NCBI GenBank assembly: GCA_030037635.1
Contig: JASHQH010000304.1
Location: forward strand, 1-40,480
From: Acidobacteriaceae bacterium
GTDB lineage: Bacteria; Acidobacteriota; Terriglobia; Terriglobales; Acidobacteriaceae
Direction: 5' to 3'
Length of the DNA stretch: 40,480 bases
Made by a program: the position numbers and the translations under genes. Within the stretch, counting starts at the first letter, position 1. Every line of letters starts with the position of its first letter. The notes beneath the pieces were generated by a model. That model had not been told where the DNA came from. It did not search any database and saw nothing but the letters and a program-made list of their open reading frames with translations. Shown here one piece after another: positions 1 through 40,480 of this stretch.

Positions 1-845
1 AGCACGTTCTCCATCACGTAGGAGCCATAGGGGCGCTGAAATTTGAACTCCTGGCCGCGGAAGGAAACGTCATAGAAGCCCCAGGTTGTGGCGGTGAGCG
101 CCCCGGGGTAGCCCATTTCGCCGGCGCGGGCCATGAGCGCCAGGCGTACGGCGCGGCTGGCAGCGTCGCCTGCGGCCCAGCTCTTGCGCGAGCCGGCGTT
201 GGGCGCATGACGGTACGTGCGCAGGCTTTGGCCGTCGATCCAGGCATTGGAGATGGCGTTGATGGTCTGCTCGCGCGTGAGGCCGAGCAACAGGCAGACG
301 ACGGCCGTGGATGCGACCTTGACCAGCACCACGTGATCGAGGCCGACCTGGTTGAACGAATTTTCGAGCGCAATGCAGCCCTGGATCTCGTGGGCCTTGA
401 TCATGGCAGACAGAACATCGCGCATTGCGAGCGGCGGCTTGCTGCTGGCAAGGGCGGTTCGCGAGAGCCAGTCGGCTGTGGCCAGGATGGCGCCGAGATT
501 GTCGCTGGGATGGCCCCATTCGGCGGCCAGCCAGGTGTCGTTGAAGTCGAGCCAACGGATCATGGCGCCAATGTTGAATGCGGCCTGCACGGGGTCGAGC
601 TGAAAACTGGTGCCGGGAACGCGCGCGCCGTTGGGAACCATGGCGCCGGGCACGATGGGGCCGAGCAGCCTGGTGCAGGCGGGATATTCGAGGGCCTCAA
701 GGCCGCAGCCCAGGGTGTCGATCAGGCAGAAACGCGCGGTCGACCAGGCGAGGTCGCTTGTGATTTTGTAACTCAACGCGTAGTCGGCGATGTCGACGAG
801 GACCTTGTCGGGCGCGGGGCGTTGGTTGCTGAGGTGCGAAGACAA
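1..845 (-). CDS. prpD: 2-methylcitrate dehydratase PrpD (N-terminal 281 residues, runs off the left edge)
   Basis: MmgE/PrpD-family dehydratase that converts 2-methylcitrate to 2-methyl-cis-aconitate in cytoplasmic propionate catabolism. I translated the minus strand from a TTG at 845 that follows AAGGAGAGTAC, a good Shine-Dalgarno at normal spacing; the frame stays open to the window edge. Family segments visible are [12 protein letters not shown] near the start, [10 protein letters not shown], the conserved [19 protein letters not shown] active-site region, and [17 protein letters not shown]. Full family members are about 480 residues, so roughly 200 C-terminal residues lie outside the window. 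It is the last visible gene of prpB-DUF2165-prpC-prpD. The 210-nt gap to prpC contains repeat remnants, so it may be separated from the operon core or simply follow an inserted repeat. The identification is firm; only the TTG start is inferred. Confidence 0.9.
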
Positions 846-920
846 GTACTCTCCTTGGAACAAAACAGCGAGTTAACGCCCTTCCGCTCGTCAGCAGGTC
901 AGTGGAAGAAACAAATGCAG

Positions 921-1021
921 GTCCTTCGACTCCTCACTGCGCTCGTCGCTCAGGATGACTAGTCAATCCTTTTGCCGGTACCGAAATCGAGTGTTCTCGA
1001 CGCGCTCCGCTCAGGGTGACA
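921..1021. repeat. Dispersed intergenic repeat copies in the prpC-prpD gap
   Basis: Positions 921-959 carry TCCTTCGACTC and CGCTCAGGATGAC as ends of a short palindromic block. The same two end motifs bracket the element at 12976-13034. A second, degraded piece at 994-1021 contains CGCTCAGGGTGAC. This explains most of the 210 bases between prpC and prpD, where I see no gene. Confidence 0.6.
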
Positions 1022-1055
1022 GATCGACAATTCAACGTGCCGCAAATCAAGGATG

Positions 1056-2219
1056 TTAGACCCGTTGGTCGATCGGCACGAACTCGAGGTTCTCCGGGCC
1101 AGTATAGATGGCCGAGGGGCGGATGATCTTGCCGTCCTGGCGCTGCTCAATGACGTGCGCGCACCAGCCGGCGGTCCGCGCCATGACAAAGATGGGCGTG
1201 AACAGATCGACAGGAATGCCCATCAAGTGATAGGCGACGGCCGAGTACCAATCGAGGTTGGGAAACATGCGCTTGGTTTCGTGCATGGTGTTCTCGATCT
1301 GTTCGGCGACCGAAAAGAGGCCGCGGCCTTCGCCGTCGACCGCCAGCTTGCGCGCCTGCTCCTTGATGACGTTACTGCGCGGATCGCTGATGGTGTACAC
1401 GGGATGGCCGAAGCCGATGATGACTTCGCGATTTTCAACGCGGCGGCGGATGTCGATGTCGGCTTCGCCGGCTGACTTGTAACGCTGCTGAATCTCGAGC
1501 GCCACCTCGTTGGCGCCGCCATGCTTGGGACCCTTCAGGGCCCCGATCGCGCCCGTGATGCATGAATACACATCCGAACCGGTTCCAGCAATCACGCGCG
1601 CGGTGAAAGTGGAAGCATTGAACTCGTGTTCGGCGTAGAGAATGAGCGAAACCTGCAGGGCATGGATCCACTCGGGACTGGCGGCGCGGCCGTGCAGCAG
1701 ATGGAGAAAATGCGCGGCCAGCGAGTCGCTATCGGCGTCGACCGAGATGCGCTTGCCGTTGCGCGCGAAGTGGTGCCAGTAAAGAAGCATCGAGGGTAGC
1801 GCGGCCAGCAGGGAATCGGCGATATGGCGCGCGCCGGCTTCGTTGTGATCGCCAGCTTCAGGGTGCACGCAGCCCAGTACCGAGACGCCGGTGCGCAGCA
1901 CGTCCATAGGATGGGCATGCGCCGGGAGTTGCTCAAGGGCGTGCTTTACCGGCTCAGGCAGGGTGCGCAGGCCCAGCAGGCGCTTGCGGTACGCCGCCAA
2001 CTCCGCGCGGGTGGGCAGCTTGCCATGGATCAGCAGATGCGCCACTTCGATGAATTCGCAGTTTGCGGCGAGATCGGCGATGTCGTAGCCGCGATAGTGC
2101 AGGTCGTTGCCGCTGTGACCCACGGTGCAAACGGCAGTGTTGCCCGCGGGCGTGCCCGACAGCGCAACGGATTTTTTGGGTTTGAAGGCGGGTGCAGCGT
2201 CAACCGGGTGCGTGCTCAC
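1056..2219 (-). CDS. prpC: 2-methylcitrate synthase (citrate synthase family)
   Basis: Condenses propionyl-CoA with oxaloacetate to 2-methylcitrate. The protein has 387 residues, the length of the short type-II-like citrate/methylcitrate synthases. Visible family signatures are [15 protein letters not shown] near the N-terminus, the catalytic-histidine segment [28 protein letters not shown], and the C-terminal [18 protein letters not shown]. The start is GTG at 2219 behind GGAGG with a 5-nt gap. The DUF2165 gene ends 77 nt upstream and prpB lies beyond it, so the context supports methylcitrate rather than citrate synthase, although these enzymes often accept both acyl-CoAs. prpD follows 210 nt downstream. 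Confidence 0.93.
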
Positions 2220-2296
2220 AAGGACCTCCGGGAAGCATTAACTTAGCGGATGAGCGCAGGGGATGTCCAGAGGCGGAATCGAAGATGCCCGGCTCA

Positions 2297-2818
2297 TCAT
2301 GGCTGCGCATCGACATCAGGTTGCATCAACACTAAGAGGGCGAACGCCACAATCGCGAAGTTTCTGAAAGCCTCCTCCTGTCCATTCCATAGGTGCGACT
2401 GCCACATGAGAAACCACTCGCCGCCGATGGTGAGAAAAGCCACCAACCAGAGCGTCAAGGAAAACAGGAGGGCCACCAGAGCCACGCTCTTGGCGGCGTG
2501 AAACTGGGCGGCGGGCGAACGAAGCGCGCGCAGCAGCCGCAGCGCACCCCAAACAAGAAGGATGGTTGTCACCAACTCCCATGCAATGATGGCGAGATAA
2601 AAGGCCAGGTGGAGGGCGGGCGATGGCAACGCTCGCCACATGCCATGATTGCCGGGCGAGGTCGTATCCATCATGAGCACGTGACGCACAAATTGGTAGT
2701 TGGAATCGAAGTCAGTGAGGTTATTAAAGACCACCAGCAGGTGATACAGGGCGACAGCGGCCACGAGCGATAGCTTTGCGATACGCAGAATCACGCGAGC
2801 GACCTCGGGGGAAGCCAT
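2297..2818 (-). CDS. DUF2165 small integral membrane protein inside the prp operon
   Basis: 173 residues with about four membrane helices: about 10-30, 70-95, 112-132 and 148-165. The segment after the first helix, NNLTDFDSNYQFVRHVLMMD followed by TTSPGNHGMWRA, is the hallmark of the DUF2165 family; these conserved polar residues would face the periplasm between helices 1 and 2. No biochemical function is established for the family that I know of. The gene sits 53 nt after prpB and 77 nt before prpC on the same strand, so it is very likely co-transcribed with them. No strong Shine-Dalgarno precedes the ATG, so translation may depend on coupling to prpB. A role in propionate or organic-acid uptake or tolerance is a guess from position only. 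Confidence 0.85.
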   Translation of the reverse strand: MASPEVARVILRIAKLSLVAAVALYHLLVVFNNLTDFDSNYQFVRHVLMMDTTSPGNHGMWRALPSPALHLAFYLAIIAWELVTTILLVWGALRLLRALRSPAAQFHAAKSVALVALLFSLTLWLVAFLTIGGEWFLMWQSHLWNGQEEAFRNFAIVAFALLVLMQPDVDAQP

Positions 2819-2871
2819 CGGTCATTCTGCGACTTCAATTTGCGCCTCCAACCAACTGCACAAAGGAGGGT

Positions 2872-3774
2872 CTAATCAGAACCCTTTTTCCTGGCGAAGA
2901 GCTCGTCGAGCTTCTGCTCGTAGGCGTGGTAGTCGAGGAACTTGTAGAGCTCATCGCGCGTCTGCATGAGCGGCAGCACATTTTCTTGTGTGCCTTCGCT
3001 ACGGATGGTTTCGTACACCTTGAGCGCAGCTGCATTCATAGCGCGATAGGCTGCGCAGCAATAGAGAATGATGTCGACGCCGGCTCCGCCAAGTTCGCCG
3101 CGGGTGAAGAGCGGCGTTTTGCCGAATTCTGTGATGTTGGCCAGCACCGGTACGCCCGCGGCCTTGCGGAATGCGGTGTACGTCGAGAGGCCTGTCACCG
3201 CCTCGGCGAAGATCATGTCGGCGCCGGCGGAGACGTAGGCTTGCGCTCGTTCGATGGCGCGATCGAGGCCCTCGCTTGCCAGCGCGTCAGTGCGGGCGAT
3301 GATGACAAATTCGGGATCGGTACGCGCGTCCAATGAGGCCTTGATGCGGTCGACCATCTCTTCGGCTGGCACCAGCTCCTTGCCCGGACGGTGACCGCAG
3401 CGCTTGGCGCCGACCTGGTCTTCAATGTGCACGGCGGCCGCGCCGGCTTTGATCATCTGGCGGATGGTGCGCGCGATATTGAACGCGCTGCCCCAGCCGG
3501 TGTCGATGTCAACAAGAAGCGGCAACGGGCAGGCATCGGTGATGCGGCGAACGTCGATCAGCACGTCTTCCATGGTGCTGATGCCGAGGTCGGGAACGCC
3601 GAGGGAGTTGGCGGCTACGCCCCCGCCGGAAAGATAGATGGCGCGGAAACCCGCGGCCTGCGCCAGGCGAGCCGCGTAGGCGTTGATGGCGCCCACTACC
3701 TGCAGCGGCTTCTCGGCCGCGAGCGCCGCGCGAAAGCGCGCTCCGGGTGAACTGAGAGTTTGATCGCCGGCCAT
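2872..3774 (-). CDS. prpB: Methylisocitrate lyase
   Basis: Cleaves 2-methylisocitrate to pyruvate and succinate, the last step of the methylcitrate cycle. 300 residues, normal for PrpB. The isocitrate-lyase superfamily signature KRCGHRPGK occurs at residues 124-132 with the catalytic cysteine at 126. Other markers are [28 protein letters not shown] (metal-binding Asp pair) and [17 protein letters not shown] at 3774 is preceded by AGAGGA. It is the first gene of the minus-strand prp operon and is divergent from the DUF2911 gene; their shared 251-nt upstream region holds a repeat element. Confidence 0.95.
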
Positions 3775-3813
3775 CTGCGGTCCTCTGGCGCATCATAACA
3801 GGGATTTTTGGAG

Positions 3814-3921
3814 GTAGCGGGTCAGTTTGAAAAGGGGACATCTCAGGGGCTAAAGCTCACGCTCGCTTTGCCGCAGATAACGTACGGACTGAAGCCCGTA
3901 CCCTTCAAACTGACCCGCCAC
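3814..3921. repeat. 108-nt element with 18-nt terminal inverted repeats (MITE-like)
   Basis: 3814-3831 (GTAGCGGGTCAGTTTGAA) and 3904-3921 are inverted repeats matching at 17 of 18 positions. Inside, 3882-3901 forms its own hairpin, GTACGGAC-TGAA-GCCCGTAC, with one mismatch. There is no reading frame. It fills most of the gap between divergent prpB and the DUF2911 gene and so lies inside the promoter region of both. It could act as a mobile non-coding element, a bidirectional hairpin, or an RNA structure. Confidence 0.7.
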
Positions 3922-4025
3922 TTTTTGAAGGACGGCTTTCAGATAGTGGGCGTGCGGTGCGACAATTCTCCGGTCGGGGCCGCGCTGAAAAAAGCTAGTC
4001 TCTGCCCCGGGAGGAGAAACATCCT

Positions 4026-4577
4026 ATGAAGCACATTTTGATCTCTACGGGCCTGTTCTTTGCAGCAACGACGCTCTTTGCCCAGATGAAACCGCCTTCC
4101 GGACCGCCGAAGAGCCCGCCGGCCACTGCGTCCGCCACCAGCGGCGGGAAGACGATCACCATTAAGTACAGCTCTCCGCGGGTGAGGGGCCGCGAGGGCA
4201 AGATCTACACGAAGGATGGCCTCATCAGCCACGATCCGCATTATCCAGTGTGGCGGGCCGGCGCCAATGCGGCCACGACGCTCGAGACGAATACCGATCT
4301 GATGATTGGCGATCTGAACGTTCCCGCTGGAACGTACACGTTGTTCGTCGACATCTCCGATCCCTCGCATTGGGTGCTGATTGTGAGCAAGGCAACCGGC
4401 GAGTGGGGGCTGGCCTACGATCCGTCGAAGGACCTGGGCAAAACGCCGATGACCATGTCGAAGCCCCCGGGGCTGGTGGAGGATCTGACTTACGCGCTCT
4501 CGCTCCACGGCGGCAGCGGCAAACTGACGCTGGCATGGGAGTGGGTGAGCGCGTCGGTGCCTATCATGGTGCACTAA
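4026..4577 (+). CDS. Secreted DUF2911 family protein
   Basis: 183 residues. It begins with a short signal peptide (MKHILISTGLFFAATTLFAQ, cleavage after about residue 19 at an AxA-like site), so it is periplasmic or exported. The body matches DUF2911, a beta-rich family: TIKYSSPRVRGREGKIY, WRAGANAATTLETNTD, GTYTLFVD and WGLAYDPSKDL. The function of this family is unknown to me. GGGAGGAG stands 8 nt before the ATG, a strong ribosome-binding site. It is divergent from prpB and monocistronic as far as can be seen, with 110 nt to the next gene. Confidence 0.88.
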   Translation: MKHILISTGLFFAATTLFAQMKPPSGPPKSPPATASATSGGKTITIKYSSPRVRGREGKIYTKDGLISHDPHYPVWRAGANAATTLETNTDLMIGDLNVPAGTYTLFVDISDPSHWVLIVSKATGEWGLAYDPSKDLGKTPMTMSKPPGLVEDLTYALSLHGGSGKLTLAWEWVSASVPIMVH

Positions 4578-4687
4578 GACGCGGGCGTTCGAATCCGGCA
4601 GCCGAGAGGGCGGCAGCATGTTGGAGAGCCGCCGCTCTGCCGCTAAAATAAGAGTGTGGTCAAGTTCTCGCCAAGGGGTTAAGCGCC

Positions 4688-5056
4688 TTGCCGCTGTATC
4701 CGTATCGCTGCACGCAGTGTGGCCATCGACTTGAAAAAATCCAGAGCTTCAAGGCCAGGCCTTTGACGAAGTGTCCCCAGTGCGGCGGCGCGTTGGAGCG
4801 CCTGCTGACCGCGCCGGGGCTGCAGTTCAAGGGCGCGGGATGGTATGTGACGGACTACGCGTCAAAGGGTGCGTCAGGGGGCGGCTCATCGGGCGAAGCT
4901 GCTCAGGCCGAGGGGGGAAAAGCGGATATCAAGGCGAGCGCGGAAAGCAAAAGCGAGTCCAAGACCGAGACCAAGAAGACGGTCGGCGGCGAGACCGGCA
5001 CAAGCAGTTCTGCTGCGCCCACTCCTGCTCCAGCGTCCGGCTCAACGAAATCCTGA
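4688..5056 (+). CDS. FmdB-family zinc ribbon protein with low-complexity tail
   Basis: 122 residues from a TTG start. Residues 1-45 form an FmdB/CxxC_CXXC_SSSS zinc ribbon: MPLYPYRCTQCGHRLE and then TKCPQCGGALERLL give two CxxC pairs able to bind one zinc. After GWYVTDYASK the sequence is a Ser/Ala/Lys/Glu-rich tail (about residues 60-122) without predicted fold. The family is often annotated as a putative regulatory protein, but its role is not settled. TTG is chosen because family members start MPxYxYxC; AAGGGG lies about 12 nt upstream, so the ribosome-binding site is weak. Confidence 0.85.
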   Translation: MPLYPYRCTQCGHRLEKIQSFKARPLTKCPQCGGALERLLTAPGLQFKGAGWYVTDYASKGASGGGSSGEAAQAEGGKADIKASAESKSESKTETKKTVGGETGTSSSAAPTPAPASGSTKS

Positions 5057-5146
5057 TGTGGGCAACTGCCCGGACATGATCTGCGCACCTGATCCGCGGA
5101 CGCCCTGCCATAAGATAATGGAGACCTTGAATCGCAAGGCTCCGGC

Positions 5147-6631
5147 ATGAGCTCCGATCGAGTAAAGGAAGCGCCGATCAAGCCCGGCAAGACGAAATCC
5201 GCGTCCGCAGCGGCCGGCGTGACGGCGATGCGCGTGCTCGCAGCTGCGGCTCTCGTCCTGCTGGTTGCGGGCTTGGCGGCGAGCCTGTTGCACGCGCGCG
5301 CTGAGGCTGCGGCCGCGTTACGCTGGGCGGGATTCGCGCTGTTTGCTCCTGTAGCCGTGCGGCGGCGTTCGCTGCTGGTGTGGACTTTCCTGGCCATGCT
5401 TCTGGGATGCGAGCTTGGCGTGGACGCGCCGCACTTCGCCACCCAGACAAGATTCCTGAGCGATATTTTTCTGCGCCTCATCCGCATGATTGTGGCGCCG
5501 CTGATCTTCGGCGGCCTGGTGACGGGCATCGCCGGCCATGGAGAGCTACGCGGCGTGGGCCGCGTGGCGGTGAAGGCGGTGATCTTCTTTGAGGTGGTGA
5601 CCACGCTGGGAATCATTCTGGGTGCCATCGCCATCAACCTGTCGGGAGCGGGTTGGGGCGTTGAACTGCCTGCGGGCGCGCAGGTTGCGGCGACGCAAGC
5701 TCATGTGCCGGGGTGGCAGGAGGTGGTGCTCAACGCTTTTCCCGAGAATATTGCGCAGGCCGTGGCGCAAAACCAGGTGCTGCAGGTGGCGGTTTTTTCG
5801 CTGCTGTTCGGCGTGGCGCTCGCGCTTCTGCCAGAGCCGCGGCGCACACCGCTGGTCAGCGTGTTGCAATCACTGACCGACGTGATGTTCCGCATAACGC
5901 GCATTGTGATGTGGATGGCGCCGGTGGCGGCCGGCGCTGCGCTGGCTTACACCGTGGGCAGCATGGGCCTGCAAACTCTGCTACCTCTGGTGAAGCTGGT
6001 GGCGACCTACTATACGGCGCTGGCAGTGTTTGTGCTGGTGGTGCTGGCGCCCATTGTGGCGCTGGCGCGGCTACCGCTGGGCAAATTTTGTGCCGCGGTG
6101 GGCGAGCCGGCTGCGATTGGCTTCGCGACGACGACATCAGAGGCGGCGCTGCCGCTGGCGATGGAGCGCATGGAAGAATTCGGCGTGCCGCGGTGGATCG
6201 TCTCCTTCGTCATTCCAACGGGTTACAGCTTCAATATGACGGGGTCGAGCCTGTATCTTTCGATGGCGGCGATTTTTGCTGCGCAGGCCGCGGGCATGCA
6301 CCTCAGCATTGGTGAGCAACTGGTGATGGTGTTCACGCTCATGCTCACCAGCAAAGGCGTGGCGGGCGTGCCGCGCTCGGTTCTGGTGGTGCTGATGGGG
6401 ACCGCGGCTGCGTTTCACATATCCACCACGGCCATTGTGATCATTCTTGGCGTCGACACGCTGATGGACATGGGCCGGACCGCGATGAATGTGATCGGCA
6501 ACTGCATGGCGAGCGCAGTGGTGGCGAAGTGGGAAGGGGAGCTGCAGGCAACAGGCAACAGGGAACAGGGAACAGAAAGCGGGCATGAAGGACGGAAGAG
6601 TCACCGAGCGCGGCTTGGGCGAACTCAGTAA
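5147..6631 (+). CDS. Dicarboxylate/amino acid:cation symporter (DAACS, GltP/DctA family)
   Basis: 494-residue inner-membrane transporter of the glutamate/aspartate/C4-dicarboxylate family. Visible are LIRMIVAPLIFGGLVTGIAG in the first half, the serine-rich re-entrant loop GFATTTSEAALPLAM, IPTGYSF followed by NMTGSSLY, TSKGVAGVPRS (HP2 region), and the last helix GVDTLMDMGRTAMNVIGN. By GltPh comparison, the amino-group ligand Asp394 and side-chain ligand Arg397 are kept (D441, R444 here), favouring an acidic amino acid substrate. The sodium-site residues Asp312 and Asp405 are replaced by T365 and N452. The C-terminal 30 residues are encoded by repetitive GGGAACAG DNA and are probably not functional. 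mutS2 starts 17 nt downstream and is likely co-transcribed. Confidence 0.9.
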   Translation: MSSDRVKEAPIKPGKTKSASAAAGVTAMRVLAAAALVLLVAGLAASLLHARAEAAAALRWAGFALFAPVAVRRRSLLVWTFLAMLLGCELGVDAPHFATQTRFLSDIFLRLIRMIVAPLIFGGLVTGIAGHGELRGVGRVAVKAVIFFEVVTTLGIILGAIAINLSGAGWGVELPAGAQVAATQAHVPGWQEVVLNAFPENIAQAVAQNQVLQVAVFSLLFGVALALLPEPRRTPLVSVLQSLTDVMFRITRIVMWMAPVAAGAALAYTVGSMGLQTLLPLVKLVATYYTALAVFVLVVLAPIVALARLPLGKFCAAVGEPAAIGFATTTSEAALPLAMERMEEFGVPRWIVSFVIPTGYSFNMTGSSLYLSMAAIFAAQAAGMHLSIGEQLVMVFTLMLTSKGVAGVPRSVLVVLMGTAAAFHISTTAIVIILGVDTLMDMGRTAMNVIGNCMASAVVAKWEGELQATGNREQGTESGHEGRKSHRARLGRTQ

Positions 6632-6648
6632 GATGATCGAAGCAAGCC

Positions 6649-9189
6649 ATGCCGCTGCTCGATCCCATTCCGTCGCCGGTGCAGCACGCTGACGTTACCG
6701 CGCTCGAGTGGGAGCCGCTGCTCGCGCTAGTCGCGGGCTTCGCGGCTTCGCCAGTGGGGCGCGAGGCGATTCTGGAGCTGCATCCGTCGGCGGATGAAAC
6801 GTGGATCGTCCAGCAACACCAGCTCGTGGGCGAAGTGCGGCTGCTGCTCGAAGAGCAGGTCTCGGTTCCGCTGGGCGGGTTGTTCGATCCCACCCAAGTG
6901 GCGGCCAAGGCGCAGATTGAAGGCGCGGCGCTCGAGGCATCGGAGTTGCAGAGCGTGGCGCGGCTGGCTAACGACGTGGCAGCATGGCAAGCGCTGCTGC
7001 GCGAGCCGCCGGTGCGGCTGGTGGGCAAACTGCCGGGTCTATCAGGGTTGTCGACGGCGCTCACGACGACGTTGCGGCCGCTGCCCGGGGCTCCCAACGA
7101 CAGGTCTTCGTCTTTGGGGAAACTTGCTCAGTCGATCGAGCGCACGATCCAGCCGGACGGTTCGCTCGCCGATGATGCATCGCCCGAACTGAAACGCATC
7201 CGCCGCGAGCAGGAGCGTCAACGAAAACTGATTGAAGACAGCCTGCGCACGGCGCTGCGCAAGCTCTCAGAAGAAGGCGCCACGCAGGACGATGTGATTT
7301 CCATTCGGGGCGAGCGCTTCGTGATTCCGGTACGTGCTGAGCTGAAGCGGCGCGTGACGGGCGTGATGCACGGGGTGAGCTCATCGGGGCAGACGGTTTA
7401 CGTGGAGCCGCTCGAAACCATCGAGCAGAACAACGAGCTGGTGCGGCTGATCGAGGAGGAGCAGGAAGAGATTCACCGCATCTTTGTGGCGCTTACGCGG
7501 CAGGTAGCCGGCTGCGCACACAGTTTGGTAGAGGGCGCGCGGGTTTTGGCATTGGTCGACAGCCTGCTGGCGCGGGCGCGGTTTGCGCGCGAGTTCCACT
7601 CCGTGGTCCCAACCTTTGGAGCAGAGTTGTTGTCCATCGAAGAGGCGCGTCATCCGCTGCTCGAGAAACGCTTGCGTACGGCCGCCCACCCCACCGACAA
7701 GGACCCGTCGCCGGGGGCCCCAGTCGGCGGAACGATGATTCCGCTCAACCTGGAGCTGACCGCTGAAAAGCGCGAGCTCATCATTAGCGGCCCCAACACC
7801 GGGGGCAAGACGGTGGCGCTGAAAACTGTGGCGCTTCTGGCCATGATGGCGCAAGCGGGGATTCCGGTGCCGGCGGAGCGCGCAACCTTTCCAGTGTTCA
7901 CGGCGTTCCTCGCGGATATCGGTGACGCGCAGTCGATCGAGGCGGCGCTTTCGACTTTTTCCGCGCACATTACGAATCTCGACCGGTTGTCGCGGCTGGC
8001 CGATGCGCGGTCGCTGGTGCTGCTCGATGAGCTGGGCTCGGCCACCGATCCTGATGAAGGTGCAGCGCTGGCCGTGGCCGTGGCTGCGTATTTTCTGGCA
8101 AGCGGCGCGTGGACGCTGATCTCGACGCATCACACCTCGCTCAAGGTGTACGCGGCCAATACGCCGGGCGTACGCAACGTCGCGGCCGGCGTGGATGAAA
8201 AGACGCTGGCTCCGAATTACCGGTTTCACTTGGGCGTGCCGGGTGCGTCGGCGGGCATTCAGACCGCGGAGCGGCTGGGTTTGAATGCAGCCATCATTGC
8301 CGCAGCACGCGAGCGGCTGGGCTTGCAGCAGGCTGACATCGCGCGCTTCCTCGACAAGCTGCACAACGAGCTCGCCGCATTGGAAATGGAGCGCAAGGCG
8401 GCACGCGAGCAGCAGTACGCGCTCAACCAGGAGCGCAAAAAGCTGGAGCGCGAAGGCGACGTGGAGGTGCGAAACCGGGTGCGCGAGCTGGAGGCAAAAT
8501 TGGCCTCGCTGCTCAAGGACTTCGAATTCCAGATGCGGGAGGCCGTGCGCGCTATCGATGACCGCGTGGCGCAGCAGAAGCTCTCGAAGGAAGCCGAGCG
8601 GCGCATCAACCGGCTGCGGCGGGAGTTTCAGGAGAGCTTCAACCAGACGGTGGTCGCGCATCGCACGGGGGCGGATCAGGGCGACCAGAACGCACAGCCA
8701 CATGTGTTGCGGCGCATCGCGCCCGGCGATCGCATACTCATCAAGACGGTGAACAAGGTGGGCGTGGTGCAGCGCGAACTCGAGAAGGACCTGTTCGAAG
8801 TGGCGCTCGGCCCCATCAAGATGCGCGTTCGCCGCGACGAGGTCTCCGACCCTTCAGGTTTTGGACGAGATTCTATACCCCTCGCAGCGGTCAATAAGCA
8901 AAAAGGCGTGCACGTGTCTGTGACCAGCGCGAATAGCGATGACCTACGTGCGGAAATCAATCTCATCGGGCGCACGGTGGATGAGGCCACCGACGAGCTT
9001 GAAAAGTATCTCGACCGCGCATTTCTCGCCGGCCTGGAGCGCGTGCGCGTGATTCATGGGCACGGCGCCGGCATTTTGCGCCGCGGCGTGCGCGAATTCC
9101 TGAAAAACCATCCGCACGTGGCGGGGATTGAAGAAGCTCCGCAGAACGAAGGCGGGCAGGGCGCAACGCTGGTGGAGCTGCGGCAATAG
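6649..9189 (+). CDS. mutS2: Endonuclease MutS2 / ribosome-rescue factor family
   Basis: 846 residues with the full MutS2 layout: N-terminal domain, clamp coiled coils, ATPase, a long basic coiled coil (about 540-650), a KOW-like segment, and a C-terminal Smr domain. The Walker A motif GPNTGGKT is at 381-388 (Lys387). Walker B is LLDELGSATDPDEG, followed by STHHTSLK. The Smr core VIHGHGAGILRRGVREFL is near 800-817. MutS2 proteins act against recombination or split collided ribosomes, depending on the species studied. The usual Smr LDLR motif reads INLIG here, which may affect nuclease activity. It starts 17 nt after the symporter; the ribosome-binding site is weak. Confidence 0.95.
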   Translation: MPLLDPIPSPVQHADVTALEWEPLLALVAGFAASPVGREAILELHPSADETWIVQQHQLVGEVRLLLEEQVSVPLGGLFDPTQVAAKAQIEGAALEASELQSVARLANDVAAWQALLREPPVRLVGKLPGLSGLSTALTTTLRPLPGAPNDRSSSLGKLAQSIERTIQPDGSLADDASPELKRIRREQERQRKLIEDSLRTALRKLSEEGATQDDVISIRGERFVIPVRAELKRRVTGVMHGVSSSGQTVYVEPLETIEQNNELVRLIEEEQEEIHRIFVALTRQVAGCAHSLVEGARVLALVDSLLARARFAREFHSVVPTFGAELLSIEEARHPLLEKRLRTAAHPTDKDPSPGAPVGGTMIPLNLELTAEKRELIISGPNTGGKTVALKTVALLAMMAQAGIPVPAERATFPVFTAFLADIGDAQSIEAALSTFSAHITNLDRLSRLADARSLVLLDELGSATDPDEGAALAVAVAAYFLASGAWTLISTHHTSLKVYAANTPGVRNVAAGVDEKTLAPNYRFHLGVPGASAGIQTAERLGLNAAIIAAARERLGLQQADIARFLDKLHNELAALEMERKAAREQQYALNQERKKLEREGDVEVRNRVRELEAKLASLLKDFEFQMREAVRAIDDRVAQQKLSKEAERRINRLRREFQESFNQTVVAHRTGADQGDQNAQPHVLRRIAPGDRILIKTVNKVGVVQRELEKDLFEVALGPIKMRVRRDEVSDPSGFGRDSIPLAAVNKQKGVHVSVTSANSDDLRAEINLIGRTVDEATDELEKYLDRAFLAGLERVRVIHGHGAGILRRGVREFLKNHPHVAGIEEAPQNEGGQGATLVELRQ

Positions 9190-9277
9190 GTGATGCGGAA
9201 TTCCAGGAATCGTTGCATTTGCACCAGCGGACGGCGGTTCGGGTAGGATGCAAGGAAGTGCAAGACCGAGGTCGTCG

Positions 9278-10663
9278 ATGAAAGAAAACCACGCTGAAGG
9301 TTCATCCCGTTGGAATGAGGCCGTGCGGCCGATCTATGCGCGCGAGCGGCTGCTGGGACCGGCGCCGCGTCACGCCATTCCCGCCGAGAGCATGGCGCCT
9401 AGCACCGCCTACCACTTGATTCACGACGAGCTGATTTTCGACGGAAGCTCGCGCTTCAACCTGGCTACGTTTTGCAGCACGTGGATGGAGCCGGAGGCGC
9501 ACAAGCTGATGGCGGAGACCTTCGACAAGAACATGATCGACAAGGATGAGTATCCGCAGACCGCCGAGCTGGAGATGCGCTGCGTGCACATGCTTGCCGA
9601 TCTTTGGCACGCGCCGCGAGCTGCGGAGACGATTGGGTGCTCGACCATTGGCTCGAGTGAGGCCTGCATGCTGGGCGGCCTGGCGCTGAAGTGGCGCTGG
9701 CGCGAACGGATGCGCAAGAGCGGCAAGGCATCCGACCGGCCCAACCTGGTGATGGGATCGAATACGCAAGTGTGCTGGCACAAATTTGCGCGCTACTGGG
9801 ACGTGGAGGCGCGCGAGGTGCCGCTCACGGGCGATGAGGTGGTTACGAATCCCGAGCGCGCGGCAGAAGCGTGCGACAAAAACACCATTGGCGTGGTGGC
9901 TGTGCTGGGCAGCACGTTTACCGGACACTACGAGGATGTAACGGCGTTGAGCGCCGCGCTCGACCGGCTGCAGGAGCGGACGGGGCTCGATGTGCCCATC
10001 CATGTGGATGGCGCGAGCGGCGGATTTGTGGCGCCGTTTCTGCAACCTGAACTGGTGTGGGACTTCCGGCTGCCGCGGGTCAAGTCGATCAACACATCAG
10101 GGCACAAGTACGGGCTGGTGTATCCCGGAGTGGGATGGGTTGTGTGGCGCGAGAAACACGATCTGCATCACGAGCTGATTTTCAACGTGGATTACCTGGG
10201 CGGGACGATGCCGACGCTGGCCATCAATTTTTCGCGGCCGGCCAGCCAGGTCGTCGCGCAGTATTACAACCTTATCCGGCTGGGTAAGGCCGGTTATCGC
10301 GAGATTCACCGGGCCTGCCACGAAGTGGCGATTCATCTGGGCAAGCGGATTGCGGCGCTGGGGCCGTTCGAACTGCTGGGCGCGGCCGGCAACCTCCCCG
10401 TGCTGGCGTGGCGGCTGACGAAGCAGACCAACTGGTCGCTCTACGATCTGTCGGACCGCCTGCGCGATCGCGGATGGCAGGTGCCGGCGTACCGGCTGCC
10501 CGCCGATCGCCAAGACGTGGTGGTGCAGCGCGTGGTGGTGCGCAACGGGTTCACACGCGACCTGTCGGAGATGTTGCTGCACGACATTGAGCGCCACCTG
10601 GCCTGGTTCGAGTCGCAGCCCGGCTTCAAGCCGACGATGACGGGGGCGGGGTTTCATCACTGA
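9278..10663 (+). CDS. gadB: Glutamate decarboxylase (PLP-dependent)
   Basis: Converts glutamate to GABA while consuming a proton, the core of acid resistance in many bacteria. 461 residues from the ATG at 9278, which follows GAGG with 6-nt spacing; an in-frame ATG at 9248 would add 10 residues but has a poorer site. Signatures: HDELIFDGSSRFNLATFC, DKDEYPQTAELEMRCV, ADLWHAP, TIGSSEACMLGGLALKWRWR, IHVDGASGGFVAPF, and the PLP lysine in SINTSGHKYGL (about residue 277). It ends in GFHH, a C-terminal histidine as in pH-gated E. coli GadB. No GABA antiporter (gadC) is adjacent; the upstream DAACS symporter could import glutamate, which is an inference. Confidence 0.95.
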   Translation: MKENHAEGSSRWNEAVRPIYARERLLGPAPRHAIPAESMAPSTAYHLIHDELIFDGSSRFNLATFCSTWMEPEAHKLMAETFDKNMIDKDEYPQTAELEMRCVHMLADLWHAPRAAETIGCSTIGSSEACMLGGLALKWRWRERMRKSGKASDRPNLVMGSNTQVCWHKFARYWDVEAREVPLTGDEVVTNPERAAEACDKNTIGVVAVLGSTFTGHYEDVTALSAALDRLQERTGLDVPIHVDGASGGFVAPFLQPELVWDFRLPRVKSINTSGHKYGLVYPGVGWVVWREKHDLHHELIFNVDYLGGTMPTLAINFSRPASQVVAQYYNLIRLGKAGYREIHRACHEVAIHLGKRIAALGPFELLGAAGNLPVLAWRLTKQTNWSLYDLSDRLRDRGWQVPAYRLPADRQDVVVQRVVVRNGFTRDLSEMLLHDIERHLAWFESQPGFKPTMTGAGFHH

Positions 10664-10712
10664 GTGCAGGCGAGCGAGCGAGAGGCGCTTAGCAACCGCA
10701 ATCAACCGCAAA

Positions 10713-10732
10713 TGTGTGGCGGGTTTCACACA
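10713..10732. promoter_or_regulatory. Operator-like inverted repeat upstream of the GH44 gene
   Basis: TGTGTG at 10713-10718 and CACACA at 10727-10732 are perfect 6-bp inverted arms around an 8-nt centre. It lies 65 nt before the chosen GH44 start, a normal operator position. No convincing -35/-10 pair was identified, so this remains a candidate only. Confidence 0.3.
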
Positions 10733-10797
10733 CTCTGGCAGGAGACACGTGGTAGATTGTTGGGCGACGTCAAATGATCAGTTTGTGGGAGGGTGGG

Positions 10798-12918
10798 ATG
10801 GCTGCCAGGGCAGCGATTGCAGCTCGTTCCGTCGCGGAACACTTTGCTTCAAATAAGACCTTCGTCCGGCTGCTGTGGGTTTTCATATTTCTGGCTCCTT
10901 GCATTGCAAGGTGCAGTGGACAGGCAGGCGGCACGACAACGCCTCAGCAAGCCGCTCCGAATCAGGCCACGCCCGGGAACGTTACGGCGGTTACGATCAC
11001 GCCCCAAAGCGTGACACTGGCTCCCGGCGACATCCAACAGTTTTCCGCAACGGTCAGCGGCACGGGCAGCTACGACGACCGGATCATGTGGGAGGTGAAT
11101 GGCGCGGATGGGGGCACAGCGGCGCTCGGGACCATCAGCAAGAGCGGGTTGTACGTGACGCCTTATCCGCCGCCCCAGTCGGTCGTCATCAGAGCGCGAA
11201 GCAGATTCGATCCAGAGAAGTCGGCCTCCGCCATCGTCCTGTTTGCGGCGCCGCCGCTGGCCGAGGGGCCCTCGCTCACTGTGGATGCCGGAGCCGCGCG
11301 CCATCCCATCAGTCCGCTGATTTACGGAATGAACGCGTGGCGGCAAACCGATCCCGATCATGAATCGGCCAAAGTGGCCAAAGCAGTGCGCCTCACGTTG
11401 AACCGATGGGGCGGCGACGGCGATACCCGGTATAACTACAAGCTCGATATCAGCAACGCCGGCGATCACTGGTTCTACGAAAACATTCCCAATGCCAACC
11501 AACATTATCCCGATGTTTCGGAATTCAACACCCAGGTGATAGGCGATCGTGCGAATGGAACCAAGACCATGGGGACAGTTCCGGTGATGGGATGGGTGGC
11601 AAAATCGCGATCCCGGGCGGGCAGCTTTTCCGTGGCCAAGTACGGGCAACAGCAGAAGACCGATCCCTACTGGACGGATTTCGGGAACGGCATCAGGCCT
11701 GACGGCACGAAGATCACAAACAACGATCCGACCGATACCTGCATGAAGGTGGACGCGAGCTGGAGCGAAGAGTGGGTGAAATACCTTGTGAGCAGATTTG
11801 GCGATGCTGCGCATGGAGGCGTGGCGATTTACTCACTCGATAACGAGCCCAACTGGTGGGATCTGAACCACCGCGATGTGCATCCCTTGCCCTTCACCTA
11901 CGACGAGGTGACAGAGAACGGGATCAAGGTGGCGCGAGCGGTGAAGGCCGCCGATCCCACGGCAGAGGTGAGTGGGCCGGTAATCGACAACTGGTATGCG
12001 TACTTCAACTCGCAAAAAGACCTTGAGACAGTCAAGAGGAACGGGCAGAGTTTCACGCATGATTTTTCCGATCGCATCGCGCACGGGAACGTGCCGTTGA
12101 TCGAGTACTACCTCAAGCAATTCAAGGCTGCGCAGGACGCCGACCCCAAGCATGCGCGCCTGCTCGATTACCTGGATGTGCACACGTATTTCGAGGCGGG
12201 ACACGCTGAATTCAAGCCCGCCGGCACGAGCGAAGAGCAGAGGGCGCTTCTCAACTCGACGCGCGTGTTCTGGGATCCGACCTACAGAGATGCGCGTCTG
12301 CGCGACCCGGAGAACTATGCCGAAACCATTGCGCCGCAGATCATCCCGAGAATGAAGCAGTGGGTTGCGGCGGATTATCCGGGCACCAAAACGGCAATTA
12401 CAGAATACAACTTTGGCGCGCAGGAACACATCAGCGGCGCGGTGGCGCAGGCCGACATTCTGGGCATCTTCGGGCGCGAGGGTCTCGACCTGGGTGCGCT
12501 GTGGGGTCCGCCGGAGCTCGACTCGCCGTCGATGTTCGCGTTCATGATGTTTCGCAACTACGACGGCGCCGGCGGAGAGTTTGGCGATACCAGCCTAGAG
12601 GCTGCCAGCAGCGATCAGGGCAAGCTGGCGATTTATGCCGCTGTGCGCGGCACGGACGATGCGGTAACAATGATCGTGGTCAACAAAACGTTTGGAGATT
12701 TGAAATCGGACGTTGTCCTGGCAAATCTGAAGATGGCCAGGCAGGTCAAGGTTTTTTCGTACAGTAACGCCGATTTGAAGCAGATTCGCGCGCTGCCGGA
12801 TGCGGCTGTGGTGGGCGAAACCGAAAAAGAGCGGAGGGGGAAGGTCAAAATCAGCGTGCTGAAGGACCAGGTGTTCCCGGCCATGTCGATTACGCTGTAC
12901 GTGGCGCAGGCGAAGTGA
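10798..12918 (+). CDS. Secreted glycoside hydrolase family 44 (endoglucanase/xyloglucanase) with Ig-like domain
   Basis: 706 residues from the ATG at 10798, chosen because GGGAGGGTGGG directly precedes it; an ATG 24 nt upstream is in frame but lacks a site. A signal peptide with hydrophobic core (LLWVFIFLAP, about 24-35) is followed by a Gln/Thr/Pro linker, then a bacterial Ig-like domain (VTAVTITPQSVTLAPGDIQQ onward, about 63-150). The GH44 module follows, with LIYGMNAW, LTLNRWGGDGDTRYNY, the acid/base in YSLDNEPNWW (Glu350) and the nucleophile in AITEYNFG (Glu536), and ends in a beta-sandwich. GH44 enzymes cut beta-1,4-glucans including xyloglucan and CMC. It appears monocistronic. It may link to the pentonate pathway at 32946-40044 if xyloglucan xylose is used, which is conjecture. 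Confidence 0.9.
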   Translation: MAARAAIAARSVAEHFASNKTFVRLLWVFIFLAPCIARCSGQAGGTTTPQQAAPNQATPGNVTAVTITPQSVTLAPGDIQQFSATVSGTGSYDDRIMWEVNGADGGTAALGTISKSGLYVTPYPPPQSVVIRARSRFDPEKSASAIVLFAAPPLAEGPSLTVDAGAARHPISPLIYGMNAWRQTDPDHESAKVAKAVRLTLNRWGGDGDTRYNYKLDISNAGDHWFYENIPNANQHYPDVSEFNTQVIGDRANGTKTMGTVPVMGWVAKSRSRAGSFSVAKYGQQQKTDPYWTDFGNGIRPDGTKITNNDPTDTCMKVDASWSEEWVKYLVSRFGDAAHGGVAIYSLDNEPNWWDLNHRDVHPLPFTYDEVTENGIKVARAVKAADPTAEVSGPVIDNWYAYFNSQKDLETVKRNGQSFTHDFSDRIAHGNVPLIEYYLKQFKAAQDADPKHARLLDYLDVHTYFEAGHAEFKPAGTSEEQRALLNSTRVFWDPTYRDARLRDPENYAETIAPQIIPRMKQWVAADYPGTKTAITEYNFGAQEHISGAVAQADILGIFGREGLDLGALWGPPELDSPSMFAFMMFRNYDGAGGEFGDTSLEAASSDQGKLAIYAAVRGTDDAVTMIVVNKTFGDLKSDVVLANLKMARQVKVFSYSNADLKQIRALPDAAVVGETEKERRGKVKISVLKDQVFPAMSITLYVAQAK

Positions 12919-12975
12919 GGGCGGCGAGCCGGCGGGACGAGAGGGCAAATGCGATGGCAGCGGAGAAGCGACCGC

Positions 12976-13034
12976 AGATCCTTCGACTCGTTCGGCGCTC
13001 GCCGCGGCGAACGCCGAACTTCGCTCAGGATGAC
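12976..13034. repeat. REP-like intergenic palindrome
   Basis: Outer arms ATCCT/AGGAT enclose a 30-nt near-perfect palindrome (12990-13019, one mismatched pair) built on GTTCGGCG and CGCCGAAC around TCGCCGCGGCGA. The end motifs TCCTTCGACTC and CGCTCAGGATGAC recur at 921-959, so this is a dispersed family. It lies between convergent GH44 and clpB. Confidence 0.7.
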
Positions 13035-13087
13035 AGCCGACCACCCCAAGCGCAGAGCAAAAGCGCGCCGAGGGCGGGGCACCCGCC

Positions 13088-13120
13088 GAAACAAAACAGG
13101 CTCCGCGCTTGCGGGGCCTG
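13088..13120 (-). terminator. Rho-independent terminator after clpB
   Basis: Read on the minus strand, CAGGCCCCGC-AAGC-GCGGAGCCTG forms a 10-bp stem with one mismatch (13097-13120) and is followed by TTTTGTTTC (13088-13096). It lies about 95 nt after the clpB stop, as expected for the end of the hsp20-clpB unit. Confidence 0.75.
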
Positions 13121-13215
13121 CTTGCTGAGCGGTGCCGTGTTGGCGCGGAGTGCAGTCCGCCGCGCCGCAACCGGGGGCCCCGGGAAACAAAGTGCGTTTC
13201 CTGGGGCGGAGGTGG

Positions 13216-15846
13216 TTATGCCATGGCTTCGCGGCCCATGGGCTCGAAGACAAGCTGGTTCGACTTGCGATCGGCGTCGATGCGGACGTGTGCGCCGTGC
13301 AGGATTTCGCCGTCGAGAATCTTCATCGCCAAGGGGTCCTGCACCATGCGCTGCAGCGCGCGCTTGAGCGGCCGCGCTCCGTAAGCCGCATCGGAGCCGG
13401 CTTTGAGAATCAGCTGGCGCGCCGCCTCGCTGAGTTCGAGCGAGATGGCGCGGTCGGTGAGCAGCTTGCGGATATCGTCGAGCCGCATCTCGAGAATCCG
13501 GCTGAGCTGTGCGTTCCCCAGCGGCTTGTAGATCACGATGTCGTCGACGCGGTTCAAAAACTCCGGCCGAAAGTGCTCGCGCAGGACCTTCATCACGCTC
13601 TCGCGCGCAATGTCGTAGTCGTGCTCGGTTTTGAGCACCTCGGCGCTCAGCATCGCAGCCCCCAGGTTCGAGGTCATGATGAGCACTGTGTTCTTGAAGT
13701 CCACCGTGCGGCCCTTGGAGTCGGTCAGACGGCCGTCGTCCATCACCTGCAGCAGCACGTTAAAGACGTCGGGGTGCGCCTTTTCGATTTCGTCGAAGAG
13801 GATGACCGCGTAGGGCCGGCGACGGATGGCCTCGGTAAGCTGGCCGCCCTCGTCGTAGCCGACGTAACCCGGAGGCGCGCCGATGAGGCGAGCCACGGCA
13901 TGTTTTTCCATGTACTCGCTCATGTCGATGCGCACCATGGCCTGCTCGTCGTCAAACAGAAACTCGGCGAGCGCGCGGGCGGTTTCGGTTTTGCCCACGC
14001 CTGTGGGTCCGAGGAAGATAAACGAGCCGATGGGGCGCTTGGGATCGCTCAAGCCGGCACGGGAGCGACGAATGGCGTTGGCCACGGTGCGCAGCGCGTC
14101 ATCCTGGCCGACCACGCGTTCGCGCAGCCGGTCTTCCATCTGGACAAGCTTTTTGACTTCGCCCTCGAGCATGCGGCTGACGGGAATGCCGGTCCATTTT
14201 GAAACGATTTTGGCGATGTCTTCCTCGTCGACCTCTTCCTTGAGCATGCGCGCGGCGGCGTTTTTGCCGGCGCCGTCCTGCGCTGCGTTCAGTTTCTTCA
14301 GCTCGGCTTCGAGCTTGGGCAGCTCGCCATATTGGATCTGCGCAGCGCGATCGAGCTGGCCTTTGCGTGTCTGCTCCTCCATTTCGAAGCGCAAGGCTTC
14401 GATCTTTTTCTTCAGGTCGCCGATGCGGTTGATGGCTTCGCGTTCTTTGGTCCAGCGGGCGCGGAGGCTGGTAATCTGCTCGCGCAGATTGCCGACCTCA
14501 TGCTCGACGGCCTTCAGGCGCTCCTTGCTGTTGGAGTCGGTTTCGCGCTTGAGGGCCGCGCGCTCGATTTCAAGCGACGTGGCCTGGCGTTCGAGCTGGT
14601 CGATTTCTGTCGGCACCGAGCCGATCTGGATGGCGAGCGACGCGGCCGCCTCGTCCACAAGGTCGATGGCCTTGTCGGGCAGGAAGCGGTCGCTGATGTA
14701 GCGATGCGAGAGCGTGGCCGCAGCCACGATGGCTGAGTCCTTGATGCGCACGCCGTGATGCCCTTCGTAGCGCTCCTTGAGGCCGCGCAAAATGGCAATG
14801 GTGTCTTCAACGTTGGGCTCGCCCACGTAGACGATCTGGAAACGGCGCTCGAGGGCCGCGTCTTTTTCGATGTATTTGCGGTATTCGTTGAGCGTGGTGG
14901 CGCCAATGGCCCGCAGTTCACCGCGCGCCAATGCCGGCTTGAGCATGTTGCTGGCGTCGATGGCGCCTTCGGCCGCGCCCGCGCCGACCAGCGTGTGCAG
15001 CTCGTCGATGAACAGAATGATCTGGCCGTTCGATTCTTCGATTTCTTTGAGGACTGCTTTAAGCCGGTCTTCGAACTCGCCGCGGTACTTGGCGCCGGCC
15101 AGCATGGAGCCCAGGTCGAGCGCGATGACGCGCTTCTCGCGCAGGCTCTCGGGCACGTCGCCGGAGACGATGCGGCGGGCGAGGCCCTCGACGATGGCGG
15201 TTTTGCCCACGCCGGGCTCGCCGATCAGCACGGGATTGTTTTTGGTGCGGCGGCTCAGCACCTGGATGACGCGGCGAATCTCTTCGTCGCGGCCAATCAC
15301 GGGATCAAGCTTGCCGCGGTGGGCCAGGTCGGTCAGATCCTTGGCGTATTTCTCGAGCGCCTGGAATTTTCCCTCGGGATTCTGGTCGGTCACGCGCTGC
15401 GAACCACGCACTGCGGTCAGCGCCTTGAGGATGGCATCCTTGGTCGCGCCCAGCGACACGAGAGCATCGCGCGCGGGGTCGCTCTTGAGGCCGGCCACGC
15501 CGAGCAGCAGGTGCTCAGTCGAGACGTAGTCGTCTTTAAAGTTCGCAGCCTCGCGGAAGGCCTGCTCGAGAACCTTGTTGAGCGCCTGGCCCGGGCCGGG
15601 CTGCGCGGCCGCACCCGCTTGACGAGGCAGTTTCTCCTCGACGCGGTGCAGGTCGCTCTCGAGGCGCTCGGTGGGTACACCGATCTTTTCGAGGACAGCG
15701 GGGATCACGCCCTCGCGGTCCTCAACCAGCGCCAACAACAGGTGCACGGGCTGGATCTCGGGGTTGCCGAGCTCGGCAGCGCGCGACTGGGCCTGCTGGA
15801 TGGCCTGCTGCGACTTGACCGTCAGTTTTTCAAAGTTGATCGCCAT
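13216..15846 (-). CDS. clpB: ATP-dependent disaggregase ClpB
   Basis: Hsp100 chaperone that works with DnaK to dissolve protein aggregates. 876 residues, as in the family. An N-terminal Clp repeat domain (1-150) precedes AAA1 with Walker A GEPGVGKT at 209-216 and [19 protein letters not shown]. The long coiled-coil M-domain follows (about 400-540), then AAA2 with [40 protein letters not shown] and [15 protein letters not shown]. The start ATG at 15846 follows AGGAGC. It lies downstream of hsp20 on the same strand, with a 370-nt gap that holds no gene. No CIRCE or HAIR operator was found, so the control of this heat-shock pair is unclear from sequence. Confidence 0.97.
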
Positions 15847-16216
15847 AAAAAACAGCTCCTAGCTACTACGGTGATTCCTGAGTAGATTTACCCTTTGTGG
15901 GGCCATTGCCGGGTCGACGGCTCCCTGTCGGTCCCACCCCACGAACAAAGATCGGTTCGCGGGGACCTCGGTCGATCGCGTCGACTCGGATGTGCCGCCT
16001 TCGAGACGCAGCAGCTCAGGAATCGCTTAAGCTGCTAGCTCCTAGCTTGATCCTGCCGGGAGCCGGCGTCCAGTTGCAGTTGTGAAATTCTAAATCTTCG
16101 ATGCGCTTGCAGATACACAGACGCCGGACGAAGCGCATTGCTCGCCCGGCGCCGCCACCAGCCTGTTGATCCCGGCTTGATGGCTGAGAACTGAAGCCGA
16201 CAGCTGAAAGCTGCTT
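15847..16216. other. 370-nt gap between hsp20 and clpB without a gene
   Basis: No coding frame stands out. CTTTGTGGGG (15893-15902) faces CCCCACGAACAAAG (15937-15950) as an imperfect inverted repeat with an ACGA bulge. AGCTCCTAGCT occurs twice, just before clpB and near 16027-16047, and GCTGAGAACTGAAGCCGACAGCTG-type low-complexity sequence runs up to the hsp20 stop. It resembles accumulated repeat debris. A clpB promoter must lie here or upstream of hsp20, but I cannot point to one. Confidence 0.5.
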
Positions 16217-16648
16217 TTACGCAGCCTGCTTTTCCACGTTCACCTTGATCTGCTTGGGCTGGGCTTCGGGCTTCTTGATGAGCTCAACCTTAAGCACGCC
16301 GGCATTGTAGCTGGCGGCTACGCTCTCGGTGTCAACCGTGGTGGGCAACGTGAAGGCACGGTAAAAGCTGCCATAACGCCGCTCGATGCGATGGAAGTTC
16401 TCTTCCTTCTCTTCCTTTTCGAACTTGCGTTCGCCCTTGACGGTCAGCGTGTTCTTTTCGACGCTCACGTTCAGGTCCTTCTCCTCGAGGCCGGGTACTT
16501 CGAGCTTGAGAACGACTTTCTTCTCGTCCTCATAGATGTCGACGGCCGGAATGAAATTGGCCGTGGTCAACGGGCTCTCGGTGTCAGCGCCGAACAGTGT
16601 ATTCCGCAGAACAGCAACGCGGAACGGGTCCCAACGAATAATCGCCAT
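16217..16648 (-). CDS. hsp20: Small heat-shock protein, Hsp20/alpha-crystallin family
   Basis: 143-residue holdase chaperone. The longer frame to 16711 was trimmed to the ATG at 16648 because CAGGAGGAAAG directly precedes it and the protein then begins MAIIRWDPFR, typical of bacterial Hsp20. The alpha-crystallin domain includes PAVDIYEDEKKVVLKLEVPG, LTVKGERKFEKEE, RRYGSFYRAFTLP and the A-x-x-x-x-G-V-L-like SYNAGVLKVELIKK. The C-terminal tail has the short EAQPKQIKV oligomerisation motif (I-x-V). It is probably the first gene of an hsp20-clpB stress unit. Confidence 0.95.
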   Translation of the reverse strand: MAIIRWDPFRVAVLRNTLFGADTESPLTTANFIPAVDIYEDEKKVVLKLEVPGLEEKDLNVSVEKNTLTVKGERKFEKEEKEENFHRIERRYGSFYRAFTLPTTVDTESVAASYNAGVLKVELIKKPEAQPKQIKVNVEKQAA

Positions 16649-16711
16649 GATGATCTTTCCTCCTGAGTCCAATGTCTTGGAATTGGGGCGGGGACGTAAG
16701 CTCCCAGCCAC

Positions 16712-16838
16712 ACAATCTATTCGATTAAACTATAGCATAAATGATTCATAAAATATGAGTGTATTATGGTCATGTTTTGAAGAATGCAAATAAAGAGCTT
16801 ATTTTCGATCATTTTAGGATGTTTTAGAGGGCGCTCCT
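16712..16838 (-). promoter_or_regulatory. AT-rich promoter region upstream of hsp20
   Basis: This stretch is far more AT-rich than its surroundings. On the minus strand GCTATAGTTT gives a TATAGT -10-like box about 75 nt before the hsp20 start, without a clear -35. ATGATTCAT (16741-16749) is a small hyphenated palindrome. I looked for CIRCE (TTAGCACTC-N9-GAGTGCTAA), HAIR and a clear sigma-32 promoter and found none. Confidence 0.4.
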
Positions 16839-18869
16839 TCAGGCAGGCGCGGGGGCCGGCTCCTGCAGCTGCTTTGGGGGCTGCTCAGAGGTGGTTGCCA
16901 GGCGGGTCAGGGTGAACACGGTGATGTCGTCTTCCTGGCCGAAGGTGCTGGCCGCACGGGCAATGCTTTGAGCGGACCCGGTGGAAATCGCTGCGGCGCG
17001 ATCGAAGCCGAAGAGCTGGCCGGAGGGATTGCGGGCTTCGATGACGCCGTCGGTGACGAGGGTGAGTTGTGTGTCCGCGGGGAGATTGAAAGCCGTTTCG
17101 GGATAGATCGAATCGGCGGAGAGGCCGAGGGGCAGTCCGTTCTCGAGGTCGAGTTCTTTCCCCTTGAGATAGGGCGCCAGGTGGCCGGCGTTGGCGACGG
17201 TTACGACGCCGCTGAGGTCAGCGTGGAGTGCGAGGCAGGTGGTGAAGCCGCCGGCCTGTCTTTCGAGCAGCAACTCGTTGAGCTTAGCCAGCACGGCCGA
17301 AGGCGCGAGGGGCTCGTGCCGCAGCAGGTCGAGCGCGCCGATGACCGCGGAGACAACCATGGCGGCGGCAAGGCCCTTGCCGCTGACGTCGCCGATGACG
17401 ATGCGCCTGGCGCCGCCAGGGAATGTGGCCACGTGATAAAAGTCGCCGCCCAGCTCGGCTGCGGCCCGGTAAACCGAGTCGATTTTCCAGCCTGCGCCGG
17501 TGGACTCCGCAGTTTTCAGCAGGATGGACTGAATGCGCTGCGCGGCTTCGACCTCAGAGCGTTGCCGCGTAAGCCGCGCGCTCACGCTGGCAAAGCGATC
17601 GAGGAGAATCCACCCCATAATCGGCAAAAACAGAAAGAGCGAGAGTTTGTCCGCGGTCAGCGGGAAGGGGCGGTTGAGTACATTGGGCAATTGAATGAAT
17701 CTGTGTTGCAGACCGAGAATATAGCTCCAAGCGAGCAGGACGTTACCCACGCCCACGCTGCCCCGGGCAATCCACGCAATGAAGACTTGCCTTGCCTCAA
17801 CCATGTGCCACCGGCGCAGCAGAATCGGGAGTGTGGTTCCATAAAACACGAGGATGGCGACTGACGGGGCAACAACTTCGAATAGCGACGACAGCCATCG
17901 CCCGCCAAAAGACCCAGAGATGGTCGCCGCCGCGGTTAGCAGGCAAAGGGAGACGCCAAACCAGAAGAGGGTTCGGCTGATGCGGCCCATGGGCTCATGC
18001 ACGATGGCGAAGATGAACAGGAAGGCGCAAGAAAAGGTTCCCAGTAAGCAAATTGACAGGCCGACACCCATCCATGACGTATCGATGAGAGCGCCGGGGA
18101 AGAGCCCGTAAATAAGCGGCTGGCTGACGGAAGCAAACAAGACGCTCAGGCCAAGCAAAAGGTACTCGCGGCTGCCGCGCTGGCGCAGCCAGAGGACAAT
18201 TGCGACAAAGCTTGAGCAAACGGCGAGAATCGAGGAGAATATCTCCACGGTGGACTGCTCGGTGATAAGCAGGTTGCGGTAGTTATTGAGAGGCTTAACC
18301 AGTTCCGGAGATCCGATGAGGAAACCCGGCAAAGCGCCTGAGCCTGCCGGAACAGTGTCATTGGCGTGGAAGCCACCCACGCCGCCCTGCGCCGCAAAAT
18401 CAAAAACAAAGACGCGAACAGCGATCACCATGTCGGCGCCCTGAACGCTGGCGGTGTAATAGCCGTAGGGGCGGTGAACGAGATGCGCCCGCGAAGACAA
18501 AACTCCCGCGCCGCCGACCAGCGTACCGTTGACAAAAAGCTGGTAGGCATTATCAATGTGGACCGGCGCCAATGCGAGGGTAAGCCCGGGTGCGGGAAGG
18601 TGTATGTGAACGCGATACCAGGCAAAGCCGTGATACCCCGCATATCCCTGCTGGGACCAGCTCTTATTTGCGTAGAGGAGCGGCCAGGAACGGTCGTCGA
18701 ATGCCGGATTGGCCCAGCCGGGATCGTCGCCGGTGTGAAAGCGCCACTGTACGGGGCTGAGATCGGCCAGCAACTGCCGGCTGGCGGAGAGATCGACCGT
18801 CTGTGCCGCCGCGCTGGCGCCGATTGGCAACAGCATCAGAAGCAGAAGCCCGCTTCGGAAGCTACGCAT
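16839..18869 (-). CDS. Membrane SpoIIE/PP2C phosphatase with periplasmic jelly-roll domain, array gene 5 (last)
   Basis: 676 residues. Start ATG at 18869 follows GAGGTG and overlaps the preceding gene by 8 nt; a longer frame upstream is only the wrong-frame shadow of that neighbour. Order: signal peptide (MRSFRSGLLLLMLLPIGASA, AxA-Q site), a galactose-binding-like domain (WRFHTGDDPGWANPAFDD and FAWYRVHIHLPA), about seven membrane helices (about 215-420), a short coiled coil, and a SpoIIE phosphatase domain (about 446-660). The metal-binding acids are in GGDFYHV, IGDVSGKG, TDGVIEAR and EDDITVFTL. Such phosphatases typically dephosphorylate STAS anti-sigma antagonists. Unlike the other four it ends in a Pro/Ala/Gln tail (EQPPKQLQEPAPAPA) and not EVxHA, consistent with no downstream gene to couple. 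Confidence 0.88.
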   Translation of the reverse strand: MRSFRSGLLLLMLLPIGASAAAQTVDLSASRQLLADLSPVQWRFHTGDDPGWANPAFDDRSWPLLYANKSWSQQGYAGYHGFAWYRVHIHLPAPGLTLALAPVHIDNAYQLFVNGTLVGGAGVLSSRAHLVHRPYGYYTASVQGADMVIAVRVFVFDFAAQGGVGGFHANDTVPAGSGALPGFLIGSPELVKPLNNYRNLLITEQSTVEIFSSILAVCSSFVAIVLWLRQRGSREYLLLGLSVLFASVSQPLIYGLFPGALIDTSWMGVGLSICLLGTFSCAFLFIFAIVHEPMGRISRTLFWFGVSLCLLTAAATISGSFGGRWLSSLFEVVAPSVAILVFYGTTLPILLRRWHMVEARQVFIAWIARGSVGVGNVLLAWSYILGLQHRFIQLPNVLNRPFPLTADKLSLFLFLPIMGWILLDRFASVSARLTRQRSEVEAAQRIQSILLKTAESTGAGWKIDSVYRAAAELGGDFYHVATFPGGARRIVIGDVSGKGLAAAMVVSAVIGALDLLRHEPLAPSAVLAKLNELLLERQAGGFTTCLALHADLSGVVTVANAGHLAPYLKGKELDLENGLPLGLSADSIYPETAFNLPADTQLTLVTDGVIEARNPSGQLFGFDRAAAISTGSAQSIARAASTFGQEDDITVFTLTRLATTSEQPPKQLQEPAPAPA

Positions 18870-18879
18870 GTGCCACCTC
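18862..18879 (-). promoter_or_regulatory. Coupled ribosome-binding site/start/stop overlap, gene 4 to gene 5
   Basis: The upstream gene ends GAG GTG GCA CAT GCG TAG (E-V-A-H-A-stop). GAGGTG is the Shine-Dalgarno and ATGCGTAG contains the next start, giving an 8-nt overlap (18862-18869). The same design occurs at the other three junctions. Confidence 0.85.
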
Positions 18880-20760
18880 GGCGGCAGCCAACTGGAGCGT
18901 GAGCACGGTGATGTCGTCCTCCTGGCCGAAGTGTTGAGCCGCACGGGCAATGTTTTCGGCCGATTCGGTGGAAATTGCCGCCGTCCGGTCGAAGCCAAAG
19001 AGCTCGCCGCTCGCGCTGCGGGCTTCAATGACGCCGTCGGAGACAAGCACCATGGGCTCGCGTTCGCCGAGTTGGAGCATTTTTTTGGGGAACGCGGTGT
19101 TGGGCAATGCACCCAAGGGCAATGCGCCATCGAGAGCCAGCTCGCGGCCGTTGATGTAAGGCGGCAGATGGCCGGCGTTGGCCAGCTCCACGCTCCCGTT
19201 GCGGTCGATGCGCATGGCCAGGCACGTCACCAGGCCACGGCCTTGAAGGCGCTCATTAAGCAGGGCCAGAATCCTGCCGGGATCGGAGGTGAACTGAAAT
19301 GCGGTGCGAATGGCGCCGACGATCAGGGCTGCGAGCATGCCGGCCTTCAGTCCTTTTCCCGCCACGTCGCCGACCACGATCAAGGTCCCTCCGTCGCGCG
19401 GGTCGGGCAGCACCTGGAAGAAATCTCCGCCGACTTCACGCGAAGGACGGTAGACGCTGCGGATGGCCAGGCCGGGAGTGGGTGGCAGCGTTTCGGGGAT
19501 CAGGTAGCGCTGAATCTCTGCCGCAGCTTCCATTTCGCCGGCGAGCAGCGAGCGCTCCGCCGCGATCCTGCGCTGGTTGCGGAAGAGGATGGCCAGGAGA
19601 GCGAGAACGGAGCAGACGGTCGTCGAGGCACGGAGGATGAGCAAGTACTTCTGCAGGACAAGATTGCCGGCGTCACTCTCAAGCCCGAGGCCCCAGGCTT
19701 CCCAGTTCAGGAACCAGAGAAACTCGGCACAGCCCCAGGCGATGCAGAAAAAGGCGATGGCACGCAGACCGCGCGCGATGCGATTCCACGGCCAGAAGGC
19801 TGCAAACGGAGCGGTGGCGCAAATCAAGCCAGCGACAAAGATAAGCCAGGCGTAGTGAAGGTAGAGTGCATTCTGGCGGAGACTCAGCAACGGAGACAGG
19901 AAGGCGCTTGCCAAGAGGTCGAGAGTGAAGAGGATGGTGGAGAGAGCGATCGCTACGCGATAGAGCCAGGGAATGCGCCGACCGGCAATACGGAAAATGA
20001 ACCAGACCCAGAAGATTTCCAGGGTTTGCGCACTGCCATAAACGACGTAGTAAAGCGCAGACGGCATAGGAACGAGCGCGTACAGGCAGAACTCCGAGAG
20101 GCGCAGGAGGCAGAGGCACCAGCAAACGCAGGCGAGGAGCAAGAGTTCGAGCCGGCTGCGGTCGCTGACGTAAAGGCCGAGCAGCATGAACCCGACCACG
20201 CCGATGAGGCTGAAGCAGAGACCGATGGGAAGATAGCCGAGCGCGCCGGAGAGCACAGCGGCATCGCGGTGATCGTCGAGGGCCGTGAGGTCGCCGAGAA
20301 GGATTTCGGCGGGGGTGGTCTGTACCTGGGGGTCGCGATAAGCGATGCGCAACGCCAGCGTGGCGGCGGGTGTGAGGGATGCAGGCGCGAGCGGGACGGT
20401 GTAGAAGTCACCCATGGAGAACTGCGCGTTGGCGAAATCGCCACTGGAGCCGGCGAGTGCGCCGTTGACGTAAACCTGCGATGCGGCAAGCAGGTGTACC
20501 TGCAGGGCGGGGTGGCCGAGGGAGCGCAGCACGGCGAGATTGGCGTGACAGCGCACCCAGTAGTACGGCTGGTCGGCACTTAGCGTCCACTGCGTATACG
20601 GCTGCCAGCCGGACTCGTCGATGCCGGGCGAGGCCCAGGCCGGGTAGTCGCCCGCGTGCCAGACGCATTGCTGCGGAGCGAGCGTGACGGTGGACTGCGC
20701 GCGCAGGTGCGGCGCGGCAATGAGTACGAGGACCGTGAGCACTGGGGCAAATCTACGCAT
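18862..20760 (-). CDS. Membrane SpoIIE/PP2C phosphatase with periplasmic jelly-roll domain, array gene 4
   Basis: 632 residues from the ATG at 20760 (signal peptide ending HLRAQ). The N-terminal domain shows TLAPQQCVWHAGDYPAWASP and YYWVRCHANLAVL, the same subtype as array gene 2. About seven helices follow (about 185-390), then a coiled coil with EIQRYLIPETLP and the SpoIIE domain (about 412-620). Active-site motifs are EVGGDFFQVLPDPRDG, VVGDVAGKGLKAGM, VSDGVIEAR and GQEDDITVLTL; all metal ligands are present, so it should be active. By hand count its phosphatase domain differs from that of gene 2 at about 21 of 215 positions and from gene 3 at about 30. The C-terminus EVAHA is written by the next gene's ribosome-binding site and start. 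Confidence 0.88.
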   Translation of the reverse strand: MRRFAPVLTVLVLIAAPHLRAQSTVTLAPQQCVWHAGDYPAWASPGIDESGWQPYTQWTLSADQPYYWVRCHANLAVLRSLGHPALQVHLLAASQVYVNGALAGSSGDFANAQFSMGDFYTVPLAPASLTPAATLALRIAYRDPQVQTTPAEILLGDLTALDDHRDAAVLSGALGYLPIGLCFSLIGVVGFMLLGLYVSDRSRLELLLLACVCWCLCLLRLSEFCLYALVPMPSALYYVVYGSAQTLEIFWVWFIFRIAGRRIPWLYRVAIALSTILFTLDLLASAFLSPLLSLRQNALYLHYAWLIFVAGLICATAPFAAFWPWNRIARGLRAIAFFCIAWGCAEFLWFLNWEAWGLGLESDAGNLVLQKYLLILRASTTVCSVLALLAILFRNQRRIAAERSLLAGEMEAAAEIQRYLIPETLPPTPGLAIRSVYRPSREVGGDFFQVLPDPRDGGTLIVVGDVAGKGLKAGMLAALIVGAIRTAFQFTSDPGRILALLNERLQGRGLVTCLAMRIDRNGSVELANAGHLPPYINGRELALDGALPLGALPNTAFPKKMLQLGEREPMVLVSDGVIEARSASGELFGFDRTAAISTESAENIARAAQHFGQEDDITVLTLQLAAAEVAHA

Positions 20761-20770
20761 GGAGCACCTC
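20753..20770 (-). promoter_or_regulatory. Coupled ribosome-binding site/start/stop overlap, gene 3 to gene 4
   Basis: GAG GTG CTC CAT GCG TAG encodes E-V-L-H-A-stop of gene 3 while GAGGTG and the overlapped ATG serve gene 4. The overlap is ATGCGTAG (20753-20760). Confidence 0.85.
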
Positions 20771-22669
20771 TCGCGGAGCGTACTGAAGGGTGAGCACGGT
20801 AATGTCGTCCTCCTGGCCGAAGGTGCTGGCTGCATGGGCAATACTTTGGGCGGATTCAGTGGAAAGCGCTGCAGCGCGCTCGAAACCGAAGAGCTCGCCG
20901 CTCGCGCTGCGGGCTTCAATGACGCCGTCGGAAACGAGCACCATGGACTCGCCCTCGCCAAGCGCCAGCCGTTTGGCCGGAAACCTGGTGTCGGGCAGCG
21001 CGCCCAGCGGCAAAGCGCCGTCGAGAGCGAGCTCGTGGCCGTTGATGTAAGGCGGCAGATGGCCGGCGTTGGCCAGCTCGACAGTTCCATCCCGGGCGAT
21101 GCGCATGGCCAGGCAGGTCACGAGGCCACGGCCCTGCAGGCGCTCGTTGAGCAGGGCCAGAATGCGGCCGGGATCGGAGGTGAATTTGAATGCGGTGCGA
21201 ATGGCGCCGACGATCAGTGCCGCGAGCATGCCGGCCTTCAGTCCCTTCCCGGCTACGTCGCCGACAACAATCAGCGTGCTTCCGTCGCGCGGGTCGGGAA
21301 GCACCTGGAAAAAGTCGCCGCCCACTTCGCGCGCCGGTTGGTAGACGCTGCGGATGGTGAGGCCGGGAGTCGCCGGCAGCGTTTCGGGGATCAGGTACTG
21401 CTGGATCTCGCGGGCCGCCTGAAGCTCGGCGGCAGAACGCGCCTGCTCGCGGCTGACGCGCGTGAAGCGGAAGAACATGACAACGCCGATGGCGAGAGGG
21501 AAAAGCAAGTCGGCGAAATCGAAGTAATCGACGGCAAACGGGCCGACGGAGAAGCTTTTGGCGAGAGCGGCGAGGTGCGGAAGCCCGAACTCTGCGCCAA
21601 TGAGGCCGGCGTCGAGGACGGAAAGCGTGAAGAGAGGCAAGAGGCTGGGCAGAATCAGCCATCCCGCTTCGCTGTTTCCGCGGCGATACCAGTAGAGCAG
21701 CAACAGAGGCAACAGGAAGGCGGCGGGCAAGAGGACTAAAATCTCGCCGGTGTTAAAGGTTCCACGGCTGAGCCAGCCCAGCCACGCCGGGATCAGGAGG
21801 CAAGCAGGATAAGCAAAAAGAAGGCCCTCGTAAAAGCGCCAGCTCCGGGTGACGCGCTGGCCAACGAAGCAGAAAGTGAATTCGATTTGAAAGAAGGCAT
21901 CGAGATAATTTCCAGGATCGGCTATGAGCCAATTGAGGGAAAAGGGAGCAAAACCGTGAGTGGCTAACGAGTAGTACGGCGTGGTGATTGCATCAGTGAG
22001 CAGGAAGAAACTGAGCCAAAGATATTCGCGATGGTCGGGCTGGTAAAAGAAAAGGAAGAGAAGTGGAACGCCTGCAAATATTTCGACGAGGTGGATGGCC
22101 AGCGCAGAGGCGACCTGGTTGAAGCGTGCGGCAACATCGGCGCGATGAGCGTCGCGGATGGCGGGGAGGGTACCGAGAGCGACGCGGAGGGAGCCACGAT
22201 CGGCCAGAAACATGGAGGTGGGAGGAATGTGGGTGCGCAAAGCGATGACTGCGCCTCCACCGAAGGTGGGAAGCACGACGACCTGAGTGCGAGGATAGGT
22301 GACAAGCAAATCAGAGCGCAAATCTGGGCCGGGTACGCGCTGGCCGTTGAGGTAAACCTCCAGCGTGCCGCTGCCGCCGGTGACCAGAAGCGCGAGCGGG
22401 GTGGCAGAGGCAGGAATTTCGGTGTGGAGGCGATACCAGCGCCAGCCAGCCTCGTCGTTGGCCGGGCTGAGCGCGACGACGGGCGAGGCGCTATCGTCGA
22501 ACCCGGGCTGCGCCCAGGCGAGATTGTCGCCTGCCAGCATCCGCCAACCGTCGTTGAGATCGATGGAGCCGTTGGGCCAGGCCGGGACAGCGCCTTGCGC
22601 GGAGGCAAAACAGCCGCCGAGCAGTAGCAGGAGCAGGAGGCCGAGAGTGCTGACGGCTAACCTACGCAT
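20753..22669 (-). CDS. Membrane SpoIIE/PP2C phosphatase with periplasmic jelly-roll domain, array gene 3
   Basis: 638 residues from the ATG at 22669. The signal peptide ends LLLLLLLGGCFASAQ; LGGC is a possible lipobox, but ASA-Q is an equally good signal peptidase I site and matches the other four proteins. The N-terminal sugar-binding-like domain (GWRMLAGDNLAWAQPGFDD, WYRLHTEIP, TLEVYLNGQRV) is the most divergent of the five. About seven helices follow (about 195-400), then EIQQYLIPETLP and a SpoIIE domain with EVGGDFFQV, VVGDVAGKG, VSDGVIEAR and EDDITVLTL, all intact. It ends REVLHA at the coupled junction. An input ligand cannot be named from sequence. Confidence 0.88.
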   Translation of the reverse strand: MRRLAVSTLGLLLLLLLGGCFASAQGAVPAWPNGSIDLNDGWRMLAGDNLAWAQPGFDDSASPVVALSPANDEAGWRWYRLHTEIPASATPLALLVTGGSGTLEVYLNGQRVPGPDLRSDLLVTYPRTQVVVLPTFGGGAVIALRTHIPPTSMFLADRGSLRVALGTLPAIRDAHRADVAARFNQVASALAIHLVEIFAGVPLLFLFFYQPDHREYLWLSFFLLTDAITTPYYSLATHGFAPFSLNWLIADPGNYLDAFFQIEFTFCFVGQRVTRSWRFYEGLLFAYPACLLIPAWLGWLSRGTFNTGEILVLLPAAFLLPLLLLYWYRRGNSEAGWLILPSLLPLFTLSVLDAGLIGAEFGLPHLAALAKSFSVGPFAVDYFDFADLLFPLAIGVVMFFRFTRVSREQARSAAELQAAREIQQYLIPETLPATPGLTIRSVYQPAREVGGDFFQVLPDPRDGSTLIVVGDVAGKGLKAGMLAALIVGAIRTAFKFTSDPGRILALLNERLQGRGLVTCLAMRIARDGTVELANAGHLPPYINGHELALDGALPLGALPDTRFPAKRLALGEGESMVLVSDGVIEARSASGELFGFERAAALSTESAQSIAHAASTFGQEDDITVLTLQYAPREVLHA

Positions 22670-22679
22670 GCATCACCTC
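22662..22679 (-). promoter_or_regulatory. Coupled ribosome-binding site/start/stop overlap, gene 2 to gene 3
   Basis: GAG GTG ATG CAT GCG TAG encodes E-V-M-H-A-stop of gene 2 and supplies the Shine-Dalgarno and start of gene 3 (overlap 22662-22669). Confidence 0.85.
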
Positions 22680-24548
22680 GGCGGGAGCAAGCTGAAGCGT
22701 GAGAACGGTGATGTCGTCCTCCTGGCCGAAGTGCTGGGCGGCGAGGGCAATGTTTTCGGCGGATTCAGTGGAAATGGCGGCCGTGCGGTCGAAGCCGAAG
22801 AGCTCGCCGGAGGAGTTGCGCGCTTCGATGACCCCATCGGAAACAAGAACCACGGACTCGCCTTCGCCGAGCTGCAGCCGCTTGGCCGGGAACGCGGTGT
22901 TCGGCGTTGCGCCCAGGGGCAAGGCACCATCCAACACCAGCTCACGACCGTTGACGTACGGCGGCAGATGCCCGGCGTTGGCCAGATCCACGCTTCCACT
23001 GCGATCAATGCGCATGGCCAGGCACGTCACCAGGCCGCGGCCCTGCAGCCGCTCGTTGAGCAGGGCCAGAATCCCGCCGGGGTCGGAAGTGAACTGGAAT
23101 GCGGTACGAATGGCGCCGACGATCAGCGCCGCCAGCATGCCGGCCTTCAATCCTTTTCCCGCCACGTCGCCGACAACAATCAGCGTGCTTCCGTCGCGCG
23201 CGTCGGGAAGCACCTGGAAGAAATCGCCGCCCACTTCACGCGCGGGCTGGTAGACACTGCGGATGGCCAGGCCGGGAGTCGCCGGCAACGTTTCGGGGAT
23301 GAGGTAGCGCTGAATTTCGCGGGCCGACTCCATTTCGCCGTGGAGTTCTGCGCGTTCTTCGTTGGTGGTTCGCAACTGCCGCACCAGCAGAATGGTCATC
23401 GATACTACGACCGCGGCGATGGCCATGGAGCGGTAGGGCTGAATTTTCAGGAACATGGAGATGACGTCAAGATTCAGGAAGGGAAACTGGACGACGAAGT
23501 AGGCTGCATCCATCAGCATCCACACAAAACACACAATGGCCAGGGGCGTCTGCCCCTTGCGTACGGAGCCCAGCGGCAGGAATGCGGCCGGAGCGGCAAA
23601 GCAGGCTGTCAGACTGAGCAGGTCTTCGAGAGTGGACATTGCGGGCGTGACCTCGGTGAACCAGCGAAGCGCGACGCCTGCATGCAAGGGCAGCAGGCTA
23701 GCCGTCACAAGAAAAATCGGAAAGAACAAGTTCGCGCCAAGGATGATGCGGAACAAAAGCGGGACGGGCTTACGATTCACCGAGAAGAAGAAGAGGATGA
23801 CGAAGGCGGGCAGGCATTGCCCGATTGCATAGAGAAAGAATTCCAGGTGGGAAGAGTAGTGGACTGACGCCGAGACGAGAAACTCGTTAATGCGGAGAGT
23901 AGCGAGATCGAGCCAGGCGAGACTGATCCAGAGAATGTAGCGTTGCGTACGGTCGAACCAGTAGAGCGCTAAAAAGAACAGGCCTGCGGAGGCGATGAGG
24001 GCGTAGCACGCCCAGGTGACGGCCTGGGCTTGCGTGTGCTCGTACACCTGGCTCCAGTAGGTGCTGCGCTGGAGAGAGGAGTCACCGAGAGCAAGCAGAG
24101 GCAGTGCCTGGCTGTCGTTGACTTCGGGGGTGAAGGTCATGCGCACAGCGACCAGGATCAACCCATTTCGGCGAGAGAGTTCGGGCGCAGAATCATCGGC
24201 GACGGTGCCCACGGTGTGCGTGCCGGTGACAATGTTGCCGGAAGCAGCGATCAGACGGCCGTCGACGAAGACTTGCCAGGCGAGGTCGCCGGAAACCTGG
24301 AGTTGCGGATTGACGGCCAGCGCAAGCTGGGCGGGATCGAATCGGCAACGCAGCCAGAAATTCGGCGTGCGCGTGGCGATTCCGGGCCACTCCGATGCGG
24401 GCTGCCACGCGGATTCATCGAGGTTCGCTGCAGCCCAGCGCAAGTCATCGCCCTGCTTCCACACGCACTGTTGCGGCGTGATGGTCAGTGCGGTTTGGGC
24501 GGCGACAGGAATGGGCAGAAGCAGCAAAGGCAGCAGCGCCTTACGCAT
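22662..24548 (-). CDS. Membrane SpoIIE/PP2C phosphatase with periplasmic jelly-roll domain, array gene 2
   Basis: 628 residues from the ATG at 24548 (signal peptide MRKALLPLLLLPIPVAAQ). The open frame extends to 24806, but that part only shadows the neighbour in another frame. The sensor domain shows TITPQQCVWKQGDDLRWAAA and FWLRCRFDPAQL, clearly the same subtype as gene 4. About seven helices (about 185-395) lead to ESAREIQRYLIPETLP and a SpoIIE domain with EVGGDFFQVLPDARDG, VVGDVAGKGLKAGM, VSDGVIEAR and EDDITVLTL. All catalytic acids are kept. It ends AEVMHA at the coupled junction. Confidence 0.88.
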   Translation of the reverse strand: MRKALLPLLLLPIPVAAQTALTITPQQCVWKQGDDLRWAAANLDESAWQPASEWPGIATRTPNFWLRCRFDPAQLALAVNPQLQVSGDLAWQVFVDGRLIAASGNIVTGTHTVGTVADDSAPELSRRNGLILVAVRMTFTPEVNDSQALPLLALGDSSLQRSTYWSQVYEHTQAQAVTWACYALIASAGLFFLALYWFDRTQRYILWISLAWLDLATLRINEFLVSASVHYSSHLEFFLYAIGQCLPAFVILFFFSVNRKPVPLLFRIILGANLFFPIFLVTASLLPLHAGVALRWFTEVTPAMSTLEDLLSLTACFAAPAAFLPLGSVRKGQTPLAIVCFVWMLMDAAYFVVQFPFLNLDVISMFLKIQPYRSMAIAAVVVSMTILLVRQLRTTNEERAELHGEMESAREIQRYLIPETLPATPGLAIRSVYQPAREVGGDFFQVLPDARDGSTLIVVGDVAGKGLKAGMLAALIVGAIRTAFQFTSDPGGILALLNERLQGRGLVTCLAMRIDRSGSVDLANAGHLPPYVNGRELVLDGALPLGATPNTAFPAKRLQLGEGESVVLVSDGVIEARNSSGELFGFDRTAAISTESAENIALAAQHFGQEDDITVLTLQLAPAEVMHA

Positions 24549-24558
24549 GCAGCACCTC
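24541..24558 (-). promoter_or_regulatory. Coupled ribosome-binding site/start/stop overlap, gene 1 to gene 2
   Basis: GAG GTG CTG CAT GCG TAA encodes E-V-L-H-A-stop of gene 1; GGAGGTG and the overlapped ATG (24541-24548) start gene 2. It uses TAA where the other three junctions use TAG. Confidence 0.85.
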
Positions 24559-26568
24559 CGCCGGCGCAAGGGTGAGCGTGAGCACGGTAATGTCATCCTC
24601 CTGGCCGAAGTGCTGAGCCGCACGGGCAATGTTTTCGGCGAGTTCCGTGGAAAGCCGGGCCGCCCGCTCGAACCCGAACAGCTCGCCCTGCGCGTTGCGC
24701 GCCTCAACGACGCCATCGGAGAGGAGAGTGAGCTGCACGCCGGGGCGGAGCCGGAAGCGCGACTCCTTATAAACCGGACTTTCTTCAAGTCCCAGCGGCA
24801 GGCCACATTCGACGGCGATTTCCTTGCCGTCGAGATAGGGCGGCAAGTGGCCGGCGTTGGCAGCCGTCAGCGCGCCGTCGGGATCGGCGCGCAAAACGAG
24901 ACACGTCGTAAATCCGCCCTGGCTGCGGGTCAGCATGCGCTGGTTCATGGCGGCCAGAATCTCGCCGGGGCGTTGCGTGTAGTGGGCGAGGGTGCGCACC
25001 GTGCCGACGAGGAGCGAAACCGTCATCGCGGCGGGCATGCCTTTGCCGCTCACATCGCCGATGACGACGAGGACGCCACCCGTGGCCAGCGGCAGAATCT
25101 GGAAGAAGTCGCCGCCGACTTCGCCGGCGGGCTTGTAGACGCTGTCAATTTTGAATCCCGGCACTTCGGGAATCTCGGCGGGGATGAGAACCTGCTGCAC
25201 GGCGCGCGCGTTCTGGAACTCCCGCTCCATGGCTAACTGGTGACGTGTATTCTCAGCGGCGTACCGGTAGACGGCGAAGGCAAGCACGATAAGCAGGAGG
25301 GTTTCGCTGATGATGTCGAGGGTGACGGGGCTTCCAAAGATGGTGAAGAGTGGCGCGGCAATCCTGTTCCCCAAGGTCCAGTGCGTAAAGCGACTGCCCT
25401 GCTCGAAGGTGTAGCTCGAGATGAAGAGCATCTGGGTGAGGAGCGCGACGAGGGCGACCATCCAGCGCGTCCAGTCGAGACGCGTGCGGCGCATGAGAGC
25501 CACAGCAATGATGTAGAAGGGGATGGCTTCAAAGATTGTGATGGGTACAGTGAGCAACGCATCGATCCATTGCCATGGGGCAGGATTGGGCAGCGCCATG
25601 CCGAAGCCGGTAAAGGTATCGAGAGCGCCCGCGACCAATTCCGTGACCACAGCCCAGCGCACTACGCGCATCAGCCGGGAATCGCCGCGTACATCCAGCA
25701 GCCAGGTGAGCAGGAGCCAAAGCGAGACATCGCCGACGCAAAAGAACGGCGTGCTCACCGACGCTCCCATGCAACCAGAGAGGGGCAGGACATTCACTGC
25801 GAACGTGGGCACAGTGGCATGCGCGAAAGCGAACCCAGCCATCCAGAGAACGAGCCATTGCCGCCGATCGCGGAACCAGACGATGAGACAGACGAGAGCG
25901 ACGAGAAAGTAAAGCGAGTTGAGCGCAAAGTTGAGTTGCTGGCCGAGGAGCCAGTTGTAATTCCAGACGCCGGCGGCCGCGGCAACGGCGGGCGCGCTCC
26001 CCAGGACTGGCGGCGCTTCAAAACCGCCCTGGACGCCGGTATCGTACGAGCCAAAGCCGTCTTTCCACACGCGAACGGCCAAAACGCCCGGCTGGGGTGC
26101 GCCGAGAGTGAAGATGGCCGGCCAGGGATTCGCCCAAAGATTCAGTTGCGGCGGGACTTTGCCCAGCGAGCCGATGAGGCGGCCGTTCCAATAGACTTCG
26201 TAGGCGTCGTCGACTTGCGGAACCAGCAATGTGATGGTCGCGGGAGCGCCGGGCGAGAAGGAAACGTGCATCCGGTACCAGCCGAAGCCTTCGGTGTTGG
26301 GATGGCCCTGCGCGCCCCAGGGCTGGTCGGCCGAGAGCTGGTCCCAGGACGAGTCGTCGAATGCGGGTGAGGCCCAGGCCGGGTTGTCGCCGGTATGAAA
26401 TTGCCAGGGGCCGTGGAGCGCAACGCTGCCGCCATCGAGATGGAGCGGAGCGGCGGCCGGACCGGCGCCGGGCACAGTGGGAGGAGATTGGGCAAAAAGA
26501 TGAACCGTGGCGGAGACGAGAGCCAGAGACAGCAGTCCCGCTGAGACGGAAAGGCTGCGGGGAAGCAT
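24541..26568 (-). CDS. Membrane SpoIIE/PP2C phosphatase with periplasmic jelly-roll domain, array gene 1 (first)
   Basis: 675 residues from the ATG at 26568, which gives a normal signal peptide (MLPRSLSVSAGLLSLALVSA, then TVHLFAQ). An in-frame ATG at 26649 would add 27 residues before it; neither start has a clear Shine-Dalgarno. The sensor domain (GPWQFHTGDNPAWASPAFDD, FGWYRMHVSFSPG, DDAYEVYWNGRLIGSLG) is of the same subtype as gene 5. About seven helices lie at about 225-435. The phosphatase domain has EVGGDFFQILPLATGG, VIGDVSGKGMPAAM, LSDGVVEARNAQGELFGFER and EDDITVLTLTL. It is the first gene of the array and divergent from the TSUP permease, so the array promoter should lie in 26569-26693. 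Confidence 0.88.
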   Translation of the reverse strand: MLPRSLSVSAGLLSLALVSATVHLFAQSPPTVPGAGPAAAPLHLDGGSVALHGPWQFHTGDNPAWASPAFDDSSWDQLSADQPWGAQGHPNTEGFGWYRMHVSFSPGAPATITLLVPQVDDAYEVYWNGRLIGSLGKVPPQLNLWANPWPAIFTLGAPQPGVLAVRVWKDGFGSYDTGVQGGFEAPPVLGSAPAVAAAAGVWNYNWLLGQQLNFALNSLYFLVALVCLIVWFRDRRQWLVLWMAGFAFAHATVPTFAVNVLPLSGCMGASVSTPFFCVGDVSLWLLLTWLLDVRGDSRLMRVVRWAVVTELVAGALDTFTGFGMALPNPAPWQWIDALLTVPITIFEAIPFYIIAVALMRRTRLDWTRWMVALVALLTQMLFISSYTFEQGSRFTHWTLGNRIAAPLFTIFGSPVTLDIISETLLLIVLAFAVYRYAAENTRHQLAMEREFQNARAVQQVLIPAEIPEVPGFKIDSVYKPAGEVGGDFFQILPLATGGVLVVIGDVSGKGMPAAMTVSLLVGTVRTLAHYTQRPGEILAAMNQRMLTRSQGGFTTCLVLRADPDGALTAANAGHLPPYLDGKEIAVECGLPLGLEESPVYKESRFRLRPGVQLTLLSDGVVEARNAQGELFGFERAARLSTELAENIARAAQHFGQEDDITVLTLTLAPAEVLHA

Positions 26569-26693
26569 GGCATGAGAATACTTGACGGATTCCAAATACG
26601 ATAGCGGAATTTGCGAGGCTGTTTCCGCCGCTGATACTTCCGAAAACATCGCGGGGGGTGGGGAGTCCTCCTGGACTCTACAATGAAGTCCTC

Positions 26694-27503
26694 ATGCTGC
26701 ATTTTCCGGCTGTAACAGCGGTCAACTGGCACTGGGTGTGGCTCGTGGCAGCGGCGTTTCTGGCGGGCGTGCTGAACGCGGTGGCCGGCGGAGGCTCGTT
26801 TTTGTCGTTTCCGGCGCTGCTGGGCATGCAGATCCTGCCGGTGCAGGCGAACGCCACCAACACTGTTGCCATCTGGCCGGGCCAGCTGACGTCGATCGCC
26901 GCGTACCGCGACGACGTGCGGAAAAATCTGCACTCCGCGCTGCTGATGGGGGCGGCGGGACTGCTGGGCGGGACCATCGGAGCTATCGTCCTTCTGAACA
27001 CGCCGCAGAAAACCTTCATGCGCCTGGTGCCGTGGCTGCTGCTGTTTGCCGCGTCGACCTTTGCCGTGAGCCGGCCAGTTTCGCGAGCGCTGGAGCGGTT
27101 GAAGCTGAAGCGGAGCGCGCAAGCCGCAGCCGGGCAAACCCACGCACCGCGCCGCGTACCGCTGTTCTTTGCGGTTGTGGTGGTGAGCATTTATGTCGGT
27201 TACTTTGGCGCGGGAGCCGGGTTTTTGTTTATGACGCTGCTGGCGCTCCTGGGCTACGAGGATATCAACGCCATCAACGCGCTGAAAGTGGTGGCCAACC
27301 TGCTGGCCAACGGCATCGCGTTTGTCATTTTCATTGCGGACGGGCAGGTGGTGTGGCGCTATTGCGTGGCGGCCATGATCGCCGCCGGGATTGGCGGCTA
27401 CTCGTCGGCGAGCCTGGCGCGGCGCGTCCCGCAGCCGGTGCTGCGCGCGCTGGTGGTGGTCATCGGGCTGGGGATGGCGGCGTGGTTCTTTGTGAGGCAG
27501 TGA
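26694..27503 (+). CDS. TauE/SafE (TSUP, UPF0721) family permease
   Basis: 269-residue membrane protein with about eight helices. The N-terminal repeat shows FLAGVLNAVAGGGSFLSFPALLG and NATNTVAIWPGQLTSIAAY; the second half has YFGAGAGFLFMTLLALLGYE and INALKVVANLLANGIA, the typical paired TSUP signatures. The family includes exporters of sulfite, sulfoacetate and related anions; the substrate here is unknown. ATG at 26694 is preferred over the GTG at 26658 because it opens directly into MLHFPAVTAVNWHWVW; neither has a strong ribosome-binding site. It is divergent from the phosphatase array. Confidence 0.88.
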   Translation: MLHFPAVTAVNWHWVWLVAAAFLAGVLNAVAGGGSFLSFPALLGMQILPVQANATNTVAIWPGQLTSIAAYRDDVRKNLHSALLMGAAGLLGGTIGAIVLLNTPQKTFMRLVPWLLLFAASTFAVSRPVSRALERLKLKRSAQAAAGQTHAPRRVPLFFAVVVVSIYVGYFGAGAGFLFMTLLALLGYEDINAINALKVVANLLANGIAFVIFIADGQVVWRYCVAAMIAAGIGGYSSASLARRVPQPVLRALVVVIGLGMAAWFFVRQ

Positions 27504-27597
27504 GCGGGGTCAGCGTTTTGTGGTAGCCGGTAGTCCCTAAGCCCGATGGCTGCCGCGGATGCCAATAGCCAGTAGGGGCAGAAATGCGGGCGGTTGC

Positions 27598-27625
27598 GGC
27601 GAAGCGCCAGAGGCGAAGCGCCAGA
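27598..27625. repeat. Two perfect tandem copies of a 14-nt unit
   Basis: GGCGAAGCGCCAGA occurs at 27598-27611 and again at 27612-27625. Each copy contains GGCG-AAG-CGCC, so each could form a small hairpin. It lies in the 192-nt convergent gap after the TSUP gene, which otherwise shows no gene. Confidence 0.6.
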
Positions 27626-27695
27626 TGAGATGGGAGCGATCAAGCATGCACTCTGCTGCAGGCTGTATTGATCGACTCAAGGGCGAGCGTGCGGG

Positions 27696-28505
27696 TCAGC
27701 ACATAGCCAGGCGCGCCGTCTCGCTCGGATAAAGAGTGCTGCGGCGGGGACGGTCGGGATCGAAGAGAACCGTGACCGTCGAGTTTTGGGCAATCGGCTG
27801 GCTAGAGAAATCTCGACCCTGGCCCTTGGCGCCGTCGGCCAGGGGAAACTCGTAGTGTACGAAGTATCCGCTTCTTCGGCCGCGGCTGCCCGGGTTGCAG
27901 CGAGTCACGACGCCGGGGGCCGAACGTCCGCGCGTCAGGAGACGGCGCTCGGGCAATACGGTCGAAAGCTGCGCGTAGGCGAAACCGAAAAAGATAAACA
28001 GGATTAAGCCCGCAGCGGGCAGAATGACGAGCCAATGAGTCTGGGAAATTGGCGAGTCCGACTTCGGGAATGACTTTGAGGGATCAGAGGGCAGGTAGAG
28101 AATGGCCACGGGCGACCCAACCTGAAGCGCTTGCCAATGCTCCTGAGAAATGAAGGCGCCTTTGGAATACGTCTGACCGTTGATGGTGAACTGATAATTG
28201 ACGACGTGACCCAGGGTCGTTGCCAGGCGTGTGACGGTGGCCTGGGTCTCGCGCCCGTCGGCGGCGAGGCTAAGCGCCAGAGAGTGATTATCGGTCTCGC
28301 GGCGCAACTCAGCGTCGACGAGACGATAGGTAAGGCCGACACCAACGGTGATAGAAGCTATCGCAATCAAGCAAGAGGCGATTCCCGTTAAGTTCAGCCG
28401 GACACGGCGCGGCAAAGGCTGCTCAAGCTCGGCAGGCATTTTCCAGTCTTGGTTTACGTTGTCTGCGGACATGACGGAAAGATCGTAGCTTTCAAGATTT
28501 GTCAT
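27696..28505 (-). CDS. DUF3592-like two-helix membrane protein
   Basis: 269 residues from ATG at 28505 (GGGGAT just upstream; a TTG 12 nt earlier is also in frame). Two membrane segments, about 38-60 and 158-178, flank an extracytoplasmic part that contains one DUF3592-like unit: GRETQATVTRLATTLGHVVN, YQFTINGQTYSKGAFIS, VGSPVAILYLPSDPSKS. After the second helix a related unit follows: APGVVTRCNPGSRGRRSGY, YEFPLADGAKGQG, VTVLFDPDRPRRSTLYP. The two units face opposite sides of the membrane by simple topology, which is unusual. The function of the family is unknown. It is convergent with the TSUP gene and divergent from DUF971. Confidence 0.75.
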   Translation of the reverse strand: MTNLESYDLSVMSADNVNQDWKMPAELEQPLPRRVRLNLTGIASCLIAIASITVGVGLTYRLVDAELRRETDNHSLALSLAADGRETQATVTRLATTLGHVVNYQFTINGQTYSKGAFISQEHWQALQVGSPVAILYLPSDPSKSFPKSDSPISQTHWLVILPAAGLILFIFFGFAYAQLSTVLPERRLLTRGRSAPGVVTRCNPGSRGRRSGYFVHYEFPLADGAKGQGRDFSSQPIAQNSTVTVLFDPDRPRRSTLYPSETARLAMC

Positions 28506-28605
28506 GTCGATCCCCAATTCGTGGGAACGCCTGCGCGGGCCGCCGGCTGCGCTGGTTGCGATTTCGGAATGTGAGTTTGAAATCCGATCCTAGTAAACTA
28601 AAGTC

Positions 28606-29061
28606 ATGAGCCACGAAGGTATTCGCTTCGCGCGCAAGGGGGAGCAGGCCCGCGAAAGCGCGCAGAACCGGCCCCTGGCCCGCATCGCCTTCACGCCGGA
28701 GAAAGTGCGCGTGCTGCTGACCGAGGGCAAGGGGCTGGAGATCGACTGGGCCGACGGCCACAAGAGCGCGTGGAGCTTTGCCTGGCTGCGCGATGCCTGC
28801 CCCTGCGCCACCTGCGTGGACGAGCGCAATGCCGAGGGCCGCAAGCCGGGCCAGCCGAAACCGAAGCCGGCCGCGCTGCTGCCGATGTACGCGCCGCCGC
28901 CCAAGCCCGCCAGCGCGCATCCGGTGGGCCGCTACGCTATCCAGTTCAACTGGCTCGACGGCCACTCCGGCGGAATTTATTCGTGGGAGTATCTGCGCCG
29001 CGTGTGCCAGTGCGCCGAGTGCACATTCAGCCGCGACGAGGCCGCCGGCACGCCAAATTAG
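28606..29061 (+). CDS. DUF971 family protein
   Basis: 151 residues. The core, LEIDWADGHKSAWSFAWLRD followed by ACPCATC, and IQFNWLDGHSGGIYSWEYLR followed by RVCQCAEC, matches DUF971, the domain found at the N-terminus of gamma-butyrobetaine hydroxylase and as a stand-alone protein near Fe-S assembly genes. Two CxC/CxxC clusters (CPCATC and CQCAEC) could bind metal, which is an inference. A Lys/Pro-rich insert of about 25 residues separates the two halves. A beta-hydroxyacid dehydrogenase gene follows after 39 nt on the same strand. Confidence 0.85.
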   Translation: MSHEGIRFARKGEQARESAQNRPLARIAFTPEKVRVLLTEGKGLEIDWADGHKSAWSFAWLRDACPCATCVDERNAEGRKPGQPKPKPAALLPMYAPPPKPASAHPVGRYAIQFNWLDGHSGGIYSWEYLRRVCQCAECTFSRDEAAGTPN

Positions 29062-29100
29062 CACGGCGCGGGCCGCGTCGTTGTCTTTTACAATCTCCCC

Positions 29101-29973
29101 ATGAAGATTGGATTTCTTGGCCTGGGCAAGATGGGCGCGCCGATGGCGAAGCACCTGATAACCGCCGGACACGAGTTGCGTGTGTGGAACCGCACCGAAG
29201 GCAAGACGGAGCCGCTGCTGCGCGAGGGCGCCATCGCGGCGGCCACGCCGGCAGAGGCCGAACTGGGCGCAGACGCCGTCATCACCATGCTCTTCGACGA
29301 TGCGGCCAACGAAGAGGTGATTTTCGGGCCGAACGGATTGATGGATGCGCTCAGCCCTGGGGTGCTTCATCTATCGTGCAGCACGATCAGCGTGGCATTG
29401 AGCGAGCGGCTGACGGGCGAGCATGCGCGGCGCGGCATCGACTTTGTGGCGGCGCCGGCGTTCGGGCGGCCGGAGGTCGCCGAACAGGGACGGCTGTGGA
29501 TCGTGGTTGCGGGCGAAGAAGGCGCCGTGGCCCGCGCGCGCCCGCTGCTCGAGCCGCTTTCGCGCGGAATCTCTGTTGTCGGCACGGAGCCGCCGATGGC
29601 GCACGCGGTCAAGCTCGGAGGGAATTTTCTCATCAGCGCAATGATCCAGTCGCTGAGCCAGGCGTTTGTTTTTGCGGCGGGGCAGGGAATCGATGCGGAG
29701 ACTTTTCTTGAAACCGTCAACAGCGCGCTTTTTCAGTCGCCGTTTTACGCCGCCTACGGTAGAGTGATGCTGCATCCTCCTGGGCATCCCGGCGCTACCA
29801 TCGAATTGGGGGAAAAAGATTTGCGGTTGCTGCGCGAAGCCGCCGCCAGCCGCGGAACACGCTTGAACTTGCCGGAAACGCTGGCCCAGGTGTTTGCCCA
29901 GGCCCGCGCGGCGGGGCTCGCTGAGGAAGATTGGGCGGTGGGTATGTACCGCATATCACAGCAAGGCAATTGA
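29101..29973 (+). CDS. NAD(P)-dependent beta-hydroxyacid dehydrogenase (3-hydroxyisobutyrate dehydrogenase family)
   Basis: 290 residues, the family length. The Rossmann start MKIGFLGLGKMGAPMAKHL and VWNRTEGKTEPL are followed by the ISVALSERLTGEHARRGIDF segment. The catalytic lysine sits in HAVKLGGNFL (Lys171), and a helical C-terminal domain carries the usual KDLRLLREAA stretch (KDxxLA-like). Enzymes of this family oxidise or reduce 3-hydroxyisobutyrate, tartronate semialdehyde, succinic semialdehyde or glyoxylate. The arginine after WN (VWNR) favours NADPH, as in GLYR-type members; the substrate is uncertain. The SDR gene starts 23 nt downstream, so DUF971, this gene and the SDR form a probable operon. 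Confidence 0.9.
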   Translation: MKIGFLGLGKMGAPMAKHLITAGHELRVWNRTEGKTEPLLREGAIAAATPAEAELGADAVITMLFDDAANEEVIFGPNGLMDALSPGVLHLSCSTISVALSERLTGEHARRGIDFVAAPAFGRPEVAEQGRLWIVVAGEEGAVARARPLLEPLSRGISVVGTEPPMAHAVKLGGNFLISAMIQSLSQAFVFAAGQGIDAETFLETVNSALFQSPFYAAYGRVMLHPPGHPGATIELGEKDLRLLREAAASRGTRLNLPETLAQVFAQARAAGLAEEDWAVGMYRISQQGN

Positions 29974-29996
29974 ACGCGCCTGTAGGATGATGCCAA

Positions 29997-30767
29997 ATGA
30001 ATTTGAAAGGGAAAATCGTCTTTGTCTCCGGGGCCAGCGCGGGAATTGGCGCGGCTACCGCACTCGCATTTGCCAGCGAAGGGGCGCGGCTACTGCTGGC
30101 CGCACGGCGTCCGGGCAAGCTGGCCGACGTGGCTTCGCGAGCCCTCAGTCTCGGCGCCGCTGCCGTGCATTCCATTGATCTTGACGTGCGCAGCCGCTAC
30201 GCCGTGCAGCGCACCATTGACGAGCTACCCCCGGAGTGGGCCGAGATTGAGGTGCTGGTGAATAATGCCGGCCTTAGCCGCGGCATGGACAAGCTGTACA
30301 CGGGCCGCATCGAAGACTGGGAAGAGATGATCGACACCAACATCAAGGGATTGCTGTACGTGGCGCGTGCCGTGATTCCGGGGATGGTGGTGCGCCGGCG
30401 CGGCCACGTGGTCACTCTGGGGTCGATGGCCGGCGAGATCGTTTATCCGAACGGCGCGGTCTATTGCGGAACCAAGGCGGCGGCGCGCGCTATCAACGAC
30501 GGCCTACGCGAAGACCTGCTGGGTACGCCGGTGCGCGTTACCAGCGTCGATCCCGGCCTGGTGGAGACCGATTTCAGCCTGGTGCGCTTCCACGGCGACT
30601 CCTCGCGCGCTTCCAAAGTCTACAAGGGGATCAAGCCTCTGAAGGCTGAAGACATTGCAGATGTGATTTTGTGGGCCGTCACGAGGCCCGATCACGTGAA
30701 CATCGCGCGTGTCTCGCTTTCATCTGTCGATCAGGCCAACACCCTGCTCATCCATCGTGAGCAGTAG
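29997..30767 (+). CDS. Short-chain dehydrogenase, YdfG-like (NADP-dependent 3-hydroxy acid/serine dehydrogenase)
   Basis: 256-residue classical SDR. Cofactor motif VSGASAGIGAATALAF and LAARRPGKL (arginine pair typical of NADP preference), LVNNAGLSRG, and the catalytic Ser143, Tyr156 and Lys160 in GSMAGEIVYPNGAVYCGTKA. The C-terminal region VETDFSLVRFHGD and DHVNIARVSL closely resembles E. coli YdfG, which oxidises L-allo-threonine, serine and 3-hydroxy acids and reduces malonic semialdehyde. It follows the beta-hydroxyacid dehydrogenase by 23 nt; together they suggest semialdehyde or 3-hydroxy-acid metabolism. Confidence 0.9.
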   Translation: MNLKGKIVFVSGASAGIGAATALAFASEGARLLLAARRPGKLADVASRALSLGAAAVHSIDLDVRSRYAVQRTIDELPPEWAEIEVLVNNAGLSRGMDKLYTGRIEDWEEMIDTNIKGLLYVARAVIPGMVVRRRGHVVTLGSMAGEIVYPNGAVYCGTKAAARAINDGLREDLLGTPVRVTSVDPGLVETDFSLVRFHGDSSRASKVYKGIKPLKAEDIADVILWAVTRPDHVNIARVSLSSVDQANTLLIHREQ

Positions 30768-30891
30768 GCAGTGAGGCAGCTCTTAGCCATTGGCCTTAGC
30801 ATTTGGCTTCATGATGCGAGACCGTGCTGTTCCTTTTTTGCCTGGAGCACGCAGACGGCGAATTGGGGTCGAGAGAGCTAATGGCTGCTTT

Positions 30892-31200
30892 TTATTCGAT
30901 CGCCTGGATCCGGGCCTCGATTTCAGCCAAAGCGGCCTCGAGGGCGGCGCGACGTCCGGGATTTGAGGTTCTTCGCGAAAGGATGCTCGCGCGCTCAAGG
31001 TAAAGGATCTGCTTTTGCCGTTCGCGTGCGGTGCGCTGCTGCTCGGCCATGCGCCGGGTTTCTTCGCTTATGTGGGTGTTGGCGGGGTTCGGGGCAGCGG
31101 GTGAAAACCCTCGCGCCGGAAGCCCGGATTGGAGTGCGGAGACGTCTGAGACACTTGCCATTTGCTCTTCCACCGATTTACTTTCCCATCCGCGAGCCAT
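30892..31200 (-). CDS. Small predicted coiled-coil protein
   Basis: 102 residues, not recognised. It begins MARGWESKSVEEQMASVSDV, and its C-terminal half (about 48-102) is a charged helix rich in Arg, Glu, Gln and Ala (RRMAEQQRTARERQKQ and ALEAALAEIEARIQAIE), likely a coiled coil. No signal peptide, membrane segment or cysteine is present. It lies between the SDR and the MDR oxidoreductase on the opposite strand. Third-base GC bias and the regular helix make it more likely real than chance, but there is no family evidence. A cytoplasmic structural or regulatory role is possible. Confidence 0.6.
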   Translation of the reverse strand: MARGWESKSVEEQMASVSDVSALQSGLPARGFSPAAPNPANTHISEETRRMAEQQRTARERQKQILYLERASILSRRTSNPGRRAALEAALAEIEARIQAIE

Positions 31201-31279
31201 ATCCTCATTCTAATGGGTTTGACGCGGCCATCGTCCCGCAAGATGGCAATGCGCAAAGATGGCCGCAGGGGAGACCCGC

Positions 31280-32284
31280 ATGCGTGCATGGCAAATTTCA
31301 TCATTCGGCATTGATTCTCTGGAGTTTGTAGAAAGACCGACGCCTACACCGGGGCCCGGCGAAGTGCTGGTGGGAGTACGTGCGGTTTCGTACAACTATC
31401 GCGATCTGATGGTGGTGAAGGGGCTCTACAACCCCAAAATGAAGCTGCCGCGGATTCCCTGTTCCGACGCCGCCGGTGAAGTGGTGGCGGTGGGCGCAGA
31501 TGTGACCATGTGGCGGGCCGGCGATCGCGTGGCCGGCATCTTTATGCAGAACTGGCTCGATGGGCCGCTGACGGCGGCCAAAGCGCGGGGGGCGCTGGGC
31601 GGAGACATCGATGGCGTGCTGGCCGATTACGTGGTGTTAAAGCAAGACGGGTTGGTCGCCATTCCTGATCACCTCAGCTACCAGGAAGGCGCGACCCTGC
31701 CGTGCGCCGCGATCGCGGCCTGGAACGCGCTAGCCGCCGGCGAGGTCAAGCCGGGCTCAACGGTCCTGATTCAGGGCACCGGCGGGGTGTCGATCTTCGC
31801 CCTGCAGTTTGCGCGGCTCAAGGGCGCGCGCGTTCTGGGCGTTTCTTCGAGCCAGGAAAAGCTGGAGCGGGCGCAGGCCATGGGCCTCGATGCGGGGCTG
31901 AACTACCGCGACAATCCCGAGTGGGACCGTTGGGCGAACGAACAGACCGGCGGGGAAGGCGTGGACCTGGTTGTGGACGTGGGTGGTGCGGGCACGTTGG
32001 CGCGCTCGCTGCGCGCCATCCGGCCGGGAGGAACGGTGGCCCAGGTGGGCGCACTGGTTCCATCCACCGACCCCTTCCCCATTCCGCTCGTTATTCACAA
32101 GACAGCGCGCATCCGCGGCGTCTACGTGGGTTCGCGCAAGGATTTCTTAGAGATGAACCGCGCCATCGTGCTTGCGGAGCTGCGCCCTGTGGGCGAAGCC
32201 TTCGACTGGGCCCAGGGGCGCCAAATCTTCAAATTCCTCGAAGAGGCCGCACACTTTGGCAAGCTGGTGTTGACGGTGAATTGA
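31280..32284 (+). CDS. Zinc-independent MDR oxidoreductase (quinone oxidoreductase-like)
   Basis: 334 residues from the ATG at 31280, preceded by GGGGAG; an ATG 21 nt upstream is in frame without a site. The GroES-like half shows VSYNYRDLMVVKGLY, where zinc alcohol dehydrogenases have a catalytic cysteine, and the structural-zinc cysteine cluster is also absent. The Rossmann half has VLIQGTGGVSIFALQFARLK and VDLVVDVGGAGTLARSLRAI. It is therefore an NAD(P)H-dependent quinone or enoyl reductase type and not a zinc alcohol dehydrogenase; the substrate cannot be told. It ends 81 nt before the cytosine deaminase, with a hairpin between. Confidence 0.88.
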   Translation: MRAWQISSFGIDSLEFVERPTPTPGPGEVLVGVRAVSYNYRDLMVVKGLYNPKMKLPRIPCSDAAGEVVAVGADVTMWRAGDRVAGIFMQNWLDGPLTAAKARGALGGDIDGVLADYVVLKQDGLVAIPDHLSYQEGATLPCAAIAAWNALAAGEVKPGSTVLIQGTGGVSIFALQFARLKGARVLGVSSSQEKLERAQAMGLDAGLNYRDNPEWDRWANEQTGGEGVDLVVDVGGAGTLARSLRAIRPGGTVAQVGALVPSTDPFPIPLVIHKTARIRGVYVGSRKDFLEMNRAIVLAELRPVGEAFDWAQGRQIFKFLEEAAHFGKLVLTVN

Positions 32285-32290
32285 AGCAGC

Positions 32291-32331
32291 GGAGTTGGCG
32301 GAGTCAGGAGACCCGGCATGCCGCTAACTCC
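32291..32331. repeat. Intergenic hairpin between the MDR gene and cytosine deaminase
   Basis: GGAGTTGGCGG (32291-32301) pairs with CCGCTAACTCC (32321-32331) at 10 of 11 positions. No T-run follows, so it is more likely a repeat hairpin than a terminator. Confidence 0.5.
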
Positions 32332-32365
32332 TAACACCGCTCATCCACTGCGGTAGATTAATTCT

Positions 32366-32818
32366 GTGAGCTTGTACGACGAGATGCTCGCCGTGGCCAT
32401 CGAGGAAGCGCGCATTGGCCTGGTCGAGGGAGGGATACCCATCGGGGCGGCCCTGTTTACGCGAACGGGCGAATTGTTGAGCCGGGGCCGCAATCGCCGC
32501 GTGCAGGAAGGCGATCCCAGCGTGCACGGCGAGACCGACGCTTTTCGGCGCGCCGGGCGCCAGCGCAGCTACCGCAATCTGGTGATGGTGACCACGCTGG
32601 CGCCATGCTGGTATTGCAGCGGCTTGGTGCGCCAGTTTCGCATCGGCACGCTGGTGGTGGGCGAGAGCCGCAATTTTGCCGGTGGCCTCAATTGGCTGCG
32701 CGAGAACGGCGTGGACGTGATCGATGTTGACAACCGTGAATGCCGCGAGTTGTTGGCAGGCTACATTGCGAAACATCCGGAAGTCTGGAATGAGGACATT
32801 GGAGAAGCAGGGGAATAG
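32366..32818 (+). CDS. Cytosine deaminase, yeast (Fcy1) type
   Basis: 150 residues from a GTG start. The zinc site of the cytidine-deaminase fold is visible as HGE (His54, Glu56) and PCWYC (Cys81, Cys84). The C-terminus, KHPEVWNEDIGE, and VVGESRNFAGGLNWL with VDVIDVDNRECREL align with the yeast cytosine deaminase family and not with the larger amidohydrolase CodA of E. coli. It would convert cytosine to uracil in pyrimidine salvage. It follows the MDR gene and precedes the semialdehyde dehydrogenase by 127 nt. Its 3' end runs into GGGAACAGGG-type repeat sequence. Confidence 0.88.
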   Translation: MSLYDEMLAVAIEEARIGLVEGGIPIGAALFTRTGELLSRGRNRRVQEGDPSVHGETDAFRRAGRQRSYRNLVMVTTLAPCWYCSGLVRQFRIGTLVVGESRNFAGGLNWLRENGVDVIDVDNRECRELLAGYIAKHPEVWNEDIGEAGE

Positions 32819-32945
32819 GGAACAGGGAGAATTTCTGATTCAGGTTCCGAGTGTAGCCCTGGCCCTGATTCTGGTTTGCAATTTGTGATAGGCCGTGGTT
32901 TTCCGACCCGCCCCTCTCCCCTAATCCCTGCACTTGGAGTCATTC

Positions 32946-34562
32946 ATGTTATCGACCATCGCATTGCATGGCGCTTCGATCGTCGGCGGAGAATCGTTGG
33001 CGGGAGCGGGCACTACATTTTACGGATTTGACCCCGCGACAGGAGAGCGCCTCGACCCTGAATATCATTGCGCTTCGCTTGACGATCTGAACCGCGCCGC
33101 GGCGCTGGCCGAGGAAGCATTTGCAACCTACGGCAAGCTCCCTGGCCAGGAAAAGGCTCGCTTTCTGCGTGCCATCGCTGCGGGAATTGAAGCCATTGTG
33201 CCGGAACTGGTGGAGCGCGCACACCGCGAGACGGCGCTGCCCGAAGCGCGCCTGAAGGGCGAGTCGGCGCGAACCATCAACCAGCTTCGTCTCTTCGCGC
33301 AGGTGGTCGAAGAGGGATCGTGGGTGAATGCGCGCATCGATCCCGCGCAGCCGGCACGCACGCCGCTGCCGCGTTCCGACATCCGCTCCATCATGCGGCC
33401 GCTGGGTCCAGTGGCGGTGTTCGGAGCCAGCAATTTTCCTCTGGCGTTTTCGGTGGCCGGTGGCGACACTGCCGCTGCCTTTGCCGCCGGTAACCCGGTG
33501 ATCGTTAAGGCGCACCACGCTCATCCCGGCACCGGCGAAATGGTGGGGCAGGTGATTGCGCGCTCAGTGAAGGAATGCAGCCTGCCGCCGGGCGTGTTTG
33601 CGCTGCTCTTTGGACCGGGCTCCCAGGTTGGCGCGGCGCTGGTCGATCATCCTTATGTGAAGGCGGTGGGATTTACCGGCTCGCTGGCCGGCGGCAAGGC
33701 GCTGATGGAGCGAGCGGCGGCGCGGCCCGAGCCGATCCCGTGCTTTATGGAGATGAGCAGCGTGAATCCCGTGTTTGTGCTGCCGGAGGCGCTGGGCACG
33801 CGCGGCGCGCAGATTGCCGGCGGGCTTTTCGGCTCGTTCACGCTGGGCGTGGGGCAGTTCTGCACCAAGCCGGGGCTGGTTTTTCTGCCGCGCAACGCCG
33901 ACGCCGACGCGCTGGTAGCTGAACTCAAATCCCAGGTTGAGAAGGCTGCCGTTTCGCCGATGCTCACCGAGGGCATTGCGAAAAGCTACAGCTCGGGCGT
34001 GACGACGCGGCAGGCGCATGGCGGCGTGGAGACGTTGGCAAGGGCGAGCGGGTCCAACGGCGCGGGCAGTTCCTGCGCAGTCCCGGTGGTGATGCAGATT
34101 GAAGGCCGCGAGCTGATTCGCGAGCCCGACTTGGCAACGGAAGTTTTCGGCCCCAGCACGCTGGTGATTCGCTACGAGAGCCGCGAGGAGTTAATGACGC
34201 TGGCGCGATCGCTGGAAGGCCAACTGACAGCCACGCTGCACGGCACAGAGGCCGATCTCGACGCTTTTGCCGGCCTGGTCGCGGTGCTGGAGCGCAAGGC
34301 AGGACGGCTGATTGTGAATGGGTTTCCCACAGGCGTAGAGGTGTGCCACGCGATGGTGCACGGCGGACCCTACCCGGCCACCAGCGACAGCCGCGCCACC
34401 TCAGTGGGCACCTACTCGATCTATCGCTTCGTGCGCCCCGTCTGCTACCAGGATTTTCCGCAGTCTGCTCTGCCCGACGAACTCAAGGATGAAAACCCGC
34501 TCCGCATCTGGCGGCTGGTTGACGGCAATTGGACGCGCGACGCGGTTCCGGCGCACGCCTGA
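32946..34562 (+). CDS. Alpha-ketoglutarate semialdehyde (2,5-dioxovalerate) dehydrogenase
   Basis: 538 residues from the ATG at 32946, preceded by GGAG at 7 nt; a TTG 12 nt upstream is in frame. Aldehyde dehydrogenase fold of the KGSADH type: VAVFGASNFPLAFSVAGGDT, AAFAAGNPVIVKAHHAHPGT, KAVGFTGSLAGGKALMERAA, the general-base region CFMEMSSVNPVFVLP, and the nucleophile in VGQFCTKPGLVF. It oxidises 2-oxoglutarate semialdehyde to 2-oxoglutarate, the last step of oxidative pentose or hexarate pathways. The two preceding enzymes are encoded downstream at 35829 and 37805, so it belongs to that locus although 1.3 kb and a secreted protein separate them. Confidence 0.92.
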   Translation: MLSTIALHGASIVGGESLAGAGTTFYGFDPATGERLDPEYHCASLDDLNRAAALAEEAFATYGKLPGQEKARFLRAIAAGIEAIVPELVERAHRETALPEARLKGESARTINQLRLFAQVVEEGSWVNARIDPAQPARTPLPRSDIRSIMRPLGPVAVFGASNFPLAFSVAGGDTAAAFAAGNPVIVKAHHAHPGTGEMVGQVIARSVKECSLPPGVFALLFGPGSQVGAALVDHPYVKAVGFTGSLAGGKALMERAAARPEPIPCFMEMSSVNPVFVLPEALGTRGAQIAGGLFGSFTLGVGQFCTKPGLVFLPRNADADALVAELKSQVEKAAVSPMLTEGIAKSYSSGVTTRQAHGGVETLARASGSNGAGSSCAVPVVMQIEGRELIREPDLATEVFGPSTLVIRYESREELMTLARSLEGQLTATLHGTEADLDAFAGLVAVLERKAGRLIVNGFPTGVEVCHAMVHGGPYPATSDSRATSVGTYSIYRFVRPVCYQDFPQSALPDELKDENPLRIWRLVDGNWTRDAVPAHA

Positions 34563-34678
34563 TGGTTCGGGGTCCATCCGGACTGCAGGCGTTGATCTGA
34601 AGACATTCAAAACGGGAATCGTCACCCTGGAACCGCCGCAGCCGGCGAAAAATCATCTTTTCTTTACAAATTTATGGG

Positions 34679-34684
34679 TAGAAT
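34679..34684 (+). promoter_or_regulatory. Possible -10 box upstream of the secreted unknown gene
   Basis: TAGAAT at 34679-34684 lies in a short AT-rich stretch (TCTTTACAAATTTATGGG) within the GC-rich gap after the semialdehyde dehydrogenase. It is about 107 nt before the next start. No -35 at good spacing is visible, so support is thin. Confidence 0.3.
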
Positions 34685-34790
34685 ACGGCCAGCAACCCCG
34701 AACTAACCCTGCTTTCAAGCGAATCTGGAACTGGAGAGCTCACCCTGCCAGGCGATTGCTCGCCGTGTAGTGCCAAGGGCCCAGACACAC

Positions 34791-35648
34791 ATGATGGGAA
34801 GAGTGAGAAAGTGCAAATTGGCAGGTTCAGACGCCCGGCGCGAATTTGACGCCCGCAAAAGAAGGTCCGCGTGGGTTCTGGCTGTTTCGTCCACGGGACT
34901 GTCTCTCCTCCTTCTTCCCGCCAGTCCAGCTTTGCCGCAGTCTCCCATCAAGCAGCTGTCCGCCGATCTGCGTGCCGTGATTACCCGTGAGCCCATGAGC
35001 CCCTTGAACACCCCGGGAACGGACAGCATGCAATTTGCTGCGCGGCTCGAAGACGCGTATGAAGAGTTGCCGGCTCCCGCAAAGGAAGCCCAGTCCGAAA
35101 ATCCCACGCAGATCCCCATGCAAGTCGTCGACGGGTACGTCGTGCTTGGCTTCTCCGGTGCCGGCACTGTAGAGGGCTCCATGGCGCAATTGGGCTTGAT
35201 CCCGGTCGCCTGGGGTCCGGCGAAAACCCTGTCCGCTTCGATGACCAGGGCCTTTCATCCCACTGCCTGCCAGGTGAAGGTCTTGAACGCGGTCAACAAG
35301 CAGTTCCCTGACGCCCGCCTGACTTTGGCCAACCTCCTGCCGGGCAATCCGCAGGATCGGCGGCTAAGCCAGGTGAACGTGAACTTCATCGCATCGCCGC
35401 AGCAACTCGCTTACCTCAGCACCGGCCGCTATCCCCCGCGCCGGTTCCGCTTGCTGGGATTTTTGATCGGCTTCGGACCCAGCCTGCATATCGTGGCCCG
35501 GCCCACCTGGCTCGACCCTCACGCTCTGGCGTTCTCCAGCACGTCATTTACGGCACATCTGGATTCGGCATGGGCCTATCATCCCGTTGGAGCGTTCCTG
35601 CATCTGGTCCTTGATGTACTGAGGCCGAAGCGAAACCCCTGTCCCTGA
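34791..35648 (+). CDS. Secreted protein of unknown function in the sugar-acid locus
   Basis: 285 residues from the ATG at 34791 (a GTG at 34770 is also in frame). A basic N-region of about 27 residues precedes a hydrophobic core (WVLAVSSTGLSLLLLPASPA) and a likely cleavage before LPQSP, so it is exported. The mature part (about 55-275) has VVDGYVVLGFSGAGTVEGSM, then AQLGLIPVAWGPAKTLSASM and GFGPSLHIVARPTWLDPHAL; these suggest an alternating alpha/beta domain. I do not recognise a family with confidence; a distant resemblance to LssY-C-like domains was considered but not supported. It sits between KGSADH and the pentonate dehydratase on the same strand. Confidence 0.7.
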   Translation: MMGRVRKCKLAGSDARREFDARKRRSAWVLAVSSTGLSLLLLPASPALPQSPIKQLSADLRAVITREPMSPLNTPGTDSMQFAARLEDAYEELPAPAKEAQSENPTQIPMQVVDGYVVLGFSGAGTVEGSMAQLGLIPVAWGPAKTLSASMTRAFHPTACQVKVLNAVNKQFPDARLTLANLLPGNPQDRRLSQVNVNFIASPQQLAYLSTGRYPPRRFRLLGFLIGFGPSLHIVARPTWLDPHALAFSSTSFTAHLDSAWAYHPVGAFLHLVLDVLRPKRNPCP

Positions 35649-35701
35649 TGCCGCCGCAGTGAATGGTGTTGCACACATCTGCCCGGCGCATCGAAAGGCC
35701 C

Positions 35702-35756
35702 GCGGCTGAAGCCGCCTCGACCCTTCGCACAGAATTCAGCAGCCTGAAGGCTGCTG
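35702..35756. repeat. Pair of TGAA-loop hairpins upstream of the pentonate dehydratase
   Basis: GCGGC-TGAA-GCCGC (35702-35715) and CAGCAGCC-TGAA-GGCTGCTG (35737-35756) are two perfect hairpins with the same TGAA loop, 21 nt apart. The hairpin at 3882-3901 has the same loop and closing C-G pair. They lie in the 180-nt gap between the secreted protein and the dehydratase and may be a dispersed repeat family or an RNA structure. Confidence 0.6.
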
Positions 35757-35828
35757 CTCCCTCCGATTTGCGAGCAAGAAAGCGGCGAGGCGAGTTCTCA
35801 CTTAAGCCCACGCCCACTATACTTTTGG

Positions 35829-37808
35829 TTGCGGAAAGGACTTCCCATCGCAATTATCCCGCTCAGCTCGGTTCTGGAAACCGCAGACGCAGGTCTGCTG
35901 CGCGTGGCGACGCACGCCGCGGGTCCAGCGGGACAATTGCCGCTCTCGGCGGAGATGCTGCTGACCGAGCCCTCGGGAAACCTATTCGGCCTGACACAAA
36001 ACGCGGGCATGGGCTGGGATCCGAGCCGCCTGCTTGATCCGGAGTTTCTGATCCTGAGCACGCATGGCGGCCTGCGCGCCGAATCGGGCGAGCCCATTGC
36101 GCTGGGCTTTCACACCGGCCATTGGGAAGTGGGCCTGCTGGTGGCCGAAGCGGCGCGCGAATTGAAGTCGATTCACGCCACGCCTTTCGCCGGAGCCTGC
36201 ACCGACCCCTGCGACGGCCGGACGCAAGGCACGACGGGGATGATGGACTCGCTGCCGTTCCGCAACGACGCCGCCGTAGTTCTGCGGCGGCTGATGCGCT
36301 CGCTGCCCACGCGCCAAGGCGTGCTGGGCGTGGCCACCTGCGACAAGGGACTGCCGGCGATGATGATGGCGCTGGCTTCTTCGCGCAACCTGCCCGCGGT
36401 GCTGGTGCCGGGCGGCGTCACGTTGCTGCCCGAGGCCGGCGAAGACGCGGCTAGAGTGCAGACGATCGGTGCGCGCTTTGCGCAAAGCCAGATCACGCTG
36501 GAATACGCCGCAGAGGTGGGCTGCCGTGCGTGCGCATCGCCCGGCGGCGGTTGCCAATTTCTGGGCACTGCGGCGACATCGCAAGTGGTGGGCGAGGCTC
36601 TGGGGCTTTCGCTGCCGCATACCGCGCTGGCGCCCTCAGGTCAGCCCATCTGGCTTGATGCGGCGCGCCGCTCGGCGCGTGCGCTGTTGCGCCTGCATCA
36701 GCTTGGCATGGGCGTGCGCAACATTCTTACGCCTGCGGCTGTTCGCAACGCCATGGTGCTGCATGCGGCCTTCGGCGGATCGACGAATCTGCTCATTCAT
36801 CTGCCCGCCATCGCGCACGCGGCCGGCCTGCCACGGCCGGGGGTCTCGGATTGGGCCGAAGTCAATCGTTCCGTTCCGCGGCTGGTAGACGCGCTGCCCA
36901 ATGGCCCGCGCAATTTTGCCACCGTGCAGGTGTTTCTGGCCGGCGGTGTGCCTGAAGTGATGCTGGCATTGCATGCAGGGGGGCTTTTGGACGAGAGAGT
37001 AGTCACAGCGAGCGGCGAAACGCTCGGCGCCAGCCTGGACTGGTGGCGCGAAAGCCCGCGCCGAGCGGCCCTGCGCCGCGCGTTGCAGGAGCAGGACGGC
37101 ATCGATCCTGACGATGTGATCATGTCGCCCGATCGCGCCCGGTCACGCGGCCTCACTTCCACGGTCTGTTTCCCGATCGGCAATCTGGCGCCGGAGGGTT
37201 CGGTCATCAAGAGCACCGCGATCGACCCATCGCTGGTCGGCGCGGACCACGTCTACCGGCACGTTGGACCCGCGCGTGTTTTTGTCACCGAAGCGGCGGC
37301 CATCAAGGCCATCAAGACGGGTGCGATCGCGCATGGAGATGTGATTGTGCTCATCTGCAGCGGACCGAAGGGCGCAGGCATGCAGGAGATTTATCAAATC
37401 ACCTCGGCGCTGAAGCTGCTGCCGCACTGTGGGCACGTGGCGGTGCTCACTGACGGCCGCTTCAGCGGCGTTTCGACGGGAGCGTGCATCGGCCACATTT
37501 CGCCCGAGGCGCTTGCCGGCGGGCCCATCGGCAAAGTGCGCGAAGGCGACACCATCGAGATCGTGGTCGACCGAGCGGCACTCGCCGGGACGGTGCACCT
37601 GGTGGGTGAAGGCGCGGAGCGCTTTGACGCCGAAGAGGGCGCGCGGCGGCTGGCGCAACGAAAATCGCGCGCCGATCTGGCTCCGCATCCCGATTTACCT
37701 GAAGACACGCGCCTTTGGGCGGCATTAGTCGAAGTCAGCGGCGGTCCCTGGGGCGGTTGCGTTTACGATGTGGATCGGATTGTCGAGCGCCTGGAGAAAA
37801 CGAAGTGA
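35829..37808 (+). CDS. yjhG: Pentonate dehydratase, YjhG/YagF family (IlvD/Edd fold), probably D-xylonate
   Basis: 659 residues from a TTG; the exact start is uncertain because no clear site precedes it. It aligns along its length, as I recall the sequence, with E. coli YjhG, a D-xylonate dehydratase. Motifs: [128 protein letters not shown]. The conserved cysteines of DPCDG, TCDKG and GGGCQ are the likely Fe-S ligands. It removes water from a pentonate to give 2-keto-3-deoxypentonate. Its stop overlaps the next gene's start by 4 nt (GTGA), indicating tight coupling. Confidence 0.93.
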
Positions 37809-38656
37809 AGCTCTACCGCACCAGCAACGGAAACTACGTCGAGGACGGCGGAAAGCAATTTCGCGTCCCGGAATCGAATTGGGATGCGCTGGTGACGCAC
37901 CAGGACCTGCGCGCTTATCTCCAGTCCATCGCCGCGTCCGGCCAGCCCGAGCCGGAGTTTGCCTCGGCGCGAATCGAGGCGCCCATCGGAGGCCAGGAAG
38001 TGTGGGCCGCGGGCGTGACTTACTACCGCAGCCGCAGCGCGCGCATGGCTGAGGCCAAAGACGCGGGCGGCGGCGATTTTTACGATCGCGTTTACACGGC
38101 CGAGCGCCCGGAGCTGTTTTTCAAGTCCACGCCGAGCCGCGTGGCTGGGCCGGGCAGCCAGGTGCGCATTCGCGCCGACGCCACTTGGTCGGTGCCCGAG
38201 CCGGAACTGACGCTGCTTATCAACTCGCGCGGGCAGATTATCGGCTACACCGTGGGAAACGACATGAGCTCGCGCGACATCGAGGGCGAGAATCCGCTTT
38301 ATCTTCCCCAGGCCAAGGTCTACGACCGCAGTTGCGCGCTGGGCCCGTGCATTCTGGTGGCGAGCGACCCGCTTCCGGCCGCGACGCCCATTCGCCTCGA
38401 GATTGAGCGCGCCGGCCGCCTCGAATTTTCCGGCTCAACCACGCTCGCGGAGTTGAAGCGGGCTCCGGCCGATCTTGCCGCCTGGCTTTTTCGCGAGAAT
38501 ACATTCCCGGCGGGGGCTTTCCTGATGACGGGAACCGGCATCGTACCTCCGGATTCGTTTACCCTGAACCACGGCGACAGAATCCGCATCACCATTGATC
38601 CGATCGGTACGCTCGAGAACGAGGTTGCGCAGGGAAAACCCGTCGCGGCCGGCTGA
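37805..38656 (+). CDS. FAH-fold 2-keto-3-deoxypentonate dehydratase (KdaD/KdxD type)
   Basis: 283 residues from GTG at 37805, overlapping the dehydratase stop by 4 nt; a longer upstream frame is the neighbour's shadow. Fumarylacetoacetate-hydrolase fold: [36 protein letters not shown], metal-binding acids in [16 protein letters not shown] and [39 protein letters not shown]. In the archaeal and bacterial Weimberg-type route this family dehydrates 2-keto-3-deoxy-arabinonate or -xylonate to 2-oxoglutarate semialdehyde, the substrate of the dehydrogenase at 32946. Position next to YjhG supports that role over a generic FAH hydrolase. The MFS transporter follows 29 nt later. Confidence 0.9.
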
Positions 38657-38685
38657 GTTCAGAACTCTCGCTGCGAGGAAAACGG

Positions 38686-40044
38686 TTGGCAGACCAGAAA
38701 TTCATCTCCGCGGAAAGGCCGCCGCAGACCAGTCCGCCTCCGGAAACGGGCGTGCCCCGCCGCCGTTGGCGGATCGCGTGGCTGCTCGGCATCGGCGTCC
38801 TGGTAAATTATTTTGACCGCGTCAATCTCTCCGTCTCGCACGATTCTCTGGTGGCGGCATTCGGCATCTCCGACGTGGTCTTCGGTTATCTTTCCAGCGC
38901 CTACAACTGGACCTATGCCGCCTGCCAGTTGCCCATTGGCGTGGTGCTCGACAAATTGGGAGTGCGGCGCGTGGGGCGCGTAAGCACTTTCTTGTGGACC
39001 GTGGCCTCGTTTGCCGCGGCGGTTACGCCCAACCTGAGCGGATTCTTCGGCGCGCGATTCCTGCTGGGCGTGGGCGAAGCGCCTACTTTTCCCGCCAACG
39101 CCAAAGCCATCGGCATGTGGTTTCCGTCGCGGGCGCGCGGCCTGTCTACTTCGCTGTTCGATTCCGCCGCCAAGTTTGCGCCGGCCATTGGCGTCCCTTT
39201 CATCGGCGCGGTTCTGCTGGCGGCGGGATGGCGCTGGAGCTTCGCCATGACCGGCGTCATCAGCTTCTTCTACTTTCTGGTTTTCTGGCGCGTCTATCGC
39301 GACCCTGCTGAGGATCCCGAGCTGACCGAGGCGGAACGGCGGTACATCGAGCATCACGATTCGGAGGGTGCGCTTGAGGGGCAAGAAGCGCCGTCGTCTT
39401 CTCTCGGCCATCTGCTGGTGGAGCGCAAGGTGATCGGCTTGCTGCTGGGTTTCGGCGCCTACAATTACGTCTTCTACATGCTGCTTTACTGGCTGCCGAC
39501 CTATCTTTCGTCAGCGCTGCGCATCAATCTGGCGCATTCATTTGCCTATAGCAGCGTGCCCTGGATCTTTGCCACCGCGACCGACATCGGCATTGGCGGA
39601 TGGCTGGTGGATCACCTCATCCGTCGTGGCTGCGCCGCCAGCCGCGTGCGGCGCGTAGTTCTTATCAGCGGCACGGCTTTCGGGCTGGGAATTCTGGGCG
39701 CGGCGCGGGCGCACGACGCCATGCAGGCGCTGGTGTGGATCAGCATTTCTATCGGGGGCCTAGCCGCCGCGGCGCCGGTCGCCTGGTCGCTGCCCTCGCT
39801 GATCGCGGTGCGCGCCGACGTGGGCAAAGTGGGCGGGGTCATCAATTTTTCCGGCCAGGTTTCAGGGATCGCCGCCTCCATACTCACCGGCTACCTGGTT
39901 TCGGCGTCGCACAGCTACTTCTGGGCATTTGCGGTGGCTGCCGCCTACCTGGCCGTGGGCATCGCGGGATATGTTTTTCTATTGGGCAAGATCGAGCCGC
40001 CTGCGCCTCGGCATGAGGGTGCGGCAGCGGCAGGCCCGGCATAG
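38686..40044 (+). CDS. MFS transporter, anion:cation symporter family (sugar-acid uptake)
   Basis: 452 residues, about 12 membrane helices, from TTG at 38686 behind GAGGAAAA. The N-terminal NYFDRVNLSVSHDSL after the first helix region and LGVGEAPTFPANAKAIGMWF with PSRARGLSTSLFDSAAKFAP are typical of ACS-family carriers for galactonate, glucarate and related sugar acids. A central cytoplasmic loop (about 205-240) is charged. It is the last gene of the dehydratase-dehydratase-transporter operon, so a pentonate such as xylonate is the probable substrate by context; sequence alone does not prove this. Confidence 0.9.
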   Translation: MADQKFISAERPPQTSPPPETGVPRRRWRIAWLLGIGVLVNYFDRVNLSVSHDSLVAAFGISDVVFGYLSSAYNWTYAACQLPIGVVLDKLGVRRVGRVSTFLWTVASFAAAVTPNLSGFFGARFLLGVGEAPTFPANAKAIGMWFPSRARGLSTSLFDSAAKFAPAIGVPFIGAVLLAAGWRWSFAMTGVISFFYFLVFWRVYRDPAEDPELTEAERRYIEHHDSEGALEGQEAPSSSLGHLLVERKVIGLLLGFGAYNYVFYMLLYWLPTYLSSALRINLAHSFAYSSVPWIFATATDIGIGGWLVDHLIRRGCAASRVRRVVLISGTAFGLGILGAARAHDAMQALVWISISIGGLAAAAPVAWSLPSLIAVRADVGKVGGVINFSGQVSGIAASILTGYLVSASHSYFWAFAVAAAYLAVGIAGYVFLLGKIEPPAPRHEGAAAAGPA

Positions 40045-40094
40045 GCAGGGCGCGCGTCGGCTTCCCCGGCTGCGGCTGCGGCGTCTCATTAGTC

Positions 40095-40158
40095 AAGTGT
40101 CAGATGGGGTCCGCGACCGCGTGTCGATTCGGGTCCGTCCCGCTGACAAATAACACTT
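40095..40158. repeat. Inverted-repeat hairpin upstream of phoU
   Basis: AAGTGT (40095-40100) pairs with ACACTT (40153-40158), and the overlapping TGTCAG (40098-40103) pairs alternatively with CTGACA (40143-40148), with GGGG/CCC pairing further in. It is about 75-140 nt before phoU. A GTATAC-centred palindrome follows close to 40163-40174. There is no T-run, so a repeat or operator is more likely than a terminator. Confidence 0.45.
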
Positions 40159-40232
40159 CGGGTGTATACGCCGAAATTCGTTCTGTTGTAATCTTGCATG
40201 ATGCACAATGGGTAATTGGGAGAGGAACAGGC

Positions 40233-40480
40233 GTGCCGCGCATTCACTTTCATCAGCAACTCGCCGAACTGAAAGACAAGCTTCTGGCCATGGCTGCGCT
40301 GTCGCAGCTGGCCGTGGAGTCGGCGGTGGAGGCATACCTGCGGCGCGACAAGGGCCTGTGCAAGTTCGTCAAGCAGAATGAGCGGGCGATCGACACCGCG
40401 CAGCGGGAACTGGACGAGATGGCCTACGATCTGCTGGCCAAGCAACAGCCGATGGCCGTCGACCTGCGTTTTATCCTCGC
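40233..40480 (+). CDS. phoU: Phosphate-signalling protein PhoU (N-terminal 82 residues, cut by the window edge)
   Basis: The frame from GTG at 40233, preceded by AGAGGAA, reads MPRIHFHQQLAELKDKLLAM and continues open to the edge with VKQNERAIDTAQRELDEMAY and QPMAVDLRFIL. This is the first helical bundle of PhoU, including the E-x-x-ID...D metal-cluster segment and the family's QP-x-A-x-DLR motif. PhoU dampens Pho-regulon signalling by linking the PstSCAB transporter to PhoR. The rest of the gene lies outside the window; pst genes are not visible on this side. Confidence 0.9.
   Translation, partial: MPRIHFHQQLAELKDKLLAMAALSQLAVESAVEAYLRRDKGLCKFVKQNERAIDTAQRELDEMAYDLLAKQQPMAVDLRFIL

What the first reader, a model, noticed from the sequence alone, without database searches (positions are those of the whole stretch)
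16839..26568. Five-gene tandem array of sensor-phosphatases (signal peptide, jelly-roll domain, 7TM, SpoIIE)
Five complete paralogues in a row on one strand share the order signal peptide, galactose-binding-like extracytoplasmic domain, about seven helices, coiled coil, SpoIIE/PP2C domain. Every copy keeps the metal-binding acids (GGDF, GDVxGKG, SDGV or TDGV, EDDIT). The family is known for dephosphorylating STAS anti-sigma antagonists, but no STAS protein, anti-sigma kinase or sigma factor is encoded in these 40 kb. Five probably active receptors in one transcript imply a multi-input device with a shared cytoplasmic target, possibly for different carbohydrates or polysaccharide fragments. I know of no described system with this arrangement.
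Basis: partly seen in the sequence, partly recalled or inferred. Interest (0 to 1): 0.75.

Follow-up and report, generated by a model that had tools for sequence, protein, structure and literature searches.

The report
Tandem sensor-phosphatase cassette arrays in Acidobacteria
A soil bacterium carries five membrane sensors in a row that share one kind of phosphatase output; relatives carry up to ten, have swapped outputs between sensors at one fixed seam, and hint at which small regulatory protein the outputs act on.

Summary
In detail: five intact genes (26568 to 16839, minus strand), each with signal peptide, extracytoplasmic part, membrane helices, linker and SpoIIE/PPM phosphatase with its metal-binding acids. 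The host (by its relatives an Acidobacteriaceae) has 29 SpoIIE matches, several in further arrays; relatives have arrays of 2-10. The missing partner is found outside the window: in three other genera a like 7TM phosphatase gene directly follows a soluble PP2C, an RsbW-type kinase and an RsbV-type STAS gene, and such a STAS gene heads three long arrays. The host keeps that three-gene module on contig C135. Best explanation: several sensors funnel onto one partner-switching module, in trans here. Two further features seem undescribed, as far as my limited search shows. (1) All four window junctions are one 8-nt stop/start overlap, ATGCGTAR, with the next gene's ribosome-binding site written into the conserved tail. 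(2) Catalytic domains are exchanged between sensors at the coiled-coil linker: B, C and D share 89-90% of the core but 24-33% of the sensor, while B's sensor orthologue elsewhere has a different core. Ligands, substrate and regulated genes are untested; linkage to STAS is seen for a minority of arrays. A new variant of a known kind.

The parts
24541..26568 (-). gene A: 7TM sensor phosphatase, 675 aa, first gene of the array
   Evidence: Pfam SpoIIE 4e-39; AF2 model pLDDT 88.4 with 7 membrane helices; sensor matches GH2/sialate esterase domains
22662..24548 (-). gene B: sensor phosphatase, 628 aa; sensor orthologue of L018 gene 2 but with a D-type catalytic core
20753..22669 (-). gene C: sensor phosphatase, 638 aa; D-type catalytic core
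18862..20760 (-). gene D: 7TM sensor phosphatase, 632 aa; orthologues in L018 and L019 with like core
   Evidence: AF2 model pLDDT 86.9
16839..18869 (-). gene E: sensor phosphatase, 676 aa, last gene; lacks the EVxHA tail that carries the next ribosome-binding site
24541..24548 (-). A/B junction, 8-nt stop/start overlap ATGCGTAA, with SD-like GAGGTG just upstream inside A
22662..22669 (-). B/C junction, ATGCGTAG, GAGGTG upstream
20753..20760 (-). C/D junction, ATGCGTAG, GAGGTG upstream
18862..18869 (-). D/E junction, ATGCGTAG, GAGGTG upstream
22662..23318 (-). homogenised catalytic core and tail of B, from the linker (E of EIQ) to the stop; core 90% aa, 85% nt identical to D
   Evidence: limits computed from the domain offset, approximate
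20753..21409 (-). homogenised catalytic core and tail of C (approximate limits, by the same length)
18862..19518 (-). catalytic core and tail of D, the likely source type (approximate limits, by the same length)

Best explanation
The array is one translationally coupled operon of five 7TM receptors, akin to 7TMR-DISM receptors, whose output is an RsbU/SpoIIE-type PPM phosphatase. Each periplasmic domain senses its own ligand; the signal passes through the seventh helix into a coiled-coil linker and switches the phosphatase (inferred from RsbU). The shared substrate is most likely the phosphorylated RsbV-type STAS protein of a conserved soluble-PP2C/RsbW/RsbV module, encoded here on contig C135 and reached in trans; its dephosphorylation would free whatever the RsbW-type kinase holds. 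Over evolution sensors and catalytic domains have been recombined at the linker, so that new sensors are joined to a common output. Shown: gene structure, 8-nt overlaps with SD-like motif, catalytic motifs, domain exchange, linkage of like genes to RsbW/RsbV genes in relatives. Inferred: single transcript, ligand classes, substrate, direction of regulation, and how the exchange happens (gene conversion or unequal crossing over).
For: All four window junctions, three of C48 and two of C138 have the 8-nt overlap. Over 95 sources, 50 of 81 SpoIIE genes followed by another carry both the overlapping start and an SD-like motif, against 11 of 97 not followed. Linkage: soluble PP2C, HATPase_c_2, STAS, then a membrane SpoIIE gene in order on one strand in 8 of 9 regions read (those eight were chosen because one search showed a SpoIIE ORF after the STAS, the ninth because it did not), from three genera of the family, one in a one-contig genome (L163); Pfam confirms the four in L163, with 7TMR-DISM_7TM at 8e-4, under its cut-off. 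In Bryobacter L063 the module is followed by nine SpoIIE ORFs in a row, and STAS precedes arrays of 7, 10 and 5 in L022, L038, L045. The array-head STAS is of C135 type (61 of 106 aligned residues identical; six other host STAS proteins 19-27 identical of 77-106; two of the nine not compared). Exchange: B versus its sensor orthologue L018-2: sensor 61, TM 59, core 44 aa%; B versus D core 90; L019-4 versus L032-3: 92.6% sensor+TM, 46.2% core, break at the linker. PPM folds match RssB, Rv1364c, SiaA, SpoIIE.
Against: STAS lies upstream of only 4 of 33 arrays; of the 19 arrays with at least 1200 nt of upstream DNA held, 1 has it, and the window array has none. In the window's own genus a SpoIIE gene follows the C135-type STAS in 1 of 30 loci read, 1.5 kb flanks. 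A second RsbW/RsbV-type pair (C166) is present in 21 of 21 genus genomes by the places and could be the target instead. SpoIIE number rises with STAS number over 21 genomes (rho 0.63), which could mean several targets or just genome size. A, B/C/D and E have three core types, so one substrate is less sure for A and E. No promoter or terminator signal stands out. No biochemistry exists.
Confidence: 0.6

Rival explanations
1. The target is another STAS protein, or each core type (A, B/C/D, E) has its own, for example the STAS of the C166 RsbW/RsbV-type pair, so that the array feeds a different pathway or several parallel ones.
For: Nine STAS matches in the host, several with DSSG/DSAG-like Ser motifs by eye; C166-type pairs in 21 of 21 genus genomes; cores of A and E are 41-48% like B/C/D; substrate loops are the variable parts of PPM phosphatases (PMC11418112, passages).
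Against: The STAS found beside like phosphatases in the family searches is of C135 type, though those searches started from that STAS; B, C, D share one core; the tail with the loop after SDGV is the most homogenised part.
Confidence: 0.25
2. The phosphatases oppose other Ser/Thr kinases or act on non-STAS proteins.
For: No STAS found in the window.
Against: Linkage to RsbW and RsbV genes in relatives; closest folds include RsbU-type domains.
Confidence: 0.09
3. No exchange: cores are alike only because they evolve slowly and sensors fast.
For: Cores are in general better conserved than sensors; in 15 of 23 orthologue pairs with a same-array paralogue the core is closer to the orthologue.
Against: Sensor orthologues with alien cores: L019-4/L032-3 92.6% then 46.2%; window B/L018-2 60% then 44% while B/D cores are 90%. 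Rate differences cannot make the conserved part the more different one.
Confidence: 0.03
4. The hybrid genes are short-read assembly chimaeras.
For: Most genomes here are metagenome bins, and SpoIIE cores are repeats.
Against: Longest identical DNA between B and D is 29 nt, B and C 37 nt. The named genome Terracidiphilus gabretensis S55 has a pair with 43% TM and 91% core identity (L077), though this pair alone does not prove exchange.
Confidence: 0.06

Closest known systems
7TMR-DISM receptors (Pfam PF07695; extracellular domains DISMED1/2)
   Same: signal peptide, extracytoplasmic beta domain, seven helices, cytoplasmic effector; 7 of 52 aligned proteins match PF07695, best 4e-7
   Different: the five window proteins do not match PF07695 at E<0.1; the sensors resemble GH2 sugar-binding domains; coupled tandem arrays with exchanged outputs were not met in the papers seen. 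The founding paper is not held and is known to me by recall
RsbU/SpoIIE-type PPM phosphatases of partner-switching modules (RsbU-RsbV-RsbW; SiaA; Rv1364c)
   Same: catalytic fold and metal acids; linker helix before the domain; linkage to STAS and HATPase_c_2 genes in relatives
   Different: membrane receptors in arrays of up to ten; in the window no linked STAS or kinase
Coiled-coil linker model of PPM phosphatase control (PMC12143880, abstract and passages read)
   Same: proposes that sensors are modularly exchangeable at the linker
   Different: here natural exchange at the linker is seen in sequence between array members; the passages read do not mention such arrays
Signaling helix between sensors and PP2C and other outputs (PMC1592074, passages read)
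   Same: a helix joins diverse sensors to PP2C phosphatases; 7TMR-DISM proteins are in its data set
   Different: whether the linker here is that helix was not tested
Expanded SpoIIE-like phosphatases of Sorangium and Streptomyces (PMC2887360, passages read)
   Same: lineage-specific expansion of sensor-fused SpoIIE phosphatases in soil bacteria
   Different: in Sorangium periplasmic-binding, HAMP, FHA or GAF fusions; the word tandem does not occur in the text

Membership tests
7TMR-DISM | 7TM region matches PF07695 | tested here: inconclusive
   0 of 5 window proteins at E<0.1; 7 of 52 aligned proteins at E up to 0.1, best 4e-7; L163 phosphatase 8e-4, under the curated cut-off
7TMR-DISM | extracytoplasmic N-terminal domain plus seven helices | tested here: met
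   AF2 models of A and D; B, C, E by hydropathy only, which gives 6-8 internal hydrophobic peaks, one or two of them in the sensor or phosphatase part
7TMR-DISM | DISMED1 or DISMED2 extracellular domain | tested here: inconclusive
   no PF07696 (DISMED2) among the 11 families matched by 52 proteins; GH2-type PF02837 in 17 of 52 at E up to 0.1. DISMED1 has no model that I searched by name; that it is itself GH2-like is recalled
SpoIIE/RsbU PPM phosphatase | PF07228 over cut-off | tested here: met
   5 of 5
SpoIIE/RsbU PPM phosphatase | metal-binding Asp residues (SpoIIE D628, D746, D795) | tested here: met
   GDV, [ST]DGV and DDIT motifs in 5 of 5; residue numbers from PMC8080068, correspondence by motif only
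SpoIIE/RsbU PPM phosphatase | dephosphorylates a STAS protein | not testable with these tools
   genomic linkage only
partner-switching module | STAS and RsbW-type kinase genes next to the phosphatase | tested here: not met
   not in the window; met for like genes in relatives

The most novel reading that the evidence does not exclude
The arrays are a dedicated receptor-repertoire system: recombination within the alike output domains keeps plugging new sensors into one partner-switching pathway, with the linker as seam and the built-in ribosome-binding site and 8-nt overlap making every inserted cassette expressed at once, a bacterial analogue of receptor gene clusters with variable sensors and a constant output, possibly varying between cells of one population.
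Probability: 0.22. Interest if true: 0.85.

Novelty: new variant of a known kind. Interest (0 to 1): 0.6.

Why it matters
How modularly sensors can be exchanged between signalling outputs was left as an open matter in the RsbU work (PMC12143880, passage). These arrays are a natural series of such joins with a common breakpoint, and they point to a candidate substrate, so the question can be tested directly. They also give a handle on environmental sensing in Acidobacteria.

Tried and rejected
Promoter and terminator scan: counts not above shuffles. STAS in the window: none found. Correlation of SpoIIE with STAS and kinase counts over 21 genomes: positive (0.63, 0.52), not decisive. Nearest-neighbour test for concerted evolution: sensor 9 of 84, TM 9, core 12, tail 24 in the same array against 2.8 by chance; strong for the tail, modest for the core; 5 of 89 array genes had no measured array partner and were left out, and 55 of 194 SpoIIE ORFs were dropped before (fewer than 420 aa upstream, low score or no SDG motif). 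A 362-nt identity of C and D was rejected: the two stop-to-stop frames overlap the same DNA, so C and D were not measured. A search for relatives of L022's first array gene showed related sensor-less phosphatases of about 450-530 codons in several arrays. I first called the soluble PP2C of the C135 module a GAF protein by eye (also in my notes); Pfam gave no GAF match, so the name is withdrawn. L045 and L107/L110 are the same record, L140 is L022 and L141 is L038 by place, so they are not independent. A 4-nt pattern counted was too loose and is not used.
Full report
What is there. The minus strand from 26568 to 16839 holds five intact genes, A to E in order of transcription, of 675, 628, 638, 632 and 676 codons. 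Each has a signal-peptide-like start, an extracytoplasmic stretch, several hydrophobic helices and a C-terminal SpoIIE domain. All five keep GGDF, GDV[SA]GKG, [ST]DGV and EDDIT. SpoIIE D628, D746 and D795 bind the metal (PMC8080068, passage); I match them by motif. AlphaFold2 models of A (52-sequence alignment, pLDDT 88.4) and D (22 sequences, 86.9) give a beta-rich domain, seven membrane helices, the last running without break into the linker, and a PPM domain. Foldseek matches the PPM part to RssB, Rv1364c, SiaA and SpoIIE; for A it also finds a GH2 glucuronidase (6ed1, E 2e-7), for D no GH2 domain in the 50 rows shown. By sequence the profile of A and its relatives hits a sialate O-acetylesterase (8e-18) and GH2 enzymes. 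Of 52 aligned proteins (A and E of the window, host paralogues and relatives) 7 match 7TMR-DISM_7TM and 17 Glyco_hydro_2_N at E up to 0.1; none of the five window proteins matches 7TMR-DISM_7TM.

Neighbours. Scanned ORFs around the array are an HSP20, a ClpB-like ATPase, a GH44 hydrolase, a decarboxylase, MutS2, a dicarboxylate symporter, dehydrogenases and others; none of the 30 is STAS, an RsbW-type kinase or a sigma factor, and home-made STAS and HATPase profiles found none in the window.

The host genome. It has 29 SpoIIE matches: the window array, four in a row on C48, three on C138 (its last gene is followed by an open frame to the contig end, probably a fourth), two on C208, two on C30 in opposite directions, and single copies. 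It has 9 STAS and 12 HATPase_c_2 matches, 5 over cut-off. In 21 genomes of the genus SpoIIE ranges 4-29, STAS 3-14 and HATPase_c_2 (E<1e-6) 2-8.

Arrays are common in the lineage. The 77 named loci most like the window proteins (a capped and therefore biased set, all from Acidobacteria by title) with 17 host loci and the window make 95 sources; 93 hold SpoIIE ORFs, 194 in all, and 33 arrays have 2 to 10 genes. The longest are L038 (10), L063 (Bryobacter, 9 ORFs, two of which may be pieces of one gene), L025 (8) and L022 (7).

The junction. In the window all four junctions are an 8-nt overlap, ATGCGTAA once and ATGCGTAG three times: the stop of one gene lies inside the second and third codons of the next. 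C48 (3 of 3) and C138 (2 of 2) have the same; C208 uses 4 nt. Over the sources 56 of 81 followed genes have a start at this place and 50 of 81 also an SD-like motif, against 18 and 11 of 97 not followed; the loci are related, so these are not independent. The consensus of the 56 is GAGGTGCTCC-ATGCGTAR. The conserved C-terminal peptide AEVLHA thus looks like the by-product of writing the next gene's ribosome-binding site and start. Gene E, the last, lacks it. Some unfollowed genes with the motif run into a next frame that the locus end cuts off; others, such as the last gene of C48, have the motif with nothing long after it.

Exchange of outputs. In the window B, C and D share 89-90% of the catalytic core and 78-92% of the tail, but in the multiple alignment only 24-33% of the sensor and 15-23% of the membrane part (pairwise alignment gives 33-38% and 26-35%). 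That alone could be rate. The orthologue test is not: B's sensor orthologue (L018-2) is 61% alike in sensor, 59% in membrane part, 44% in core, while B and D cores are 90% alike and D's own orthologue core is 81%. L019-4 and L032-3 are 92.6% identical in sensor and membrane part and 46.2% in core, the change falling within 20 residues of the ELEAAR linker stretch. C48 gene c has a foreign tail (orthologue 70%, neighbour 92%). Of 30 reciprocal sensor-orthologue pairs of at least 50%, 23 have a same-array paralogue; in 8 of 23 the core and in 14 of 23 the tail is closer to the best paralogue of either array; taking the best of several paralogues favours this. Identical DNA runs between B and D are at most 29 nt, between B and C 37 nt, so assembly collapse is unlikely.

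The likely target. Upstream of the arrays L022, L038 and L045 is a STAS gene on the same strand, at about 150-270 nt by my choice of starts; in L063 a soluble PP2C, a HATPase_c_2 and a STAS gene precede the array. Of 33 arrays 4 have STAS upstream, 4 of 7 with five or more genes, against 1 of 64 single genes; but of the 19 arrays with 1200 nt or more upstream held only 1 has it, and 1 of 55 such single genes. L040 starts at a contig edge. The head STAS is of the same type as the host's C135 STAS (61 of 106 identical; six other host STAS proteins 19-27 identical of 77-106; two not compared). That type occurs in 67 of 80 genus genomes at E up to 1e-15; of 30 loci read, 29 show a soluble PP2C (often cut by the 1.5-kb flank), HATPase_c_2 and STAS in order, with no SpoIIE gene after it, and the thirtieth is the L045 array. 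In the wider family a strict search (E up to 1e-36) found 22 places in 19 of 300 genomes; 10 of 22 show a SpoIIE ORF on the same strand right after the STAS (two of these are L022 and L038 again). The other eight and one without were read further: 8 of 9 have the four-gene order with a membrane phosphatase frame of 666-770 codons, the FDDxW sensor motif in 3 of the 8, from three genera by the labels; Pfam confirms the four proteins of L163. The simplest history is a single 7TM phosphatase behind the module, multiplied and detached in the window's lineage; this is inference. A rival target is the C166-type STAS/HATPase_c_2 pair, which by the places is present in 21 of 21 genus genomes.

Mechanism. 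By analogy with RsbU, whose linker forms a coiled coil that dimerises and activates the phosphatase (PMC12143880, abstract and passages), ligand binding would rearrange the seventh helix and the linker. Substrate choice by SpoIIE and RsbU lies in three loops (PMC11418112, passages); one, near SpoIIE P752, lies shortly after D746 and so in the tail that is most homogenised here. Whether that explains the homogenisation is untested.

Literature. Ten searches for SpoIIE or phosphatases with Acidobacteria, Acidobacteriota, 7TMR-DISM, tandem, gene conversion and related terms listed no paper on such arrays; two searches showed 15 of 115 and 15 of 539 papers. The library lacks most subscription papers and the founding 7TMR-DISM paper. 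A paper on paralogues in Solibacter usitatus does not contain the words SpoIIE or phosphatase in its held main text.

Verdict. Real, not unique to this window, explained in outline as multi-sensor input to a partner-switching module, with an unusual coupling junction and domain exchange that seem undescribed.

Noticed in passing
L045:1154-1669 (same record as L107, L110): the first array gene is shortened: start and first helix run straight into the tail, and SDG reads SDD, so it looks like a decayed copy
   Followed up: no
L001:9097-10563, L003:3155-4531, L022:912-2414, L025:1573-3078, L038:1188-4047, L040: array members of about 450-530 codons with membrane helices but no evident extracytoplasmic domain, at the head of several arrays; they are related to each other
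   Followed up: partly
G000:C166:7352-8210 (L096): a second STAS plus HATPase_c_2 pair, on a contig without a SpoIIE match; adjacent pairs of the same kind are in 21 of 21 genus genomes by the places
   Followed up: partly
G020:C111:3751-5253: four STAS matches in a row in a genus relative
   Followed up: no
L063:16062-17880: two overlapping SpoIIE frames that look like pieces of one gene in the Bryobacter array
   Followed up: no
window 10774-12918 +: GH44 glycoside hydrolase with a Big_2 domain, near the array but on the other strand
   Followed up: no
window 1056-3774 -: citrate synthase, DUF2165 and a PEP mutase/isocitrate lyase-like gene in a row
   Followed up: no
window 13216-16711 -: HSP20 and ClpB-like ATPase genes directly downstream of the array on the same strand
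   Followed up: no
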